From assembly GCA_014189435.1 (NCBI GenBank), contig CP050294.1, positions 310,001-374,000 on the forward strand: DNA of 64,000 bases, given 5' to 3'. Of the stretch, positions 1 through 64,000 are shown piece by piece. Both the position numbers and the translations under genes were made by a program. Under the pieces are notes generated by a model that did not search any database, was not told where the DNA came from, and worked only from the letters and a program-made list of their open reading frames with translations. Source of the stretch: Mesorhizobium loti (GTDB lineage: Bacteria > Pseudomonadota > Alphaproteobacteria > Rhizobiales > Rhizobiaceae). Within the stretch, counting starts at the first letter, position 1. Each line of letters opens with the position of its first letter.

Positions 1-272
1 AATAGCCCAGTGTAGCTGCCTTTGAACGTCGGCGAGCCGACCACCAGGACGGCGGCGCTCGACAATTGCTCGACGATGTTTCGGGCCGATGGGTCAAGGT
101 CGCTAAGCCGTCTGACCTGTGCGAAGGAGGGGCCGAAATCCTCGATATCGAAGGTTGCCGAATATGCGCCAATCTTCTTCGCTACCTGCCCGACTATGTG
201 GTCGACGAACGCCCTGGTCTTCGAAGGACGAGTAAGATTGCCCGACACCCCTATCGCGAACTTTTTCGACAT
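1..272 (-). CDS. NADPH-dependent FMN reductase, N-terminal part (runs off left edge)
   Basis: The reading frame opens at an ATG (272-270) after a GAGGAG ribosome-binding site and stays open to the window edge, giving about 90 residues. It begins MSKKFAIGVSGNLTRPSKT, the flavodoxin-like phosphate-binding start of the SsuE/MsuE/ArsH NADPH:FMN reductase family. Near residue 80 it has GSPTFKGSYTGLF, the family's conserved flavin-pocket motif. Such enzymes supply reduced FMN in the cytosol to two-component monooxygenases, often for sulfonate desulfonation. A decayed permease of the sulfonate/nitrate/taurine type lies at 29.5 kb, but nothing ties the two together. The C-terminal half is outside the window, so the substrate pathway cannot be settled. 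Confidence 0.8.
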   Translation of the reverse strand, partial: MSKKFAIGVSGNLTRPSKTRAFVDHIVGQVAKKIGAYSATFDIEDFGPSFAQVRRLSDLDPSARNIVEQLSSAAVLVVGSPTFKGSYTGL

Positions 273-308
273 TACCTGGCTCCTCAAAGCGATCACCGCC
301 ACTTAACC

Positions 309-323
309 CTATCGATTCGATAG
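309..323. promoter_or_regulatory. Perfect 15-bp palindrome upstream of the FMN reductase
   Basis: CTATCGA-T-TCGATAG is a perfect 7+1+7 inverted repeat ending 37 bases before the leftward FMN reductase start codon. That is a position where a repressor would cover the promoter. The binding protein is unknown. It could also be a chance palindrome. Confidence 0.4.
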
Positions 324-854
324 AAATAAAAGAGAGAGCGTATTTCAAAAAACAGTCCCCAATCGGATGGAGTTTGCGGAACATCGACTGCAATTGGTTC
401 ATTCGATGCAAACTGAGACGGGTCAGGCCAATTGCGATCGCGCATCTGACGGCCAGCTTCCATCAAGCGGTGACGGACCTTTCCGTCGTGTCGAAAGGCA
501 GCGTTGGTCCATGCATAGGCTACAGGCGTGCCTGCTTTGCATCGTGCGAGCCTTCCTTTTTTCGTCGGCATGCGGTGTCGCGCGGGAACTAATGCATCAG
601 TACCAGACAGAACTCGCACCTGAGCCGAAACTGAGTCCGCTCACTATCTTGTATGTTGTCGCTGGCCCGACAGGTGAGGCCGTGTCAGTCCCCCGCACCG
701 CCTAAACACGGGCTAGCCGTCTCGAGGCGGTGCAAATTGAAACAGTTTGCGCGTGACCGTGCCGCATTCTGAGAACATTCACTATACAATATAATCGCAT
801 TGCGGCATTGATTGTCTCCGCAGGCGCAGGTGCCTCTCTGGAGTTCGTCCATTC
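324..854. other. No gene recognised
   Basis: Short reading frames exist on both strands, but none has a ribosome-binding site together with recognisable protein features. The stretch separates the leftward FMN reductase promoter from the rightward XRE gene, and the last 100 bases probably hold the latter's promoter. Confidence 0.4.
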
Positions 855-1226
855 ATGTCGCCCGTCCGCAAGCCCCAGCCGGTCGATCATTCCATCCTCA
901 ATGAAATGCTGGCGCTGCAACTCCAGCAGCTTGAGATCGATAATGGTGGGATGGAGGCCTTCCTCCCCAAGACGGGGTTGGCGCGAGGGACCTACTACAC
1001 GATGCTGCGCGGTATCGGAAATCCGACCCTCAAGACAATCGAGCGCATCGCTTCCAAGCTCAATATGACCGTATTCGAGTTGCTGGGCTTCGAGATCGAC
1101 GATGCGCGCAGGGCGCTGAAGAAGCGCGGCGTCGACTATGATGAGCTGACCTCAGCCATCCGGAAAAAAGATGAAGCTACCCGGCGTGTAGCGCGGCAGA
1201 CCCGGTCGCAGAAGCTGTCGGGCTGA
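855..1226 (+). CDS. Small XRE-type helix-turn-helix protein
   Basis: A 123-residue basic protein. Residues about 18-78 (LQLQQLEIDNGGMEAF, then a T-G-L-A-R-G-T-Y-Y-T-M-L-R-G stretch, then NPTLKTIERIASKLNMTVFE) read as an XRE/Cro-type helix-turn-helix. The final 40 residues are charged and probably form a helical tail (DDARRALKKRGVDYDELTSA). It is likely a cytosolic DNA-binding regulator. It has no obvious toxin partner, because downstream there are only transposase relics, so it may be an orphan antitoxin-like regulator. Its targets are unknown. Confidence 0.6.
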   Translation: MSPVRKPQPVDHSILNEMLALQLQQLEIDNGGMEAFLPKTGLARGTYYTMLRGIGNPTLKTIERIASKLNMTVFELLGFEIDDARRALKKRGVDYDELTSAIRKKDEATRRVARQTRSQKLSG

Positions 1227-1460
1227 GAGAAACAGAAGGGCGCGCAACCGCAGGACACCGTCATCCACGCCGGCGAGCGCCTGGAAGGCCACCCAGAAGA
1301 GCGTGGCACGGTCGGCGGGCTGTGGTCCGAGGTCGACCGGGAAATCGCAATCCCCCGCCGCATGAATGCGACCACGGCGGCGTCGGGCGTCAGCGCCCGC
1401 GTCCGGGGGGAATCGCGGCGATAGTCGTCCTCGCGGCGGAGATAGCCGAGTGATCCTCCT

Positions 1461-1560
1461 ATGGCGGCAAGGCGGCAGGTGATGCCGCAAGTTGAGCATC
1501 GCTCGCACAAAGGAATGAACGATCGCGCCGAGAAATCGCATGTGCCGCTGCGAAAACGGT
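1461..1560 (+). pseudogene. IS6-family transposase fragment
   Basis: The plus strand encodes A-A-R-R-Q-V-M-P-Q-V-E-H-R-S-H-K-G-M-N followed by DRAEKSHVPLRKR. This is the conserved C-terminal catalytic region of IS6-family transposases (compare VEHRSHKGLNNRAENSHVP in the larger copy at 26.6 kb). It stops at an in-frame TAA. Only about 100 bases survive, and the bases between 1227 and 1460 show nothing else recognisable. Confidence 0.6.
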
Positions 1561-1569
1561 AACGGGCCA

Positions 1570-1800
1570 CGCAGGGCAGCGAATTCACCTCGAACGCCAT
1601 CCAGGCATGGGCCGGGTCCGTGTCGAATGGCACTACATCGTGCCTGGCAAGCCGATGCAGAATGCCTCCATCGAGGGCTTCGACGGCCGCCGCGACGAAC
1701 TGTTGAACGAGACGCTGTTCAACTCACTTTCACTGGTCCCTGGCCCCGATGGCGCGGCGACTACAACAGCGCGCGGCTCAAGTCTTCGGAATGTCGAAGC
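1570..1800 (+). pseudogene. IS3-family OrfB C-terminal relic
   Basis: Across two frames this stretch reads EFTSNAIQAWA, then RVEWHYIVPGKPMQNASIEGF, then LNETLFNSL and YNSARLKS. That is the end of the integrase domain of IS3-family (IS407/IS511-type) transposases, where the usual text is H-Y-I-x-P-G-K-P-M-Q-N-A-F-I-E-S-F. At least two frame breaks are needed, so it is inactive. It directly abuts the IS6 fragment, showing sequential insertion and deletion. Confidence 0.6.
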
Positions 1801-1830
1801 CCCCAGCCTCCTTATCCAGATATTGAAAGG

Positions 1831-3492
1831 TCAGGCTCGATGACGGGGAAGGTGAAGGATTGACTGGTCTGGTTTGCGGGCCGAGCTTGTCGGCCGCTCA
1901 ATCGAAAGCGTCATTTGAGGCACTTGCTCCCCCGCGTGCAACTGGAAGACACGCTCGTCCAGTTCCTTGTCTACTTCCGTCAGACGGTGATTGAGGCGAA
2001 GATAGTCCGTCCAGGTCGGCGTGCGGAATGTTTCTGTCCATTGCATGGGCTTCTGAAGGTTGCGCTGGAGCGTCCAATTCCGAGCGCCGACGCGGCTGTG
2101 GACATGACGCCGCTGCCGCATGAGGTCGAGGAAGGCCTCGAGATTTCTCTCGGCTATCAGATATTCGACCTTGACCACGATCGGCCCGCTTCTTGGCTTC
2201 AAATTGAGAGCGACAGCTGGGGCGTCGAATTCCTCCAAAGGATCGGGCTCGGACTCGCGGCGCTCGCGAAGAGGAAACAGGACGCCGGCTGCGGCGACGA
2301 GCAACAGGGCTCCAGCGGAACCCTCCAGCGCCCAGGTCAGGGAATAGTTCTGGGAAACCGTGCCCCATACCCAACTGCCGGCGGCGATGCCGCCATCTAT
2401 CAAGGCATAGTAGATCGAAATGGTGCGCCCCACGACCCAGCGCGGGCTGGCCAGCTGCACGCTCACGCCAACCCCGGACCAGGCGGTGACCCAACCCGCG
2501 CCGCCCAAGGCGAGCGCGATCGCCGCCACCGCAATGGAAGAGGTCAGCGCCAAGGAGAGTGAGCATGCCGCACAGGCGACGCAGGCGAGCCTCATCAGCC
2601 GTTCTTGAGACAAGCTCCGTCTGAATGTGCTGTTGGAGAGGCCAGCGAAGACGGCGCCTGTGCCGAAGCCGGCCATGAGCGTGCCATAGGCGAGCGGTCC
2701 TCCCCCCAAATGATCGCGGACAACCAGCGGCAGCAGTGCGAGTATGGCGATGCTCGCCAGGCCAAAGAGGGTTCCGCGGGCGATCGCCGCCTTGATCTCC
2801 GATGACATCGCCGTGAAGCGCAGCCCGTCATAGATCGCCGTTTTCATCGACTCACGCGGGAGAGGTGACGATCGAACCTTCCACTTGCAGCGCCATATGG
2901 TGCCTAGCGGGACCAGATAGGTGAGGGTGGTTACGGTAAAAGCTGCCAAAAGCCCAAACGAGGCAACCACGATGCCGCCGAGAGCCGGGCCCACGGTCCG
3001 CACAGTGTTGAAGCCGACGGAGAGCAAGGTGACGGCAGCGGGAACATCGCGTCGGTGCACCATATCGCCAACCGAGGCCTGCCAGGCAGGATCGTTGAGA
3101 GCGCCGCCGCTTGCGATCAAGAAGCTGAAGCCGAGGATCATCCACGGACTGACAAAGCCCAGCGCCACGGACGCAGTGAGCATCGCAGAGGCTATCACCA
3201 TAAGGCAGCGGCCGGCGAACATGACCCGGCGACGACTGTAATTGTCGGCGAGAACCCCAGCGAAGACGGACAAGATGAAAGCGGGCAGGTTCGATGAAGC
3301 CTGCACCAGCGCAACCATCAGATCGGAAGTCGAGATCGTCGCCATCAGCCAGCTGATGGCAACAGTCTGCATCAGCCAGCCGAGAGAAGAGACCTGGGTC
3401 GCGAGCCAGATCGACCGAAAGGTCGGATTCCCGAGCGGCGCAAATGTCGTTGGTGCAGCCAAATCTTCATTTGATCCAGCCACCCTACTCAT
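1831..3492 (-). CDS. MFS exporter of the MFS_3 / EntS-like type
   Basis: A 553-residue protein. The first ~410 residues form the 10-12 membrane segments of a major facilitator (VSSLGWLMQTVAISWLM; DNYSRRRVMFAGR is the intracellular loop motif A). The length, the conserved opening and the hydrophilic C-terminal ~130 residues match the 'transmembrane secretion effector' MFS_3 family, whose tail resembles an antibiotic-biosynthesis-monooxygenase ferredoxin-like domain. Members export siderophores and other small molecules across the inner membrane. It is leftward and monocistronic. The nucleoside cluster at 41-52 kb has no transporter of its own, but this gene is 38 kb away, so a link would be speculation. 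Confidence 0.8.
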   Translation of the reverse strand: MSRVAGSNEDLAAPTTFAPLGNPTFRSIWLATQVSSLGWLMQTVAISWLMATISTSDLMVALVQASSNLPAFILSVFAGVLADNYSRRRVMFAGRCLMVIASAMLTASVALGFVSPWMILGFSFLIASGGALNDPAWQASVGDMVHRRDVPAAVTLLSVGFNTVRTVGPALGGIVVASFGLLAAFTVTTLTYLVPLGTIWRCKWKVRSSPLPRESMKTAIYDGLRFTAMSSEIKAAIARGTLFGLASIAILALLPLVVRDHLGGGPLAYGTLMAGFGTGAVFAGLSNSTFRRSLSQERLMRLACVACAACSLSLALTSSIAVAAIALALGGAGWVTAWSGVGVSVQLASPRWVVGRTISIYYALIDGGIAAGSWVWGTVSQNYSLTWALEGSAGALLLVAAAGVLFPLRERRESEPDPLEEFDAPAVALNLKPRSGPIVVKVEYLIAERNLEAFLDLMRQRRHVHSRVGARNWTLQRNLQKPMQWTETFRTPTWTDYLRLNHRLTEVDKELDERVFQLHAGEQVPQMTLSIERPTSSARKPDQSILHLPRHRA

Positions 3493-3882
3493 TTTGCGAG
3501 CCTTTGCTTTCCGAATATTGGCAGGTGTCTCGCATGCAATCTCGACTGGATCGTGGCGGCTGGTAACTGAGAGATCATGCCAATCGCGAATTTCTTACGC
3601 GTCGACGCTCCCTGGAGCGGGACATCGAGCTCTTGCCGCCGACCAATGCCTGCACGGCGCCAGCAGGAGAGCCGGACGATCGCAGCGCCACTGAGGAACG
3701 GAGCGGGATCCAGCGGACCAGATTGTCCCGGAGTTCTCGGGCGCAATGTTTCTTCGACGACCTCATTTGTTTCTAGGCCTTTGACCAAAAAGGAAGTAGG
3801 ACCCTTTACATCGGCGATAAGAGCCAAAGGGCATCGTCGGTTGAGCGATCGTCGCGCTTCGCGTTACAACAGGGAGAGAGCG
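3493..3882. other. No gene recognised
   Basis: This lies between the divergent MFS and small-protein genes. Longer open frames here lack ribosome-binding sites and protein-like composition. Promoters for both neighbours are expected. Confidence 0.4.
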
Positions 3883-4082
3883 ATGACCCATTCGGAAAAA
3901 TCCCCAAGCGGCATAGCCTACCCTGACGACCTCGCGTTGCTGAAGCGAGCTATGATCGGATCTGCGAAGAACGAGGACTCCGCGCAGGCTCTGCTGAAGC
4001 GGAGCAGCTGGCCACGCGAGCTATGGACCTATTTGGTATGGGCATTTTCGACGAAGATGCTCTTTACAAGAGCCTGGCATAG
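3883..4082 (+). pseudogene. Small alphaproteobacterial protein, frameshifted
   Basis: After AGGGAGAGAG the frame starts MTHSEKSPSGIAYPDDLALLKRA. The family-like continuation, YDRICEERGLRAGSAEAEQL and then MDLFGMGIFDEDALYKSLA followed by a stop, lies in another frame, so a single-base change near 3950 breaks it. The pattern 'YPDDLALL..aYDRICeERGL...LFgmGi.DEdaLy' is that of small proteins common in rhizobia, whose function is unknown. Either the gene is dead or one base is wrong in the assembly. Confidence 0.6.
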
Positions 4083-4143
4083 CCAGCTAATCATTTTTTG
4101 GGCCCAAAGAGGGGATAGTCGCGAACACGGGAGGAAATGATCG

Positions 4144-4344
4144 ATGGACTACGAACTTGGTATTGGCAATCAAGATGACGATCAGCCTTATGAGCTTACC
4201 TGTTTCGCTAAAAAGCATGGCCTGACGCTCCCGATTGCGGATGCCGTACTGTTCGCAAAAGGGCACTCTCGAACGGCGTGTGACACCGCTGCTTTGGCTT
4301 TCCTCTGCGCTGTCGCCATTGCCAGAAAGCAATCGGCGCGCTAG
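4144..4344 (+). CDS. Small DUF3606-like protein
   Basis: A 66-residue protein starting MDYELGIGNQDDDQPYELTCFAKKHGL. The segment 'D-x-x-x-Y-E-L-x-x-F-A-K-K-H-G' is characteristic of DUF3606 proteins, which are short, have no known function and are frequent in Rhizobiales. Family members usually continue into a helix with 'A...I...G..r..v'; here residues 33-50 fit only loosely. A GGGAGGAAATG site precedes it. It sits 60 bases after the previous small gene in the same direction. Confidence 0.45.
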   Translation: MDYELGIGNQDDDQPYELTCFAKKHGLTLPIADAVLFAKGHSRTACDTAALAFLCAVAIARKQSAR

Positions 4345-4943
4345 TTTTCGTCGAGAAAATCCAAGTAGCGAAGCGCGGCGCAAGTCCGGTTTCCCTGGCA
4401 GGTGTCTGATACGCCCGGTCAGGCTGCCTTCACCCATTGTGCGGCCGGCGCCTCATGCCTTTCCGTACTGGCCGGGGCTGTCCCATACGTGCTTCCAAGC
4501 CAATCCGGCATCTCCCGTTCAAATTGATTGGGCACTGCCGACATAACGGTCGGTTTTGGCACTCCGACATAAGCGCAAAAGCCGGCTGAACTCGCGTTTG
4601 GACGCCAAGCAGATCGTATCAACGATCGGGGAGCTCATCTCGCCAGCCGGCGCGAAGCATTAGGTTCCGCCAAAGAAGCAAAGATGGAACCTAACCAGAG
4701 TTTTGCGGCCGAGAGCCGCGTTAAGCAGACCCGCGCCGGTTCATCTTGCCTTCAACCACGTCATCCAAGGTGCATAGTTATGGGAGCCCGGATTCTCGCT
4801 TGTCGTTTCGCTCATTATGCTTCATCAAAGGGCACTTTGCTGAGCGATGCCTTTTCGCGAAACGCGGCCATGTTCTTTCGTTGGAAACTCACTCACCAGC
4901 GGCGTTGGATGCGCTGAGTATGTCTTGGGGAGAGTGAGGACGC
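4345..4943. other. No gene recognised; contains a 9-bp inverted repeat
   Basis: No convincing coding sequence was found. TTAGGTTCC (4660-4668) and GGAACCTAA (4686-4694) form a perfect stem with a 17-base loop. No U-run follows, so this is more likely an operator or the relic of an element end than a terminator. Confidence 0.35.
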
Positions 4944-5216
4944 TTGCAGATCTTCGACAGGATTGACTCGCTGATTGACGCAGAAGATTTCGGGGCCGCG
5001 ATCGAAGAGACGCGCGCCCTGCTGCTTCAGCTTGAACAAGGGTCTGACGCGCTCACACATGCGATCGACGACTTTCTGCTCGATCTGATGACGCTGGCTT
5101 TCATTGTTGAATGTTACGGACGCGGCTTTGAACTTTTGGCGCGAACGCTTGCCCGTAGAAGACTGGCAAAGGTCAGGCTTCTGTCGGGAGGGGTCCACTC
5201 CGCCAGGCAGAAATGA
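4944..5216 (+). CDS. Small hypothetical protein
   Basis: The frame starts at TTG after AGAGTGAGGA and encodes 90 residues. The first 75 are strongly helical and acidic then leucine-rich (IDSLIDAEDFGAAIEETRAL, then DDFLLDLMTLAFIVECYGRG). No family was recognised. The last 15 residues change character, so the true end may have been lost. A hairpin with terminator features follows 80 bases on. Confidence 0.35.
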   Translation: MQIFDRIDSLIDAEDFGAAIEETRALLLQLEQGSDALTHAIDDFLLDLMTLAFIVECYGRGFELLARTLARRRLAKVRLLSGGVHSARQK

Positions 5217-5295
5217 CCCCAAAAGTCTGACGGCTGAAGCGGCGGTCGCCCCGCGCTGCGCACAGTGACGAAGGTAATGGTACCGCCAAAAAAAT

Positions 5296-5320
5296 AGGGC
5301 CATCGGAAAACCGAGGCCCT
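5296..5320 (-). terminator. Intrinsic terminator hairpin (best on the minus strand)
   Basis: AGGGCC and GGCCCT pair as the outer stem and CGG with CCG as the inner stem, with an AAAA loop. On the minus strand the stem is followed by ATTTTTTT, an excellent U-run. On the plus strand only CCTTTAGG follows. No convincing leftward gene to the right was identified, so its client is unclear. Confidence 0.55.
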
Positions 5321-5988
5321 TTAGGTGTGAAGGTCAAAACCTTCAGAGGAACAGCTGATACGATGGAATGGGAGGAGACCATCGCGTGCATCAGCTGCAG
5401 GCTTAATGGCTAAAAGTTGTGCAATGCGCAAACACATTTTGTGCAGTGCAGCTATGCAAGAACGGCGAGGCTCCCTCCTTCCCCAAAATTTGCGCCTGGA
5501 ATGTTCGTGCTGTCCCCTGTGTGCGTGCCCGGTGCAATGCGGCGGTCACGCCCTTACCGCCATTCGCGGATGATGCGTTTCATGATCGCTTTGAGCATCT
5601 CGCGGTCTTCGCTGCGACAGCAAACACCGACGCGCCCGATTTCGAGTGTCCAATCGAAAGCCGGGGCTTAAATTCTTGCCTTGATACCGGCGTCAGGCTC
5701 TCTCCAGACTATAAGCAAGGGTTGCTCAAGTCGCCTGTGCTGCCGTCAACGCCGAAGCTCGCCGACAAGAGCGGGCTCTTTAGGTGCTGCGTTGGTCAGG
5801 ACACTGCGCTCGTCAGCGGCAATTTCGACATGATTGTCATTGTCGCGTTTTCGGCCGGGCCGATTGCTGATGGCGGCCGAGCGAACGGCGTGACAGCAAA
5901 AATGACAGGGTAGCCGTTGGCGATCGGTTCGCGTCGGTGCAGGGCTTGCACGGTGCATCATGTGAGGCTATATCTTGCCTCATATGGG
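5321..5988. other. Leader region before the toxin-antitoxin pair; no gene recognised
   Basis: A long plus-strand frame (about 5419-5913) exists, but its composition is not protein-like and it lacks a ribosome-binding site. The promoter of the antitoxin-toxin operon should lie in the last ~100 bases. Confidence 0.3.
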
Positions 5989-6432
5989 ATGGAGAGTGGA
6001 ATGCTGGCGTTCGGCAATGTCGCAGACGTGTTGGGGCTGCCCGTTAAAGAGGTGGCGGCGCGGTCGCCTTTCGGGCTGATCTCGCGGATCGAGGATGGGC
6101 TTCCCATTGGGGCGCTAGAGCGCGTTGCGCATCTTCTGGCGCCTGGCGATGCCCAGTTCAAGTACCGGCTGATCCCAAAGGCGACCTACGAGCGACGCAA
6201 GATGGTACATCGCCTCTCCTCGGACGAGGGCACACGATTGGCCCGCGTGGCGCGCGTCTGGGGGCTTGCTGTCGATGTCTGGCAGAACGAAGAGGAAGCC
6301 CGCGATTTCTTGTTTCGGCCGCACCCGATGATTGAGGACAAGCGACCGATCGACGTCGTTATCCTGAGCGAGTTCGGCGCCGAAATGGTGGTCGATATCC
6401 TCGGAAGTCTGAAGTATGGCAGTGCTGCGTGA
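5989..6432 (+). CDS. Antitoxin of a RES/Xre system (Xre-MbcA-ParS type)
   Basis: Starting at ATG 5989 it is 147 residues; in-frame codons upstream look non-coding. The N-terminal half (NVADVLGLPVKEVAARSPFGL) is an Xre-like helical domain. The C-terminal part ends in the toxin-binding module typical of DUF2384 antitoxins (GTRLARVARVWGLAVDVW, then ARDFLFRPHPMIEDKRPIDV). In this family the C-terminal domain plugs the active site of a RES toxin, and the pair represses its own promoter. Its end overlaps the toxin start by four bases, which indicates translational coupling. Confidence 0.85.
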   Translation: MESGMLAFGNVADVLGLPVKEVAARSPFGLISRIEDGLPIGALERVAHLLAPGDAQFKYRLIPKATYERRKMVHRLSSDEGTRLARVARVWGLAVDVWQNEEEARDFLFRPHPMIEDKRPIDVVILSEFGAEMVVDILGSLKYGSAA

Positions 6433-6911
6433 CGGCGCAGACTCTCGATCGCACGCTATCGTCCTTTCGCATCGGCGATCCGGCCGGCACCTACCCGATC
6501 TTCGATGCGACCGGCTCGACAATTGCGCCAGGGCGATGGAATACGCCTGGAAGTCCTGTCATCTACACCAGCGAGCACTATTCGACGGCCCTGTTGGAGA
6601 AGCTGGCGCATGGCAGCGGCCGACTGCCGCCCAACCAGCACTACATCGAAATCACAATCCCGCGCGGACTAAGCTACGAGGTCTTTTCCCAACCGTCACT
6701 GCCCGGCTGGGACACGATGCCGGCAATGGTGAGCAAGGGATTTGCCGAAGCCTGGTGTTCGGAACGGCGCAGCGTCATCCTGCTGGTGCCGAGTGTCGTG
6801 GCGCGTCTCGATTGCAATGTGCTGATCAATCCAGCGCATCCGGAGTTTTCAAGGATCCAGACAAGTCTGCACCAGCCCGTCTACTGGGACCGGCGGCTGT
6901 TTGGGGCGTAA
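6429..6911 (+). CDS. RES-domain toxin (NAD-targeting)
   Basis: A 160-residue RES domain. It opens with FRIGDPAGTYPIFDATGS and shows the conserved Arg, the Tyr of VIYTSEHYSTALLEKLAH with its nearby Glu, and the C-terminal Ser of the RxS-type motif (CSERRSVILLVPS). Characterised RES toxins degrade NAD+ or modify targets using it, and act in the cytosol. The length matches the family and the antitoxin is adjacent and overlapping, so the pair looks intact. The IS5 element begins 42 bases after its stop. Such pairs stabilise islands and plasmids. Confidence 0.88.
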   Translation: MTAQTLDRTLSSFRIGDPAGTYPIFDATGSTIAPGRWNTPGSPVIYTSEHYSTALLEKLAHGSGRLPPNQHYIEITIPRGLSYEVFSQPSLPGWDTMPAMVSKGFAEAWCSERRSVILLVPSVVARLDCNVLINPAHPEFSRIQTSLHQPVYWDRRLFGA

Positions 6912-6952
6912 GGGGAGATTGGGTTCTCTGATCGCGGCTGGCGGGTGGAACA

Positions 6953-8064
6953 GCGTTGGTGCATGGATCCTTTGTCAACGGTTTGGCGATAGGCAGGCAG
7001 GATCGAAATCAGCTTGATTTGAGTGCCATGCCGTACAAACACAACGCAGATCGTCGTCATCACGTCGGAAAGATGAAATTCAGGGTGACGAATTGGCGTG
7101 ACTACGAAGCAGGTCTGCGCCGGCGTGGTAGCCTGACCTTATGGGTAACGCCGGAGGCACTGGCGGGATGGCGCGCTCCGCGACGCAAGACCCGCGGCGG
7201 CCAAGCCCGGTATTCCGATCTCGCCATTGAGACAGCGCTGACGCTGGGTTGCGTCTTGGCAATGCGGCTGCGCCAGACCGAGGGATTGCTCCACTCGCTG
7301 CTGGATCTCATGGGGCTGAAAGTCCCAGTTCCAGATCATACGACGCTGAGCCGTCGGGCACAGAAGTGGGAGCCATCAGCCCGACGAAACCCGCCGCTGC
7401 CGGACGGCCCGCTGCATGTGCTTGTCGATAGCACGGGATTGAAAGTCTACGGCGCCGGGCAATGGCTGGAGCAGAAACATGGCGCCAGATCACGTCGCAA
7501 CTGGCGCAAGCTGCATCTGGCAGTGGATACCAAAAGTGGCGCGATCATTGCCCAAAGGCTGACAGATCAGGACACGGATGATCCTTCCCAGGTGGCACCG
7601 CTGCTCGATCAGATCGACGGCGAGATCGACCAGTTCACAGCCGACGGAGCCTATGACGGCAAGCCAACCTATCGGTCTATCCTGCAGCACAGCGCAACCG
7701 CGAACATCGTCATTCCACCGCGTTCCACGGCGGTGGAAAGCGGTGATACCGGACCGCCTGGTCAAAGGGACAAGCACATTGCCGCAATCGCAAGCGACGG
7801 TCGGCTGAAATGGCAGGCAGCCACCGGCTACGGCAAGCGGGCGCTGAGCGAAACAGCCATCGGACGATACAAGGGGCTGATCGGACGGCGCCTGCGAGCA
7901 CGCTCTCTTCCGGCTCAACAGACCGAGGTTGCCATCGGTTGCATCGTTCTCAACCGCATGCTGGCATGGGCACGCCCGGAGTCTATCCGGCGTCAAGTCA
8001 CGCAGGCATAACCAACTACGTCGACGATCGAAATGCGTTCGATTTCATATCCGCGCACCAACGC
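6953..8064 (+). mobile_element. Complete IS5-family element, copy 1 (1112 bp)
   Basis: The ends are GCGTTGGTGC...(left) and ...GCACCAACGC (right), an inverted pair extended by partly matching bases (left GCGTTGGTGCATGGAT, right complement GCGTTGGTGCGCGGAT). Copies with the same 1112-bp length lie at 35864-36975 and 61185-62296, and partial copies at 31355 and 60928. The bases flanking this copy do not match each other, so no target duplication is visible. Confidence 0.9.
7028..8011 (+). CDS. IS5-family transposase
   Basis: A 327-residue DDE transposase, counted from [12 protein letters not shown]; an upstream in-frame start would read through the inverted repeat. The DDE residues are visible: D in [12 protein letters not shown] in FTADGAYDG, and E in [16 protein letters not shown], the Y-(2)-R-(3)-E-type region of IS5 elements. 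The near-identity of the copies implies recent transposition or gene conversion. Confidence 0.92.
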
Positions 8065-8178
8065 CCGCCGGAAGACTATCGCGGCCTCACGCCTCTGATC
8101 TACAGTCACGTCAATCCTTATGGCCGTTTCGATCTCGACTTGAATAGTCGGATCGATTTTGATCGGCTGGCGGCATAA
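8065..8178 (+). pseudogene. Tn3-family transposase, extreme C-terminus
   Basis: Immediately after the IS5 end the frame reads [20 protein letters not shown], then [17 protein letters not shown] and stop. This matches the usual TnpA ending 'LTPLi..HVNPYGrF.LDm..Ri'. The rest of tnpA is missing to the left, where the IS5 copy now lies. The following unknown gene, putative res, tnpR and small gene therefore look like the remainder of a Tn3-type transposon. Confidence 0.75.
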
Positions 8179-8193
8179 TTTTTGGAGAAGCCA

Positions 8194-9758
8194 ATGGTTG
8201 AAATTGCTGAATCATGCCTGAATGTTCTCCACCAACATGGGCTGTCGTCGGTGCAGTTCCAGTTTTGTTTCGAGAGAGCAAAGCACGATCTTCTGGCCAA
8301 TGACATGGCCTGCGACGCCATCGTTGCGGAGGTTATGCAGTCCATGGACGATCATCCGGATGTGGCAACCTTGTTCGGATTGTTGCTGGATGAGGCACGA
8401 ATGGGCATCGAGAATGACAGCCCATATGGAAAAGCCTTCCTGGAAAATGCGGAGAAGGCGATCAAGGCTCGCATTGCTGCCGGCGCTCGCGAGCCGCTTC
8501 ACCGTTTGAAAATCGCTGGCTTGTATCGGCGTGCCGGTCTGCCCGTGCCAGACATACTGATGCTTGACCCGGTTGGGGAAAGCCCCGCCGAGGAGATCCA
8601 GATGCCGGATCTTGATGGCGCGCTTGCCGTTTTAGCGGCGGAAGTTGAAGCTGAAGGCGGCGGCGCGTATGAGTTCTTCAGTGGCCTGGATGAGATGTCG
8701 GCAGGAATGCCGGAGGATGTCAAAGCCGCGTTTGTCAATCATCTATTGACCCTCGACAATCCCTTTTTGGAGCGCTGCGCGCTCTATTGGCTGGTGTCCG
8801 GCGCATCATTGACTCGAGAGGCTGTGGCCGCCGGCCTACGAGAAAGGCTCATGCGCGGGAAGCTGGAGCCTGGAACCTTATCCTATCTGCCGATCATTCG
8901 CGGCTGGTTGCCGGCGAGCGCCGCCCGGGCGGCTATCGATGACATTGGCAAGCTGGCTCGGCGACAAGGTCTTGCCAATGTTTCCAATCAAAACAGGGCG
9001 GAGCCGATAGTCAACGACATCATGGCGACCACCGCTGACGGTGTCGGAGCGCAAGGCCTGACGATTGTTGGAAAACTGCAAGCCCAGACATTTGTCGCGA
9101 TGATCCTGTTAAAGACCGGATACGGCATCAAAGATGCCTTTGTCATTCGTTGCCGCTCAAAGCGCGAAGCAACCAGCATCGTCTCTTATGCCCGCCAGGA
9201 AGCAAACAGCGTCCGAATAGATCGAATGACTGCCGAGCTGCTGCTGGAGGCGGCTCTGGCGGATGGGATAGAAAACGGCCATCCACCAGCGCCAGGCTTC
9301 ATTGACGTCATGGAGGCTTGCAGCTTGAGCCAATTGCGGCCCCAGGAAAGGGATCTGCAGGCTTTGCTGGATCACGTCGATCCGCAAAAGGAAATCCAGA
9401 ATGCGCCAGCGGCACAACTGGATCGGATGCTCCACAACGAGACTGTACTGGATGCGCTCGTCCCGTTCACCGACAGCTGGTTTGAAGACACAGGAGAGAC
9501 ACGCGATATCATTCGGGGATCCCGCTCGGCGCGGACTGTTGAAAAAGAATCTGGGCCTTTCTCGAAGGCCGACGAGACATCTGGGCAAGGCGATTTCTGC
9601 AAACCGCGATCATTCTCAAATCGGCTAAAAAGGAGCGACTGTCAAAAGCACTGGCAGCCGCAGCCTTTGCACTGATACACAACCATCCCCTACAGGGCAT
9701 CCCGCTCATGGAAGATATCGTTATGACCACACTGGATGCAGGCGGTGCACCTTTGTAG
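8194..9758 (+). pseudogene. Unknown ~520-residue protein of a Tn3-type unit, frameshifted near its end
   Basis: ATG 8194 follows GGAG at good spacing, 15 bases after the tnpA stop. About 450 residues are continuous: a soluble, mostly helical protein rich in Leu/Ala (FERCALYWLVSGASL, then SYLPIIRGWLPASAARA). No family was recognised. At 9540-9550 the frame breaks in an A5 run. Adding one A restores a sensible ending (RIWAFLEGRRDIWARRFL through to DAGGAPL and the stop at 9756-9758). Its position between tnpA and tnpR makes it a passenger or accessory transposition gene. Function unknown. Confidence 0.6.
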
Positions 9759-9902
9759 TGAATATTTCTGGTATACCCATCATGAACATTGTCAATGAAC
9801 AGGTCGCGTTCGTGGTTTCCTGTTTATTTTGGGTCCAAAACGATATATTGAACAAATTGACACGATGGCAAACTCAAATTGAACAGTTAGCATGGTTAGA
9901 AC
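9759..9902. promoter_or_regulatory. Putative resolution (res) site and tnpR promoter
   Basis: The 144 AT-rich bases before tnpR contain several TTGAACA/TTGACA and TGTC-type half-sites arranged around GATATATTGAAC. This is the usual size and place of a Tn3 res site bound by TnpR. The exact subsites cannot be assigned by eye. Confidence 0.4.
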
Positions 9903-10454
9903 ATGGCTCGTATCGGATATGCCCGTACATCCACAACAGACCAGAACCTCGCCGCGCAAATCGCCGCGCTCAGGAACGCCGGCTGCGAGGTCATCCGCGA
10001 GGAGCAGAAAAGTGGTGCATCGCTCGAAGGTCGTCCGCAACTGATGACCATTCTCGACTTCATCCATGCCGGCGAAACTCTTGTCATCACCCGCATCGAC
10101 CGGCTGGCCAGATCGTTGCGAGATCTTCAGGTGATAGTCGACCGACTCAAGGCCAAGGGCGCGCATCTGGTGGCCACCGAGCAGCCCGTCGATACCTCCA
10201 CAGCCGCCGGCAAGGCGTTCTTCGACATGCTCGGCGTCTTCGCGGAATTCGAAACTAACCTGCGGCGCGAGCGGCAGGCTGAAGGTATCGCCGCCGCCAG
10301 GAAACGTGGCATCTACAAAGGTCGCCCACCGAAGATTGACCGCGCAGAAATCCTGCTTCGCCTCCAAAAGGGTCAGGGACCCAGCAAGATCGCCCGCGAT
10401 CTCGCCATATCACGTGGCACGGTCTATCAGGTACGCAACGGTGCTTCCGAATGA
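9903..10454 (+). CDS. tnpR: Serine resolvase TnpR
   Basis: A 183-residue small serine recombinase. MARIGYARTSTTDQNLAAQI carries the catalytic Ser of the Y-A-R-x-S region, followed by the VITRIDRLARSLRDL and EFETNLRRERQAEGI motifs. The C-terminal helix-turn-helix for site binding is SKIARDLAISRGTVYQV. It would resolve transposition cointegrates at the upstream res-like region. Length and all motifs are intact. It overlaps the next gene by four bases. Confidence 0.95.
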   Translation: MARIGYARTSTTDQNLAAQIAALRNAGCEVIREEQKSGASLEGRPQLMTILDFIHAGETLVITRIDRLARSLRDLQVIVDRLKAKGAHLVATEQPVDTSTAAGKAFFDMLGVFAEFETNLRRERQAEGIAAARKRGIYKGRPPKIDRAEILLRLQKGQGPSKIARDLAISRGTVYQVRNGASE

Positions 10455-10876
10455 GCAAGGCCAACCGCATCACCCGTTTAACATCCGCCGCCTGCGAGCA
10501 GATTCAGGCCCGCATGCTTGAGGCTTGCAGAAAGATCGCCTCAGATCACGGACTGGTCATCGAAAGTACCGGGTGGCGTGGCCTGGAACCTGGCTTCTCA
10601 TTCGAACCAGCATTCCGCATCAGTATTCCCGCGCCAGACGGCAAGACGCTCAATCTGGATAAGGAGATGTTCGCCCTGCTGGCCGAACAGTACGGCCTGG
10701 AGGCTGCTGACTTCGAACGCGAGTTTATCGCTGGTGGCGAGCGTTTCCGGATCACCGGCATTGATCCACGAAGACCTAAATATCCCATCTCCGTCGAGCG
10801 TATCCCCGATCGCCGCGGCTTCAAGTTCACCGCCGACAATGTTGCCATGTTGCTCAAAGCTCAGGTCGAACCCTGA
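10451..10876 (+). CDS. Unknown protein coupled to tnpR
   Basis: A 141-residue soluble protein translationally coupled to tnpR (ATGA overlap). It has mixed alpha/beta composition with a segment like EMFALLAEQYGLEAADFERE, then FKFTADNVAMLLKAQ. No domain was recognised. Its place in the resolvase operon suggests it travels with the transposon, but a role cannot be assigned. Confidence 0.6.
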   Translation: MSKANRITRLTSAACEQIQARMLEACRKIASDHGLVIESTGWRGLEPGFSFEPAFRISIPAPDGKTLNLDKEMFALLAEQYGLEAADFEREFIAGGERFRITGIDPRRPKYPISVERIPDRRGFKFTADNVAMLLKAQVEP

Positions 10877-10934
10877 CGTTCACCAATCGTTCTTCAACTT
10901 GGCCAAAATCCCAGCTTCGAGCCGACAGGGCCAA

Positions 10935-11166
10935 CACGTCGAGAACAAACCCGTCCTGATCAACGGCGCGCCAAAGCCAGTGTTTCTTTCCACCGATGGT
11001 GATGACAACCTCATCGAGATGCCATTTGTCGCCGAGCTTGCCGGCCGATCGCTTCCGGATATCATTGGCAAAGTGTCTGCCAAATTTCTCAGCCCAAAGT
11101 CGCACGGTCTGGTGAGAGACGATGACGCCACGAGCTGCCAGCATATCCTCGACCATCCGCAGGCTG
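10935..11166 (-). pseudogene. IS6-family transposase fragment (left side, split by IS66)
   Basis: On the minus strand it reads VEDMLAARGVIVSHQTVRLW, then KWHLDEVVITIGGKKHWLWR, which is the central part of an IS6-family transposase including the first catalytic Asp. It ends at the IS66 inserted at 11167. The N-terminal continuation, ending RFPLSL, resumes at 13651 on the far side. Confidence 0.8.
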
Positions 11167-11250
11167 GTAAGCGCTGTTGTGGGGCCACCTTTCGGGAGTG
11201 GTCGCGATCTGTGAGGTTGCCGATCCTGTATTGGAATCGGAGATCGGCTT

Positions 11251-11682
11251 GTGTCTGGACTTGACCTTACGCTTGACCCGGAGCGGCAGCTTCGGCGTTT
11301 CGAGGTGATCAACGGTGCTGGCGGCCGGCGTCATTGGTCTGTGGATGACAAAGCGCGGATCATCGCGGAGACGCTGGAGCCGAATACAATCATTTCCGAG
11401 GTCGCCCGCCGTTATGGTCTCAGGCCGCAGCAGGTCTTCGCCTGGCGCCGGGAAGCGCGCAAACAGGCAGCTTCGGTGCAGCAAGATTCTCCTGCCTTCG
11501 TGCCGGCGGTTGTGGCGCCGGAACCTGTAGCCAGGCGTCCACCGAAGCAGCGGAAACTGCAAGCCACCCGAGATGCCGGCATGATCGAGCTTGAGATCGA
11601 CGGCATCGCCATGCGGGTCGGCCGTGGCGCCGATACCAGGACGGTGGCGGCGGTGATCCGCGCGCTGAAGGCGACGTCGTGA
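11251..11682 (+). CDS. tnpA: IS66 TnpA
   Basis: 143 residues starting at GTG. The N-terminal helix-turn-helix (DDKARIIAETLEPNTIISEV, then ARRYGLRPQQVFAWRREAR) and the C-terminal MIELEIDGIAMRVGRGAD segment are typical of IS66 OrfA. It is needed with TnpB and TnpC for transposition. The stop overlaps the GTG of tnpB. Confidence 0.93.
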   Translation: MSGLDLTLDPERQLRRFEVINGAGGRRHWSVDDKARIIAETLEPNTIISEVARRYGLRPQQVFAWRREARKQAASVQQDSPAFVPAVVAPEPVARRPPKQRKLQATRDAGMIELEIDGIAMRVGRGADTRTVAAVIRALKATS

Positions 11683-12035
11683 TCGGGCCGACGGGTGCGG
11701 TCAAGGTCATGGTGGCGACGAAGCCGGTCGACTTCCGCAAGGGCGCGGAGGGATTGGCGGCGCTGGTGCGCGAGACGATGGGCGCCGATCCGTTCAGCGG
11801 CGCGGTCTACGTCTTCCGGGCCAAGCGCACCGACCGGATCAAGCTGATCTTCTGGGACGGCACCGGCGTCTGCCTCTATGCCAAGCGTTTGGAGGATGGG
11901 GAGTTCCGCTGGCCGAAAGTGCATGACGGCATGATGCGGCTGACGGCCGCGCAACTGTCGGCGCTACTCGAAGGGCTGGACTGGCGGCGGGTCCACGAGG
12001 CGCGCCGGACCCGCGTTCCGGCGCAGGCAGGCTGA
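11679..12035 (+). CDS. tnpB: IS66 TnpB
   Basis: 118 residues starting at GTG. It contains the family hallmark KVMVATKPVDFRKGAEGLAA and then KLIFWDGTGVCLYAKRLE. It matches full-length IS66 Orf2 proteins. A 69-base gap separates it from tnpC. Confidence 0.94.
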   Translation: MIGPTGAVKVMVATKPVDFRKGAEGLAALVRETMGADPFSGAVYVFRAKRTDRIKLIFWDGTGVCLYAKRLEDGEFRWPKVHDGMMRLTAAQLSALLEGLDWRRVHEARRTRVPAQAG

Positions 12036-12104
12036 TCCGCGACCAAGTGAATCAGCCTGGATTCCACTGTCGCCCGGCGTTGACGAATATGGTCTGATCC
12101 GGTC

Positions 12105-13637
12105 ATGGCGATGACGGCTGACCAGCTTCCCGACGATCCGGACGCGCTGAAGGCGATGGTCCTGGCGCGCGACGTCGAGAATGCCCGCCTGATCCAGATC
12201 ATCAAGGAATTGCAGCGTCATCGCTTCGGCCGTCGTGCGGAGACGCTTCCCGAGGATCAGTTGCTGCTGGGGCTCGAAGAGGCCGAGCAGATCGAGGCCG
12301 CCGGCGAGGAAGAGAAGGAACAGCCCGATCCTGGCGAACGTCAGGCGCGTGTCGCCAAGCGCCGGGCGAACCGCGGTGCGTTGCCACCCCACCTGCCGCG
12401 CACGGAGATGGTCGTCGACATCGAGGACCATGCCTGCCCGTGCTGTCGCAATGGCCTGCACCGGATCGGCGAGGACGTGAGCGAGCGGCTCGACATCGTT
12501 CCGGCGCAGCTGCGCGTGATCGTGGTGCGCCGGCCCAAATATGCCTGCCGCGCCTGCGAGGACGTTGTCGTGCAGGCTCCGGCGCCCGCGCGGCTGATCG
12601 AAGGCGGCCTGCCGACCGAGACCACCGTCGCGCAGGTGCTGGTGTCCAAATATGCCGATCATCTGCCGCTCTATCGCCAGGCGCAGATCTACGCCCGGCA
12701 GGGAATCAATCTCGATCGCTCCACGCTCGCCGATTGGGTCGGCCGCGCCGCCTGGCACCTGCGTCCGGTCCACGAGCGGCTGCTTGGCAAGCTGAAGTCC
12801 TCGCCAAAACTCTTCGCCGACGAGACGACCGCGCCAGTGCTCGATCCCGGCCGCGGCAAGACTAAGACAGGTCAACTCTGGGCCTATGCCCGCGATGACC
12901 GACCATGGGAAGGGAGCGACCCGCCGGGCGTCGCCTATGTCTATGCGCCGGACCGAAAGGCCGAGCGTCCGATCGCTCATCTCGCGGGCTTCACCGGAAT
13001 CCTTCAGGTCGACGGCTATGGCGGCTATCGTGTGCTGGCCGACAAAAGCGGCGTGACGCTCGCCTTCTGCTGGGCACACGTGCGCCGGCGCTTCTATGAA
13101 CTGGCCGTGTCCGGACCAGCGCCGATCGCCAGCGAGGCGCTCAGACGGATTGGCGAACTCTACAAGATCGAGGATGACATCCGTGGCCGATCGGCCACCG
13201 AGCGTCGTGCGATGCGTCAAGACAAAAGCCGCGCCATCGTCGTCGATCTCGAGCCCTGGCTTCGCGAGAAACTCGGTCTGATCAGCCAGAAGACAAAGCT
13301 CGCCGAGGCGATCCGCTACACGCTCTCGCGCTGGGAAGGCCTCTCGCGCTTCCTTGACGACGGCCGCATCGAGATCGACAGCAACACCGTCGAACGCTCG
13401 ATCCGTCCGATCGCGCTCAACCGCAAGAACGCGCTCTTCGCAGGCTCTGACGGCGGTGCCGAACACTGGGCAGTCATCGCCTCGCTGATCGAAACCTGCA
13501 AACTCAACGATGTCGAACCGCTCGGCTATCTCGCCGATGTCCTCTCCAGGATCGTCAACGGCCACCCCAACAGCCAGATCGACGACCTGCTGCCTTGGGC
13601 TTACATCCCGGCTCCCGAGCTCAAGGCCGTGGCCTGA
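12105..13637 (+). CDS. tnpC: IS66 TnpC transposase (DDE)
   Basis: 510 residues. The order is an N-terminal leucine-rich coiled coil (QIIKELQRHRFGRRAE), a zinc-binding region (CPCCRNGLHRIGEDVSERLD), then the DDE core with KLFADETTAPVLDPGRGKTK, YVYAPDRKAERP and, near the end, DDGRIEIDSNTVERSIRPIA, which holds the catalytic Glu. Complete. A long antisense frame over it is a codon-bias shadow. Confidence 0.95.
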   Translation: MAMTADQLPDDPDALKAMVLARDVENARLIQIIKELQRHRFGRRAETLPEDQLLLGLEEAEQIEAAGEEEKEQPDPGERQARVAKRRANRGALPPHLPRTEMVVDIEDHACPCCRNGLHRIGEDVSERLDIVPAQLRVIVVRRPKYACRACEDVVVQAPAPARLIEGGLPTETTVAQVLVSKYADHLPLYRQAQIYARQGINLDRSTLADWVGRAAWHLRPVHERLLGKLKSSPKLFADETTAPVLDPGRGKTKTGQLWAYARDDRPWEGSDPPGVAYVYAPDRKAERPIAHLAGFTGILQVDGYGGYRVLADKSGVTLAFCWAHVRRRFYELAVSGPAPIASEALRRIGELYKIEDDIRGRSATERRAMRQDKSRAIVVDLEPWLREKLGLISQKTKLAEAIRYTLSRWEGLSRFLDDGRIEIDSNTVERSIRPIALNRKNALFAGSDGGAEHWAVIASLIETCKLNDVEPLGYLADVLSRIVNGHPNSQIDDLLPWAYIPAPELKAVA

Positions 13638-13650
13638 GAACACCGCTTAC

Positions 13651-13760
13651 GCAGGCTGAGCGGAAACCGGAAATAGAGCCAAACGGCATGGGCAATCACC
13701 TGCGCCGGAAATCGGTGGCGACGATAAAGAGGATCACGGGAAAATCTGGTCATGCCGCCA
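13651..13760 (-). pseudogene. IS6-family transposase fragment (N-terminal side, split by IS66)
   Basis: On the minus strand it reads HRFPxQVIAHAVWLYFRFPLSL-type sequence up to the IS66 target duplication. It is the N-terminal part of the fragment at 10935-11166. Without the IS66 copy the two would be continuous. Confidence 0.7.
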
Positions 13761-13829
13761 GATCCCACATTTTGATCGATGCCCGGTTAACGTTACGGTG
13801 CCGGATCGGCTTCAGCGACCGCCGTGACC

Positions 13830-14030
13830 GATCCCGGAGCCGGGTTTCCGCATCGCAGAGGCATATCGCCGCGTGATTGGTATGGCTGCCGTCGATGACC
13901 ATGCGATCTGGTCGGCCATGGCGCGCAAGAGCCTGACGAAAGAAGCGCTTAGCGGCCGATAGGTCACGGTTTTCGCTGAGGAAGAACTCCACCGTGTCAC
14001 CGACGCTGTCAGCATCCGAACAAGGAGGCT
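13830..14030 (-). pseudogene. IS6-family transposase fragment (second copy, C-terminal half)
   Basis: On the minus strand it reads SVGDTVEFFLSENRDLSAAK, then RFFRQALARHGRPDRMVIDG and SHTNHAAI, the catalytic middle of an IS6-family transposase. It then loses homology. It belongs to a different IS6 copy from the one split by IS66 and lies head-to-tail with it. Confidence 0.75.
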
Positions 14031-14059
14031 ATCCCCAGGTCCGCTCAATTGATCATCGA

Positions 14060-14492
14060 CCTCGTGCCGCGCTCGGCTCGATCCGCTTCTGCGACGGTAC
14101 GCCGCGTCCGCCCCGGCGCCACACGAAGAAGCTCGCCACCTGGTAGGCGCGAAGCCAATCGCTGAATAGAAAACGTTTCAGACCGCATAGATAAAGCCGC
14201 GTGCCATAGGAGTCGTGCCCCTGGGTGAAGGTCAACATGCCATCATCATTAGGAATCGCCAGGAAGGTGTAGTCATCACGCGCTCGCTGCTTGAGCAAGC
14301 AAGCAGCGCATCGCTGCGCGACCTGCGTGAATGTCGATCTTGGGTCTAGCGCAAAACCCGACAATCGAAGTGCTGCCTATGTGATGGATGCTCTCGACCA
14401 TGTCGCCGATCACCTCCAAGATCCGACGCTTTTGCTCTTCGAATATCCCTGGCCATGCTGGATCGTAGTCGACGACTTTATCGCATTCATTT
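14060..14492 (-). pseudogene. GrpB-family protein, degraded
   Basis: One frame reads VVDYDPAWPGIFEEQKRRIL, then ESIHHIGSTSIVGFCARPKI-D-I-H. The next frame continues RDDYTFLAIPNDDGMLTFTQ and GTRLYLCGLKRFLFSDWLRA. These are the N-terminal (IxHIGSTSxxG, K-I-D-I) and C-terminal signatures of the GrpB/UPF0157 nucleotidyltransferase-like family. At least one frameshift near 14300 separates them. An intact relative lies at 53 kb. Confidence 0.7.
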
Positions 14493-14566
14493 AGGCAACG
14501 GATTTTCGGCGGCTTGCCTGATTCGCAGAGCTGCCGAAATGCGCTCAGCCTTGCGCTGGCGATCGC

Positions 14567-15220
14567 GTGAGTTTGCCCGAGGGGGTAAGTGTGCGACGGC
14601 TCGCCGGTCGCAATGACCGAGATCCGTTTCTGGTTGAGGTCGCTGAGGGTACTGTGGCGCGGCGGACGGACCGAATGATCGATCTCTGGGACATCGGCAC
14701 CTACGACAGCGAGATAAAGGATTATCTCGAGTCCCACCGAGACATCATCGACGGCTATTCTGCCCTCGAGCGGAAGAAGGACATCATGGTCGCCAAGCTG
14801 GCGACCTGGGTGCCGATCCAGCCGAACCGGTTCCAAGGCGACTACGCGGCGACGGTCGATGGCCTTGCCGAAATCATGTCAACGAAAACGTTGCGGACAT
14901 TCCACTACACCCGGATGACTGACGACGAGGTTGAATCCGTGCAGGCCGAAGGCATGGTTCCGACCTCGGTGGATTCCCTGACGGATGTATTTGACAAGGG
15001 CCGTTCTGCTCTGATGTCCTGGAAGTGTGCTCTCAGGGCGTTCTGTCCCGGCAGACGGTCGAGACCGCGGCGCGCGCAGCAAAGTCAGGGCTGGCCGGCA
15101 GGCCAGCGAGCAGTATGCACGACTTGGCCTTGACGGAGCGAGCACGTCGCTATCGTTCGCCGGCTGCGGGATGGATCGGCGAAGCTGTTTTTGTTATTCT
15201 GTCGCGGCTCGGGTGACCGC
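14567..15220 (+). pseudogene. Unknown protein, probably frame-broken
   Basis: The frame from 14567 is coherent to about 15010 (DRMIDLWDIGTYDSEIKDYL, then TLRTFHYTRMTDDEVESVQA and EGMVPTS). It then turns basic and low-complexity, while a neighbouring frame reads GVLSRQTVETAARAAKSGLA and later GWIGEAVFVILSRLG. This arrangement parallels the gene at 16738 (GGLTPEQGTRI, then HWGGESAYWLL), suggesting two decayed relatives. Function unknown; the FHYTR...E-x-x-G-x-x-P opening recurs in uncharacterised proteins. Confidence 0.4.
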
Positions 15221-15262
15221 GTGGCGAAGAACAGGGTCGAGGTTGCAACCCTGTCGCTCAGC

Positions 15263-16495
15263 CTATGATCGTCGCACCTCATGTGCGGCGCCCGAGCGCC
15301 CCTTCGGCGATTGCTGTTTCCATGTAGCGACGAAGCGACGGTAGACTTCCTCGGCGTTGCCGATCGTCTCGCGCTCGCTCTCGCGTACCGACTTGTTGCT
15401 GTAGTCGGCAGCAGATCCCTTTGTCTTGCCGCCGCGAAGAGACGGATAGCCGGCGGTCAATTCCAGCTTTCGGAGCTTCCAATCCAGGAGCGCCGAGCGG
15501 CTCCAGATGTAGTTTTCGTCCTTGGTCAGCATGTGCCAGACGATGACCGCCAGCTTGCGCGCAGTCGCGACCGCGGCAACGTGCTTACCTCGCTTGTCGC
15601 GGATGCGCATGAAGAAGGCCCGCAGCGGGCCAGGCACGCCGGAAATGACCCACGCCGCCTCGACCAGCATCGACCGCGCGTGGGCTCGGCCTTGTTTGGT
15701 GATGCGGCCGTGATAGGCCGGCTTGTCGCCGGACTGCCGGACCCGCGGGTTGAGCCCAAAATAGCTGACAAGCTTTTCCGGTGATGAGAACCGTTCGACA
15801 TCGCCAATGGCCGCCACGATACTCAGCGCGACCGTGACGTTCACGCCGGTGATCGTCATCAGTCGCTTGCCCCGAGGCTCCTGGAGGGCCGTCTGCGCGA
15901 GACTCTTGTCTACTTGTGCAAGCTCACCACCAAGGCGATCGAGTTCACCGGCATGGCGAAGGACGACACGGCGCTGATCCTCGGCGAGCGGCTGAGCCTC
16001 CAGCCAAGCCCTGCCCCGCTTTGAGAACAGGGTGCCCTTGTAGGGCGGGATCAGGTTGGCGTGCAGAACGGAATGGATTCGGTTTTTGAGACGGGTCATC
16101 TGGGAGACGAGCTGCGTTCGTTCGGCCACCACGCGACGACGCGTCTCGGTTTCCTCGTCCGGCATCCAGACTTCAGGCAGAAAGCCACTCGCATGAAGCT
16201 TCGCCAGCACTGCCGCGTCGATCTTGTCGGTCTTGACCTTGGCCCAGGCGATGGCCCGGACCAGGATCGGATTGGCTATAACCACGCGGCCCACAAAAGG
16301 CGACAATAGTCGCACGATCGCACTTGTATTGCCTGTTGCCTCGATGACGATCTCGTCATCCGGCTTGAGCTTCATGGCGAACTGCAACAGGCGGCTGCGT
16401 TCAAGATCGATCCTCCCCGCATCCCGGATTTTGCCTTTCTCCAAGATCGCCATTTGGGCGAATGATCGGTGAACATCAAGGGCAATGATTCTCAT
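15263..16495 (-). CDS. IS110-family transposase
   Basis: 410 residues from ATG 16495, which follows GGAAAGGAGCCGGGA, a far better start than the upstream in-frame one. The DEDD catalytic pieces are visible: D in MRIIALDVHRSFAQM, E in EIVIEATGNTSAIVR, and D-x-x-D in KVKTDKIDAAVLAKLHASG. The C-terminal transposase-20 domain has MTITGVNVTVALSIVAAIGD. The element's exact ends could not be fixed, since IS110 elements usually lack inverted repeats. Confidence 0.92.
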   Translation of the reverse strand: MRIIALDVHRSFAQMAILEKGKIRDAGRIDLERSRLLQFAMKLKPDDEIVIEATGNTSAIVRLLSPFVGRVVIANPILVRAIAWAKVKTDKIDAAVLAKLHASGFLPEVWMPDEETETRRRVVAERTQLVSQMTRLKNRIHSVLHANLIPPYKGTLFSKRGRAWLEAQPLAEDQRRVVLRHAGELDRLGGELAQVDKSLAQTALQEPRGKRLMTITGVNVTVALSIVAAIGDVERFSSPEKLVSYFGLNPRVRQSGDKPAYHGRITKQGRAHARSMLVEAAWVISGVPGPLRAFFMRIRDKRGKHVAAVATARKLAVIVWHMLTKDENYIWSRSALLDWKLRKLELTAGYPSLRGGKTKGSAADYSNKSVRESERETIGNAEEVYRRFVATWKQQSPKGRSGAAHEVRRS

Positions 16496-16737
16496 TCCCG
16501 GCTCCTTTCCAGGGTCAGCAACCATGGGAGCCGGCGGGCTACACGACAACTACGGATCCGCGCTCGCAGCGCAACCGGGCAAGTCGAAGGGGGCGGCCAG
16601 ATAACAACTCGAACTCTCAGTTCATCAGGTACTTCGGCCTGCCCGCCATGCGTGCTCCCGACACCCCAATCCCGGTAGGTGGACGGTAGTCGATCCATCC
16701 GTGCAAGAAAATACGGATTGGCGCGTCGCGCCTATTC

Positions 16738-17247
16738 ATGCCTGATAACAACCGCGTCGATCGTCAGGTCGCTGCCGGAGGGTTGACACCGGAACAGGGC
16801 ACTAGGATCATCAAGCGACCCCGCCTGCGCACGGATTTCGGCGTCCGCAAAGGCTTCTGGTCAACAACTGTGCCGCTCCATCCGGACGAATCCGCCGTGA
16901 AGCTGCTCGTCCAGCACTGGGGCGGCGAATCCGCTTACTGGCTGCTTGTTGGAACGGAAGATGAGGACGTGATCAGCGTTCTGAAGGAAATCGGCCGCGG
17001 CAGAGTCTTCGAGATCACGGTACCGCTTGCGGAAGCCAACGGTGGCTTGGCAGGCTTTAGCGCCGCCAGGATTGCCGTCAGGGAATATGCGTGCAGCCTG
17101 GGATCCGAATTCCTTCGCGAAGGCCTCGATCTCGGCGTCGAACACAAGCTGCCCCCCTCCAACATTCTCAGGATTCTTTCGGAGGGTGAGGAGGGGTACA
17201 CGGTGATCGGGAGGGGCTACCCGACCACCTATAAGAAACCGGAGTAG
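16738..17247 (+). CDS. Unknown protein, possibly truncated
   Basis: 169 residues. The composition looks natural (PDESAVKLLVQHWGGESAYW, then LKEIGRGRVFEITVPLAEA). There is no clear ribosome-binding site and the IS110 lies directly upstream, so this may be the 3' part of a gene whose 5' end was replaced. The motif order resembles the broken gene at 14567. No function can be given. Confidence 0.45.
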   Translation: MPDNNRVDRQVAAGGLTPEQGTRIIKRPRLRTDFGVRKGFWSTTVPLHPDESAVKLLVQHWGGESAYWLLVGTEDEDVISVLKEIGRGRVFEITVPLAEANGGLAGFSAARIAVREYACSLGSEFLREGLDLGVEHKLPPSNILRILSEGEEGYTVIGRGYPTTYKKPE

Positions 17248-17479
17248 GGTGACAGGCGCGCAGTCGAGTTTTCCCACGGCATCGGTCAATTTCTCAGTTT
17301 GGGGAACATGACGTGCGCCAGGATGGACATTCTGCTGAATTTCACCTGCCGGCGCTGTTTCGTGGACGCGCGATTGGGACCAGTTCTATTGCCCGTCTCG
17401 GCTCAAGCCGGGGCGAGCATCTTTGCGTTATGGGAGGATTTGCTCACCATGACTCAAAGTGGCGGCCATGGAGATCGCC

Positions 17480-17671
17480 TCAGAAGCGGCGCCCGATTGG
17501 AAACATTAGCACCTCCGCGTTTTGGCGTGGCTGCTTGAACTCTTCGACGGCAACCGCCTCAATTAACAGGTCCAAGGCTTCGCGTCCCCTCTGGCTCATC
17601 GGGTCATCGCCACGAAGGTAGTGATACGCTCGATCTAAATGCACTCGGGCGGCGGAAAAATCGCTTGTCAT
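17480..17671 (-). CDS. Small hypothetical protein
   Basis: 63 residues starting at ATG after GAGAGGGTC. MTSDFSAARVHLDRAYHYLR, then GREALDLLIEAVAVEEFKQP, suggests a compact helical protein. It is the only frame here with both a ribosome-binding site and balanced composition. Bases 17248-17479 and 17672-17880 show nothing else. Confidence 0.5.
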   Translation of the reverse strand: MTSDFSAARVHLDRAYHYLRGDDPMSQRGREALDLLIEAVAVEEFKQPRQNAEVLMFPIGRRF

Positions 17672-17880
17672 ATGACCCTCTCAGTAGCCGCCCGCATTAG
17701 CCGTCTACGAGGTGAGGGTCGCGCAATCGTCAATATCCACAGACGGATTTGATTTAAATCGGGGATAATCCGGGGGATTAGCCAGGTCGCCGGCTGCCTT
17801 TTGCGAGATATAGCGTGCATTCGAACAGGATCGCCCGGATGTCAGGGTGCTCCGGTCTCAGGCGCGAGAGGAATGCCGGG

Positions 17881-18070
17881 CGTTGTCCCGTTGTTTGAAA
17901 TGTGGCCGCGTGAGGCCGACACCGCGCTTTTCAGGCAGGCCGTGCACTCACGGCTTCCCACGCGGCCATTGCCTGGCGTCGATGGGCTCGAATTCGCGCT
18001 GCGGAGCGGTTGGTCTGGGATGGGACGAAGAGATTTCGGACGGCGGAGAAGATCATCAAGGCGGTTAGCC
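17881..18070 (-). pseudogene. IS6-family element end with transposase C-terminus
   Basis: On the minus strand it reads FSAVRNLFVPSQTNRSAAR, then RRQAMAAWEAVSARPA and stop, the C-terminus of an IS6 transposase. It ends at a terminal repeat resembling GTTGTCxCGTTGTTTGA. Bases 17887-17990 recur almost unchanged at 59817-59917. Confidence 0.7.
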
Positions 18071-18239
18071 GCCTTGATGCACGGCGATGAGGTTTTGGCG
18101 GCCTGGAGCGGCGATCTGGCCGCCGTTGCAGTGCTTTTCCACGCGCCCCGTCAGGCGCCGGGATTGCTCCGTCGTGATGGCAGGCGGGGGTTTGCAGGTT
18201 GCGGTCGACGGGTTCGTTTCGGGCGCCTGCGCCCCATCG

Positions 18240-19106
18240 TTATGTCGCGAGTTGGGGGATGCGATCGAGGACGATGCGCAGGATGCGCTGGTCGGGGCAT
18301 GATGTCGGCAGGTGCAGGCGGATCTGGGTTTTCATCTCGACCACCCGCGCGGCGATCTTGATGAGGCGCAATCGCAGCGTGTCGAACTGGGCGACGGCAA
18401 AGCTCGAGCGTTTGGGCATCGCAGCGCGCAGGCCCCACATCAGCCAATAGGCGCCGGCATGCAGGAACAGCCGGAACTGGTTGGCCGTCGCTCTTGTGCA
18501 GGACGTTCGGTCGGCGGCGAGATGCGTCTTCCAGGACTTGATGTGGTTCTCGGCCGCTCCGCGGCGGCAGTAGAGATCCTCGTAGAGCGCCTTGGCTTTC
18601 CCGCCTGCAAGATTGGTGACGATGAAGCGGGTGTCAGCACCTTGGGCGCCGACCTCGACGCGGGCGATGATGCGCTCGACGCGGCTCCAGCTGGCGGCCC
18701 CGTCAACAAACTCCTTGAACCTGCGGACCTTGTTCGTCTTCGACGCTTCAAAGCGCGCCATCGTGCGGGCTTCCAGGTCCGCGACATGCTTGCGCAGCGT
18801 CGTGGTGGGCGCCACGCCGAGGATGAAGTCGACATCGTTGGCGCGGCACCAGTCGATGACCTGCGGACTACAATAGTGGCTGTCGGCCCGGATCAGGATC
18901 CGTGTGTTCGGCCAATTGCTCCGGATCGCCCGCACCAGGCGGCGCAGATGGGGGCAGATCTCAGCCCCGCTCGGCCGACTGGCCGGTCGCAGGATCGCGC
19001 TGACGAACCGGCCCGCACCGTCGAACACTACGATCGGCTGGAAGCCGTATTCGTCGTAATGCGCGTTGAACAGGCGCAATTGCTGGCCGCCATGTACGGC
19101 GTCAAA
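18240..19106 (-). pseudogene. IS1380-family transposase, C-terminal two thirds (split by the serine-recombinase element)
   Basis: From the junction at about 19105 the minus strand reads FDAVHGGQQLRLFNAHYDEY, then RILIRADSHYCSPQVIDWCR and CRRGAAENHIKSWKTHLAAD, which is DDE core and C-terminus. The N-terminal part, ending VLDIDDT, resumes at 21844. The intact relative at 56.75 kb has DIDDTVDVVHGHQQLSLFNA uninterrupted, which shows exactly where the insertion fell. Confidence 0.9.
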
Positions 19107-19159
19107 GGAAACATCTCCAGACTGCCCATCACCAGGACCTTCCCGCCTCGGCAACGATC

Positions 19160-19594
19160 ATGCGGGAGGGCCACGCCTTTGAAGGGCGGCCTCTGGCCGT
19201 AATCAGCCGCCTCAAACGCCGCGGCGAGCCAACGCTGCTTTTAGAATTGCCGGACGGCAGCCGGACCTACATTCCCGTCGCGTGGACGGATCTCGGGGGC
19301 CTGGGGGGTGATTCCACAGCCTCGCCGGCTAATCACTCCAGCATTGGGCGGCTTTCAGACCTTCTGCATCTGCGCTTTCTGACCGACGCTCTTCTTGAAC
19401 GGCGCGGCGAGTCGCCGCCCGATGACAAGGAGGAGCGACATGCAACTGAAGCTGAGATTCGCCGAGGAAGACCGCAAGCGGCCTCCCGACCCACCCACCT
19501 GGGAGACGCTGGACGCCGAGGCGCGGGCGGAGGCGTTGCGCCGGCTCGCCCTCGTGATCGCGCGCATGCTGACAGTGAGGGAGGCCGGTCATGA
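19160..19594 (+). CDS. Small accessory protein of the recombinase element
   Basis: 144 residues from ATG. The first ~90 (FEGRPLAVISRLKRRGEPTL, then LPDGSRTYIPVAWTDLGGLG) resemble small uncharacterised proteins encoded just upstream of large serine recombinases in rhizobial and other repeats (DUF5372-like). The last 50 residues are Arg/Gly/Ala-rich and overlap the next gene in another frame, so their translation is doubtful. Role unknown; perhaps recombination directionality or regulation. Confidence 0.5.
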   Translation: MREGHAFEGRPLAVISRLKRRGEPTLLLELPDGSRTYIPVAWTDLGGLGGDSTASPANHSSIGRLSDLLHLRFLTDALLERRGESPPDDKEERHATEAEIRRGRPQAASRPTHLGDAGRRGAGGGVAPARPRDRAHADSEGGRS

Positions 19595-19598
19595 CTGA
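19440..19598 (+). CDS. Very small accessory protein of the recombinase element
   Basis: 52 residues from ATG 19440, with a near-perfect AAGGAGGAG site 7 bases before it (19427-19435). MQLKLRFAEEDRKRPPDPPT, then LDAEARAEALRRLALVIARM, gives a charged amphipathic helical protein. Its stop overlaps the recombinase start (ATGA), so the two are translationally coupled. It overlaps the preceding frame by 155 bases; this frame is the better supported of the two. Confidence 0.6.
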   Translation: MQLKLRFAEEDRKRPPDPPTWETLDAEARAEALRRLALVIARMLTVREAGHD

Positions 19599-21816
19599 AC
19601 ACAGCAAAATCGCCGCCGGTCACCAGGCCCGGCTGGCTGTCGTCTACCTGCGCCAGTCGAGCGCCTCACAGGTGGAGAACAACCGTGAATCGACCGAGCG
19701 GCAATACGCGCTCTCCGGTCGGGCGCGCGAGCTGGGTTGGCCGGACGAGCGTGTCCTGGTCATCGACGAGGACCTTGGCCTGTCCGGCTCCGGCAGCGTC
19801 ATGCGCGCCGGCTTTGCGCGGCTGACCAGCGAGGTGGCGCTGGCCCGGGTCGGCATCGTGCTTGGCCTGGAGGTTTCGCGGCTGGCGCGCAACAATGCCG
19901 ACTGGCACCGGCTGATCGAGTTGGCCGGGCTGACCGATACGCTGATTGGCGATGCCGACGGGATCTACCACCCGGCTCTGTTCAACGATAGGCTTTTGCT
20001 CGGGTTGAAAGGCGCCATGAGCGAGGCCGAATTGCACGTCCTGCGCGCCCGCCTCAATGGCGGCATCCGCAACAAGGCAGCGCGCGGTGAATTGCGCCGC
20101 GGCCTACCGATCGGCTTCGTCTGGGGCGAGGCGGACGGCGAGATCCTGATCCATCCCGACGAGGCCGTCGCCCATGCCATCCGCACCGTCTTTGCCCGCT
20201 TTGCCGAGCTCGGCTCGGCGCGCCGCGTGTGGCTGTGGTTCCGCGAGCAAGCGATGAAGTTCCCGCTGTGGCTTAATGCACGCACCGAGCTGCGCTGGGG
20301 CGAGGCCAGCTACCACGCGGTTCACAGCGTGCTTGCCAATCCAGTCTATGCCGGCGCCTATGTCTATGGCAAGTATCGCCGAGAGACGGTGCTCGACGAA
20401 ACCGGCGCGCGGTGCAAGCGGATACGCAAGCTGCCGATGGAAGACTGGCAAGTGCTGATCAAGGACCACCACCAGGGCTATATCGATTGGCCCACCTTCG
20501 AGGCCAATCGAGAGCGCATGGCGGCCAACACCCAACCCCGGACGCACGCCAAGGCGCAGGAACAGGCCGGTGGCGCCGCCAGAGAGGGTGGCGCCCTGCT
20601 GCAGGGCATTGCCCGCTGCGGCCACTGCGGGCGACGGCTGCACACCCATTATCGCGGCCGCACCGTGACGCCGGGCTACCATTGTCCCGGCAAGGTGGTC
20701 GTCGAGGGCAGAGGCGTCCATTGCCTCAATGTTGGCGGCGGGCAGATCGATGAAGCCGTGGTGGCGGCCTTCCTGGAGGCGCTGGAGCCGGTGCGCCTGA
20801 CCGCCACGCTCGAAGCGGCCGAGCGGCTGGAGAACGATCGCGACGCAGCACTCAAGCAATGGCGGCTCGACGTGGAGCGCGCCGCCTTCGCCGTCAACCG
20901 CGCCGAGCGCCGCTATTGCGCCGTCGATCCCGACAATCGCCTGGTCGCCCGCAGGCTCGAGCAGGAGTGGGAGGAGGCGTTGCGCGCCCTGGAGGCGGCA
21001 AAGGCGGAACTGGCGCGGCGCGAGGAGCAGCGTCCGCGCGTCCTGTCGGCCACGGAGCGGGAAAAGCTGCTTGCCCTCGGGGCCGATCTGGCGAGCGTTT
21101 GGTACGCGCCCACCACCACGCCGCGTGACCGCAAGGAATTGCTGCGCACGCTCCTCGATGAGGTCACCCTCCATGTCGATCGCGACGAGGCAGCGGCGCT
21201 TCTCGTCCTGCGCTGGAAGGGCGACGCTACGAGTCGCCTCACCGTCGCCTTGCCGCGCTCGCGGCCGGCGACGGTTCGTACCGACGAGGACACGCTGGCG
21301 CTGCTGCGGCGGCTGGCACCGCATTATCCCGACGCGGTCATTGCCGGCGTCCTCAACCGCCAGGGCCGCCGAACGGCGTACGGCCACCGGTTTGACGCCA
21401 ACCGCGTCGGCTATCTGCGTAAGCACTGGAAGATTCCCGCCTGCAAGGCCAAGCCACCAGCCGCCGACGGCGACATCGTCACCGTCCGTCAGGCCGCTGC
21501 CGCGCTCGGCGTGGCGCCATCGACGCTTCACCGCCATGTCAACGACGGCCTCATCCCGGGCGAACAGGTGACACCCGGTGCGCCATGGCGCATTCGCCTG
21601 ACCGCCGAACTCAAGGCCCGCTTCCTGGCCACGCCTGGCGAAGGCTTTGAGCCCATCCGCGACGCCATGGAGAACCTCGGCCTGTCGCGCCAGGTCGTGT
21701 TGCAGCGAGTAAAACGCGGCGAACTCGAAGCCGTCCATGTCGTGCGTGGACAGAGAAAAGGCCTATGGATCAAGACGATAGACCAAAATCCCAGCCTCTT
21801 CGAACAGATACCGTGA
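19591..21816 (+). CDS. Large serine recombinase
   Basis: 741 residues. The N-terminal resolvase domain carries the catalytic Ser in VVYLRQSSASQVENNRESTE and the Arg cluster in GLEVSRLARNNADWHRLIEL. A recombinase domain follows (NPVYAGAYVYGKYRRETVLD). Next is a zinc ribbon (ARCGHCGRRLHTHYRGRT...YHCPGK) and a long coiled coil (~400-490). Unusually, there is an extra C-terminal region with a MerR-like helix-turn-helix (VRQAAAALGVAPSTLHRHVN). It would excise and integrate the element at the split site. Intact. The antisense 544-residue frame is a shadow. Confidence 0.93.
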   Translation: MTEHSKIAAGHQARLAVVYLRQSSASQVENNRESTERQYALSGRARELGWPDERVLVIDEDLGLSGSGSVMRAGFARLTSEVALARVGIVLGLEVSRLARNNADWHRLIELAGLTDTLIGDADGIYHPALFNDRLLLGLKGAMSEAELHVLRARLNGGIRNKAARGELRRGLPIGFVWGEADGEILIHPDEAVAHAIRTVFARFAELGSARRVWLWFREQAMKFPLWLNARTELRWGEASYHAVHSVLANPVYAGAYVYGKYRRETVLDETGARCKRIRKLPMEDWQVLIKDHHQGYIDWPTFEANRERMAANTQPRTHAKAQEQAGGAAREGGALLQGIARCGHCGRRLHTHYRGRTVTPGYHCPGKVVVEGRGVHCLNVGGGQIDEAVVAAFLEALEPVRLTATLEAAERLENDRDAALKQWRLDVERAAFAVNRAERRYCAVDPDNRLVARRLEQEWEEALRALEAAKAELARREEQRPRVLSATEREKLLALGADLASVWYAPTTTPRDRKELLRTLLDEVTLHVDRDEAAALLVLRWKGDATSRLTVALPRSRPATVRTDEDTLALLRRLAPHYPDAVIAGVLNRQGRRTAYGHRFDANRVGYLRKHWKIPACKAKPPAADGDIVTVRQAAAALGVAPSTLHRHVNDGLIPGEQVTPGAPWRIRLTAELKARFLATPGEGFEPIRDAMENLGLSRQVVLQRVKRGELEAVHVVRGQRKGLWIKTIDQNPSLFEQIP

Positions 21817-21843
21817 ACCAGGGGGTATTATGACAATGGATCC

Positions 21844-22316
21844 AACGTGTCGTCGATGTCGAGCACAATCCGCTTCGGCACCTGCCGGAAGGAGGCGCAG
21901 TAAAGGTCGATCATCGCTCGCCCCATGGCGACCAGCTCCCGCACGCCGGGCAGGTTCTCCAGCCTGCACATCGTCGACTGGGAGGCCAGATCCCGACCCG
22001 ACGGCAGCGCATCCTGGGCCATCTTGAAGACCGGATCGGAGCGCAGCCGGTTGGCGTCATTGCCATCCTCATAGCCGGCGGCGATCATCTTCCTGCGAAA
22101 GCCGATCATGTCCGCCAGGCTGTGGACGACCTGGTCCGGGCAGCGCGGATCATCGATGCAACGCGCCAGACGGTCGGCCACCCGCAGTCGTTTTTCCACC
22201 TCGGCCAGCGCCAGAACGCCACAGTTGGAGGACAACATGCCGCCGTCGAAACGGGCGACGACGGACTTGCCGCCCACTGATGACAAACCGCTCAGCGGCA
22301 GGGTAAGATCATTCAT
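21844..22316 (-). pseudogene. IS1380-family transposase, N-terminal third
   Basis: It starts MNDLTLPLSGLSSVGGKSVV at ATG 22316 and runs MLSSNCGVLALAEVEKRLRV, then QVPKRIVLDIDDT, where the serine-recombinase element cuts it. It aligns by eye with the start of the intact copy at 56751 (ITAAFDGGRITSDGGVMLLA). The upstream GTAGGATTTGGTTG resembles GTAGGATTCGGTTG before that copy, which marks the IS1380 end near 22375. Confidence 0.9.
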
Positions 22317-22441
22317 GGCGGGTGTGGTCTCCGGGAAATGATTCGGATCGGCTTTAGCAACCAAATCCTACGTCATTTCAACGGTTTGCTCCACATCCGC
22401 CAACCCGCCGTGAATTTTTCGGGCTAGGGCATAGGTCATCG

Positions 22442-23161
22442 ATGGAAGACACCGACGCCTTCGATTTCATTGAACGCTGCGAATCTCATCGGCGATCAAA
22501 AAGCCTTCTGGACGACCTTCTTTCGACGGTGAAAGTGCTGGGCTTCGATCATCTGATTTTTAGTGGGGTTCCCGTCGATAGTCGAAAATTGGCTTCGATG
22601 GTGGAGCTGAACGGTTGGCCTGTGGCTTGGTTCGAACGGTATGTCAGTGCCAATCACGCGGCTGTCGACGGGGTCAGCATCTTTGCCGCTCGCACACTGA
22701 AACCTTTCTTTTGGGCTGACATTCCAGAAAGGTTTTCCGCAACTAAACAATCGAGTGCGGTGCAGGGTGAAGCGCGAGAATTCGGCATGCGCAGCGGATT
22801 TGCCGTTCCGATGCTCAGCCTCCATCACGGGCGATCCGTCATGTCTTTTGCATCGCCGGGCAACCGATGCGACATTTCAGACCGTCAAAAGAAACGGCTT
22901 GTTGCCATGGCAATGTACGCGGGGCAGTCTTTGGCAGAAAAGGATGATGAGCCGCCTCACGGCCCAACAATTACACAGCGGGAAAAAGAGATGCTGTATT
23001 GGGCGGCCCTTGGCAAATCCGCCTGGGAAATATCTGAGATACTCGGCTTGGCGGAGAGAACGGTGGAGTGGCACCTCCAATCGACTCGCAAAAAATTCGG
23101 CGTTGCCAAAACCATTCAAGCAATTGTTGAGGCCATAAGACGGGGGATAATACACCCTTGA
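22442..23161 (+). CDS. luxR: LuxR-family quorum-sensing regulator
   Basis: 239 residues. The N-terminal acyl-homoserine-lactone domain (~20-160) shows the family's W/Y/D pocket pattern (NGWPVAWFERYVSANHAAVD, then PFFWADIP and SGFAVPM). The C-terminal LuxR helix-turn-helix is intact: ITQREKEMLYWAALGKSAWE, then ISEILGLAERTVEWHLQSTR and KKFGVAKTIQAIVEA. It would bind the signal made by the adjacent LuxI and activate from a lux box in the 80-base gap. The order luxR-box-luxI is the standard autoinduction loop. Targets outside this locus are unknown. Confidence 0.94.
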   Translation: MEDTDAFDFIERCESHRRSKSLLDDLLSTVKVLGFDHLIFSGVPVDSRKLASMVELNGWPVAWFERYVSANHAAVDGVSIFAARTLKPFFWADIPERFSATKQSSAVQGEAREFGMRSGFAVPMLSLHHGRSVMSFASPGNRCDISDRQKKRLVAMAMYAGQSLAEKDDEPPHGPTITQREKEMLYWAALGKSAWEISEILGLAERTVEWHLQSTRKKFGVAKTIQAIVEAIRRGIIHP

Positions 23162-23169
23162 ATTTGTCA

Positions 23170-23188
23170 ACCCGTACTTGTCGCGGGT
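23170..23188. promoter_or_regulatory. lux-box-like inverted repeat upstream of luxI
   Basis: ACCCG-N9-CGGGT, 53 bases before the luxI start and 8 bases after the luxR stop, is a 19-bp dyad in the usual place of a LuxR-type operator. It does not match the Agrobacterium tra box, so the assignment rests on symmetry and position. Confidence 0.5.
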
Positions 23189-23241
23189 GACGACTGGCGC
23201 ACGAATCGTAACTTTCTTGCTAGAAAGCGGAGAGAACGGCG

Positions 23242-23880
23242 ATGATTCAAGCGCACGTTGTTACGAGCGAGAACAAACACCTGTATGCGCACGAATTCGA
23301 CCAGTTTCTGCGCTGGCGACATGATATTTTCGTCAACCAAAAAAGATGGCGGCCAGAAAGCCCTGATGGCCGGGAAACCGATGAGTTCGACACGAATGCT
23401 GCAACGTACATCCTGGGAATTGAGGACGGCGACGTGGTTACATCGGCCAGGCTGATACCGACCAGTCAGCCTCATCTGGTCTCCAAGATGTTTCCACAGA
23501 TGTGCGAGCGCACCGGGGTTCCGTGCCGATCCGATTGGGCGGAATGGACCCGCACCTACGTTGTGCCATCCAAGCGCAGTGTGTCCCGTCGCGGCACTCT
23601 CACCGAATTGTGCTGCGCGGTGATGGAATTCGCTGTCGAAGAAGGGCTCTCTGCCATCGGAGGCATCCAGGAAACCTGTTTCATGTCGCATCACCAAGTT
23701 CTCAAATGGCAGGTCACGCCGCTCGGCCTCGCCCAGGAAATAGAAGGCGAAATGTGCATTGTGGCCTACATCCACGTCGATGACGCGGCGCTGAAAAGTG
23801 TTCGCCGCCTACTCGGCATCGATCGGACGCTGCTCGTGAGGCGGGGCCCATTGAAACCTTTTATCCAGGACGGGCATTAA
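23242..23880 (+). CDS. luxI: Acyl-homoserine-lactone synthase, LuxI family (BjaI/RpaI-like branch)
   Basis: 212 residues after a GGAGAG site. All invariant LuxI positions can be seen: R, F and W in LRWRHDIFVNQKRW, acidic residues in GRETDEFDTN, R in VTSARLIP, F in SKMFPQM, and the E-x-x-R of AEWTRTYVV. Canonical LuxI/TraI proteins have E-L-S-R-F. The E-W-(S/T)-R form, with a later VTPLG, is typical of BjaI, BraI and RpaI, which make isovaleryl-, cinnamoyl- or p-coumaroyl-HSL from CoA thioesters. That branch assignment is inference; the LuxI assignment is secure. Confidence 0.93.
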   Translation: MIQAHVVTSENKHLYAHEFDQFLRWRHDIFVNQKRWRPESPDGRETDEFDTNAATYILGIEDGDVVTSARLIPTSQPHLVSKMFPQMCERTGVPCRSDWAEWTRTYVVPSKRSVSRRGTLTELCCAVMEFAVEEGLSAIGGIQETCFMSHHQVLKWQVTPLGLAQEIEGEMCIVAYIHVDDAALKSVRRLLGIDRTLLVRRGPLKPFIQDGH

Positions 23881-24298
23881 GATCTGGCCGAACAATATAC
23901 CCAGCGAATGAAGCGGTTCGGGCGTGACGACAGTTTTGTAATACGCTGCGGCCCTTCTCGCGCTGCAAATGATGAGAGGAATCGTAACGCCTAAGTGAAG
24001 GTAGATCGTGCCATGATGCGCATAAATCTACTGGCCTAATCGGCCCGAAGCTGATGAGGTTGTCTAATCGCCGTGGGGACGTCAAGTATCTTCGTTCTTG
24101 GAGATGCGTTTGCCGGGTACACGGTTGTCTTCGCGGTCGACATCGGTCGCCGCATGATGGAGCTTCGCGGGAGGAGCCTTCAATGTGGACGACGCACTTT
24201 GCTGAGTCAGCGGTGCAACCCCATCAGCGGAATGGCTCGGCCCCACGTCCCGGCAGGGACGTCTCAGGCGCTCAGATCCTGAACGCTATCCGCAAATT
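23881..24298. other. No gene recognised; IS110 end region
   Basis: This lies between the luxI stop and the stop of the leftward IS110 transposase. No coding sequence was recognised. The right half presumably includes the non-coding end of the IS110 element. Confidence 0.4.
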
Positions 24299-25324
24299 TC
24301 ATGTTGTTGCTCCTGCGTTCCGATCAAAGAGCTCGCCAGTCTTGAGCATCGCATGCATCGTGACCGCCAGTTTGCGCGCTACGGCAACGGCCGCGCGTTT
24401 GAAGCCGATCCTCTCGCGGAGCTTGAGGCCCCATGTCCGCAGGGTGCTCTCGGTCGTGCTACGCGTCAGAATGACCGACGCTGCTTCGTAGAGAAGCCCT
24501 CGCAAATGGCGGTCACCGCGTCGGGATATATGGCCGTCATAATCGACTTCTCCGGATTGGTAGCGGCGCGTCGTCAGGCCGATCCAGGCGCCAACAGATC
24601 GGGACTTCTTGAAGTTGCCCGGATCTTCAATGGCAGTGGCGAAGGAGGTTGCGGTGATGGCGCCGATGCCAGGGATCGACATGAGTATGCGGCATGCCTG
24701 GCTCTGACGTGCATCTGCGACGAGCTGGCGCCCAAGCTCGGCGGCACGAATCCGTATCCCGCGCCAGGCTTCCAACATCGGCAGCACGATAAGAGCAAGT
24801 TCCTTGTGATCGATAAGAAGGCCCCGAACGTTCTTCTCGAATGTGGTTCCCTTACCTGCAGGAACGAGCAACCCGAATGTCTTCATGAGCCCCCGGATCT
24901 GGTTTGAAAGCTCGGTGGTGATTCGGACCAGCCGGGTGCGAGCCGACACGAGCGTCCGGGTCAACATGCTGTCGAAACCTTTCACGCGCACCTCGCGAAA
25001 GAACCCGACTTCTGCAAGCTGCGCCAAACCATCGGCATCATTCGCATCCGTCTTATTCGCCGCCATATCGAGCGCAGCTTTGGCGTGACGGGCATCGATG
25101 CAGATTGCCGGTAATCCCTTGGCGCGTAGCGCATGATAGAACCATACGGAGAGAGGCCCCGTTTCGAACACCACTCGTTTTACAGCTGGCGCCCGCTTAC
25201 GGACAAGCTCGGCAATGATGTTGGGATCAGATGCGCACTTCCCGCGCCAGATCCGTTCGCCTTCACGGCGGATCGAAACTGCCGTCTCTTTCATCGACAC
25301 ATCGAGACCGATATATTCTTCCAT
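24299..25324 (-). CDS. IS110-family transposase (second type)
   Basis: 341 residues, complete. DEDD pieces: D in MEEYIGLDVSMKETAVSIRR, E in VVFETGPLSVWFYHALRA, and D-A-N-D in AANKTDANDADGLAQLAEVG. The C-terminal transposase-20 domain has CRILMSIPGIGAITATSFAT. It is clearly different from the IS110 at 15.3 kb (different length and opening). It is oriented towards luxI and is a likely recent arrival. Confidence 0.93.
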   Translation of the reverse strand: MEEYIGLDVSMKETAVSIRREGERIWRGKCASDPNIIAELVRKRAPAVKRVVFETGPLSVWFYHALRAKGLPAICIDARHAKAALDMAANKTDANDADGLAQLAEVGFFREVRVKGFDSMLTRTLVSARTRLVRITTELSNQIRGLMKTFGLLVPAGKGTTFEKNVRGLLIDHKELALIVLPMLEAWRGIRIRAAELGRQLVADARQSQACRILMSIPGIGAITATSFATAIEDPGNFKKSRSVGAWIGLTTRRYQSGEVDYDGHISRRGDRHLRGLLYEAASVILTRSTTESTLRTWGLKLRERIGFKRAAVAVARKLAVTMHAMLKTGELFDRNAGATT

Positions 25325-25528
25325 GGCTGTTCTCCATTCGATGTTTGGGCCCGGCGTCAGCCGTGAGCCCGTATTTCCATCCTATCGGGGAACAGCCACC
25401 CTCCAAGACTACGATTGATTTCTAGGGCAACTCGCTCCCGCGATTACCCCATGTGGAAGGCCCTTCCCGAACGGCATCAAAAGTGCCCAACGTGGTCGTG
25501 AAACGCCACAAAGCAGAAGGACCGCTCC

Positions 25529-25590
25529 ATGAAGAATATTACCACAGTCGGGCTTGATTTGGCCAAATCCGTTTTTCAGGTTCATGGGAT
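25529..25590 (+). pseudogene. IS110/IS1111-type transposase start, truncated
   Basis: ATG after AGAAGGACC opens MKNITTVGLDLAKSVFQVHG, the classic IS1111-group beginning, and is then cut after 20 residues by unrelated sequence. Only the 5' end of the element survives. Confidence 0.75.
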
Positions 25591-25704
25591 ATGAAGATGG
25601 AGCCGTGATCGTGCGTCGTGCTCTGCGCCGCTCGCAGTGGATGTGTTGCAACGTTTTTGTTACTCGCGAGTGGCAAGGAGCCTTCGATCATTTCGGAGGT
25701 TGCA

Positions 25705-26110
25705 ATGTTCAAAGGCGGCCAGTTCGACCAATCCGTGATCCTGCTGTGCGTGCGCTGGTACCTGGCGTACAATCTGAGCCTGCATGATCTTGAGGAGGTG
25801 ATGGCCGAGCGCGGGCATTACGGTCGATCACACGACCATCCACCGCTGGACGGTTCGTTTCTCGCCCTTGTTGCTCGAGCGTTTCAACCGGCGCAAGCGT
25901 AGCGTGACCGGCAAATGGCATGTCGACGAGACCTACATCAAGGTCCGCGGCCAGTGGATGTATCTCTATCGCGCCATCGACACTGTCGGTGACACAGTCG
26001 AGTTTTGGTTCAGCGAGCAGCGCGACCTGCCCTTCCGGGCAGCGGGTGTGTCGCCGCCAGGACGACGATGGCTCCGCCACAACCGTTGGTAGCAGCGCTT
26101 CATGGCTACT
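25705..26110 (+). pseudogene. IS6-family transposase, frameshifted
   Basis: It starts MFKGGQFDQSVILLCVRWYL, then AYNLSLHDLEEVMAERG. After a break near 25815 it continues in another frame with ERFNRRKRSVTGKWHVDETY, then VRGQWMYLYRAIDTVGDTVE and FWFSEQRDLPF before losing the catalytic Glu region. The same family's N-terminal fragment at 41.36 kb retains the undisturbed HSTIHRWVVHFAP. Confidence 0.85.
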
Positions 26111-26398
26111 GCGGACGACAGTGTCGGGTTTACGATGATGTCGGAGATGGGGCAGCTCGCCACGTTGGAATTGAAGGTTTTATTCCTTTGGCATGATTAG
26201 TGCAGCAGATGATCCGCAAACGTTGCACGCAACCGATACAATGAGATGAGAGGTGAGCGTCATCCGGATTCTTTGCGTTAACGGTCCCTCAGTCTTCACG
26301 GGGTGGGCAGCCGCGCGGGCGCTGGCGCACGCCGGCCATCCCGGTAGTCATCGAGCCAGTCTGCGTAGAACAGGAAGCAGGATGAAAGCGAGATCAGC

Positions 26399-26579
26399 AT
26401 GAACTCGAATTTGAAATGTTTGGCCCAAGCAACTGCCATCGCCTTGCTCTGGAAGGTCAGCGCTACGTCGGCGCACGAAGGTATGTGGATGCCGGGCCAG
26501 ATTACGGAAGTGGGCGCGGCCATGCGCGCGGATGGGCTCCAGCTCGATCCCGCCCAGCTGCGCCGTCTGGACACTGGCA
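26399..26579 (+). pseudogene. S46 peptidase, N-terminal fragment cut by IS6
   Basis: It encodes MNSNLKCLAQATAIALLWKV-S-A-T-S, then EGMWMPGQITEVGAAMRADG and LRRLDTG, nearly identical to residues 1-60 of the complete peptidase at 37.07-39.23 kb. It is interrupted at 26580 by the IS6 terminal repeat. The upstream ~230 bases also match, in inverted orientation, so this is a duplicated locus with one copy destroyed. Confidence 0.9.
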
Positions 26580-27393
26580 GGGGCTGTCACGTTGTCTAAA
26601 GGGCGGCGAGTGTAACGCGGTGAGATGCCGTTCAGGCAGTGATGCCGGCAGCGGCTTTCCATTCGGCGATGGCTTGAAGGCGATGATTGCGGATTTGGGA
26701 GGCAGAGCAGTTTGTGCGGGCTGGAACGAAGAGATTGCGGAGGGCGGAGAAGACCGACACAAAGTGCTGCAATGAGCCAATCGACCGGAAGCCCTGCCGC
26801 ATCCGCTCCCGTTTGCGAAACGGCACATGAGAATTCTCCGCCCGGTTGTTAAGGCCTTTGTGCGAACGATGCTCGACATTCGCCATGACTTGGCGTTTCG
26901 CCGCGCCGTAGGAGCGCAGCCTGTCCGTGACCATCCGCTTCGGAGTGCTCCCCTGCTTCTTCAACAACCGGGTCAGCAAGCGCCGGGCAGCCTTGGTGTT
27001 GCGGCGGGTCTGGACGATCTCATCGAGCACGTAGCCGTCCTGGTCGACAGCGCGCCACAACCAGCGTCGCCTGCCATTGATGCTTACCGCGACCTCATCA
27101 AGAGGCCAAATGTCATCCTTCGACGGCGGCTTCCGGCGGATGCGACGGGCATAGTCGGGTCCATATCTGCGGCCCCAGCGGCGGATCGTCTCATACGAAA
27201 CCACGATCCCACGCTCCAGCAGCATCTCCTCGACATGGCCCAGGCTCAAGGGAAATCGGTAATAGAGCCAAACGGCGTGCGCAATGATCTCGGTCGGAAA
27301 GCGATGGTTGTTGTAGCGGGCGGCAGCTCGCTTCAGACATGCCCGGTGCCTATCGTCAATCCGTTAACGCTGAAACAACGTGACAGCGCCCGG
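26580..27393 (-). mobile_element. IS6-family element (about 0.81 kb)
   Basis: The left end GGGGCTGTCACGTTGT and right end GGCGCTGTCACGTTGT (on the complement) are inverted repeats. They enclose a nearly complete transposase. The left side interrupts the S46 peptidase copy and the right side interrupts an IS110 relic, so deletion or cointegrate resolution rather than simple insertion made these borders. Confidence 0.8.
26632..27340 (-). pseudogene. IS6-family transposase with a 4-base insertion near its start
   Basis: From residue ~10 onward it is intact: RFPLSLGHVEEMLLERGIVV, then DIWPLDEVAVSINGRRRWLW, RMVTDRLRSYGAAKRQVM and NRAENSHVPFRKRERMRQGF, with the DDE residues. The natural start (MSEA..., ATG 27340) is out of frame with the rest by four extra bases, compared with MSEAAARYKNHRFPTEIIAH at 31293. 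Translation could begin only at TTG 27249, which would delete the helix-turn-helix start. Probably inactive. Confidence 0.8.
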
Positions 27394-27640
27394 CGGAATC
27401 AACGACGGCGCCACCACGTCGCACCGATGGCCGAGGCGCGTGAGTTGGCGATGAACGCCATAGCCGCACGGGCCGGCCTCATAGCAAACGCCAGCGGCTT
27501 GCCGGACCGTCCGAGACGGTCGCACAGCTTGCTGATGGTATCAGCATCATTGGCAATCTCGCCGAGATAGTCCACCGCGCCGGAGCGTCTGCTCTCCGCC
27601 ACCGAGATCCGTTCCTTGTGAATATCAAACCGACAAATCT
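27394..27640 (-). pseudogene. IS110-family transposase N-terminal relic
   Basis: On the minus strand it reads CRFDIHKERISVAESRRSGA, then [20 protein letters not shown] and [11 protein letters not shown]. After frame breaks it continues to a [13 protein letters not shown] segment. This is the RNase-H-like start of a third type of IS110 transposase. It is truncated by the IS6 element at 27393. Confidence 0.75.
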
Positions 27641-28098
27641 GATATGGTCCATATGGCCCGTCTCCCATGCATGAGGCTCTGCGCCGGCCAGCCGGCTTAA
27701 CCCTCGTACCGTTGCATATCGGATGACGGGCCGCCCTCAGGCCAGCAATCATAGGGACTAGGATGCGAGCATTGCCAGACCCCCAGTAGATTCCCCAGTA
27801 GATTGAACATTGGCGCTTGTTAAAATCATGGCCGTGGGGTCGCATCGGAGCCGTCACCATTGAGGGAATGCAAGGGCATGACCAAGCCTAAAACAATAAT
27901 GACCGCGACGACCGGATAGCCATTCGGTCAAACCGGCAAGCCGGCGACCGAATTCCGCTCTATTGCAGAGATGGGTCGAACAGGTCCGAACAACTCCATG
28001 TCCGGCCGATGACGAGCACTGGAAATCCACAGAAGGCAGCTTAATCGACCCGCATGCATCGCAGGCAACAAACCATCGCCAACCAGAGGGATCAGAAA
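27641..28098. other. No gene recognised; upstream region of phasin genes
   Basis: No coding sequence was recognised. A 12-base unit CCCCAGTAGATT occurs twice in tandem near 27780-27803. The phasin promoter is expected in the last 100 bases; no clear -35/-10 was identified. Confidence 0.4.
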
Positions 28099-28554
28099 AT
28101 GTCCAAGACCGCAGACAAGCCGAGCGAAACCGTCGAATTCCGGGCCTTCGACCCTGGCAAGGCCACCGATCAGTTCCGCGTTGTCGCCGAAAAGGGGGTC
28201 GAGCAGTCAAAGGAAGTGCTTGCCAAATTCCAGTCGAGCGCTGAAGATACCCAGAAGGCGCTTCAGTCGACCTTCGAAACTGCCAAATCGGCCGGCAATG
28301 AACTGTCACTGAAGATGCTTGCCGCGCTGCGCGCCAATGCCGAAGCCGACTTTTCACATCTTGAAACTCTGGTCGGCGCGAAGTCGCTGTCCGAGGTAAT
28401 CGAGCTGCAGACGACCTTCCTACGCAAGCGCGTCGAAATGAGTGTCGCGCAAGCCAAGGACATCCAGGCGCTCACCACCAAGGCGGTCACCGACGTTTCC
28501 AAACCAGTAAAGGACGCCTTCGAGAATACGCTCAGGGATCTCAAGGTCGCCTGA
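28099..28554 (+). CDS. phaP: Phasin family protein (polyhydroxyalkanoate granule), copy 1
   Basis: 151 residues from ATG 28099 after AGAGGGATC; an in-frame upstream ATG at 28054 has no ribosome-binding site. MSKTADKPSETVEFRAFDPG leads into a long amphipathic helical phasin_2 domain (FETAKSAGNELSLKMLAALR, then FLRKRVEMSVAQAKDIQALT). Phasins coat polyhydroxybutyrate granules, which accumulate in free-living rhizobia and in some bacteroids. A second phasin follows 188 bases on; the two share a backbone (GNELSLKMLAALRANAEADF vs SNELSLKTMGALRANAEADL). Confidence 0.92.
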   Translation: MSKTADKPSETVEFRAFDPGKATDQFRVVAEKGVEQSKEVLAKFQSSAEDTQKALQSTFETAKSAGNELSLKMLAALRANAEADFSHLETLVGAKSLSEVIELQTTFLRKRVEMSVAQAKDIQALTTKAVTDVSKPVKDAFENTLRDLKVA

Positions 28555-28742
28555 TCGTTCAAGCGACCGAATACCCCGCGTGTCAGCACGGCCCGCTGAC
28601 ACGGGGACCGCAGTGACCGCACCGTTCCCATGACGGCGACGTTCCGCCTGGAATGCGATGCGACCTGCTTCGTCAGGCGGGGCGTGCAATGCAAAATGAG
28701 CATACGCACATCAGAGAGATCGTCGACCAGAAGGATAACGAA

Positions 28743-29198
28743 ATGGCCAAGACCGAAGATCAAGACATCGAAACAGTCCACTTCCCGGCATTAGACCCTG
28801 CCAAAGCCGCCGATCAGCTGCGTGTAGTCGCCGAAAAGGTGGGCGAGCTGTCGACAGGAGCTCTCGTCAAATTCGCGTCGGGTGCTGAAGACGCCCAGAA
28901 AATGCTCAAGTCCATCTTCGAAAACACAAAAGCGGTCAGTAACGAGCTGTCGTTGAAGACGATGGGTGCATTGCGGGCCAACGCCGAGGCAGACCTCTCT
29001 CATCTACAGGCGTTGGTTGGCGCGAAGTTGCCGTCGCAAGTTATCGCGCTGCAGTCGAACTTCTTGCGCAAGCGGGTCGAAATGTGTGTGGAGCAGGCCA
29101 AGGAATTCCAGGCACTCAGCACCAAGGGGGTGGCCGACGTCACCAAACCGATCAAGGACGCCTTGGAGAAGGCGCTGACCGACGTAAAGGCGGCCTGA
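28743..29198 (+). CDS. phaP: Phasin family protein, copy 2
   Basis: 151 residues from ATG 28743 (AGAAGGATAACGAA upstream). MAKTEDQDIETVHFPALDPA, then SNELSLKTMGALRANAEADL and FLRKRVEMCVEQAKEFQALS show the same phasin_2 domain and the same length as the preceding gene. The pair is a tandem duplication with clear divergence. It probably acts on the same granules; a distinct condition of expression is possible. Confidence 0.92.
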   Translation: MAKTEDQDIETVHFPALDPAKAADQLRVVAEKVGELSTGALVKFASGAEDAQKMLKSIFENTKAVSNELSLKTMGALRANAEADLSHLQALVGAKLPSQVIALQSNFLRKRVEMCVEQAKEFQALSTKGVADVTKPIKDALEKALTDVKAA

Positions 29199-29216
29199 CC
29201 GTCCCGGCTTGCCGCG

Positions 29217-29492
29217 GTGGAAAAGCACCCGCAGGTGTGGGATGCAGCCCTCCGGCACCTAACGACGGCAATTGCCACCGCAACCAACCTGCTCAATCCG
29301 GACCTGATCGTCTTTGGCGGCCACCTGGCCGAGGCCCCGGAAAGCTTCATCGACCACATCCGGGCCGGCGTCCTGCCGCCGATGCGCGATGTGCTTCGGA
29401 TCGAGCGGTCTAGCCTTGGCCCCGGCGCCGGCGCCATCGGTGCTTCCGCAGCGGCGCTCGACCAGTTCTTCTATTCGGGGATGTCGCGATGA
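29217..29492 (+). pseudogene. ROK-family sugar kinase, C-terminal fragment
   Basis: The frame is open upstream without a proper start. HPQVWDAALRHLTTAIATAT, then NLLNPDLIVFGGHLAEAPES and PGAGAIGASAAAL match the end of ROK kinases/repressors, where N-L-L-N-P-E-x-I-V-x-G-G is the conserved text. About 200 N-terminal residues are missing, replaced by the phasin gene. The last residues overlap the following permease start, as in an original transport operon. Confidence 0.7.
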
Positions 29493-30159
29493 GCGAGGCG
29501 GCGAAAGCGACGCGCGCCAGTGGCGGGCCGCAGGAGGGCCACGGCACCGACTATGCCGGCCTTGCGCTCAATCTTTGCGGGCTCGTCGCCGGCATCGCCA
29601 TCTGGTGTGCGCTGACGGCGGGAGGCGCAGTGGGCCTGCCGCCGCCGCCACAGGTCGCGGCAAGGTTTGCTGATGTCATCGCCAGCGGGCAGCTCGCCAC
29701 CGACATCCTATCCAGCCTGGCGCGGGTACTGACTGGCTTCCTGCTCGGCGTGATCCTGGCGATCCCGGTCGGCTTCGTCATGGGCTGGTACAAGGTCGCG
29801 CGTCCGCTCATCGAGCCCTACCTGCAGTCTTCCGCATGATCCCGCCGCTAGCCATCATTCCGCTGGCGATCAGCGCCCGGGACATGACGATCTTCCTGCT
29901 CGTCATCATTCCCGCCTCGACGCCGTTCATCCTGGTCGGCATGCGCATCGGGCTCGGATCGGCCTGGGCGACGCTGGTCGCGGCCGAGCTGATCGCCGCG
30001 CAGACCGGCCTCGGTTTCCGCATGCAGCAGGCACAGCTCTACTACGACCTGCCGGCCATCTTCGTCAGCCTGATCACTATCGGCATCCTCGGCCTTGCCA
30101 TGGACCGCATCCTGCAGGTGATCGAGCGCCGGCTGACCGTCTGGCAGGAGCGGGTGTGA
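29489..30159 (+). pseudogene. ABC transporter permease (SsuC/TauC type), frameshifted
   Basis: The first frame gives MSEAAKATRASGGPQEGHG with membrane segments up to [18 protein letters not shown] and an early stop. The next frame resumes [20 protein letters not shown], then [20 protein letters not shown], the EAA-loop of binding-protein-dependent permeases. One T lost in CAG-TTC-TTC-CGC near 29830 explains the break. Relatives import sulfonates, taurine or nitrate across the inner membrane. Confidence 0.85.
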
Positions 30160-30236
30160 TGCCGCCCAAGATGGTCTTCGACAACGTCACGCGCCGGTTC
30201 GACCTCAAGGACAATGCCTTCGTCGCGCTCGATTAA
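30159..30236 (+). pseudogene. ABC transporter ATPase, 25-residue remnant
   Basis: TGATG couples it to the permease. MPPKMVFDNVTRRFDLKDN, then AFVALD and a TAA, is the first strand of an SsuB/TauB-type ATPase, cut before the Walker A motif. It ends 10 bases before the copper-oxidase start, so a deletion joined two unrelated loci. Confidence 0.7.
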
Positions 30237-30245
30237 TCAGAAGGA

Positions 30246-31091
30246 ATGACGACGATGCTCTCAAGACGACAGATGCTTGGCGCTAGCGCCCTTTTGGTCG
30301 GGTCGGCCGCGTGGACCAAGACATCGGCGCAGGGGTTGCCTGACGCGCCGATCATGGAATCCCCCGACATGCAGCCGCCGCTCTTTCCAAAAGGCGGCCC
30401 CGACTACCAGCCGGTGGTGACGCTCAACGGCTGGACCCTGCCACATCGCATAAACAACGGCGTGAAGGAATTCCACCTCGTCGCCGAACCCGTCGAGCGC
30501 GAGATGGCGCCGGGCATGACCGGCTACTTATGGGGCTACAACGGGCAGTCCCCCGGTCCGACAATCGAGGCCCTGGAAGGCGACCGCGTCCGGATCTTCG
30601 TCACCAACAAGCTGCCGGAGCACACCACTATCCACTGGCACGGCATGATCCTGCCGTCGGGTATGGACGGCGTGGGTGGGCTGACGCAGCCCCAAATCCC
30701 GCCTGGGAAGACCTCCGTCTACGAGTTCGACCTGGTTAAGAGCGGGACGTTCATGTACCACCCGCATTCTGACGAGATGGTCCAGATGGCCATGGGCATG
30801 ATGGGCTTCTTCGTCATCCACCCGAAGGACCGAAGGAAAATCCGCCTGAGATGGCAGTCAGACGCGCGCCGTCTGGTGCATCGTGACGAGCCCGGCGCTT
30901 ATTACGAGGCACAGCGTTTGGCCGCTCGGGCACGGGCTTCAGGGCAAGCCGGCGAATTCGTCCATTGGGCCAAGGTGGCGGCCGAAATAGCGAGGATCTC
31001 GCCTCGTTCGCATATGGATATCGCAGTGGTCCAGGCGATCGTCGACGATGAGACGCGACGCGGAGAGGCTTCTCGCAGCCATAACGATTGA
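30246..31091 (+). pseudogene. Multicopper oxidase N-terminal part fused to an unrelated tail
   Basis: Residues 1-30 form a Tat signal (SRRQMLGASALLVGSAAW). Residues 60-195 form the first cupredoxin domain with copper ligands in TTIHWHGMILPSG and MYHPHSDEM, as in CopA/laccase-type oxidases of the periplasm. After about residue 198 (HPKDRR) the sequence switches to a soluble helical tail (AYYEAQRLAARARASGQAGE) of another gene. The remaining two cupredoxin domains and the C-terminal HCHxxxH ligands are absent, so no oxidase activity is expected. Confidence 0.8.
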
Positions 31092-31242
31092 ACTGGCGGC
31101 CGCGCCGAGATCGCTTCGGCACGGCACGGAAGCCGTCCTTTCAACCTGAGGCGCTGGACGGGACCGGATGTACCCCGCTCTTCATGGATGGCTTTCCTGG
31201 TCCTCCGCCCGACCTTTCCGATCAACCCGCATATGTGGAACG

Positions 31243-31354
31243 GGCGCTGTCACGTTGTTTCAGCGTTGACGGATTGACGATAGGCACCGGGCATGTCTGA
31301 GGCTGCCGCCCGCTACAAGAACCATCGCTTTCCGACCGAGATCATTGCTCACGA
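31243..31354 (+). pseudogene. IS6-family element 5' end
   Basis: The terminal repeat GGCGCTGTCACGTTGTTTCA is followed by ATG 31293 and MSEAAARYKNHRFPTEIIAH, an undamaged IS6 transposase start. It is cut at 31355 by an IS5 fragment. It serves as reference for the 4-base insertion in the 26.6-kb copy. Confidence 0.85.
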
Positions 31355-31526
31355 GCGTTGGTGCATGGATCCTTTGTCAACGGTTTGGCGATAGGCAGGC
31401 AGGATCGAAATCAGCTTGATGCGAGAGCCATGCCGTACAAACACAACGCAGATCGTCGTCATCACGTCGGAAAGATGACATTCAGGGTGACGAATTGGCG
31501 TGACTACGAAGCAGGTCTGCGCCGGA
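31355..31526 (+). pseudogene. IS5-family element 5' fragment (172 bp)
   Basis: Identical to the first ~170 bases of the complete IS5 copies (GCGTTGGTGCATGGATCC onward, [20 protein letters not shown]) until GCGCCGG, then unrelated sequence. It lacks the right end and catalytic residues. Confidence 0.9.
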
Positions 31527-31715
31527 GACGGCCGGTCATGCAATCGGGCTCAAACCTTGGATGCCGAAACAGTCCTGGAGTTCTGCTCATGCGTTGCTAA
31601 ATTTAACCCTTGACCCCAAGAAGCCCATGTGAGGCCAGGTACGGGGTGACGACAAGAACTGTGCGTGGCTGTACGACATTTGAGAACGTATAGCGAACAA
31701 GGCTTGTCGCAGGCA
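31527..31715. other. Short spacer, nothing recognised
   Basis: It lies downstream of the leftward SWIM gene. No coding sequence and no clear hairpin terminator was seen. Confidence 0.4.
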
Positions 31716-32831
31716 TTACCGAGGCCTCCCGCGCCTTTCGTCTCGAGATGCCTCTGCGAGTTTTTTGCGCACTGAGAGCCGAACTGGTCGCCCGCCGGTG
31801 TGTGCTGCCGCTTCGCGCAGTTTGGCGCGAGGTGTCAACTTATGGGTATCGCCGGTGGCTTGCTCTGCCTCACCCCGATCTATCACAGGTGGTTTGACGA
31901 TCTGGGGAATGCCAAGAGGCTGCTTCGATCCGACCCCCTCATGCGGCGTGGTCGGCAGAGGGTCACGCTTATGCTTGTCCGGCTTGGCTGCGAGTCGTGG
32001 CGACTTGATTTCGGCCCCTGTGTCTCGAACCTTTTGCGTCGTGTCAGATTTCCTGGCTCGCCGCTGCTCAGTGTTGGCCTTTGGCATCGCGCTCCGACCC
32101 TGTGCGATGGCTGTCGAAGGGCCTGGTACATCCAGTTCAATACCGAACAGGGCGGCCATATCGTCGTCGGCGAGGACACGCTCGTTTGTTGTTGCCTCGG
32201 TCATTGACGGATCGACGCCGATGGCGATGAGTTCATTGCGATCGACGCCTCGCAGTGTGAAAAGTGCATCCGGATTGGCATCGAACCTTGCCCCGATGCC
32301 ATAAGCCACGGCCGCGACATGCTTGCACATCTCGGCCCAATCTGGGCAAGTGCAAGCCAATTTGATTTCCTGGGGGCCAGGGAACAGGCCATCGCCCTCC
32401 CGGCAAACGCGTTCCATCACCTTTTTCGCCAATTTGCCTTGCAACAGTTCGACGATCGAGCCAATCGAGCCGGTGCAATCGGCGCAAATCGCACTCCAGC
32501 GCGGCGGGGTGGCCGGGGCAATGTCAATGCGCACCTTGTAAATCTGCGAACCGCTGACCAGAGCCTCAACGCTGCCCTCGGCGATGGAAAGATCCACGAC
32601 CGAACCGTTCCTGACATAGGTGCGCCCGCGGGGCAAACGATTGGAAAAATCGGAATAGCGCTCAAGGTTGTCGCACCAAGCTTTGCCCCAGAAACTTGCC
32701 GCAATGCGCCGACCCTCGATGACAACGGGCGAAACCGTCTGCCCTTTTTTCAACAGGAGCTTGACCTGCTTTGCCGCATCGGCACGCCGTTGTGCGACCG
32801 AAACGTAAGGCTTGTAACCCCAATAGCTCAT
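31716..32831 (-). CDS. SWIM zinc-finger protein
   Basis: 371 residues. A SWIM motif, C-x-C-x(n)-C-x-H, lies at about residues 160-171 (CTCPDWAEMCKHVAAV), after a conserved SxFWGKAWCDNLERYSDFSN segment typical of bacterial SWIM proteins paired with SNF2 helicases. The last ~150 residues are basic and low-complexity, suggesting nucleic-acid contact. Its start overlaps the helicase stop by four bases (ATGA), so they form one operon. The exact process is unknown; a DNA repair, chromatin-like or defence role is plausible for such pairs. Confidence 0.85.
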   Translation of the reverse strand: MSYWGYKPYVSVAQRRADAAKQVKLLLKKGQTVSPVVIEGRRIAASFWGKAWCDNLERYSDFSNRLPRGRTYVRNGSVVDLSIAEGSVEALVSGSQIYKVRIDIAPATPPRWSAICADCTGSIGSIVELLQGKLAKKVMERVCREGDGLFPGPQEIKLACTCPDWAEMCKHVAAVAYGIGARFDANPDALFTLRGVDRNELIAIGVDPSMTEATTNERVLADDDMAALFGIELDVPGPSTAIAQGRSAMPKANTEQRRARKSDTTQKVRDTGAEIKSPRLAAKPDKHKRDPLPTTPHEGVGSKQPLGIPQIVKPPVIDRGEAEQATGDTHKLTPRAKLREAAAHTGGRPVRLSVRKKLAEASRDERRGRPR

Positions 32832-35635
32832 ACTGGCTCCATCATCGCGCTGGAGAGATCAAGCCGAACAAGATTAAGCAGTTCACGGTTCCCCATTTTG
32901 GTGAGGTTGACCTCACCACCACCGCCCAGCAACTGCGTGGCCATATGCTGCTTCGCTTCGATCATCTCATCGATCCGCTCTTCTATGGTGCCACGGCAGA
33001 CGAACTTATGCACCAGTACGTTGCGCTTCTGCCCAATCCGAAAAGCGCGATCAGTTGCCTGATTCTCGACCGCAGGATTCCACCAACGATCAAAGTGTAC
33101 AACATGCGAGGCCGCTGTCAGCGTCAAACCCGATCCGCCAGCCTTGAGCGACAGGACGAAAAACGGAATATGCTCGTCCTCCTGAAACCGGGCCACCAGA
33201 TCCTTGCGCTTGGCCACCGCCGTCGCACCACTGAGCGCCAGGCCCGGTCGGCCAAACACCCCGGTCAACAGCATGGACAACGGCTCGATAATCTCGGTAA
33301 ACTGGGTGAACACCAGCATCTTTTCCTGACGGCTCGCAACGGTCGTCGCGATGTCAGCAAGCCGCTCGAATTTACCGCTGTCGCCATGTGCCCAATCTGA
33401 GCCCCCTCCATGGGCAGTATGGTTGCAGATTTGCTTGAGCCGCATCAGCGTCGAAAGAACCAGACCGCGCCTGCTCATATCGTCGCCGGATTCCTCAAGC
33501 AGGCGCTCGAAATTGTCGACCGTGTTCTGATAGAGCGCCGCCTGTTTCCGGCTGAGCGAGCACCAGGCTTTCACCTCGGTCTTATCGGGGAGATCAGCGA
33601 TGACGCGGCGGTCGGTTTTCATCCGCCGCAAGATATAGGGCGCGACGAGCCTGCGTAGGGGGGCGTAGTTCGGTGGCTGCTGCGCCGCGAGTTGCTTGGC
33701 AAAGCCGCGAAAGGCACGCGCGGTCCCCAGCAAGCCAGGGTTGAGAAAGTCAAAAATCGACCACAGATCGCCCAGAGTGTTTTCAACCGGTGTGCCGGTG
33801 AGCGCAATTCGTCCCTCCGCGCGCAGGGCCTTGACGGCGCGCGTCTGCTTGGTTGCGACGTTCTTGATCGCCTGCGCCTCGTCGATAACCACCAGATGCC
33901 AATGCGTCTGCGCCAGCCAGCCCTGTCGCAACAACGAGGCATAGGAGGTAACCACCAGATCAGATTGGCTGAGAAACGTGTCCGGTGCCGACAGTTCATC
34001 GCGCGACACGAATGCGGGATGCGCGATGAACACCCGCAACGAGGGTGCAAAGCGATCGGCTTCTGCGGCCCAGTTGGCCAGCAGCGAGGCCGGGGCCACG
34101 ATCAGGATCGGGGGCAAGCCAGGCGCGTTTGCGCGCATCGCCAGCGCGAGCGCCAGCACCTGCACTGTCTTCCCCAAGCCCATATCATCGGCAAGACAGG
34201 CGCCGAGCCCGAGGCGCGTGAGAAACGACAGCCACTGCACGCCCACTTGCTGGTATGGACGCAGGTTCGCCCGCAACGCATCGCCCGGCAAGGCGTTGTC
34301 CAGCGTTTCCGGGTTTCGGCAAGCGGCAAGCGCCTCTGCGAACCACGGCCCTGCCCGCACCTGCCCCCATTGCGCAGCGAACGCGGCAGCATCGTCGCGT
34401 TCGTCGCCAATCCCGGCGCCGGCAAGCAGTCGCATCGCCTGTCCGAACGATATGCCTTCCTCGTTGGCGAGCCGTTCGATTTCCCCGTAGCGATCCAGGG
34501 CGGCCGCCAACCGGTCGCGATCGAGTTCGATCCATTTGCCGCGCAACAGCGCCAGTCCGTCCGCTGCTGACAGAAGCTGTTCGATTTCCGCAGCGCTCAA
34601 CGCCTCGCCATCGAGCACGACCTCGATCGAGAAATCCATCAGTTGCTCGGTCCCCACTCTTGAAGGCTCGCTGGCGCCGACAACTGCCTCGACCATCGGG
34701 CGGGCAGGGCGCTGGTTCGGCCACGATGCCGGCATCCGCACGATGATCCCCGCTTGCTCCAGCGCGGTCAAATCCGACAGCATCTGCATCGCCTCGCCAG
34801 GCGTCCAGCGCAGGGGATGGAAGATCTCGCCCGAATCGACGATGGCCTTGAGCCACCCGCAGCGTTCGCTTGCCCGACTGACCGGTTCCAGCAGCTTCAG
34901 CAGTTGGCCTTTGGCGCCAGTTCCGGCAAATTCGCGCAGCGCGCCGCCAAGGGGTGCGTGGCGCAATGCGTTTTGCGCACCGAGGCCCGGCACATACGTT
35001 GCGAGAAACGCAAACGGCCGCTCGGCATCCTTGCGGTTTTCGGCGAGATTGAAATGCACGCGTCCAACATGCCGCCAGCGACTGTCGTGACGCTCGAGAT
35101 AGGCCGAGAGGTCAAGCCCGCTGGCTGCCAGATCGGCTTCAAGGGCAGCCCTGAGCGATGCCCATAGGTCAGCAAGCACTGTGGCATCAAGATATTCGCC
35201 ACCACGCATCGGTGGCGCTTCATCGACAAGGCCGTTGAGGTCGTCGGTGCCAGGGCAAACCACTCCACCAGTTTCCGCATGGCAGCGCGCCGCGATGAAG
35301 CGGCAGGCAAAGTTTTGCCAGAACGCGAAGTCAGGTGACAAAGGCGTATCGGTGACAAGGCCCAACGTGAGAAGCCCGAAGCCCGCCCCGTGATGAAAGG
35401 CATCCTTGATGTGCGCCGCGACAGTAGCGTCGAGAACGAATCCCTCGTCTGCTTCTTCCAAACGCAACGCGCCATGCGGAGAGAGCGCCGAGACAAGACC
35501 CGTTTGCGCTGGATCGGTGGGCTCATTTGCCCCGGTTTCTTCTCCCCGTTGAATGCCATGGCCATATTCGCTCGTGTGCACCCCCTGCGAAAAGGCTGGC
35601 CTTGGTCCGGCTTGAATTTTGGGCGTTCTGCTCAC
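32828..35635 (-). CDS. SNF2/Rad54-like DNA helicase
   Basis: About 935 residues from GTG 35635, which overlaps the stop of the Tn3 fragment; the longer ATG frame to 35713 would read through that fragment. The first ~450 residues are a bacterial SNF2-associated region. The motor follows: ADDMGLGKTVQVLALALAM (I), VVIDEAQAIKN (II), ALTGTPVENTLGDLW (III), VLSTLMRLKQICNHT, SLKAGGSGLTLTAASHVVHF (V) and ATDRAFRIGQKRNV (VI). It would be an ATP-driven translocase on double-stranded DNA. It is coupled to the SWIM protein and sits right behind a transposon end, so it is probably transposon cargo. Confidence 0.93.
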   Translation of the reverse strand: MSRTPKIQAGPRPAFSQGVHTSEYGHGIQRGEETGANEPTDPAQTGLVSALSPHGALRLEEADEGFVLDATVAAHIKDAFHHGAGFGLLTLGLVTDTPLSPDFAFWQNFACRFIAARCHAETGGVVCPGTDDLNGLVDEAPPMRGGEYLDATVLADLWASLRAALEADLAASGLDLSAYLERHDSRWRHVGRVHFNLAENRKDAERPFAFLATYVPGLGAQNALRHAPLGGALREFAGTGAKGQLLKLLEPVSRASERCGWLKAIVDSGEIFHPLRWTPGEAMQMLSDLTALEQAGIIVRMPASWPNQRPARPMVEAVVGASEPSRVGTEQLMDFSIEVVLDGEALSAAEIEQLLSAADGLALLRGKWIELDRDRLAAALDRYGEIERLANEEGISFGQAMRLLAGAGIGDERDDAAAFAAQWGQVRAGPWFAEALAACRNPETLDNALPGDALRANLRPYQQVGVQWLSFLTRLGLGACLADDMGLGKTVQVLALALAMRANAPGLPPILIVAPASLLANWAAEADRFAPSLRVFIAHPAFVSRDELSAPDTFLSQSDLVVTSYASLLRQGWLAQTHWHLVVIDEAQAIKNVATKQTRAVKALRAEGRIALTGTPVENTLGDLWSIFDFLNPGLLGTARAFRGFAKQLAAQQPPNYAPLRRLVAPYILRRMKTDRRVIADLPDKTEVKAWCSLSRKQAALYQNTVDNFERLLEESGDDMSRRGLVLSTLMRLKQICNHTAHGGGSDWAHGDSGKFERLADIATTVASRQEKMLVFTQFTEIIEPLSMLLTGVFGRPGLALSGATAVAKRKDLVARFQEDEHIPFFVLSLKAGGSGLTLTAASHVVHFDRWWNPAVENQATDRAFRIGQKRNVLVHKFVCRGTIEERIDEMIEAKQHMATQLLGGGGEVNLTKMGNRELLNLVRLDLSSAMMEPV

Positions 35636-35863
35636 GCCGCCTCCACGATTTTCTCTTTGGTGGCATGACGGAGCGGACGGAATGTGCCCTCGGGGCGGCC
35701 TTCCCCATTCCAATCATAGATGCCGGTAAGGTTGATGTGCTCCCATATCTGCGGGGAGATGTGGCGGATGATTTCATCCGGCAGATCGTGCCCTTCTGCC
35801 CGCAGGCTTTCAACGACTTGCGAGAGGTAGACCGTGTTCCACAAGATGATAGCGCTGACCACG
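35632..35863 (-). pseudogene. Tn3-family transposase C-terminal fragment
   Basis: On the minus strand it reads NAVVSAIILWNTVYLSQVVE, then ISPQIWEHINLTGIYDWNGE and RPEGTFRPLRHATKE, with a stop overlapping the helicase start. It matches the tnpA ending 'A.I.LWNTVYL....l..LSPL.WEHInltG.Y.W'. An IS5 end (35864) replaces the rest. This tnpA differs from the tails at 8.1 kb and 60 kb. Confidence 0.8.
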
Positions 35864-36975
35864 GCGTTGGTGCGCGGATATGAAATCGAACGCATTTCGA
35901 TCATTAATGTAGTTGGTTATGCCTGCGTGACTTGACGCCGGATAGACTCCGGGCGTGCCCATGCCAGCATGCGGTTGAGAACGATGCACCCGATGGCAAC
36001 CTCGGTCTGTTGAGCCGGAAGAGAGCGTGCTCGCAGGCGCCGTCCGATCAGCCCCTTGTATCGTCCGATGGCTGTTTCGCTCAGCGCCCGCTTGCCGTAG
36101 CCGGAGGCTGCCTGCCATTTCAGCCGACCGTCGCTTGCGATTGCGGCAATGTGCTTGTCCCTTTGACCAGGCGGTCCGGCATCACCGCTTTCCACCGCCG
36201 TGGAACGCGGTGGAATGACGATGTTCGCGGTTGCGCTGTGCTGCAGGATAGACCGATAGGTTGGCTTGCCGTCATAGGCTCCGTCGGCTGTGAACTGGTC
36301 GATCTCGCCGTCGATCTGATCGAGCAGCGGTGCCACCTGGGAAGGATCATCCGTGTCCTGATCTGTCAGCCTTTGGGCAATGATCGCGCCACTTTTGGCA
36401 TCCACTGCCAGATGCAGCTTGCGCCAGTTGCGACGTGATCTGGCGCCATGTTTCTGCTCCAGCCATTGCCCGGCGCCGTAGACTTTCAATCCCGTGCTAT
36501 CGACAAGCACATGCAGCGGGCCGTCCGGCAGCGGCGGGTTTCGTCGGGCTGATGGCTCCCACTTCTGTGCCCGACGGCTCAGCGTCGTATGATCTGGAAC
36601 TGGGACTTTCAGCCCCATGAGATCCAGCAGCGAGTGGAGCAATCCCTCGGTCTGGCGCAGCCGCATTGCGAAGACGCAACCCAGCGTCAGCGCTGTCTCA
36701 ATGGCGAGATCGGAATACCGGGCTTGGCCGCCGCGGGTCTTGCGTCGCGGAGCGCGCCATCCCGCCAGTGCCTCCGGCGTTACCCATAAGGTCAGGCTAC
36801 CACGCCGGCGCAGACCTGCTTCGTAGTCACGCCAATTCGTCACCCTGAATGTCATCTTTCCGACGTGATGACGACGATCTGCGTTGTGTTTGTACGGCAT
36901 GGCTCTCGCATCAAGCTGATTTCGATCCTGCCTGCCTATCGCCAAACCGTTGACAAAGGATCCATGCACCAACGC
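35864..36975 (-). mobile_element. Complete IS5-family element, copy 2
   Basis: Same 1112 bp and ends as copy 1, inverted. Flanks ...GACCACG and TCAGCC... do not match, so no target duplication is seen. Confidence 0.93.
35917..36900 (-). CDS. IS5-family transposase
   Basis: 327 residues from [12 protein letters not shown]. It is essentially identical to the 7.0-kb copy, with a few differences (KMTFRV instead of KMKFRV; VDAKSG instead of VDTKSG; AASGYG instead of AATGYG). The DDE residues are intact. Confidence 0.92.
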   Translation of the reverse strand: MPYKHNADRRHHVGKMTFRVTNWRDYEAGLRRRGSLTLWVTPEALAGWRAPRRKTRGGQARYSDLAIETALTLGCVFAMRLRQTEGLLHSLLDLMGLKVPVPDHTTLSRRAQKWEPSARRNPPLPDGPLHVLVDSTGLKVYGAGQWLEQKHGARSRRNWRKLHLAVDAKSGAIIAQRLTDQDTDDPSQVAPLLDQIDGEIDQFTADGAYDGKPTYRSILQHSATANIVIPPRSTAVESGDAGPPGQRDKHIAAIASDGRLKWQAASGYGKRALSETAIGRYKGLIGRRLRARSLPAQQTEVAIGCIVLNRMLAWARPESIRRQVTQA

Positions 36976-37073
36976 TCAGCCACGGCATAGTCTGCCGCTT
37001 CAAAGAGCGCCATCCGCTTAAGTCCGGATCCATTGCAGCAAAACCCTGTCATTTACCAACGTTTTCTATCCGC

Positions 37074-39233
37074 TCAGGAGCGCGGCGCCGGCCGCACTCC
37101 CATTTCCTTGAGCAACCGGCCCGCGCCGTCGATCTTGTCCATGGTCCAGATCATGAAGCGACTGTCGACATGGATGCTGCGATTGCGGTCCGCGTCGGGG
37201 GCCCAGTCCGAGATCACGCCCTCGAGCGTGCCGTCGAACACGAGACCCACGAACTCGCCACGCCCGTTCAGCGTCGCCGAGCCACTGTTGCCGTTGGTGA
37301 TGTCAACCGTGGACATGAAGTCGACCGGCAACGTGCCCAGCGCCGGCGCGACATATGGGCCATAGTCCTTGGCCCGAATCGCGGCAACCACGGCATCCGG
37401 CGCATCGAACTCGCCCCTGCCAGTGTGCTTGGCCAGAAGTCCCTCGGCCGTGGTGAAGGGCGTCCAGATCTGCCCATCGCGCGTTCGCCCTGCCACCTTG
37501 CCCCAAGTGATGCGCAGCGATCCATTCGCGTCGGGATACACTGGCTGGCCGATTGCCTGCCGATAGACACGCAGACCCTGCATATAGGTCGCGCGGGGCG
37601 CCTGCGTACGGCCGGCGCGGTCCTTCTTCGCGACCTCCGCAGCTATGTCGCCGGGATAGAGCGCGACCGCCAGCTTGATGAAAGGATCATCCGACGCCTC
37701 GAAGGCAGTAGCCGGCTTACCGAGCCAGCCGAGCCGCGTGGCCGTGTCGGCGAGTTTGGTGTCCGCATAGAGTCGGTCAAGGCCGATTTGGTCCAGAGCG
37801 GTCTCGAACGCAGTATCGCGATCCTTTGCGTCCAGCCGACGATATTCATCGAGCGCGGCCTCGAAGAGCTTGCGATCGATGTCGGGCAGATAACGGAGTT
37901 CTATCTGCGTCAGTTGATCGACGGTCTCGTTAAGGTCACGATCCTGAAAGCCGCTTTCACGGTCTTCATCGGGCTTCTCGTGCTCCTTCGCCCAGCGATA
38001 GAGAGTGCGCGCGGATGAGAGGATTTGCGCGCGGTCCAGCAGCGCCTGCCGCAGCCCCTTGAGTGAGGCCCGGCTATTCTCGGCCACCATGGCGTCCAGT
38101 TCGCGGATTGCTGTGTCATAGCGCGCCTGCCGCGCGGGATCGTCAGCGACCCAGTCGCGATAAGCTTTCTCCTCGTTGGCCTTGCGAGCATCGAGCCCAA
38201 TCGCATCGGCGCCGGCGAGATCGCCCGCTAGTTTCTTCTCGTAGTTTTCCGCGCCTTGCAGGATGGCGGCGTAGCGGATCTGCGCGTCACGATTGCCTGC
38301 CGTGGCTCGCTTGATCTGGGCGGCATAGTCCGACAACAAACGCTGCAGCAGCGGTTCGTAGTCCGCGAAGTTGAACTGGACTTCGCCAGCGGTGCGCAAC
38401 CGATTGGTCGTCCCCGGAAAGCCGGCGACCATCACGAAATCGCCTTCTTGAACACCTTCATGGGCGATGCGCAGCCAGCTCTTCGGCCGGTAGGGCACAT
38501 TGTCGCGCGCATAAGGCCGGGAGGAACCATCAGGAGCGACATAGGCGCGATAAAAGCCGAAGTCGCCTGTGTGGCGCGGCCACATCCAATTGTCCGTTTC
38601 GCCGCCGAAGTTACCGATGCCGAGCGCGGGCGCATAGGCGAGGCGCACGTCCTGAATTTCGAGCTTCTGCTCGAGATAGTAGGAGTCGCCGCCATAATAG
38701 CCCTCCACGTCGCAGCGGCGATTGGGCTGTGCTTCACATGCAGCGATGAGCGCCTTGCGGTTCGTGTCGAGCCGCTCATAGCGGGCAAAGCCGTTCAGCT
38801 TGTCCGAAACGCCCTTGAGCATGTCGGCGGTCACATCCCGCATATCCTCGATCACATAGATGCGGCTGCCAGGCGCCGCGGGCAATTCTTCACCCAGGCT
38901 CTTCGCCAGAAAGCCGTTTGTGAGATAGTCCTGTCCCTCCTTGCTGTTGTACTGGATAGATCCGAACACGCAGTGATGATTGGTTGCGACCAGCCCTTGT
39001 GGACTGACGAAGGAGGCGGAGCATCCGCCCAGTGATACGATCGCGTTGAGCGGGCCAGTGTCCAGACGGCGCAACAGGGCGGGATCGATCTGGAGCCCAT
39101 CCACGCGCATGGCCGCGCCCACGTCCGCAATCTGGCCCGGCATCCACATACCTTCGTGCGCCGACGTAGCGCTGACCTTCCAGAGCAAGGCGATGGCAGT
39201 TGCTTGGGCCAAACATTTCAAATTCGAGTTCAT
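37074..39233 (-). CDS. S46-family serine peptidase (dipeptidyl-peptidase 7/11-like)
   Basis: 719 residues, full family length. An N-terminal signal peptide (LKCLAQATAIALLWKVSATS-A) predicts export to the periplasm. The double-beta-barrel catalytic triad is visible: His in GLVATNHHCVFGSIQYN, Asp in the conserved NWMWPRHTGDFGFYRAYVA region, and Ser in VDITNGNSGSATLNGRGEF. Family members cut dipeptides from the N-termini of peptides and are unusual in rhizobia, being commoner in Bacteroidetes and Xanthomonads. A truncated inverted duplicate of its first 60 codons and its promoter lies at 26.2-26.6 kb. Confidence 0.93.
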   Translation of the reverse strand: MNSNLKCLAQATAIALLWKVSATSAHEGMWMPGQIADVGAAMRVDGLQIDPALLRRLDTGPLNAIVSLGGCSASFVSPQGLVATNHHCVFGSIQYNSKEGQDYLTNGFLAKSLGEELPAAPGSRIYVIEDMRDVTADMLKGVSDKLNGFARYERLDTNRKALIAACEAQPNRRCDVEGYYGGDSYYLEQKLEIQDVRLAYAPALGIGNFGGETDNWMWPRHTGDFGFYRAYVAPDGSSRPYARDNVPYRPKSWLRIAHEGVQEGDFVMVAGFPGTTNRLRTAGEVQFNFADYEPLLQRLLSDYAAQIKRATAGNRDAQIRYAAILQGAENYEKKLAGDLAGADAIGLDARKANEEKAYRDWVADDPARQARYDTAIRELDAMVAENSRASLKGLRQALLDRAQILSSARTLYRWAKEHEKPDEDRESGFQDRDLNETVDQLTQIELRYLPDIDRKLFEAALDEYRRLDAKDRDTAFETALDQIGLDRLYADTKLADTATRLGWLGKPATAFEASDDPFIKLAVALYPGDIAAEVAKKDRAGRTQAPRATYMQGLRVYRQAIGQPVYPDANGSLRITWGKVAGRTRDGQIWTPFTTAEGLLAKHTGRGEFDAPDAVVAAIRAKDYGPYVAPALGTLPVDFMSTVDITNGNSGSATLNGRGEFVGLVFDGTLEGVISDWAPDADRNRSIHVDSRFMIWTMDKIDGAGRLLKEMGVRPAPRS

Positions 39234-39690
39234 GCTGATCTCGCTCTCATCCTGCTTACTGTTCTACGCAGACCGGATCGATGACTATCGGGATGGTCGG
39301 CGTCCGCCCGCGCGGCTGGCACTCCGTCACGACTGAGTGGACCGTTGACGCTCACCTCTCATCGTATCGGTGGCGTGCATGCTTGCGGATCATCCGCAGC
39401 ACCAACCGTGCCAAAGGAATAAAACCTTCAATTACAACGTGGTGAGCCGCCCCATCTGTGTCCGATCTCCCGCATCGTCGTAAACCCGACAGAATTAAAT
39501 GGAAAACGACACCTGCGTAACGCCGCCATGCAAATCTGGAACAAATCGCGTGTGTCGCCGCGGCACGACAGCCGTCCCCGCCAGCTATCGCTGCATCAAG
39601 CCGCTGATAATTTTACAGTGCCCGCACTCCTCCTCGTGCGCCAACGGTCAGTCTGGTGTCGCGAATTGAGGCGCGCTAAAGCCGTCCGGC
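39234..39690. other. Promoter region of the S46 gene, partly duplicated at 26.2 kb
   Basis: Bases up to about 39500 match 26130-26398 in inverted orientation with moderate divergence (for example TTGAAGGTTTTATTCCTTTGG in both). No other gene is recognised to 39690. Confidence 0.6.
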
Positions 39691-40068
39691 TCAGCCGATC
39701 ATGGCGCTTCGGTTGCCGGGTTCGAGGTCGTGGCCTCTGCCGCTGCGCGATTCTAGCATTTGCGCCTTGGAGAGCTCTGCTTCAGCCTCGGCGAGAGATG
39801 GCTCGGCTGCGGTTCTCTGCCGCAGAAGGTCCGATTGCGAACTCTTGAGGTTGTCACGACGCAGGCGGGCGGCCTTGGCGAACGTCGGGTAAGCGAAATG
39901 ATTGATATCGGAGATGCCAGCCTTCGTTTCCTCGGCGTTGATCTGGAAGTCCAGTTCTCGCGCCATGCGTTCGAAATCGGCAATCATCATGTCTAGCTGC
40001 TGCAGCTGTCGCCGCTTCTCATTCACCTGAAATTGCTTAAGTCGGACCAGATTACCTCGTGGCTTCAT
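39691..40068 (-). CDS. fliJ: Flagellar export chaperone FliJ, possibly shortened at the C-terminus
   Basis: 125 residues. MKPRGNLVRLKQFQVNEKRR, then QLQQLDMMIADFERMARELD and GISDINHFAYPTFAKAARLR closely follow the alphaproteobacterial FliJ pattern: a coiled-coil protein of the flagellar type III export gate that contacts FliI and FlhA. The last ~20 residues (SGRGHDLEPGNRSAMIG) do not look like FliJ, so the end may be replaced. No other flagellar gene is adjacent, so it is a stranded or second copy and function is doubtful. Confidence 0.75.
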   Translation of the reverse strand: MKPRGNLVRLKQFQVNEKRRQLQQLDMMIADFERMARELDFQINAEETKAGISDINHFAYPTFAKAARLRRDNLKSSQSDLLRQRTAAEPSLAEAEAELSKAQMLESRSGRGHDLEPGNRSAMIG

Positions 40069-41037
40069 GACTCGGTACTCCCGTACACATTTCGTCCGAT
40101 CAAACCGCTCTCCTCCCAGCCCCTTAACGTTAGGCCTACAGCGACTCTCACGGTTTCCGCTGCGACAGGAAACATATTGTCCAAAATCCTTGGCCGATGG
40201 CTATGAGTTCAATGGCATCGACAAGCATGCGGGCGAGGGACTTAAGGGGCGGTAAAAAAGGTGAAATAGGGCGATGTCACGCTGTCTGCATATGAACCCG
40301 TTGAGACCTGGCGGCCGCTGATGTCAGCAGACCATGGCCACGGCTTTCCATTTCGCCATGGGCCGCGTCTCTCTGCAGCGCGATCAAACCGGCATAGGTG
40401 CCCACAAAATTCCGAAGCGGGGATTCGTTCTCGGGGACTTTGCGACAGCCGTTTGTGCGCTCTTCCAGGAGCTTGCGACAAAACCGGCATCAGTGCCTCA
40501 ATCGGTTTTGCACCAGTTCGAACTGTTCCCCTTCGCCATGTGACAGGGTTTCCCTGCCGCGGACTACTACGAGAACTCCGCCAACATGATGGACATCAGG
40601 GCCAACTCCCTTGCGATGCAGAACATCGTTGTCATTCCATCATGCCTTCCCTCGTTCATATGCTGGACGTCTTCGTATTGGTGAGGCTGCCGGTCGCAGT
40701 CTTTTCCCTTGCTTTCTGCAAGTCGATGCCGATGCCATGGTCTGGCTGCGTTCTCTCCATGGTCCCCAATAAGCGCCTTACGTATGCGCTATTGTTTGGA
40801 TGCGTGCCGACATACATTTCCAGCACCATCAACGGCATTCCGCCTGTTAAGCCGTGTAGGCGGAGGCGACGATTTAGCCCTCAGACACGGATGAACCGGT
40901 TCGTGTTCCTCAACCTTCCAATACTTCAGCCTCGGGAACCATCTCGGCGTAACGACTTCGCCTCAATCCCCTTTACCTGCGGGCTACGTCACCCTGCCAG
41001 TTGACAGCAGGTCACCGCCGCTTGGGCTCATGCCCCC
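40069..41037. other. About 1 kb without a recognised gene
   Basis: Several overlapping open frames exist on both strands, but none has a ribosome-binding site, balanced composition or a known motif. It separates fliJ from the relic next to the nucleoside cluster and could be eroded DNA. Confidence 0.4.
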
Positions 41038-41358
41038 TCACAGCAGGGGACAAGGCACTTCTTCAAATCCTCCTTTCTCTCTTGCATTCCAGTCATACGC
41101 TTCCCCCTGTTCGGAGCGAGGCGCACTGTAGGTCTCGTCCGCATGCCATTTGCCGGTCACGGCGCGCTTGCGCCGGTTGAAGTGTTCCATCAGCAGCGGC
41201 GCGAAATGAACGACCCAGCGATGGATCGTTGAATGATCGACGCTAATGCCACGCTCCGCCATCATTTCTCGAAGATCGCGTAGGCTCAGTCCGTAGGCCA
41301 GATACCAGCGATTGCAAAGCAAGATCACAGATTGGTCGAAATGGCGGCCTTTGAACAT
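41038..41358 (-). pseudogene. IS6-family transposase N-terminal fragment
   Basis: MFKGRHFDQSVILLCNRWYL, then AYGLSLRDLREMMAERGISV, HSTIHRWVVHFAPLLMEHFN and AVTGKWHADETY is an IS6/IS240-like transposase up to the first catalytic Asp. The frame then runs into unrelated sequence (SEQGEAYDWNAREK). It marks the left border of the biosynthetic cluster. Confidence 0.85.
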
Positions 41359-41611
41359 CTCAACTCTCCGGGGAACACCGGAGCCCAATGCCATGCGCCT
41401 CGTTACCAAAGACTTTGCAACACATCCACATCAGGGGCATTGAATGTCATGATTAGATACAGCGGTCGCGATAAATCGGCGCAATCTTACATTTAAGCGC
41501 AGTGCGACACGAGTGCTGCGACGCTGGTGGCCATCGCAAGTAGTTCCTCGCGTCTCGTCGGAAATGCGACGTATTCGTTCATCAGTTACTGGTCCAAATT
41601 TCCCTCCCTAT

Positions 41612-42388
41612 TCACACAGTTCGCCCTCTGGACGCTTCGCCCTGATGGCGGTGATCGATCATCGTGGCCCTCAGCCTTCGGATTGTTTCTCCGCCGAGTT
41701 CACGCTCGACACTGTCAATATGCCACTGCGTCTCAGGATGGGCGAGGAGAGCCGTCATTGTTCTCGCTTGGGTCTCAAGACGGATTGCGTATTGTTGGGG
41801 CGATAGGCCTCGCTTCTCCCAATGTGCCTTGAACGAGCCGAGATGAGCCCGAAGTTGTCGAGCCGAAAGCGCGTAATCTCGGGCGATGTCCGACGTTGAT
41901 ACGCCCACAAGGCGAAGCAGCATTGCTACCACCACGCCGGTCCTGTCTTTACCGGCCGTGCAGCAAACTATGGTCGTCTTCGCGGTCTGAGCGGCGTACG
42001 CGGCCGCTAGGTCTACGATGACGTTATCTGCAGAGGGCATTAGCCGCACATAGGATGAGAAATAATCCTGCCAAGTCGGGCGCACGACATCGAGGAGAAA
42101 GCTCGGGTCCGACAGAGGACGGTGCCAGAACTCCGCTCCCAGGCCTATCAACGCCTCGGGCATCCCTTCCCTGTCGATCTCCCGAGTCGTGCGCAGATCC
42201 AGGATTCGCAGTGGCCCATATTCGGCCATTAAATGCCGAGCGGTTGGCACATCCAAGTTGATCGGGGCCGCACTACGCAAAAGGCGCCTTGGGTTGACGA
42301 AACCGCCGTCCGCCACCCGTAGCCCACCGAGCCCACGCATATTTCGCGTGCCTTCCAGGCGGATCAATCGACTCGTCAATAGTGCCAT
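41612..42388 (-). CDS. Tyrosine-phosphatase-type phosphatase of the nucleoside cluster (NikL/PolJ-like role)
   Basis: 258 residues. The Y_phosphatase3 fold is shown by RNMRGLGGLRVADGGFVNPR, LRILDLRTTREIDREG and the P-loop C-C-T-A-G-K-D-R-T-G-V with catalytic Cys and Arg. Phosphatases of this type occur in nikkomycin and polyoxin clusters, where they remove phosphate from the octosyl-acid phosphate after the radical SAM step. It is the last gene of the leftward operon, 60 bases after the enolpyruvyl transferase. A role on a true protein phosphotyrosine cannot be excluded from sequence, but context favours a small-molecule phosphatase. All motif residues are present. Confidence 0.85.
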   Translation of the reverse strand: MALLTSRLIRLEGTRNMRGLGGLRVADGGFVNPRRLLRSAAPINLDVPTARHLMAEYGPLRILDLRTTREIDREGMPEALIGLGAEFWHRPLSDPSFLLDVVRPTWQDYFSSYVRLMPSADNVIVDLAAAYAAQTAKTTIVCCTAGKDRTGVVVAMLLRLVGVSTSDIARDYALSARQLRAHLGSFKAHWEKRGLSPQQYAIRLETQARTMTALLAHPETQWHIDSVERELGGETIRRLRATMIDHRHQGEASRGRTV

Positions 42389-42448
42389 TCTGAATAATCG
42401 TTGCCGCAGCGGCCCGACGATGCCGAAACACGATGCAGGAAGCGCGAC

Positions 42449-43779
42449 CTACGATGTAGCCCGCTGATCAATACTGGCCCCGAGACTCGTCAACTGCCCG
42501 GCAAGATCCGCATAGCCGCGCCCCAGGTGTTCGACACCTTGGATGATTGTTTCGCCATCGATACCGAGGGCGGCCAGCACAAGGGTAGCGGCGGCCCGCA
42601 GATCATTGCCTCGGACCGTTTGCCCTGGCCGGGCCGCCCGGCCAGGGGTGATATGTAGGACAGGTCCATCACTGTGCATTTCGGCTCCCAGAGCCGTGAG
42701 GCCGCTGGCGTAGTCGAAGCGGTTGACCCATACATGCTCTTCTATCTTGCCCCCCCTCTCTGTACCCGACAGGAGCAGCGCGAAGAATGGTTGACTGTCG
42801 CTGAATATTCCATGCGAAGAGACGCGAATGTCTATGCCGTTCATATGATCGGCCCGTAGGCTCAACCTCGACTGCTTCAAACGCTCGACGGTCAGGCCCA
42901 TGCGATCAAAGCAGTCAAGTTCGGCGGCCAGTCCTGCCCATGTTTTGTCAGCGATCCCGGTCAGCCGGATGTCTGCTTGAAGGTAGGCGGCGAGCGTGAA
43001 GAAGGTCACGATTTCGATCGCGTCGGACGACACCTCATATTGGAACGCCTGGAGGCAAGGCCGCCCCTCAACACGCAAAACGTCGTCTCGATCCTCTATG
43101 CTCACCCCTGCGGCGATCATTCCGCCAATCAGGTCAGCCACGTCCGCCTTGCGATAGGGGCTGTGGATTTCGGTCACTCCAGCCGCCGTTGCAGCACACA
43201 AGAGCGCGGCTTTGGTGGCGCCCGAGTAGAGGGGACCGGTCAATCCCCCGCCATTGGACAGTTCCTTGGCAAAGTCAGCCATGTTGATGGTGCAGCCGCA
43301 TAATTGCTTGCATGAGGCAGAGAGCATCCCGCCCTGGATTTCCGCAGTGGCGCCAAATCTTTGCAACACTTCCCGGATGTGCTCGAGGGGACGCTCTCCC
43401 CCGCTGACGCCTCCCCGATCCTGCATCCACCGAACGGCCCGGCGTGGACCTCCCCTAACTTGCCGAGCAGCCCTGGAACCATGTAGAGAGAACCATGCAC
43501 CCGGCGGGTCAGAGCACTTGGAAGCGTGCCGTTGGAAATTGTTGTCGGATCGACCAGCAATCGGCGACCTGCGCGATCGTGGCGAGCGGACGCACCTGCA
43601 TGCACTAACAGTTCCGCGATCACTCTGACATCTTCGACGTCAGGAACGTTCGCGAGTTCGAAGGGCCCGCTGGCCAACATCCCGGCCGCCACGAGAGGCA
43701 GCGCGGCATGCTTAAAGCCAGAAATCTGTACCTCCCCAGCGAGGGGCCGTCCGCCGTTCACCACCCATGAGGATGTCAT
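42449..43779 (-). pseudogene. MurA/EPSP-like enolpyruvyl transferase (MalO/NikO-like), one frame break
   Basis: About 440 residues across two frames. ATG 43779 overlaps the methyltransferase stop (ATGA). SGFKHAALPLVAAGMLASG matches the MurA SGAKNAALPI region: Lys kept, Asn replaced by His. GPFGGCRIG holds the catalytic Cys. The frame then shifts near 43410; adding one G restores GGGVSGGERPLEHI and the rest (FSDSQPFFALLLSG with the MurA Asp, VNRFDYASGLTALGAEM, NDLRAAATLVLAALGIDGE). In malayamycin and nikkomycin, MalO and NikO transfer enolpyruvate from PEP to pseudouridine or uridine 5'-phosphate. Whether the break is real decides whether the cluster works. Confidence 0.88.
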
Positions 43780-44408
43780 GATGCAGAGCCCGCTGTCATC
43801 AGCACGGCTCCCTTCTGGGTTTGATGCCTCTGGGTTCGGAACTGAGGAAATTCGGCTTGCCACCGGCGAACGATGGCCTCTTCGTCCGCCCGGTCCGCAT
43901 CGTCCAGAAGGAGACAGGGCGATGGGCCGAGCTGTTTGGCAAAAAGCGGAAGCATCGGGTACCGGGCCAGCGCGCCGGTCTTGCGCGGCGGACCATCGAC
44001 GACAAGAAAGTCATATGCGATGGCCGGAACATTGGAGATGTCGTACCAGTCCCACTGCTCGCCACCGATCACGTGCGTCTGTAGCGGAGCATCAATGACG
44101 GTGATGTTCTGGACGCCGTGCCGAACAGCCCATTCGCGGGTCAGCTGCGCATATTGGGGCAGGTGCTCCAGCGCATAGACATGGCCAGCCCAAAGCTGCA
44201 TGCAGTGTCCTAGCAAAACCGTAGAGATACCACTGCCGGCCTCCAGGACGGCGCGCGGACGCCGACTTGTGGCCTCCGATACCAGAAGATCCGCAAAATC
44301 GGCCCCGATCGTGAATTCGCCTAGAGGGGGCAGGCCATCCCTAAGGCGGAATGGACAAACCCCATCGGCTGCGCTTGCAAACGCGCCCTCGCCGTCGACC
44401 GAAGACAT
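43776..44408 (-). CDS. Class I SAM-dependent methyltransferase
   Basis: 210 residues. Motif I is VLEAGSGISTVLLGHCMQLW; the acidic ribose-binding residue follows in HVYALEHLPQYAQL; DFLVVDGPPRKTGALARYPM resembles motif IV of small-molecule (Methyltransf_24-like) enzymes. Its start overlaps the oxygenase stop by one base and its stop overlaps the enolpyruvyl transferase start by four, so it is embedded in the operon. Malayamycin carries an O-methyl group; this is the only methyltransferase in the cluster and is the natural candidate for it (inference). Confidence 0.85.
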   Translation of the reverse strand: MSSVDGEGAFASAADGVCPFRLRDGLPPLGEFTIGADFADLLVSEATSRRPRAVLEAGSGISTVLLGHCMQLWAGHVYALEHLPQYAQLTREWAVRHGVQNITVIDAPLQTHVIGGEQWDWYDISNVPAIAYDFLVVDGPPRKTGALARYPMLPLFAKQLGPSPCLLLDDADRADEEAIVRRWQAEFPQFRTQRHQTQKGAVLMTAGSAS

Positions 44409-45049
44409 TACAAAGCGCGGAACATGGCGGTCAGCACTTGTCGAAGGCGAGGTGCACCCTCACTCTCCTGCGTCCTGGTTACCATGTGCCAGGAATTATC
44501 GCTTCGCCGAAGTATAACCGACGAGTTCAGGACTGGCGGTATTTCGGCAACGACGTCCTTCTCTTGGTCTGATCCCAGGATACGAAGGCAGCCGCCCCAT
44601 TCGCGCTCCCAGCCCGGATTGAGATTGAAAACCTGGGTGACGACCTTGTCCGGCTTATCCGTATGCGGGCCGAGCCATCCCCCCGGCGGGTAGTGCCACA
44701 GGGACAGTTCGAGATTGAGACCGCTCAGGTCGATACCAATCACTTCGCTCATGGCGGTGCGATATTCGCTGGACCTCAAGGCCCGGAGGAAATCCCGCCA
44801 GGCCGGCGTATATTTGTCGTCGTCTTCAGCATTTAGAGCCTTGCTTTCGAGGCGGTAAGGTTTTCTATGTCCGGGGTCACCGCTGGGCCTTTCGCTGGCA
44901 CTGAACCCCGCTGCGGGGATGGTAGCGGCGAGACGCTCGGCAAAACCGGGCGAAACAAATTCATCGACGACCGCCCAAAAATACGGGTCGTTCCGCCATT
45001 GTGCCCCTCGCAGGGAGTGTACCAGCTCACTGAAACTAGCGCTCATCAT
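44408..45049 (-). CDS. 2-oxoglutarate/Fe(II)-dependent oxygenase B
   Basis: 213 residues counted from ATG 45049, which overlaps the upstream oxygenase stop; the longer frame to 45151 would overlap that gene. The prolyl-4-hydroxylase-like core has the iron ligands H-x-D in GGWLGPHTDKPDKVVTQVF and the distal His in NSWHMVTRTQ, with the 2-oxoglutarate Arg in RLRQVLTAMF. The substrate is unknown. In nikkomycin and polyoxin, two such oxygenases (NikI/NikM, PolD/PolK) oxidise and shorten the octosyl acid. This gene and its upstream neighbour are the matching pair here. Confidence 0.88.
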   Translation of the reverse strand: MMSASFSELVHSLRGAQWRNDPYFWAVVDEFVSPGFAERLAATIPAAGFSASERPSGDPGHRKPYRLESKALNAEDDDKYTPAWRDFLRALRSSEYRTAMSEVIGIDLSGLNLELSLWHYPPGGWLGPHTDKPDKVVTQVFNLNPGWEREWGGCLRILGSDQEKDVVAEIPPVLNSSVILRRSDNSWHMVTRTQESEGAPRLRQVLTAMFRAL

Positions 45050-45688
45050 TGACCTCCGAAAAATGCACCAAAACGCAACGCCGAGGCGCGTTGGACGCGC
45101 TTTCGAGCATAGACACTGCATGCCAAGACTGACTTGATGGCAGCAGGACAACTGACATGTTGGGACGGGGAGGAACGCTCCTCACCACATCGTCCATCTT
45201 GTCGGAGCCCAGGATCAGAAGATCCCCCCCCGACCAGTCGGTCTTGAGGGTGCTGCAGATAGACGATTTGGGTGAGGCGTTTGTCCGGACGGTCCAGATG
45301 CGGGCCAATCCAGCATCCTTCCGAATAAATCACGAACCGCACTTCGGCCAACGTCCCCCCCAAGGGACTTGCCGGTCAACTTCTCCAGGCCGGCTATATT
45401 GTGGTCGCCGACCAAGGCACTGACGGCCTCCTGCCAAAGTGGAGTCAGGCCATAATATTCCGGTTTCCGCTCCCCATTCTTCATCACCATCAAGTTGTAT
45501 GTCTTGTAGCTTTTGGCGGAGGGCCCGCCGGCCTTCTCCGTCAGGACGAAACCATCGCAAGGAAAGCTATTAAATAACTGATCATAGGTCGCATATTCAA
45601 AGTAATCTACAATACATCCCCAATGAAATTTTTCACTATGGAACGAACAATTTTCAAATCGTAACGAAATATCCGCATAACTATTCAT
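45046..45688 (-). pseudogene. 2-oxoglutarate/Fe(II)-dependent oxygenase A, two frame breaks in G runs
   Basis: Three frames together make one ~213-residue homologue of oxygenase B. They are MNSYADISLRFENCSFHSEK to KLTGKSLGG; then AEVRFVIYSEGCWIGPHLDR (iron-binding H-x-D) to DRLVGG; then GDLLILGSDKMDDVVRSVPP and QSWHAVSMLESASN (distal His) with RRCVLVHFSE. The breaks fall exactly in runs of seven G (45355-45361) and eight G (45224-45231); one G fewer in each restores the frame. This could be sequencing error, slipped-strand phase variation or decay. Confidence 0.85.
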
Positions 45689-45723
45689 GACTCACACCAG
45701 AGATCTACGGATGCCAATTCGAT

Positions 45724-47007
45724 TCATGACTTTGTGGCGCGATCAGCATGGTTCCCGAACAGCAGTTTGTAGAGCAGATCTTTCTGCTCACCCGAGTAAA
45801 TATCCTCGACGAACATCTGGCGATTGAACCCACCAACCTCTTCCAGCGTCATATCCGCCTCGATCCTGTCGTATGGCGTGTAGACGGTCGGTCGCACGCG
45901 GCTGCCCTGTGCAAGGACCTCCGAAATAGTCTGATCGATCCCCTGGATGCTGTCGCCCGGCAACCCGACGATGACAAAGCAGTTCAACTCAACCCCAGAG
46001 GCGCGGCCCGCGCTGGCAAGCCGCCGAAATGCGTCTAGGCTATCTTGCTTGATCTTCGGCAAACTTCCCGCAGCGCCAACGTCCAGCGTCTCGAGGCCTA
46101 TGCTCACCCGCACACAGCCGGCGCCCGCCATGGTGGCCAGAAGCTCGGGATCGAGATGGAACAACGTGGTGACGCATTTCCAGGGAAACCTCAGGCCGCG
46201 CCGCTCCTTTTCCGCACAGAATGCCCGAACCCACGCCTTCTTCAGTGTGAAGGTCGGGGCGTAGAACGAAACATATTCAAACGGCCCCTCGTCAAAGGAT
46301 TGTTGGATATAGTCGAGGGTAGGCACGACCCCTGCGCGTCGTTCGCGTAATCCCTGCATGGTGGGAACGTCGCAATAAGCGCAGCCGACTGAGCACCCCC
46401 GCGCCAGGGGCACAACAAGCTCACGGCGTTCGGGAATGCCGCAGAATTTGTTCGAGTCCTGCTGGTACAGCCGGTCATACGCTCCGTAGGGAATATCCCG
46501 GACGTCGGGGAAAGCCCAATGCTCGGCATGGAGAAAAATCCCGGGGGCAGGTTTCCCGTAGCCGTCTTCCTGCCGGAGCGAGACGCCCGGTGGTATCGTC
46601 TTTCCGTCCGCAATCCAGTCGATGAAGCCGGCCACCGACGCCTCGTAGTCGCCTGCCGATGCAATGCCGTGGAATCCGAAGCGCTCAAAGAGGCCCGGAA
46701 CCTGATTGGAAAGCCGGCCGAAGGTCATCACCTTGGCTGAGGGAGAAAATTCGCGCACGTAGCGCAGCATTCGCGGAAAGGTGTCGACGCCGTCAAAGTC
46801 GTTCAGCAGTGCTATGACGTCGAACTTCTGCACCAGGAGTTCAGCGATATCGCGCCAGGTTAAGTTCAGAGCTGCACAGTCCAGAGCAACTATTTCGTCC
46901 GAATGCCTCTGGCTTCTGAGGTAAGTAGAGACCTGGAAGATCGGAATATGATGCCCTGCATTGAAGTAACTAGGGATATATGGTGGAATAATGCATAGAA
47001 CGCGCAC
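45724..47007 (-). CDS. Radical SAM enzyme (NikJ/PolH-like octosyl-acid synthase role)
   Basis: 427 residues from GTG 47007 (AGGCGGA upstream). N-terminal ~150 residues resemble a cobalamin-binding-like domain (MRVLCIIPPYIPSYFNAGHH, then KFDVIALLNDFDGVDTFPRM). The radical SAM cluster motif CxxxCxxC is in ARGCSVGCAYCDVPTM, followed by the barrel (WKCVTTLFHLDPELLATMAG, then RVSIGLETLDVGA and NCFVIVGLPGDS). NikJ/PolH use a 5'-deoxyadenosyl radical to close the enolpyruvyl nucleotide into the bicyclic octosyl-acid phosphate. Direct pairing with an enolpyruvyl transferase and a phosphatase makes the same role very likely here. Confidence 0.9.
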   Translation of the reverse strand: MRVLCIIPPYIPSYFNAGHHIPIFQVSTYLRSQRHSDEIVALDCAALNLTWRDIAELLVQKFDVIALLNDFDGVDTFPRMLRYVREFSPSAKVMTFGRLSNQVPGLFERFGFHGIASAGDYEASVAGFIDWIADGKTIPPGVSLRQEDGYGKPAPGIFLHAEHWAFPDVRDIPYGAYDRLYQQDSNKFCGIPERRELVVPLARGCSVGCAYCDVPTMQGLRERRAGVVPTLDYIQQSFDEGPFEYVSFYAPTFTLKKAWVRAFCAEKERRGLRFPWKCVTTLFHLDPELLATMAGAGCVRVSIGLETLDVGAAGSLPKIKQDSLDAFRRLASAGRASGVELNCFVIVGLPGDSIQGIDQTISEVLAQGSRVRPTVYTPYDRIEADMTLEEVGGFNRQMFVEDIYSGEQKDLLYKLLFGNHADRATKS

Positions 47008-47020
47008 GATATCTATCCGC

Positions 47021-48088
47021 CTAATATCTGCAAAATGTCACGAACTGATTTATAGCCATCGTGGCATAGCAGCCACTTGGAAGAAACATCTCTACGGTTA
47101 CTTTGTTGCGCCCTTGATGAAACTCGTCGAGACCGTGTTCGACGACCCTGATCCGCGCCTGTATCAACCCCGGACGAACCTCGGGATCGACTTCTGGAAA
47201 GCCCGGCGCACACGAAAAACGTCGGAGCGGATGAGTCAGAGCTCGCTGGCGGATGCGCTCCAGCAGTCGAGGCTCTACAGTGAGGAGGCACTTCAGGGGT
47301 GGACGCGTCAGTTCCTGGACGCCAGCCTCACCGGCAATACTGTCTGCCAGCTGGGTGTTCCATTGATAGGACGAATAAGCCGCGTAATATAAACGCACAA
47401 TTCGCGGGTCCAATTCGCAAAAGAATTGTTCGGCGCTGCCCGACCAGGATTGCGCCAACAGCGCCTCCTCCGCCCGTGACTGCCTCAACAGCGCCAGCGC
47501 TTCGTCGTAGGCGCCCGCATGCAGCCGGTCGCCAATCAGGTGAGTGGTCTTCGGACCGCCGGGAACGCCGAAGCGTTGCGTGTCGTAATAGTTGATGAAG
47601 ACAAGTTCGCTCGATCTTCGCGACGCCAGCCTTGCGACTAGCTTCTCATCCAAATCCCGGATTGCGATCCTGAACGCGTTGCCGATCAGGTGGCCGACGC
47701 GGATCGCTCCGCCCTCGCGGCCCAGGCTCACTACTTGAATAAATTCGGACTTCCCTTCGTACGCAGCATTGAAGCTCTGCACGCTCTCGGCGGGCAGGTC
47801 AGCACCGACGCTAATGTGCTGCTCCGTGACGGCGTCTTCGTCCTTCAGCCCGGCATAGGCGACTACCTTGGCGTCCACTCCAGTCGCCTCGGCGAGCCGT
47901 CGAACGGCCTGAAACGTCGTGAAGCCCCGCTTACGCAGTAAAAAATACGGATGGACCTCGGAGGGACGCGCAGCCAAAGTTGGCATCAACACCTCTTGGA
48001 CCAAAAAGTCCTCTGGCACAAATTTTAATCGATGATTGTACCCATCCCCAGGCAAGTTCAACAACTCCGGAGCTTTATTGGCGATCAC
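47021..48088 (-). CDS. TruD-like pseudouridine synthase (MalD/PumJ-like role)
   Basis: 355 residues from GTG 48088. TruD signatures are intact: VVAYAGLKDEDAVTEQHISV carries the catalytic Asp of the G-x-K-D-x-x-A-V-T-x-Q motif, with GNAFRIAIRDLDEKL, NYYDTQRFGVPGGPK and the C-terminal VTVEMFLPSGCYATMAINQF. In bacteria TruD normally makes pseudouridine 13 in tRNA. TruD-like MalD supplies pseudouridine 5'-phosphate for malayamycin, and a TruD homologue also occurs in the pseudouridimycin cluster. First gene of the seven-gene leftward operon, so it is the likely entry enzyme to a C-nucleoside. Whether it acts on RNA or on free nucleotide is not visible. Confidence 0.92.
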   Translation of the reverse strand: MIANKAPELLNLPGDGYNHRLKFVPEDFLVQEVLMPTLAARPSEVHPYFLLRKRGFTTFQAVRRLAEATGVDAKVVAYAGLKDEDAVTEQHISVGADLPAESVQSFNAAYEGKSEFIQVVSLGREGGAIRVGHLIGNAFRIAIRDLDEKLVARLASRRSSELVFINYYDTQRFGVPGGPKTTHLIGDRLHAGAYDEALALLRQSRAEEALLAQSWSGSAEQFFCELDPRIVRLYYAAYSSYQWNTQLADSIAGEAGVQELTRPPLKCLLTVEPRLLERIRQRALTHPLRRFSCAPGFPEVDPEVRPGLIQARIRVVEHGLDEFHQGRNKVTVEMFLPSGCYATMAINQFVTFCRY

Positions 48089-48107
48089 TTGGTGACAGTT
48101 AGGTATG

Positions 48108-48141
48108 CGTTTGGCGTGTAGTGGATGTCAACCACTTACAC
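48108..48141 (-). promoter_or_regulatory. Operator-like dyad over the -35 box of the leftward operon
   Basis: AGTGG (48120-48124)-N7-CCACT (48132-48136) is flanked by GTGTA and TACAC, extending the dyad. The minus strand of its centre reads TTGACA (48131-48126), a perfect -35 box, with CATACC about 18 bases on as a weak -10. A protein bound here would block the truD-like operon and could also affect the rightward one. The regulator is not in the cluster. Confidence 0.55.
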
Positions 48142-48184
48142 ATTGATATCTTCGAATATATTTTCAGATATTATTTGTTTTCGC

Positions 48185-48214
48185 TTGACCTTGATTTATG
48201 TAGAGGTAGATAAT
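48185..48214 (+). promoter_or_regulatory. Predicted sigma-70-type promoter of the rightward operon
   Basis: TTGACC (48185-48190), an 18-base spacer and GATAAT (48209-48214) form a good match. Transcription would start near 48221, leaving a very short leader before the aminotransferase. Confidence 0.5.
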
Positions 48215-48235
48215 TCGGCATGTGAAACTCAAGCT

Positions 48236-49375
48236 ATGACTCATAGGATGGAATTTCCCCGCCAATCTCAAACAGCCGAATGCGATATTTGGCGGTTTCC
48301 GTTGCCGGAAGTCGGTGATCTCGCACGCCACAACCGCCTTCCCGCCAATCACGGGATCAATCTGCGAAGCTGCGAACTGCACCATCCCCGGATGACAGAG
48401 CTTTTGCGGGAGGTCGCGCCCGACACCGCGCATACCCAGTTCTACCCCTTTGCTAGCTTGGCCATAGGAGGGATCGGCCGGCGGCTTGGCGTTCCCTCGG
48501 AGCGGCTGACGCTGGCCGCAGGGTCCGATGCTCTGATCGCTGCGATTGTCGACGCTTTTGGGTCGGCCACCGGGCGCATGATTCTGCAGGTGCCCAATTA
48601 CTTCGGCTGGGCGCACTATGCCGCGCTGCGAAAGCTTGACGTAACCCACGCGTCTATCAGGGTGCCGGATGCGATGGCGATGGGGTTTCAGGCGCTTCTG
48701 GATACATTACGGAGTAAGCCACCGTCGCTGGTGGTCATTTCCAACCCCAATAGCCCCACCGGTCACCTAATGTCCGGCAGTGAACTGATTGAGCTGGCCG
48801 AATCGTGCGGGCGACATCACCACCTGCTGGTGGTAGACGAATGCTTCGCAGCCTTCGCGGAAACGGACCACGTCGAGCTCCTCGGATCTTACGACCACGT
48901 CTTCCTGGTACGGTCATTCTCAAAGAGTTTGGGTCTGGCAGGCGCGCGGATCGCCGTCGGCATGTCGCCACCCCGTCTGGCTCGCCTTCTCGGTGCCTAC
49001 AGAATGGACGGCGCTGTTTCAGGAGCATCCCTTCATATGCTTGAGGCCCTGCTCGGTCGGCCGGAGGAGCTCAAATCGATCTGGAAGGACATCATTCTGG
49101 CGCGCGAGAAATTCGGGGCAGCATTGGCGCTCCAGCGGCCGGGTTGGCGGGTGCTCCCGTCGGCCGGCAACTATGTGAATGTGGCCGTCCGCGGCTACGA
49201 GCCGGCCGAGGTCGTCAAGCATCTCGACACGCGTGGGGTCTATATCCGCGACACTAGCCGGGAGGTTGGTCTGGCTGGATGCGTCCGCTTCGGGATAGCG
49301 CATTGGCCGCTAATGCAGGGCGTGCTGGACGCCATCGCGGCTGTTCCGCCGCCTGCTGCTCAAACAAGTGACTGA
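48236..49375 (+). CDS. PLP-dependent aminotransferase, histidinol-phosphate-aminotransferase-like
   Basis: About 379 residues from ATG 48236; ATG 48251 is an alternative, and the upstream in-frame ATG at 48125 lies within the operator and promoter and is unlikely. Fold-type-I class I/II motifs: VVISNPNSPTGHLMSGSELI, the Asp that binds the PLP nitrogen in LLVVDECFAAFAE, the Schiff-base Lys in VRSFSKSLGLAGARIAVGM and the C-terminal Arg region RFGIAHWPL. NikK, the aminotransferase of nikkomycin that aminates the trimmed octosyl core, is of the same broad family. The amine made here would then be carbamoylated. First gene of the rightward operon. Confidence 0.9.
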   Translation: MTHRMEFPRQSQTAECDIWRFPLPEVGDLARHNRLPANHGINLRSCELHHPRMTELLREVAPDTAHTQFYPFASLAIGGIGRRLGVPSERLTLAAGSDALIAAIVDAFGSATGRMILQVPNYFGWAHYAALRKLDVTHASIRVPDAMAMGFQALLDTLRSKPPSLVVISNPNSPTGHLMSGSELIELAESCGRHHHLLVVDECFAAFAETDHVELLGSYDHVFLVRSFSKSLGLAGARIAVGMSPPRLARLLGAYRMDGAVSGASLHMLEALLGRPEELKSIWKDIILAREKFGAALALQRPGWRVLPSAGNYVNVAVRGYEPAEVVKHLDTRGVYIRDTSREVGLAGCVRFGIAHWPLMQGVLDAIAAVPPPAAQTSD

Positions 49376-49394
49376 AGGTTCCGTCGGTGCGTCA

Positions 49395-50306
49395 ATGACA
49401 GACAGAGTTTTGTTCGCGAACGGCTGTTCTATGTGTTACGGAACCGACCTGTTCGACGATCCGAATACCGGGTTCTGCTTTGACAATGAGGCACGGTGGC
49501 GGGCCGCCTGGCCGGGTCAACTGGGGCGGCTGCTTGGCTATACGAGCGTCGTCAATGACGGATTTCCCGGCAGCTCCAACGACCGCATCCTGCGCTCGAC
49601 CATTCGCTGGCTGGTGGAAGATGTCCCTGCGCTGAAAGCGGCCGGCGCGGAATTGCTGGTCGTGATCGGCTGGTCATCGCCGATGCGCCGGGAGTTCCAT
49701 ATTTCCGGCGAGTGGCGCCAGCTCATTCCATACCATGACTATACCGATGCGCCTGCGGCGATGATCAACCGAGCCTATCGTGAAATCGCGTGGAGCGATG
49801 AGGAATCGGCCATACGGTTCGCCACGCAGGTCCTGACGCTCAAATGGGCGCTCGAGCGTGCGAGCATCCCCTACCTGTTCTTCAATGCGCTTGAGAGTCT
49901 GGCCGACATTGACGAGCATTCGGGCGGCAGCCTGCAGCCCTATATGTCCCAGATACTTGATCGGCATTTTTTTGGCTCCGGGCAAAATGGGGAGCCCGAG
50001 CGCATACAAGCCGCCGCGACGGTAAAGGCCTCGGGGGGTCATCCTGACGGTGAGGGCCACATAGCATGGGCGGCTGCTCTTGCCGAGTATCTCCAGACGC
50101 AGGGGGTCGCCCAGAAAAGCGTCGGGTGCACGGGGATCGCCTATTCCGGAACGACCAAAGCCAGAATCCTCGATCGGAAGGTCGGCCTGCCGAAGCGGCC
50201 GGGCGCGGCCGCCGCAAGAAAGGCGCCGCCCGAGCCAGAGCGGCCGAAGGGCCTGGTTGAGCGTATCTTGGCGAGCCGGCGGCGGGATCCATTCATTTAT
50301 GAGTAG
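49395..50306 (+). CDS. SGNH-fold protein of unknown reaction
   Basis: About 303 residues from ATG 49395; GTG 49368, overlapping the aminotransferase stop, is an alternative. SGNH/GDSL blocks are visible: FANGCSMCYG with the nucleophile-position Ser, VNDGFPGSSNDRIL (block II/III Gly and Asn), VVIGWSSPMRREFH, and SGGHPDGEGHIAWAAAL with the D-x-x-H dyad. Such folds act as esterases or acyltransferases. The last ~45 residues are basic and Pro-rich. It overlaps the carbamoyltransferase by eight bases. No SGNH step is needed for the known malayamycin skeleton, so it hints at an acyl group or a hydrolytic step not seen in the Streptomyces compound. Confidence 0.75.
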   Translation: MTDRVLFANGCSMCYGTDLFDDPNTGFCFDNEARWRAAWPGQLGRLLGYTSVVNDGFPGSSNDRILRSTIRWLVEDVPALKAAGAELLVVIGWSSPMRREFHISGEWRQLIPYHDYTDAPAAMINRAYREIAWSDEESAIRFATQVLTLKWALERASIPYLFFNALESLADIDEHSGGSLQPYMSQILDRHFFGSGQNGEPERIQAAATVKASGGHPDGEGHIAWAAALAEYLQTQGVAQKSVGCTGIAYSGTTKARILDRKVGLPKRPGAAAARKAPPEPERPKGLVERILASRRRDPFIYE

Positions 50307-51786
50307 GCCAACCGCTCCTGACATTGTCGGCGCGAGCTGTCTCAGTCATGATGCGGCGCTCGCGGTTGTCCGCGACGACGAGATTGTCTACGCGGCCCAT
50401 TCGGAGCGTTTCAGCCGTCAAAAGATGGACCGGTATCTTTGCGATGGGCTTCTGGACGATGTGGAAGCCCATGTCCGCATCCCCTTCGAGATCGCCTATT
50501 ATGAGAACCAGAACCTTAAGCGCAGCCGTGAACTGTTCGCCGGGCAATATCGCCGGCTGCTGACGACCCCCGGCGCTCGCAGCTATCTGGCGCGGTTCCC
50601 CTTGTTGCGAGGACGGCCTGTCGCGTCTCATGGTCATCATTTCTCCCATGCGTGCGGCGGCTATTTCACCTCGACTTTCCGGGATGCCAGCATCGTCGTC
50701 ATAGATGGTATAGGCGAATGGGACACTCTTACGGCATGGCGTGCATCCGATCGCACGATCGAACGCGTGCTGACTGTTCGTTATCCGCATAGCATCGGCC
50801 TGTTCTATTCCGGCTTTACCGACCGTTGCGGCTTCCGGCCGAACGAGGAAGAATACATCATGATGGGCCTGGCGGCGTTCGGAGACGATCGATACGTTGA
50901 CCACATTTTCGATGATTTCATCGCCGATCCTCGGCCAGACCGCTTGCGGTTCCGCCGGAACCTCCACCGGGGGATACGCGACTGGCGGACCGACCTCACC
51001 GATATCGAGAATATTGCAGCGAGTTGCCAAAGCGTGACCGAGCGGCTGCTGCGGGAAGTGTTCCAATGGGTGAGAACGGAGCTACCGAGCAAGAATCTGG
51101 TCTATTCCGGCGGCGTTGCGCTCAATTGCGTCTTCAACGGAATGTTGGCGCGAGAAGGCTGGTTCGACAACATATGGATCATGCCGGAACCGGGGGATGC
51201 CGGCAGCAGCCTCGGCGCCGCGCTCGCACAGCGCGGAGAATGGGTGCAGTGGCGCGGACCCTATCTCGGCCACGACATCGGCCGGGGACTCAATATCGAC
51301 GGAGCGCTTCGCAGCCTGGTCAAGGGTAAGGTTATCGGCGTTGCGCATGGTCGCGCCGAGTTCGGGCCGAGGGCATTGGGCAATCGAAGCCTGCTTTCGG
51401 ACCCGCGAGGTCCCGGAGCTAAGGAAAAGGTCAATCGGATCAAAAAACGGGAGCTTTTCAGGCCTTTTGCCCCCATCATTTTGGAGGAACATGCGCCAGA
51501 GTACTTTGAAATGCCTCTGCAGCGTGTCCCCTATATGCAGTTCGTCGCCAAGTGCCGAAAGCCGGAAGCGATTCCAGCAGTTTGCCATGTGGATGGAACC
51601 AGCCGCGTCCAGACCCTAAATGCAGCGCAGAACGCCTCAGTGCATCAACTTCTAAACGCATTCTACCAACAGACACGCTGCCCGTTGCTGCTCAACACCT
51701 CCCTCAACATCAAGGGGGAGCCTCTGGTGAACTCCGCCGAGGATGCCCGACGCTTCTCGGAATTGCATGGCATAGAGATTTTCTAG
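50299..51786 (+). CDS. Carbamoyltransferase (NodU/CmcH family)
   Basis: 495 residues from ATG 50299, overlapping the SGNH stop; the long frame from 50080 only reads through that gene. The Kae1-like domain has DIVGASCLSHDAALAVVRDD and the metal-binding HHFSHACGGYFTSTF, then FRPNEEEYIMMGLAAFGDD and NLVYSGGVALNCVFNG. The C-terminal domain starts VIGVAHGRAEFGPRALGNRS, the family signature, and ends LLLNTSLNIKGEPLVNS. These enzymes move a carbamoyl group from carbamoyl phosphate via carbamoyl-AMP. Although rhizobia use NodU on Nod factor, no nod genes are here. Carbamoylating the new amine would make the ureido group of malayamycin (inference). Confidence 0.92.
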   Translation: MSRPTAPDIVGASCLSHDAALAVVRDDEIVYAAHSERFSRQKMDRYLCDGLLDDVEAHVRIPFEIAYYENQNLKRSRELFAGQYRRLLTTPGARSYLARFPLLRGRPVASHGHHFSHACGGYFTSTFRDASIVVIDGIGEWDTLTAWRASDRTIERVLTVRYPHSIGLFYSGFTDRCGFRPNEEEYIMMGLAAFGDDRYVDHIFDDFIADPRPDRLRFRRNLHRGIRDWRTDLTDIENIAASCQSVTERLLREVFQWVRTELPSKNLVYSGGVALNCVFNGMLAREGWFDNIWIMPEPGDAGSSLGAALAQRGEWVQWRGPYLGHDIGRGLNIDGALRSLVKGKVIGVAHGRAEFGPRALGNRSLLSDPRGPGAKEKVNRIKKRELFRPFAPIILEEHAPEYFEMPLQRVPYMQFVAKCRKPEAIPAVCHVDGTSRVQTLNAAQNASVHQLLNAFYQQTRCPLLLNTSLNIKGEPLVNSAEDARRFSELHGIEIF

Positions 51787-51795
51787 AGATCGCTT

Positions 51796-52350
51796 ATGTT
51801 GTCCAAATCCCGTGCCAGCAGGATCAGCGTCTTCGGCTCTCCGGGTAGCGGAAAATCGACCTTTGGACGGCGGCTCGCTCATAGCCTCGATCTGCCCTTA
51901 CTTGCCCTCGATGATCTCTACTGGGGGCCGAATTGGGAACGCCCGAACAAGCAAGATTGGCTCCACACCCTAAGAATGCAGCTTGCTGCCGAGGCCTTCG
52001 TCGTCGAAGGCGGATATGTCGAAACGATCGACATGCGCATCGAAAGAGCGGAGCTGGTCTATTTGGTTGAAGCGCCGGCCTGGCTTTGTGAATGGCGCTT
52101 TGTCGCTAGGGTCATGCGCATCGCCGGCGGTGACATGAGCCTTTTGCCGAAACGGGTTCCGCTAGATTCGCGCCCCACTCCCACGGCGAGGGGCGATTTC
52201 ACCCGCATGCTGGCCAAAATAGCCAAATACCGCCAAGAGGTTAGACCGTTGATCTTGAGCGCCGCGAAACGGCACGGTGTCCCGCTTGTGGTCGTCGACA
52301 GCGGCATCAGCGCCCAATCCGGCCGGCTCGCTGCCCCAAGCCCATTCTAA
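51796..52350 (+). CDS. P-loop kinase, adenylate-kinase/FlaR-like
   Basis: 184 residues. Walker A is ISVFGSPGSGKSTFGRRLAH, followed by LLALDDLYWGPNWERPNKQD, typical of small nucleoside/nucleotide kinases of the 'topology modulation protein' type, and a lid-like region (SLLPKRVPLDSRPTP). It starts nine bases after the carbamoyltransferase and is the last gene of the operon. Published work on peptidyl nucleosides describes cryptic phosphorylation, in which a kinase adds a phosphate that later oxygenases require and a phosphatase finally removes. This kinase could play that part or inactivate the product for self-protection; the sequence does not decide. Confidence 0.8.
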   Translation: MLSKSRASRISVFGSPGSGKSTFGRRLAHSLDLPLLALDDLYWGPNWERPNKQDWLHTLRMQLAAEAFVVEGGYVETIDMRIERAELVYLVEAPAWLCEWRFVARVMRIAGGDMSLLPKRVPLDSRPTPTARGDFTRMLAKIAKYRQEVRPLILSAAKRHGVPLVVVDSGISAQSGRLAAPSPF

Positions 52351-52743
52351 TATGACATGACAATCGGCGAGCGCGCAGATGGACAGTAGACAGCGGTTTG
52401 TCGGAGCTGCGGCGCGACTACGACCATGCGGCCTCCTTCCTCACCTCAGTAACGCCGTTCGGTGAGGGTCTGCGACGAGACGCGGCACAGATTCGACTAA
52501 ATGTTCATCGCTAATCACCTCCTCAATGGGGGCGGCCAAGGAGCTGTTCAAATGGGGCCCTGTGAGCAGCGTTCGTACGTCGATGCGGGCCAGCGGTTTC
52601 GGCGCTTCTTCCGGTGACGCCGCTGCAAGATCGGTCATCGAGGCAGACTACAACGAAGCCCGACCGCGCGCAGAACGGGACGACACGAGTTCCAGGCCCT
52701 AACCCGCAAGGCCGTGACGCGGGTCGACCACCGTCAAGTGAGA
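52351..52743. other. No gene recognised
   Basis: A leftward frame of 65 residues (52441-52638) starts with MTDLAAASPEEAPKPLARID but has no motif. The rest appears eroded. It is the right border of the nucleoside cluster. Confidence 0.35.
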
Positions 52744-52890
52744 CACCACCCCGGTCGAGAATGGCGGCGGCCTCTGATGTTTGGTGAACCGACATTTGCC
52801 GATGCCATCCCGGACCGTCTGGTTCACAATGCTTATCGCCTCGAACTCGACGGGCCTTCAATGCGCCGCTCGAGTGACTCCACCGAAGAA
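52744..52890 (+). pseudogene. IS21-family IstB C-terminal relic
   Basis: The plus strand reads FGEPTFADAIPDRLVHNAYR, then LELDGPSMRRS, the end of IstB helper ATPases ('PTFADAILDRIVHNAYRieL.G.SmR'). All ATPase motifs are gone. Confidence 0.75.
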
Positions 52891-53034
52891 GTTGACGAAG
52901 GCCACCGCGCCTGGCATCAAAACCATGCCTACGCGGCAACGATCCTAAGTGACCGGATACCCCGGAATGGTTCACCGGATGTTGTCGGAACAGCCGACCG
53001 GATGCGGCGGAATGCGCAATAGGGGGGTAGAAAA

Positions 53035-53590
53035 GTTGATAGAAATTGTAATGCCCCGAGAGGAATGGCCTAATGAATTTGCAATCTTGAAGCAGTCCGT
53101 TATGCGCGCGGCACCTTCTGGTGCCTACATCCATCATATTGGTTCGACGGCCGTGCGAGGTCTTCCTGCCAAGGATGTAATCGATATTCAGCTTACGGTA
53201 GGTGACCTGTCTCAAGTGGACGATACTGCCTTTGCGCGAGAGGGATTTAATCGCGTACTAGGTAAAGTTGACCATAGCCCTCCAGGGCTGGACCTTCCAG
53301 AAAAGGATTTGCTTAAGCGCTTTTTTCAAAGCACTGACCGGAAAGCAAACTTGCATATTCGGGAAAAAGGTCGCTTTAATCAGCTCTATTCGCTCCTTTG
53401 CCGGGATTACCTGCGCACGCATTCATTAGCGGCTAGTGCATATGCACGCATAAAGCAGAGTCTCGCTAAATTACACCCCGATAACGCGGAGGCATATTAC
53501 GAAATCAAAGACCCCGTGTTTGATATCATTATGGAGGCGGCGAACGAATGGGCGAAGAGCACGGGTTGGTCGGAGCCGCCACATGATTAG
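53035..53590 (+). CDS. GrpB-family (UPF0157) protein
   Basis: About 184 residues from TTG 53035, which has GGGGGG at proper spacing (ATG 53051 is the alternative; the frame to 52949 runs into the relic). IEIVMPREEWPNEFAILKQS, then AYIHHIGSTAVRGLPAKDVI with D-I-Q-L, and KANLHIREKGRFNQLYSLLC are the GrpB pattern, a nucleotidyltransferase-like fold of poorly known function (some act in CoA or stress metabolism). The base composition is noticeably more AT-rich than its neighbours, pointing to separate transfer. A decayed relative lies at 14.1-14.5 kb. Confidence 0.85.
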
Positions 53591-53929
53591 CCTTCGTAAG
53601 CCTTAAACCGGTACCCGGCTCTTCTGCTCATGGTGCCTTCAAGCGTTCCCCTCCGGCAGCGTCCAGAGCGCATCGATTGAGGGGGCGCTTTCTGGTCGAC
53701 GCCATTGACAGCGTGGCCCCAGCGCACGCCAATCAATTTTCATCTGTTGAAAAAGACGTGCACTCACGTGCGAACTCTATCGTGAAGAACTCACCGTTCA
53801 TTTCGGCGTCGCGCGCCATAGCGCCATAGCCTCCCAATTGACATAGTAGCGCAGAGAGTCGGGTATCGTGACGCTCTCGGCGGCCAGCTCTTCCATCTAA
53901 TTGGCAAGGCTGGCGAACTGGCCGTTAAA
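53591..53929. other. No gene recognised
   Basis: A stretch between grpB and an IS6 relic; no coding or structural signal was seen. Confidence 0.4.
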
Positions 53930-54165
53930 ACGGCTGAATTGGGACACGGGGAGGATTGGTTGCGTTCTGGTCAGGCAGCGAGAAAGGCGAACTGTTCGGC
54001 CAAGGGACGGATTGGGATTGAAGGCGTTCCAGCGCCTTTCTGGAGAAGCACTTGGCCGACGGCAGGTCGCGCTACGCGCTGAAATAGAATTCGACGCTGT
54101 CGATGGCGCGGTAGAGATACCGTCACGGCCCGCCTGGGCGCGTCGTCATGCCCGACTTGAACAGT
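53930..54165 (-). pseudogene. IS6-family transposase C-terminal relic
   Basis: On the minus strand it reads RYLYRAIDSVEFYFSA, then a stop, then RDLPSAKCFSRKALER, matching the IS6 segment LYRAIDTVGDTVEFWFSEQR. A stop codon and the missing third catalytic residue show decay. Confidence 0.65.
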
Positions 54166-54314
54166 TGGAGGTGAACGGATGGCGAACGCTGTCCGTTAAG
54201 CTATTGAATTCACTCGCCTTGAGTTTTCGGCGCGAAAATGTGTGGTAACAACAGTTGATCTGCTCGCCGTATGTTGTATGGATTTTATGGCATTTATTCG
54301 CTAACAACGCTGGC

Positions 54315-55943
54315 ATGTTTGTCGTTGAGAGAGTCGCGCGCGGCCACCGCTATCTTTACCTCGTGGAAAGTGTCCGCGACGGCAAAACCGTTCGCCAGCG
54401 CACGATAAAGGCGCTGGGCCGCAAGGATGCGCTGGTTGCCAGCGGCGAACTTGACAGATTGGCGGCCTCGATTGCGCGCCATGGCGAACGCAGCCTCATC
54501 CTGTCCGACATTGACGCGGGGCGAATTGCCTCTCGCCGCATCGGCGGTCCGCTGTTGTTCGGGCGGCTGTGGGAGCGGCTCGGGATCGGCGAGGTGCTGG
54601 AAGAGGTGCTGGAAGGGCGCCAGTTCGGCTTTGCGGTGGAACGGGCGGTGTTCGTTGGCACGCTGCATCGGCTGTTCGTCTCGGGCTCGGACCGCGACTG
54701 CGCGAACTGGATGGCCGATTATGGTATCGAGGGCGCCGAGGGTCTGGCGCTCCATCACTTTTACCGGGCCATGGCGTGGCTGGGCGAGGAACTCGGCGAA
54801 AAGGCGCAAGGCGCGCTGGTGGCGCGCTGCGTGAAAGACGCGATCGAGGAAAAGCTCTTCGCGCGCCGGCAGGACCTGTTCACCGACCTCAGCCTTGTGT
54901 TCATGGACACCACCTCGTTATCCTTCTACGGCGCGGGCGGCGAGACGCTGGGCAAGCGCGGGCATTCCAAGGACTTCCGCCCCGATCTGGCGCAAATGAT
55001 CCTGGCGCTGGTCGTTGATGCCGAGGGCCGGCCGATCTGCACCGAGATGGTACCCGGCAACACCGCTGACGTGACCGTCCTGTTGCCGGTGGTCGATCGG
55101 CTGCGAACGCGCTTCGGCGTCACACGCGCCTGCGTTGTCGCCGATCGCGGCATGATCAGCGCCGATACCATCGCCGCGCTCGAAAAGCTGGGCATGGAAT
55201 ACATTCTGGGGGCCCGCGAACGCTCGATCAGCGTGATCCACAACGTCGTGCTCAATGACGCGGCACCGATGGTTCCGCTCGTTCTCGAGCGCCAGCGCGG
55301 TGAAACTCAGTTGTGGGTCAAAGAGGTCAAGGTCGGTAAAGACCGCTACATCGTCAGCCGCAATGACGCCGAGGCCGAGAAGGACAAGGCCGACCGCCAG
55401 GCGATCATCGCCGGCCTCGAGGCGCAGCTCAAGAAGGGCGACAAGGCACTGGTCGGCAACTCGGCCTACCGGCGTTACCTCAAGACCAGCGGCAAGAACT
55501 TCAAGATCGATGTCGGCAAGCTTGCCGAGGAAGCCCGCTACGACGGTATCACCGTGGTGCGGACCAACGCGAAGGTGACCCCGCTCCAGGCCGTGCTGCG
55601 GTATCGCGATTTGCTCGAGGTCGAGAGCCTGTTCCGCGCCGCCAAGGCAACCTTCAATACCCGGCCGATCTTCCACCAATCCGATGCCGCCATCCGCGGG
55701 CATGTGTTCTGCTCGTTCCTGGGGCTCGTACTCAGCAAGGAACTGTACCGCCTCTGCCGGGCCAAAGGCCTGACGCCCGAATGGCAGCCGCTTCTACGCG
55801 ATCTCGACCGCCTCCAGGAAGCCACCATCGAAAAGGATGGTCGCATCGTCACCACCAGAACCCACGTTACGGGCCAAGTGGGCAACGTCTTCAAGGCATC
55901 TGGCATCGCTCTGCCACACAACCTCGACGAACAACTCGCCTGA
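54315..55943 (+). CDS. IS1634-family transposase
   Basis: 542 residues from ATG 54315 (MFVVERVARGHRYLYLVESV). The DDE core has VFMDTTSLSFYGAGGETLGK (first Asp), ACVVADRGMISADTIAALEK (second Asp) and YRDLLEVESLFRAAKATFNT (Glu), with RPIFHQSDAAIRGHVFCSFL near the end. Full length and apparently active. A copy of its last 262 codons, almost identical, lies at 62315-63100. Confidence 0.93.
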   Translation: MFVVERVARGHRYLYLVESVRDGKTVRQRTIKALGRKDALVASGELDRLAASIARHGERSLILSDIDAGRIASRRIGGPLLFGRLWERLGIGEVLEEVLEGRQFGFAVERAVFVGTLHRLFVSGSDRDCANWMADYGIEGAEGLALHHFYRAMAWLGEELGEKAQGALVARCVKDAIEEKLFARRQDLFTDLSLVFMDTTSLSFYGAGGETLGKRGHSKDFRPDLAQMILALVVDAEGRPICTEMVPGNTADVTVLLPVVDRLRTRFGVTRACVVADRGMISADTIAALEKLGMEYILGARERSISVIHNVVLNDAAPMVPLVLERQRGETQLWVKEVKVGKDRYIVSRNDAEAEKDKADRQAIIAGLEAQLKKGDKALVGNSAYRRYLKTSGKNFKIDVGKLAEEARYDGITVVRTNAKVTPLQAVLRYRDLLEVESLFRAAKATFNTRPIFHQSDAAIRGHVFCSFLGLVLSKELYRLCRAKGLTPEWQPLLRDLDRLQEATIEKDGRIVTTRTHVTGQVGNVFKASGIALPHNLDEQLA

Positions 55944-56039
55944 GATCATCCCCAAAATGTAGTGGTAACACGCGCCGGCGCGCGCCTAACGTGCTGATAT
56001 AATAACATATTCTTACAGGCGGTGTTTAAGTGGGGTCAT
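55944..56039 (+). mobile_element. IS1634 right terminal region
   Basis: From the transposase stop to GTGGGGTCAT this sequence recurs after the second copy (63101-63195) and then diverges, which fixes the element's right end. It contains CGCGCCGGCGCGCGCC. Confidence 0.7.
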
Positions 56040-56301
56040 CGTTTTCGACGAGGTTGGAGTCGATGTCGACGCAGCCGTCGTCCAGGAACAGCCGGAAACC
56101 GGCTTGGCGTTTCAGCATATAAGCCATGGCCTCGCCGAGGTCGGACTTGCGCGAGACGCGCGCGGTCTGAGTTGTCAGCCAGGTGAAGAACTCGTCCACC
56201 AGCGGGCCGGACAGGTTCTGGCGGACAGCCCGGCGATGATCGGGGTCACAACCTCGGATGATGCTGTCCTCGATCTTGTAGAGGGCGGCGATGCGCAACA
56301 A
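56040..56301 (-). pseudogene. tnpC: IS66 TnpC C-terminal fragment
   Basis: LRIAALYKIEDSIIRGCDPD, then SDLGEAMAYMLKRQAGFRLF and LDDGCVDIDSNLVEN match the end of IS66 TnpC including its Glu region. The IS1634 right end cuts it. It is from a different IS66 type than the one at 11 kb. Confidence 0.8.
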
Positions 56302-56319
56302 CGCCTCGTCGTTTGTAGG

Positions 56320-56517
56320 TCAGCACATTCCGGTGCCATCCCACACCAGGATTTTTACACGATCCCCGCGCTTCGAACGGAAGATCACGGTGACCCCGGA
56401 ATTCGGATCAAGCTTCAACTCGGCCTGCACCATCAATGCCAGCGCCTGATGGTCACAGCGGAAGTCCACCGGGCGCGTCGCGATCAGGATCGGCAATCGT
56501 TGGCCCGCGACGATCAT
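56320..56517 (-). pseudogene. tnpB: IS66 TnpB N-terminal fragment
   Basis: MIVAGQRLPILIATRPVDFR, then GVTVIFRSKRGDRVKILVWD and GTGMC is the first half of IS66 TnpB, joined by deletion to the TnpC fragment. Confidence 0.8.
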
Positions 56518-56618
56518 GCCGTCCCGCGCATCGCGCGCACCAAGGCCGCAGCCCGGTCAACCGGCACATCGCCGGGAACCCTCACTCCGAGGTCTGCGCC
56601 TATTTCTACTGTCACCAT
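56514..56618 (-). pseudogene. tnpA: IS66 TnpA C-terminal fragment
   Basis: MVTVEIGADLGVRVPGDVPV, then DRAAALVRAMRGTA and a stop overlapping tnpB's start (ATGA) matches the end of IS66 TnpA. The upstream part is missing. Confidence 0.65.
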
Positions 56619-56750
56619 CGGCGTACTAGCCCGTCTTATGCACGACGTTGCGTCTGAGAGGTTGGCGGATGTAGCCTAAGCGATTGATTTAGCGTAGGAT
56701 TCGGTTGTCTAAGCCAACCCTGCCACCGCCTCTCGCGAGCCACACCCGCC

Positions 56751-58094
56751 ATGACCGATGATACGTTGCTGCCGCTCTCATTTCCAGCCGTTGGACGCAA
56801 GAAGATCACAGCTGCGTTTGACGGCGGACGCATCACCTCGGATGGTGGCGTCATGCTTTTGGCAGCGGCCGAGCGACGCCTGCAACTGGCCGACAGGCTG
56901 GCCGCCGCGATCCACGATCCGCGCGATCCAGCGCGGGTGACGCACGCCATGGCCGACATTGTGCGCGCCCGCATCTTTGCGATCGCATGCGGCTACGAGG
57001 ATGCCAACGATCTCGACCGGCTGCGCACCGACCCGGCCTTCAAGCTCGCCTGCGGGCGGCTGCCCGACAGCGGGATTGATCTGTGCTCGCAGCCGACATG
57101 CTCGCGCCTCGAGAACCTGCCCGACCTGCGCACCGTCATCCGGCTCGGCTGGGTGCTGGTCGATCTGTGGCTGTCGAGCTATGCCGCGCCGCCCAAAAGC
57201 GTCACGCTCGACATCGACGACACGGTGGATGTCGTTCACGGCCATCAGCAGCTCTCGCTGTTCAACGCCCATTACGACGAGCGTTGCTTCCTGCCGATCC
57301 ACATCTACGACGCCGCGACAGGACGCCCGGTCGCCATGATCCTGCGTCCTGGCAGGACCCCGGCGGGCAAGGAGATCCGCGGCCATCTGCGCCGGCTTGT
57401 CCGGCGCATCCGCGCCCGCTGGCCGACCACCCGCATTCTGATCCGCGGCGATGGCCACTATGGCCGGGCGCAAGTCATGGCATGGTGCGAGGACAATGCG
57501 GTCGACTACCTCTTCGGATTGCCCGGCAACAAGGTTCTCCAGCGTCTCGTTGATGAAGCCGCCGACGATATCCGCACCCGCCGCGCGCTCGAGCAGAAGC
57601 CGGTGCTGCGCGGCTATGCCGAGACCCGATACAAGGCGAAATCCTGGAGGACGGAACGCCGCGCCTGCGCCCGCATCGAGGCAACCACCCTCGGCCTCGA
57701 CATCCGCTTCGTCGTCACCAATCTCGACAAAGGCTCCGCCGAGCATGTCTACGATGTGATCTACTGCGCCCGCGGCCAGGCCGAAAACCTGATCAAGATG
57801 CACAAGAGCCAGCTCGCCTCCGACCGCACCAGCTGCCGCTCACCGATTGCCAACCAGGTCCGTCTCGTCCTGCACACCGCCGCATACTGGTTGATGCTCA
57901 CCCTGCGCGAGGCAGTGCCCACGACCCATCATCTGTGCAACGCCGAGTTCTCTACACTGCGGCTCAGGCTTCTCAAGCTCGGCGCCCGCGTCACCGAAAC
58001 CGTCTCGCGCATCCGTCTGGCCTTCGCCGCCGCCTGTCCCGAAGCAAGTCTGTTCCGAACGATCGCCATCACGCTGCAGCCCGCAGGGCCATGA
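56751..58094 (+). CDS. IS1380-family transposase, intact
   Basis: 447 residues from ATG 56751. ITAAFDGGRITSDGGVMLLA, then SVTLDIDDTVDVVHGHQQLS (first Asp pair), RILIRGDGHYGRAQVMAWCE (second Asp) and YCARGQAENLIKMHKSQLAS (Glu), all in one frame. Upstream, GTAGGATTCGGTTG near 56695 marks its left end. It is a relative, not an identical copy, of the split transposase at 18.2-22.3 kb and gives the reference for the split point. Confidence 0.94.
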   Translation: MTDDTLLPLSFPAVGRKKITAAFDGGRITSDGGVMLLAAAERRLQLADRLAAAIHDPRDPARVTHAMADIVRARIFAIACGYEDANDLDRLRTDPAFKLACGRLPDSGIDLCSQPTCSRLENLPDLRTVIRLGWVLVDLWLSSYAAPPKSVTLDIDDTVDVVHGHQQLSLFNAHYDERCFLPIHIYDAATGRPVAMILRPGRTPAGKEIRGHLRRLVRRIRARWPTTRILIRGDGHYGRAQVMAWCEDNAVDYLFGLPGNKVLQRLVDEAADDIRTRRALEQKPVLRGYAETRYKAKSWRTERRACARIEATTLGLDIRFVVTNLDKGSAEHVYDVIYCARGQAENLIKMHKSQLASDRTSCRSPIANQVRLVLHTAAYWLMLTLREAVPTTHHLCNAEFSTLRLRLLKLGARVTETVSRIRLAFAAACPEASLFRTIAITLQPAGP

Positions 58095-58569
58095 GCGCCG
58101 GGGCATCAAAGCCCCACCGAACCCGATACCTTGACCCTCCAGCGCGTTCCAAAGTCCAGTCTCAGCTGCGGTGAAAAAGACGCCTCACACCTTCATGACC
58201 GAACGCCAAGCGGCAAGGAACCAGGCCGCTCGTGAATAGGACGGGCTAGCGGTAGCAGTCTTCGGCTCTGTCGTAATTGCCAGTGGCACTAAGGCGGGTT
58301 CGAATGGGCCGCTATTCTCGCAAGGGCACGGCCGGCATCAGTTCCGCAGGCAGTGCCAAAGGACCGCGACAATCCGCGCCTTCAGACATTGGGCCATCCT
58401 CGGTTTCCACGACGCGGCTCGACAACTTCGCATCGCCCAACAAAGAACAAATCCCTCGCCATCCGCCATCCCAAAAATCCAGCTCCTGCCGAAAACCTTC
58501 TGGCAGAAACCTCAATGTTCAGAAACAAGCGAAATCAATGTGTAGGCGGCGCATACGCCGGAGTCATTA
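58095..58569. other. IS1380 right flank and unassigned sequence
   Basis: The first part must contain the right end of IS1380, not located precisely. The rest shows no recognised gene. Confidence 0.4.
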
Positions 58570-58765
58570 TTTGACAATCAGATCGAGCAGGACCATCGGC
58601 GTATCAAGCGCCGTGTCCGAATGATGCTCGGCTTCAATCCCAGCAAGCGCCGACACTATCCTGCCTGGCATCGAAATGGCCCACATGATGCGCAAGCGAC
58701 AGGTATCCATTGCGCTTCGACTTTTGACGAGTTCAGCATTGTCACATCTCATCACAAAGCGATAC
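58570..58765 (+). pseudogene. IS6-family transposase C-terminal relic, IS26-like subtype
   Basis: It reads FDNQIEQDHRRIKRRVRMML-G-F, then in another frame ILPGIEMAHMMRKRQVSIAL. This is the 'YLNNlvEQDHRrIKrRvrpMLGFKSF..A..tiaGiElmhMirKgQ' ending of IS26-like transposases, a different subgroup from the other IS6 relics here. One frame break. Confidence 0.75.
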
Positions 58766-59015
58766 TCGATCAAACCCTTAATTGTCTAAGATACTTACAT
58801 AAGTATCCGATAGTAATTTCGCCGTACGTAGAACAGGCTGAGAGATCCGATACCAGCCATGTACAGAAGCGAAATAATTGAATTAATTTTCACATATATT
58901 AACAGTTGTTTCGCATCTTTTTTCAAAGTTGGCAGGTTTGACGTGGTAACTTACATCCCCTGCGGCCGATGGCGCGGCGCTGCACACTGGGAAGAGAGGA
59001 TTTGTATGCTCGAGG

Positions 59016-59723
59016 ATGGACCCGATGCGCGCGACGCCAAGAACACAGGGAAGTAAGACAGGACAAGTATATGATCGCCTCAAGTCGGTGATAGTGCTCC
59101 AGAAACTTCCTCCACGCACACCGCTTGAGATGAAGAACATCGCCGAGAGTTTCGGCGTGAGCATCACCCCGGTGCGAGAGGCGCTGATACTGCTCGCCAA
59201 CGAGGGCATCATTGCCAAGGACAGCACGCGAAGCTATGTCACGCGCGCACTTAACAGCCGTGAAGTCCAGAACGACTACGAAGCGGCGTTCATGATCGCC
59301 CGCTACTGCGTCGAAAACGCGATAAAGCCCTTCGTGGCCACCGGTTTACGTTTTGTCGATGCGAGAGTACCTGATAATCCAACCGCGCAAGATAATGCAC
59401 AGATCGTCGCACTTGCAATTGAGGCACTCTATGAGCGTTTGGCCGGATTGACCGAGAACGAACGCATGGTGCGGCTAATGCTGGAGTTAAAAGATCGAAC
59501 GAGTTTTGTTCGGCAACTGTACCTCCAGGACCAAGGACGTCTCGATGCAAGCATTTCCGCTATGACATCGTTCATCCAATACGTAGAGGTCGGTGAAATC
59601 GAAAAGGCAATTGGCAACCTTAAAAAGCAATATCAGAGAAAATACGATGTAATCCCCGATTTGGTTCGAGAAGGAAACATTTACGCGCTAGAAGCCGTTG
59701 ATATATTTAATAAACAAGGTTAA
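59016..59723 (+). CDS. GntR-family transcriptional regulator
   Basis: 235 residues from ATG 59016 (ATG 59025 possible). The N-terminal winged helix is typical: QVYDRLKSVIVLQKLPPRTP, then EMKNIAESFGVSITPVREAL and LLANEGIIAKDSTRSYVTRA. The C-terminal ~150 residues are a helical effector-binding domain as in FadR/FCD-type regulators (FMIARYCVENAIKPFV, then SISAMTSFIQYVEVGEIEKA). It stands alone, with transposon relics on both sides, so its targets are unknown. The region is more AT-rich than average, suggesting separate acquisition. Confidence 0.88.
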   Translation: MDPMRATPRTQGSKTGQVYDRLKSVIVLQKLPPRTPLEMKNIAESFGVSITPVREALILLANEGIIAKDSTRSYVTRALNSREVQNDYEAAFMIARYCVENAIKPFVATGLRFVDARVPDNPTAQDNAQIVALAIEALYERLAGLTENERMVRLMLELKDRTSFVRQLYLQDQGRLDASISAMTSFIQYVEVGEIEKAIGNLKKQYQRKYDVIPDLVREGNIYALEAVDIFNKQG

Positions 59724-59812
59724 CCCGGCGCGGAAGGCGGAAGGAAGCTATAGCCGGCTCGCTTAAAAAGGTAGGGACGGTCGGATCTCTAAATAGCCGT
59801 GTGGGCGTTGTC

Positions 59813-59930
59813 ACGTTGTTTGAAATGTGGCCGCGTGAGGCCGACACCGCGCTTTTCAGGCAGGCCGTGCACTCACGGCTTCCCACGCGGCCATGGCTTG
59901 GCGTCGATGGGTTCGAATTTGGGGTGGATT
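59813..59930 (-). pseudogene. IS6-family element end with transposase C-terminus (repeat of 17.9 kb)
   Basis: TTGTTTGAAATGTGGCCGCG and following bases to about 59917 duplicate 17887-17990. The minus strand ends RRQAMAAWEAVSARPA, an IS6 C-terminus. Confidence 0.75.
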
Positions 59931-59949
59931 GAAAGTACATGTAAAAAGT

Positions 59950-60927
59950 TCACAGGGGCAGGTCGAAGGGCAATTGTTTCGGCACGAGTGGCGCAGGCCG
60001 GTCGTCCATGTCGAGTTCGTACTTTCCAAATCGGCGAATGTGCCGACGGGTGTAGGGACTGAGGGCAGCAGCAAGCTTCGGAGTGACGTGCAGGCCGTCA
60101 TTGGCCATGGAAGCAAGAGCCTCGGTCAAGTCGGCGACATTTGAAAGCATGATAGCGTTCGCGACCAGGCTGGCATATTTGACCTGCTTTTCCTGCTCGA
60201 CCGGATCCCCGCTCTTGATGATTGGACCGCCGAATGTGATCCAGTCGAGGAAATCATTGAAGGATTCGATTTTCGTGGTTTCGGCGCAGATGGTGCACCG
60301 GATCTCGGGATTGGCGATATAACGCAGCAGGAACAGCGTACGCTCGACCCGACCGAGTTCGCGGAAGGCTTGGTATAGCCGACTTTTCCGGTTGTGCGAT
60401 CCGAGTTTGCGCAGCAACATGGAGGGTAGGACCAAGCCGGCCTGAATGGAGAGGACGACCTGCATCATGTCCTGCCAATGCGTCGAGATCAAGCTCCAGT
60501 CGATTTCGCGGGTGAAGAGCCTGTCAATATGCTGGTAGCGCACCGATTTGTCGGGCCGATAGAAGGTGGCGTCACCCCAATTGCGCATACGCGGCATCAG
60601 CATGATGCCGAGAAAGCGGGAAAGACCAAAGACAGGCTCGCTTTGACCCTGGGTGTCGGCATGGAGGATGTCCGGCTGGATTGTCGATCGGTTCTTCATG
60701 AGGCCGTCCAGGATATGGACCGCTTCCCAGACGCCGCAGGGGATGAAGGTGGTGAACAACGCGATATAGTTGTCAGCGATGTGATGATAGGCGATGCCAC
60801 CATAGGCACCGTAACGGATATGCTGAGCACCCAGGAGGTTGTTTTCGCGAAGCGGGACGTGCGTGCCATCGGCGATCGCCGCCCGGCCGGCGCCCCAGAT
60901 TTTCGGCAAGGGGAAGCGATTGTAGGA
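59950..60927 (-). pseudogene. Tn3-family transposase, C-terminal ~325 residues
   Basis: On the minus strand it reads GAGRAAIADGTHVPLRENNL, then RYGAYGGIAYHHIADNYIAL, DILHADTQGQSEPVFGLSRF, LFTREIDWSLISTHWQDMMQ and FNDFLDWITFGGPIIKSGDP, with a regular end. This is the catalytic core of a TnpA (ADGT, HADTQGQ motifs). The N-terminal two thirds were removed where an IS5 end now begins at 60928. The long frame starting in the IS5 end is a chance fusion. Confidence 0.9.
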
Positions 60928-61184
60928 GCGTTGGTGCATGGATCCTTTGTCAACGGTTTGGCGATAGGCAGGCAGGATCGAAATCAGCTTGATTTGAGTG
61001 CCATGCCGTACAAACACAACGCAGATCGTCGTCATCACGTCGGAAAGATGACATTCAGGGTGACGAATTGGCGTGACTACGAAGCAGGTCTGCGCCGGCG
61101 TGGTAGCCTGACCTTATGGGTAACGCCGGAGGCACTGGCGGGATGGCGCGCTCCGCGACGCAAGACCCGCGGCGGCCAAGCCCA
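60928..61184 (+). pseudogene. IS5-family element 5' fragment, outer copy of a nest
   Basis: Identical to the first 256 bases of the IS5 copies, ending at GGCCAAGCCC where the inner complete copy begins. An 18-base right-end remnant of an IS5 (62297-62314) lies on the other side of the inner copy, so one IS5 entered another and most of the outer copy was deleted. Confidence 0.9.
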
Positions 61185-62296
61185 GCGTTGGTGCATGGAT
61201 CCTTTGTCAACGGTTTGGCGATAGGCAGGCAGGATCGAAATCAGCTTGATTTGAGTGCCATGCCGTACAAACACAACGCAGATCGTCGTCATCACGTCGG
61301 AAAGATGACATTCAGGGTGACGAATTGGCGTGACTACGAAGCAGGTCTGCGCCGGCGTGGTAGCCTGACCTTATGGGTAACGCCGGAGGCACTGGCGGGA
61401 TGGCGCGCTCCGCGACGCAAGACCCGCGGCGGCCAAGCCCGGTATTCCGATCTCGCCATTGAGACAGCGCTGACGCTGGGTTGCGTCTTCGCAATGCGGC
61501 TGCGCCAGACCGAGGGATTGCTTCACTCGCTGCTGGATCTCATGGGGCTGAAAGTCCCAGTTCCAGATCATACGACGCTGAGCCGTCGGGCACAGAAGTG
61601 GGAGCCATCAGCCCGACGAAACCCGCCGCAGCCGGACGGCCCGCTGCATGTGCTTGTCGATAGCACGGGATTGAAAGTCTACGGCGCCGGGCAATGGCTG
61701 GAGCAGAAACATGGCGCCAGATCACGTCGCAACTGGCGCAAGCTGCATCTGGCAGTGGATGCCAAAAGTGGCGCGATCATTGCCCAAAGGCTGACAGATC
61801 AGGACACGGATGATCCTTCCCAGGTGGCACCGCTGCTCGATCAGATCGACGGCGAGATCGACCAGTTCACAGCCGACGGAGCCTATGACGGCAAGCCAAC
61901 CTATCGGTCTATCCTGCAGCACAGCGCAACCGCGAACATCGTCATTCCACCGCGTTCCACGGCGGTGGAAAGCGGTGATGCCGGACCGCCTGGTCAAAGG
62001 GACAAGCACATTGCCGCAATCGCAAGCGACGGTCGGCTGAAATGGCAGGCAGCCACCGGCTACGGCAAGCGGGCGCTGAGCGAAACGGCCATCGGACGAT
62101 ACAAGGGGCTGATCGGACGGCGCCTGCGAGCACGCTCTCTTCCGGCTCAACAGACCGAGGTTGCCATCGGTTGCATCGTTCTCAACCGCATGCTGGCATG
62201 GGCACGCCCGGAGTCTATCCCGCGTCAAGTCACGCAGGCATAACCAACTACATTAAAGATCGAAATGCGTTCGATTTCATATCCGCGCACCAACGC
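61185..62296 (+). mobile_element. Complete IS5-family element, copy 3
   Basis: 1112 bp with both ends. It is nested between the outer IS5 fragment and an 18-base duplicate of the right end (CTATCCGCGCACCAACGC). Confidence 0.93.
61260..62243 (+). CDS. IS5-family transposase
   Basis: 327 residues from [12 protein letters not shown] at ATG 61260. Intact DDE residues. It has a few substitutions from the other copies (PPQPDG for PPLPDG, ARPESIPRQ for ARPESIRRQ). Confidence 0.92.
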   Translation: MPYKHNADRRHHVGKMTFRVTNWRDYEAGLRRRGSLTLWVTPEALAGWRAPRRKTRGGQARYSDLAIETALTLGCVFAMRLRQTEGLLHSLLDLMGLKVPVPDHTTLSRRAQKWEPSARRNPPQPDGPLHVLVDSTGLKVYGAGQWLEQKHGARSRRNWRKLHLAVDAKSGAIIAQRLTDQDTDDPSQVAPLLDQIDGEIDQFTADGAYDGKPTYRSILQHSATANIVIPPRSTAVESGDAGPPGQRDKHIAAIASDGRLKWQAATGYGKRALSETAIGRYKGLIGRRLRARSLPAQQTEVAIGCIVLNRMLAWARPESIPRQVTQA

Positions 62297-62314
62297 CTAT
62301 CCGCGCACCAACGC

Positions 62315-63100
62315 CGCGCCGATACCATCGCCGCGCTCGAAAAGCTGGGCATGGAATACATTCTGGGGGCCCGCGAACGCTCGAGCAGCGTGATCCACAA
62401 CGTCGTGCTCAATGACGCGGCACCGATGGTTCCGCTCGTTCTCGAGCGCCAGCGCGGTGAAACTCAGTTGTGGGTCAAAGAGGTCAAGGTCGGTAAAGAC
62501 CGCTATATTGTCAGCCGCAATGACGCCGAGGCCGAGAAGGACAAGGCCGGCCGCCAGGCGATCATCGCCGGCCTCGAGGCACAGCTCAAGAAGGGCGACA
62601 AGGCACTGGTCGGCAACTCGGCCTACCGGCGTTACCTCAAGGCCAGCGGCAAGAACTTCAAGATCGATGTCGGCAAGCTTGCCGAGGAAGCCCGGTACGA
62701 CGGCATCACCGTGGTGCGGACCAACGCGAAGGTGACCCCGCTCCAGGCCGTGCTGCGGTATCGCGATTTGCTCGAGGTCGAGAGCCTGTTCCGCGCCGCC
62801 AAGGCAACCTTCAATACCCGGCCGATCTTCCACCAATCCGATGCCGCCATCCGCGGGCATGTGTTTTGCTCGTTCCTGGGGCTCGTACTCAGCAAGGAAC
62901 TGTACCGCCTCTGCCGGGCCAAAGGCCTGACGCCCGAATGGCAGCCGCTTCTACGCGATCTCGACCGCCTCCAGGAAGCCACCATCGAAAAGGATGGTCG
63001 CATCGTCACCACCAGAACCCACGTTACGGGCCAAGTGGGCAACGTCTTCAAGGCAGCTGGCATCGCTCTGCCACACAACCTCGACGAACAACTCGCCTGA
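62315..63100 (+). pseudogene. IS1634-family transposase, C-terminal half
   Basis: From ADTIAALEKLGMEYILGARE to LPHNLDEQLA it is almost identical to residues ~282-542 of the intact copy at 54.3 kb. The N-terminal half is missing where the IS5 end lies. A single frame running from inside the IS5 transposase into this sequence is accidental. Confidence 0.92.
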
Positions 63101-63233
63101 GATCATCCCAAAATGTAGTGGTAACACGCGCCGGCGCGCGCCTAACGTGCTGATATAATAACATATTCTTACAGGCGGTGTTTAAGTGGGGTCATAGCTG
63201 GGACGACGAAGCATTGACGCGCGGGATTCTCGA

Positions 63234-63247
63234 GCCTCTATAGAGGC
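63234..63247. repeat. Perfect 14-bp palindrome
   Basis: GCCTCTATAGAGGC. Just downstream, GGGATTTGTGTA (63254-63265) and TACACGAATCCC (63311-63322) form a second, imperfect dyad 45 bases apart. Together these may be the end or recombination site of a lost element; function unknown. Confidence 0.5.
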
Positions 63248-63376
63248 TTGGCAGGGATTTGTGTACAAAACAGCCAAAAGTGAGCTAACTCGCTGTCAGT
63301 AAAGGTTTCTTACACGAATCCCTACCGACCCTCCCGCTCAGGAATCCCGCCCGACCCCATACGCGTGCAGGGCTGC

Positions 63377-64000
63377 TTATTCCGACTGAGGCGCCGGCTG
63401 CATGGGCAGCTCCGCCGGTGCGTCGACCCAGGGGTCGTCCCTACCCGCCGTCCCCTCCGATTCGCCTTCCCATTCGTCGCGCGCCTCGTACCACTCGTCG
63501 CCGATCTGCTCAAGCGTGCCGACCAGGGTGCGTTCGGCGGACGCCCGCTGTGAGGGGCTGAAGAACAGCGGCTCATGCGGCACACCCGCCATCTCGACCC
63601 CGGCTACGTCGTGCACATCCGCTGCAGCCGGCGAGCGGTGCCCGGCGACCAGCTCGAAACCCAAGGCCATCGCGCTCCGGCCGAGTCGGATCGCCTGCTG
63701 TTGGCCCCAGCCGAGCGCTCCGCTCGTAGCCATGAGGCCCTTGGACATGACGTCGCCGGCCACCCGGCCGAAGAGCAGGTAGGCCGCCGTGTAGCCGACG
63801 GTCCCGGCTATGAAGCCCGATGGGTTGGCCCTGGGGTCGTCCATGTAGCCGCTCATCACAGCGGCTACGGAGAAGGGCAGGCCGATCGTCATACCGCCGA
63901 CGGTGTCGCTCACGCTGTCGTTCATCCCCGCGTGCGTGACGTGCGGGCTCAGCGCTTCACGGAGCAGGAACGTCGACGAGACGACCGCATCGGCGATGAA
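63377..64000 (-). CDS. Unknown protein, N-terminus beyond right edge
   Basis: The minus-strand frame is open from the window edge (TFLLREALSPHVTHAGMNDS) to a stop at 63377, at least 207 residues; ATG 63925 is an internal candidate start. The first half has Gly/Ala-rich hydrophobic stretches (GGMTIGLPFSVAAVMSGYMD, then FIAGTVGYTAAYLLFGRVAG) that could be one to three membrane segments. The second half is acidic and hydrophilic (GDEWYEARDEWEGESEGTAG). No family was recognised. Confidence 0.5.
   Translation of the reverse strand, partial: FIADAVVSSTFLLREALSPHVTHAGMNDSVSDTVGGMTIGLPFSVAAVMSGYMDDPRANPSGFIAGTVGYTAAYLLFGRVAGDVMSKGLMATSGALGWGQQQAIRLGRSAMALGFELVAGHRSPAAADVHDVAGVEMAGVPHEPLFFSPSQRASAERTLVGTLEQIGDEWYEARDEWEGESEGTAGRDDPWVDAPAELPMQPAPQSE

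What the first reader, a model, noticed from the sequence alone, without database searches (positions are those of the whole stretch)
41612..52350. Malayamycin-type bicyclic C-nucleoside antibiotic cluster in a rhizobial background
Eleven contiguous genes in two divergent operons encode, by visible motifs, a TruD-like pseudouridine synthase, MurA-like enolpyruvyl transferase, radical SAM enzyme (CxxxCxxC), phosphatase (C-T-A-G-K-D-R), two 2-oxoglutarate oxygenases, aminotransferase, carbamoyltransferase, methyltransferase, SGNH protein and kinase. Known biology: in Streptomyces malayamycin biosynthesis the TruD-like MalD supplies pseudouridine 5'-phosphate and MalO adds enolpyruvate; in nikkomycin and polyoxin, NikJ/PolH cyclise and a phosphatase follows. 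The methyl, amino and carbamoyl steps match malayamycin's O-methyl and ureido groups. Inference: this alphaproteobacterium encodes a malayamycin-like antifungal C-nucleoside. I do not recall such a cluster being described in rhizobia.
Basis: partly seen in the sequence, partly recalled or inferred. Interest (0 to 1): 0.95.

Follow-up and report, generated by a model that had tools for sequence, protein, structure and literature searches.

The report
Malayamycin-type nucleoside cluster in Mesorhizobium
A Mesorhizobium bacterium carries eleven adjacent genes, two of them with interrupted reading frames, that match the enzyme set reported for the Streptomyces antifungal malayamycin and would likely turn uridine phosphate into a two-ringed pseudouridine compound.

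Summary
Eleven contiguous genes (41,612-52,350) in two divergent runs encode TruD, a NikO-type enolpyruvyl transferase, a radical SAM enzyme, a CX5R phosphatase, two 2OG oxygenases, a weakly recognised methyltransferase, an aminotransferase, a DUF6071/SGNH protein, a carbamoyltransferase and a small kinase. TruD occurs in 2 of 146 genomes of the genus, the two with this cluster. Four other loci (two of them close kin) share the core and each has the small kinase; one metagenome protein fuses kinase and radical SAM enzyme. The gene set equals the reviewed malayamycin assignments plus kinase and SGNH protein. Reservations: the NikO-type and first 2OG genes have broken frames here and in a near-identical M. 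huakuii 583 plasmid, so activity is doubtful, and the exact product is unknown. New member of a known kind, in an unusual host.

The parts
41612..42388 (-). Y_phosphatase3-family phosphatase, CX5R motif; predicted MalL/PolJ-like dephosphorylation
   Evidence: Pfam PF13350 7.3e-33; CTAGKDR; homologue in 4 of 4 related loci
42449..43863 (-). NikO-type enolpyruvyl transferase, frame interrupted (ORFs 43240-43863 and 42449-43426)
   Evidence: C piece: NikO 4fqd 1.2e-49 versus best MurA 3.4e-25; EPSP_synthase/MurA models; frame break
43776..44408 (-). Class I methyltransferase-like protein; possible O-methyltransferase (MalF role), weakly recognised
   Evidence: Methyltransf_24 1e-4, below curated cut-off; no homologue in the 4 related loci
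44408..45151 (-). Second 2-oxoglutarate/Fe(II) oxygenase (open frame)
   Evidence: PF13640 8.9e-10; HTD and later His; 48% identical to a gene of the L020 cluster
45040..45688 (-). First 2OG oxygenase, frame interrupted
   Evidence: tblastn with related 2OG proteins needs three frames here and two in L003
45724..47007 (-). Radical SAM enzyme, CxxxCxxC; predicted ring closure to an octosyl acid
   Evidence: PF04055 5.1e-17; motif; 48.6-49.4% identity to the enzymes of 4 other loci
47021..48088 (-). TruD-family pseudouridine synthase; predicted source of pseudouridine 5'-phosphate
   Evidence: PF01142 8.9e-43; 2 of 146 genus genomes; tree
48089..48235 (.). Divergent intergenic region between the two gene runs
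   Evidence: sequence read; the upper limit assumes the aminotransferase starts at 48236
48125..49375 (+). PLP aminotransferase (HisC-like), predicted MalK/NikK role; likely start 48236
   Evidence: PF00155 2.4e-32; SFSKS; best solved relatives are histidinol-phosphate aminotransferases
49368..50306 (+). DUF6071 protein, SGNH/GDSL-hydrolase-like; role unknown
   Evidence: PF19547 3.7e-30; low-confidence model (mean pLDDT 54.6) matches GDSL lipases, prob 1.00, E 9.9e-5
50293..51786 (+). Carbamoyltransferase; predicted to carbamoylate the product (MalD role)
   Evidence: PF16861 1.8e-55, PF02543 2.2e-45; solved relatives include decarbamoylnovobiocin carbamoyltransferase, GdmN and TobZ; 56% and 50% identity in L002 and L021
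51796..52350 (+). Small P-loop kinase; predicted nucleoside kinase
   Evidence: P-loop; homologue in 4 of 4 related loci; fused to the radical SAM enzyme in P0114

Best explanation
This is a gene cluster that would likely make a malayamycin-type bicyclic C-nucleoside from UMP, although two of its eleven reading frames are interrupted in this assembly. Predicted order of steps, none tested here: the TruD enzyme isomerises the uridine unit to pseudouridine 5'-phosphate; the NikO-type enzyme adds enolpyruvate from PEP to the 3'-oxygen; the radical SAM enzyme joins C5' to the enolpyruvyl carbon, closing a second ring (octosyl acid phosphate); the small kinase probably puts on a temporary phosphate and the CX5R phosphatase removes phosphate; the two 2OG oxygenases oxidise the new ring; the aminotransferase puts in an amine; the carbamoyltransferase and perhaps the methyltransferase decorate it (ureido and O-methyl groups if it follows malayamycin). 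No step is assigned to the SGNH protein. The cluster lies between insertion sequences and probably arrived by horizontal transfer. In this strain it may be decaying or silent, because the NikO-type and first 2OG genes are broken as assembled.
For: Family assignments. NikO rather than MurA: 172.6 versus 92.4 bits for the broken gene's C piece, 353.5 versus 164.2 for the unbroken L002 orthologue, while contig C1 of the genome holds two MurA-type genes only 28% and 31% identical to the piece. TruD in 2 of 146 genus genomes, those with the cluster; window-like TruDs split from 3 others with 100/100 support. Four other loci, L021 and L022 being close kin, hold the core: radical SAM, NikO, aminotransferase, phosphatase, 2OG and kinase in 4 of 4, TruD in 3 of 4 (the fetched L021 contig begins at the phosphatase gene). 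Kinase-radical SAM fusion P0114: 46% and 51% identity to the two window proteins. At least 15 of the 120 listed TruD relatives share a source and the longest-contig length with a listed radical SAM relative (counted by eye; two length matches from different sources left out). The reviewed malayamycin scheme has the same set (TruD, MalO, MalJ, MalL, MalM, MalI, MalK, MalD, MalF); cryptic phosphorylation and dephosphorylation are reported for nikkomycin, polyoxin and malayamycin.
Against: Two of eleven frames are broken. No exporter or regulator was recognised next to the cluster, though not every neighbouring ORF was scanned; strain 583 has a GntR regulator about 5 kb beyond the kinase. The methyltransferase is weakly recognised and absent from the 4 other loci. 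Of the carbamoyltransferase's solved relatives one is named an O-carbamoyltransferase (TobZ; that the others also act on oxygen is recalled), so a ureido group is uncertain. In the pseudouridimycin pathway the oxidase SapB took plain pseudouridine and showed no activity with 2'- or 3'-phosphates, against a general 2'-phosphate role of such kinases. No mal, nikJ or polH sequence was available; the only solved radical SAM relative found is AprD4-type (apramycin oxidoreductase 4), at 4.8e-14.
Confidence: 0.82

Rival explanations
1. Same chemistry, different end product: a bicyclic C-nucleoside that is not malayamycin-like in its tailoring, for example an O-carbamoylated or acylated octosyl C-nucleoside, or an ezomycin-like core.
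For: SGNH protein and kinase are not in the malayamycin assignments read here; a solved relative of the carbamoyltransferase is an O-carbamoyltransferase; the related L002 cluster adds an A-PCP-TE NRPS, a carrier-domain protein and a second carbamoyltransferase, showing that tailoring varies.
Against: The gene set otherwise equals the malayamycin assignments, and no ligase or glycosyltransferase was recognised among the eleven genes.
Confidence: 0.5
2. A dead relic: the cluster came in on a plasmid and is now decaying, so no compound is made in this lineage.
For: NikO-type and first 2OG genes broken; one 2OG break is shared with strain 583; neither assembly has a full-length NikO frame, and 583's DUF6071 frame is also interrupted; insertion sequences on both sides.
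Against: Nine of eleven frames are open in the window. 7 of 8 length differences between the two assemblies are single bases and 6 of these 7 sit at runs of 5 or more identical bases, the pattern of long-read assembly error; the S46 peptidase outside the cluster also differs in frame.
Confidence: 0.45
3. Nikkomycin/polyoxin-like N-nucleoside pathway, with TruD an unrelated neighbour.
For: NikO, radical SAM, phosphatase, 2OG and aminotransferase, and a kinase, belong to that route too.
Against: TruD sits next to the radical SAM gene here and in L020 and is in the cluster in L002 and L022; it is absent from 144 of 146 genus genomes; no peptide ligase was recognised in the cluster.
Confidence: 0.08
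4. Housekeeping: a tRNA TruD, a spare MurA and unrelated metabolic genes that lie together by accident.
For: General models and annotation name two of them so (MurA models; truD).
Against: NikO-not-MurA scores, TruD distribution, tree, and co-occurrence in 4 other loci.
Confidence: 0.02

Closest known systems
Malayamycin A cluster (mal) of Streptomyces malaysiensis / S. chromofuscus (review PMC8724604, passages read)
   Same: TruD, enolpyruvyl transferase, radical SAM enzyme, phosphatase, two 2OG oxygenases, aminotransferase, carbamoyltransferase and methyltransferase all have a counterpart here
   Different: Host is an alphaproteobacterium; small kinase and SGNH protein are not among the assignments read; two genes broken; no direct sequence comparison was possible; mal has 20 predicted ORFs, this has 11
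Nikkomycin/polyoxin octosyl-acid route (NikO/PolA, PolH, PolJ; PMC5365060, passages read)
   Same: Enolpyruvyl transfer, radical SAM ring closure, dephosphorylation, then 2OG oxygenases and an aminotransferase; NikO is the nearest solved relative of the enolpyruvyl transferase
   Different: Those are peptidyl nucleosides built on uridine itself; here TruD and a carbamoyltransferase, no peptide ligase recognised
Pseudouridimycin cluster (pum/sap; passages of PMC8724604 and PMC10127198)
   Same: TruD-type enzyme (PumJ), aminotransferase, small adenylate-kinase-like enzyme (PumH)
   Different: No flavin oxidase, glutamine ligase or guanidinoacetate genes recognised here; NikO, radical SAM and 2OG genes are not part of the pum pathway as read
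Actinobacteria MAG clean4382 locus L002
   Same: TruD, NikO, radical SAM, aminotransferase, carbamoyltransferase, phosphatase, DUF6071, a 2OG oxygenase and kinase all present
   Different: Adds NRPS, carrier-domain protein, PAP2 phosphatase, MFS-like protein and a second carbamoyltransferase; no methyltransferase homologue

Membership tests
Malayamycin-type (TruD + octosyl acid) C-nucleoside pathway | Non-housekeeping TruD-type pseudouridine synthase in the cluster | tested here: met
   PF01142; 2 of 146 genus genomes; separate group from 3 TruDs taken as housekeeping; conserved KD
Malayamycin-type (TruD + octosyl acid) C-nucleoside pathway | Enolpyruvyl transferase of NikO/MalO type, not MurA | tested here: met
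   NikO best by 80 bits and, for the unbroken L002 orthologue, by 189 bits. The window's own gene is frame-broken; MalO sequence not at hand
Malayamycin-type (TruD + octosyl acid) C-nucleoside pathway | Radical SAM cyclase orthologous to MalJ/NikJ/PolH | tested here: inconclusive
   Motif and cluster context fit; no reference sequence available; only an apramycin oxidoreductase in the PDB
Malayamycin-type (TruD + octosyl acid) C-nucleoside pathway | Phosphatase, two 2OG oxygenases, aminotransferase | tested here: met
   one of the two 2OG genes is broken
Malayamycin-type (TruD + octosyl acid) C-nucleoside pathway | Carbamoyltransferase for the ureido group | tested here: inconclusive
   Family met; N- versus O-carbamoylation cannot be told from sequence here
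Malayamycin-type (TruD + octosyl acid) C-nucleoside pathway | O-methyltransferase | tested here: inconclusive
   Methyltransf_24 below cut-off; nothing at E <= 0.001 in NCBIfam
Malayamycin-type (TruD + octosyl acid) C-nucleoside pathway | Bicyclic pseudouridine product | not testable with these tools
   Needs LC-MS
Nikkomycin/polyoxin peptidyl nucleoside | Genes for a peptidyl side chain, uridine (N-nucleoside) core without TruD (feature partly recalled) | tested here: not met
   No ligase recognised among the 11 genes; TruD present
Pseudouridimycin | Flavin oxidase (PumI/SapB), ligases, guanidinoacetate genes | tested here: not met
   None recognised among the 11 genes; features taken from passages of PMC8724604 and PMC10127198

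The most novel reading that the evidence does not exclude
A rhizobial plasmid carries a complete-in-kind malayamycin-type pathway with an extra, obligatory kinase partner of the radical SAM cyclase and an SGNH transferase-like enzyme paired with the carbamoyltransferase, making an undescribed bicyclic C-nucleoside by which a root-nodule bacterium acts on fungi or other microbes around the legume root.
Probability: 0.25. Interest if true: 0.8.

Novelty: new member of a known kind. Interest (0 to 1): 0.6.

Why it matters
In the papers of which I read passages, this chemistry is described from Streptomyces. The window adds a version in Mesorhizobium, on a replicon that matches a plasmid of M. huakuii 583, and with its relatives gives a five-locus comparison that separates a constant core (NikO, radical SAM, phosphatase, aminotransferase, 2OG, kinase, and TruD where the contig reaches it) from variable tailoring. 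That makes two open points testable: whether the kinase is an essential partner of the radical SAM step (a natural fusion protein points that way), and what the DUF6071/SGNH protein does, since in the stretches seen it occurs in just those relatives that also have the carbamoyltransferase. It also suggests that a lone TruD gene in a genome whose kin lack TruD can be a marker for C-nucleoside pathways.

Tried and rejected
Housekeeping reading of TruD and MurA: rejected. Nikkomycin/polyoxin membership: rejected for lack of a recognised peptide ligase and presence of TruD. Pseudouridimycin: rejected. Direct comparison with mal, nikJ or polH: not possible; the malayamycin paper (10.1016/j.chembiol.2018.12.004) is not held, and no listed hit bore the name NikJ, PolH or MalJ (120 listed of 510 and 120 of 485). 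Viral contigs with the radical SAM alignment: 36 pattern matches, none a relative. Genome contigs: 30 pattern matches, one relative, L002. Phylum of G886: 1 of 396, that genome itself. A search of the order with TruD was asked for five times and never answered, so a second cluster in the order, hinted at by a TruD relative of Hoeflea sp. TYP-13 (P0239; its order is recalled), stays unchecked. Structure of DUF6071: low confidence; its SGNH match is taken only as fold-level support. Literature: ten searches of the open-licence library, seen as listings only, showed no title or abstract start on a malayamycin-type cluster in rhizobia; lists were cut (20 of 26; 10 of 754). Searches (Xenorhabdus, pseudouridine, nucleoside, biosynthetic gene cluster; agrocin 434, nucleoside) held no paper. 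Passages were read in PMC8724604, PMC5365060 and PMC10127198; of PMC12691670 only the outline and abstract, not used.
Full report
What is there. The window lies at G000:C2:310001-374000 of an 8.33-Mb genome in 3 contigs. The contig is probably about 453 kb (length attached to the identical TruD protein P0121). The stretch 36,977-56,630 is 99.87% identical to plasmid p_3 of Mesorhizobium huakuii strain 583 (source Oxytropis kamtschatica root nodule, Kamchatka), and genome G017 of the same genus has the radical SAM gene at the same coordinates as that plasmid record; hence the genus name. Eleven genes form two divergent runs: minus strand TruD, radical SAM, 2OG oxygenase 1, 2OG oxygenase 2, methyltransferase-like, NikO-type, phosphatase; plus strand aminotransferase, DUF6071, carbamoyltransferase, kinase. 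Insertion sequences lie on both sides: a copy of a sequence annotated IS5 family in 583 at 35,862-36,977 and an IS1634-family transposase at 54,255-55,943.

NikO or MurA. The C-terminal piece of the broken gene scores 172.6 bits against NikO (4fqd) and 92.4 against the best MurA. The unbroken orthologue in L002 scores 353.5 against 164.2. Contig C1 of the genome has two MurA-type genes, 31% and 28% identical to the piece. In a tree of 8 rows the four related cluster enzymes, the K84 NikO and the window piece separate from the two MurAs (100/100; the K84 row is long and its place unsure).

TruD. Among 146 genomes of the genus, Pfam TruD occurs in 2, the two that carry this cluster; the control rang in 7 of 14 named genomes including E. 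coli. The window protein's best match to the TruD profile covers residues 15-201, with the conserved KD of the loop (that this Asp is catalytic is recalled). In a tree of 19 rows, 16 window-like TruDs separate from 3 taken as housekeeping with 100/100 support; only for the window, L002, L020 and L022 was the NikO and radical SAM neighbourhood seen. L022 and Gloeothece are long branches whose pairing may be false.

Radical SAM. CxxxCxxC at residues 205-212. 510 relatives at E <= 0.001 among 7577 candidates, 120 listed, with names from Streptomyces, Micromonospora, Xenorhabdus, Bacillus, Priestia, Burkholderia and Sorangium, and many metagenome sequences. It is rare nearby: full-length matches in 2 of 146 genus genomes (63 of 146 had some match, the other 61 partial and at E 1e-14 or weaker), 1 of 397 sampled in the order, the own genome (G017 was not in that result), and 4 of 398 sampled in the phylum, the own genome included. 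On plasmids, 1 of 20 matching records is close, strain 583; the other 19 are below 60% identity.

Relatives. Window proteins were searched against four loci: L002 (Actinobacteria MAG clean4382), L020 (G793, whose TruD is nearly that of Xenorhabdus szentirmaii P0135), L021 (G560) and L022 (G549); L021 and L022 are close kin (radical SAM 79% identical), so these are about three independent cases. Radical SAM, NikO, aminotransferase, phosphatase, a 2OG oxygenase and the small kinase are in 4 of 4; TruD in 3 of 4 (L021 begins at the contig end, beside its phosphatase); carbamoyltransferase and DUF6071 in the same 2 of 4 (L002, L021; L020 had one DUF6071 match at E 0.008, overlapping its NikO gene, taken as chance); the methyltransferase in 0 of 4. 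L020 keeps the order TruD, radical SAM, 2OG, 2OG, NikO on one strand, as in the window apart from the methyltransferase. Its contig is only 10.5 kb, so absences there mean little.

Kinase. P0114, a 705-residue metagenome protein, joins a kinase domain 46% identical to the window kinase (residues 11-124) to a radical SAM domain 51% identical to the window enzyme (residues 249-673). Together with 4-of-4 co-occurrence this places the kinase in the pathway. Its chemistry is inferred: PMC10127198 (passages) states that nikkomycin, polyoxin and malayamycin biosynthesis involve cryptic phosphorylation and dephosphorylation; PMC8724604 (passages) mentions 2'-phosphorylation by PolQ2. Against a general rule, PMC10127198 found no activity of SapB with 2'- or 3'-phosphorylated substrate in the pseudouridimycin pathway. 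No solved kinase matched the window protein better than E 0.0097.

Match to malayamycin. The review PMC8724604 (passages) gives: TruD makes pseudouridine, MalO acts almost only on pseudouridine 5'-phosphate, MalJ (radical SAM) is proposed to form the C-C bond, MalL phosphatase, MalM and MalI 2OG oxygenases, MalK aminotransferase, MalD carbamoyltransferase, MalF O-methyltransferase. PMC5365060 (passages) reports in vitro that PolH turns 3'-enolpyruvyl-UMP into octosyl acid phosphate and PolJ dephosphorylates it. Each step has a counterpart in the window; the chemistry here is inferred from family and neighbourhood. The weakest links are the methyltransferase (below Pfam cut-off), the atom that is carbamoylated (TobZ, a solved relative, is an O-carbamoyltransferase) and the lack of mal sequences to compare.

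State of the genes. The NikO-type gene changes frame once and the first 2OG gene twice in the window; in strain 583 each changes frame once, the NikO break at another place and one 2OG break shared, and 583's DUF6071 frame is shortened. Over 19.66 kb the two assemblies differ by 16 substitutions, 6 of them in the IS1634 gene, and 8 length changes; 7 of the 8 are single bases and 6 of these 7 lie at runs of five or more equal bases. This fits long-read assembly error as well as real decay; the shared 2OG break argues for at least some decay. I cannot decide this here.

SGNH protein. DUF6071. The model from three sequences has mean pLDDT 54.6, but Foldseek's top matches are GDSL-like lipases and thioesterase TesA (prob 1.00, E about 1e-4 to 1e-3), with the motif NGCS invariant in three sequences. 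Hydrolase or acyl transferase remain open.

Verdict. A real biosynthetic cluster of the malayamycin (TruD plus octosyl acid) kind, in an unusual host, with a doubtful working state.

Noticed in passing
P0114 (metagenome protein): Natural fusion of the small kinase to the pathway's radical SAM enzyme (705 aa).
   Followed up: yes
L002:4384-9296: The actinobacterial relative adds an A-PCP-TE NRPS and a protein with a carrier domain and weak hexapeptide repeats, besides a second carbamoyltransferase: perhaps an acylated or peptidyl bicyclic C-nucleoside.
   Followed up: partly
L024:13584-21745 (Rhizobium rhizogenes K84 plasmid pAtK84c): A gene annotated NikO with a glycosyltransferase-like gene, asnB, a Cof-type hydrolase, an ATP-binding protein and a multidrug efflux pump, with no TruD or radical SAM annotated within the 31 kb seen: perhaps another rhizobial nucleoside cluster. 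A link to agrocin 434 is only recalled.
   Followed up: partly
L030:11977-13035 (Gloeothece verrucosa PCC 7822 plasmid Cy782202): Window-like TruD (30% identity over 95%) among ABC transporter, glycosyltransferase, sulfotransferase and histidine phosphatase genes, without NikO annotated: a different possible pseudouridine pathway.
   Followed up: partly
P0160 (Actinomyces sp. Lu 9419) and P0239 (Hoeflea sp. TYP-13): TruD relatives of the window-like type; Hoeflea may hold a second cluster in the order. Neighbourhoods not seen.
   Followed up: no
L020 (G793): Xenorhabdus-like cluster with an MFS protein and a 395-aa neighbour of TruD that matches the arginine deiminase family below its cut-off.
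   Followed up: partly
window 37074-39233: S46 peptidase gene is one ORF here but two annotated pieces in strain 583.
   Followed up: partly
window 52949-53590: GrpB-family gene just downstream of the kinase; the two assemblies differ by a single-base length change in it.
   Followed up: no
window 6952-8065, 35862-36977, 61184-62297: Three near-identical copies (98.8-99.3% to a stretch annotated IS5 family in strain 583).
   Followed up: no
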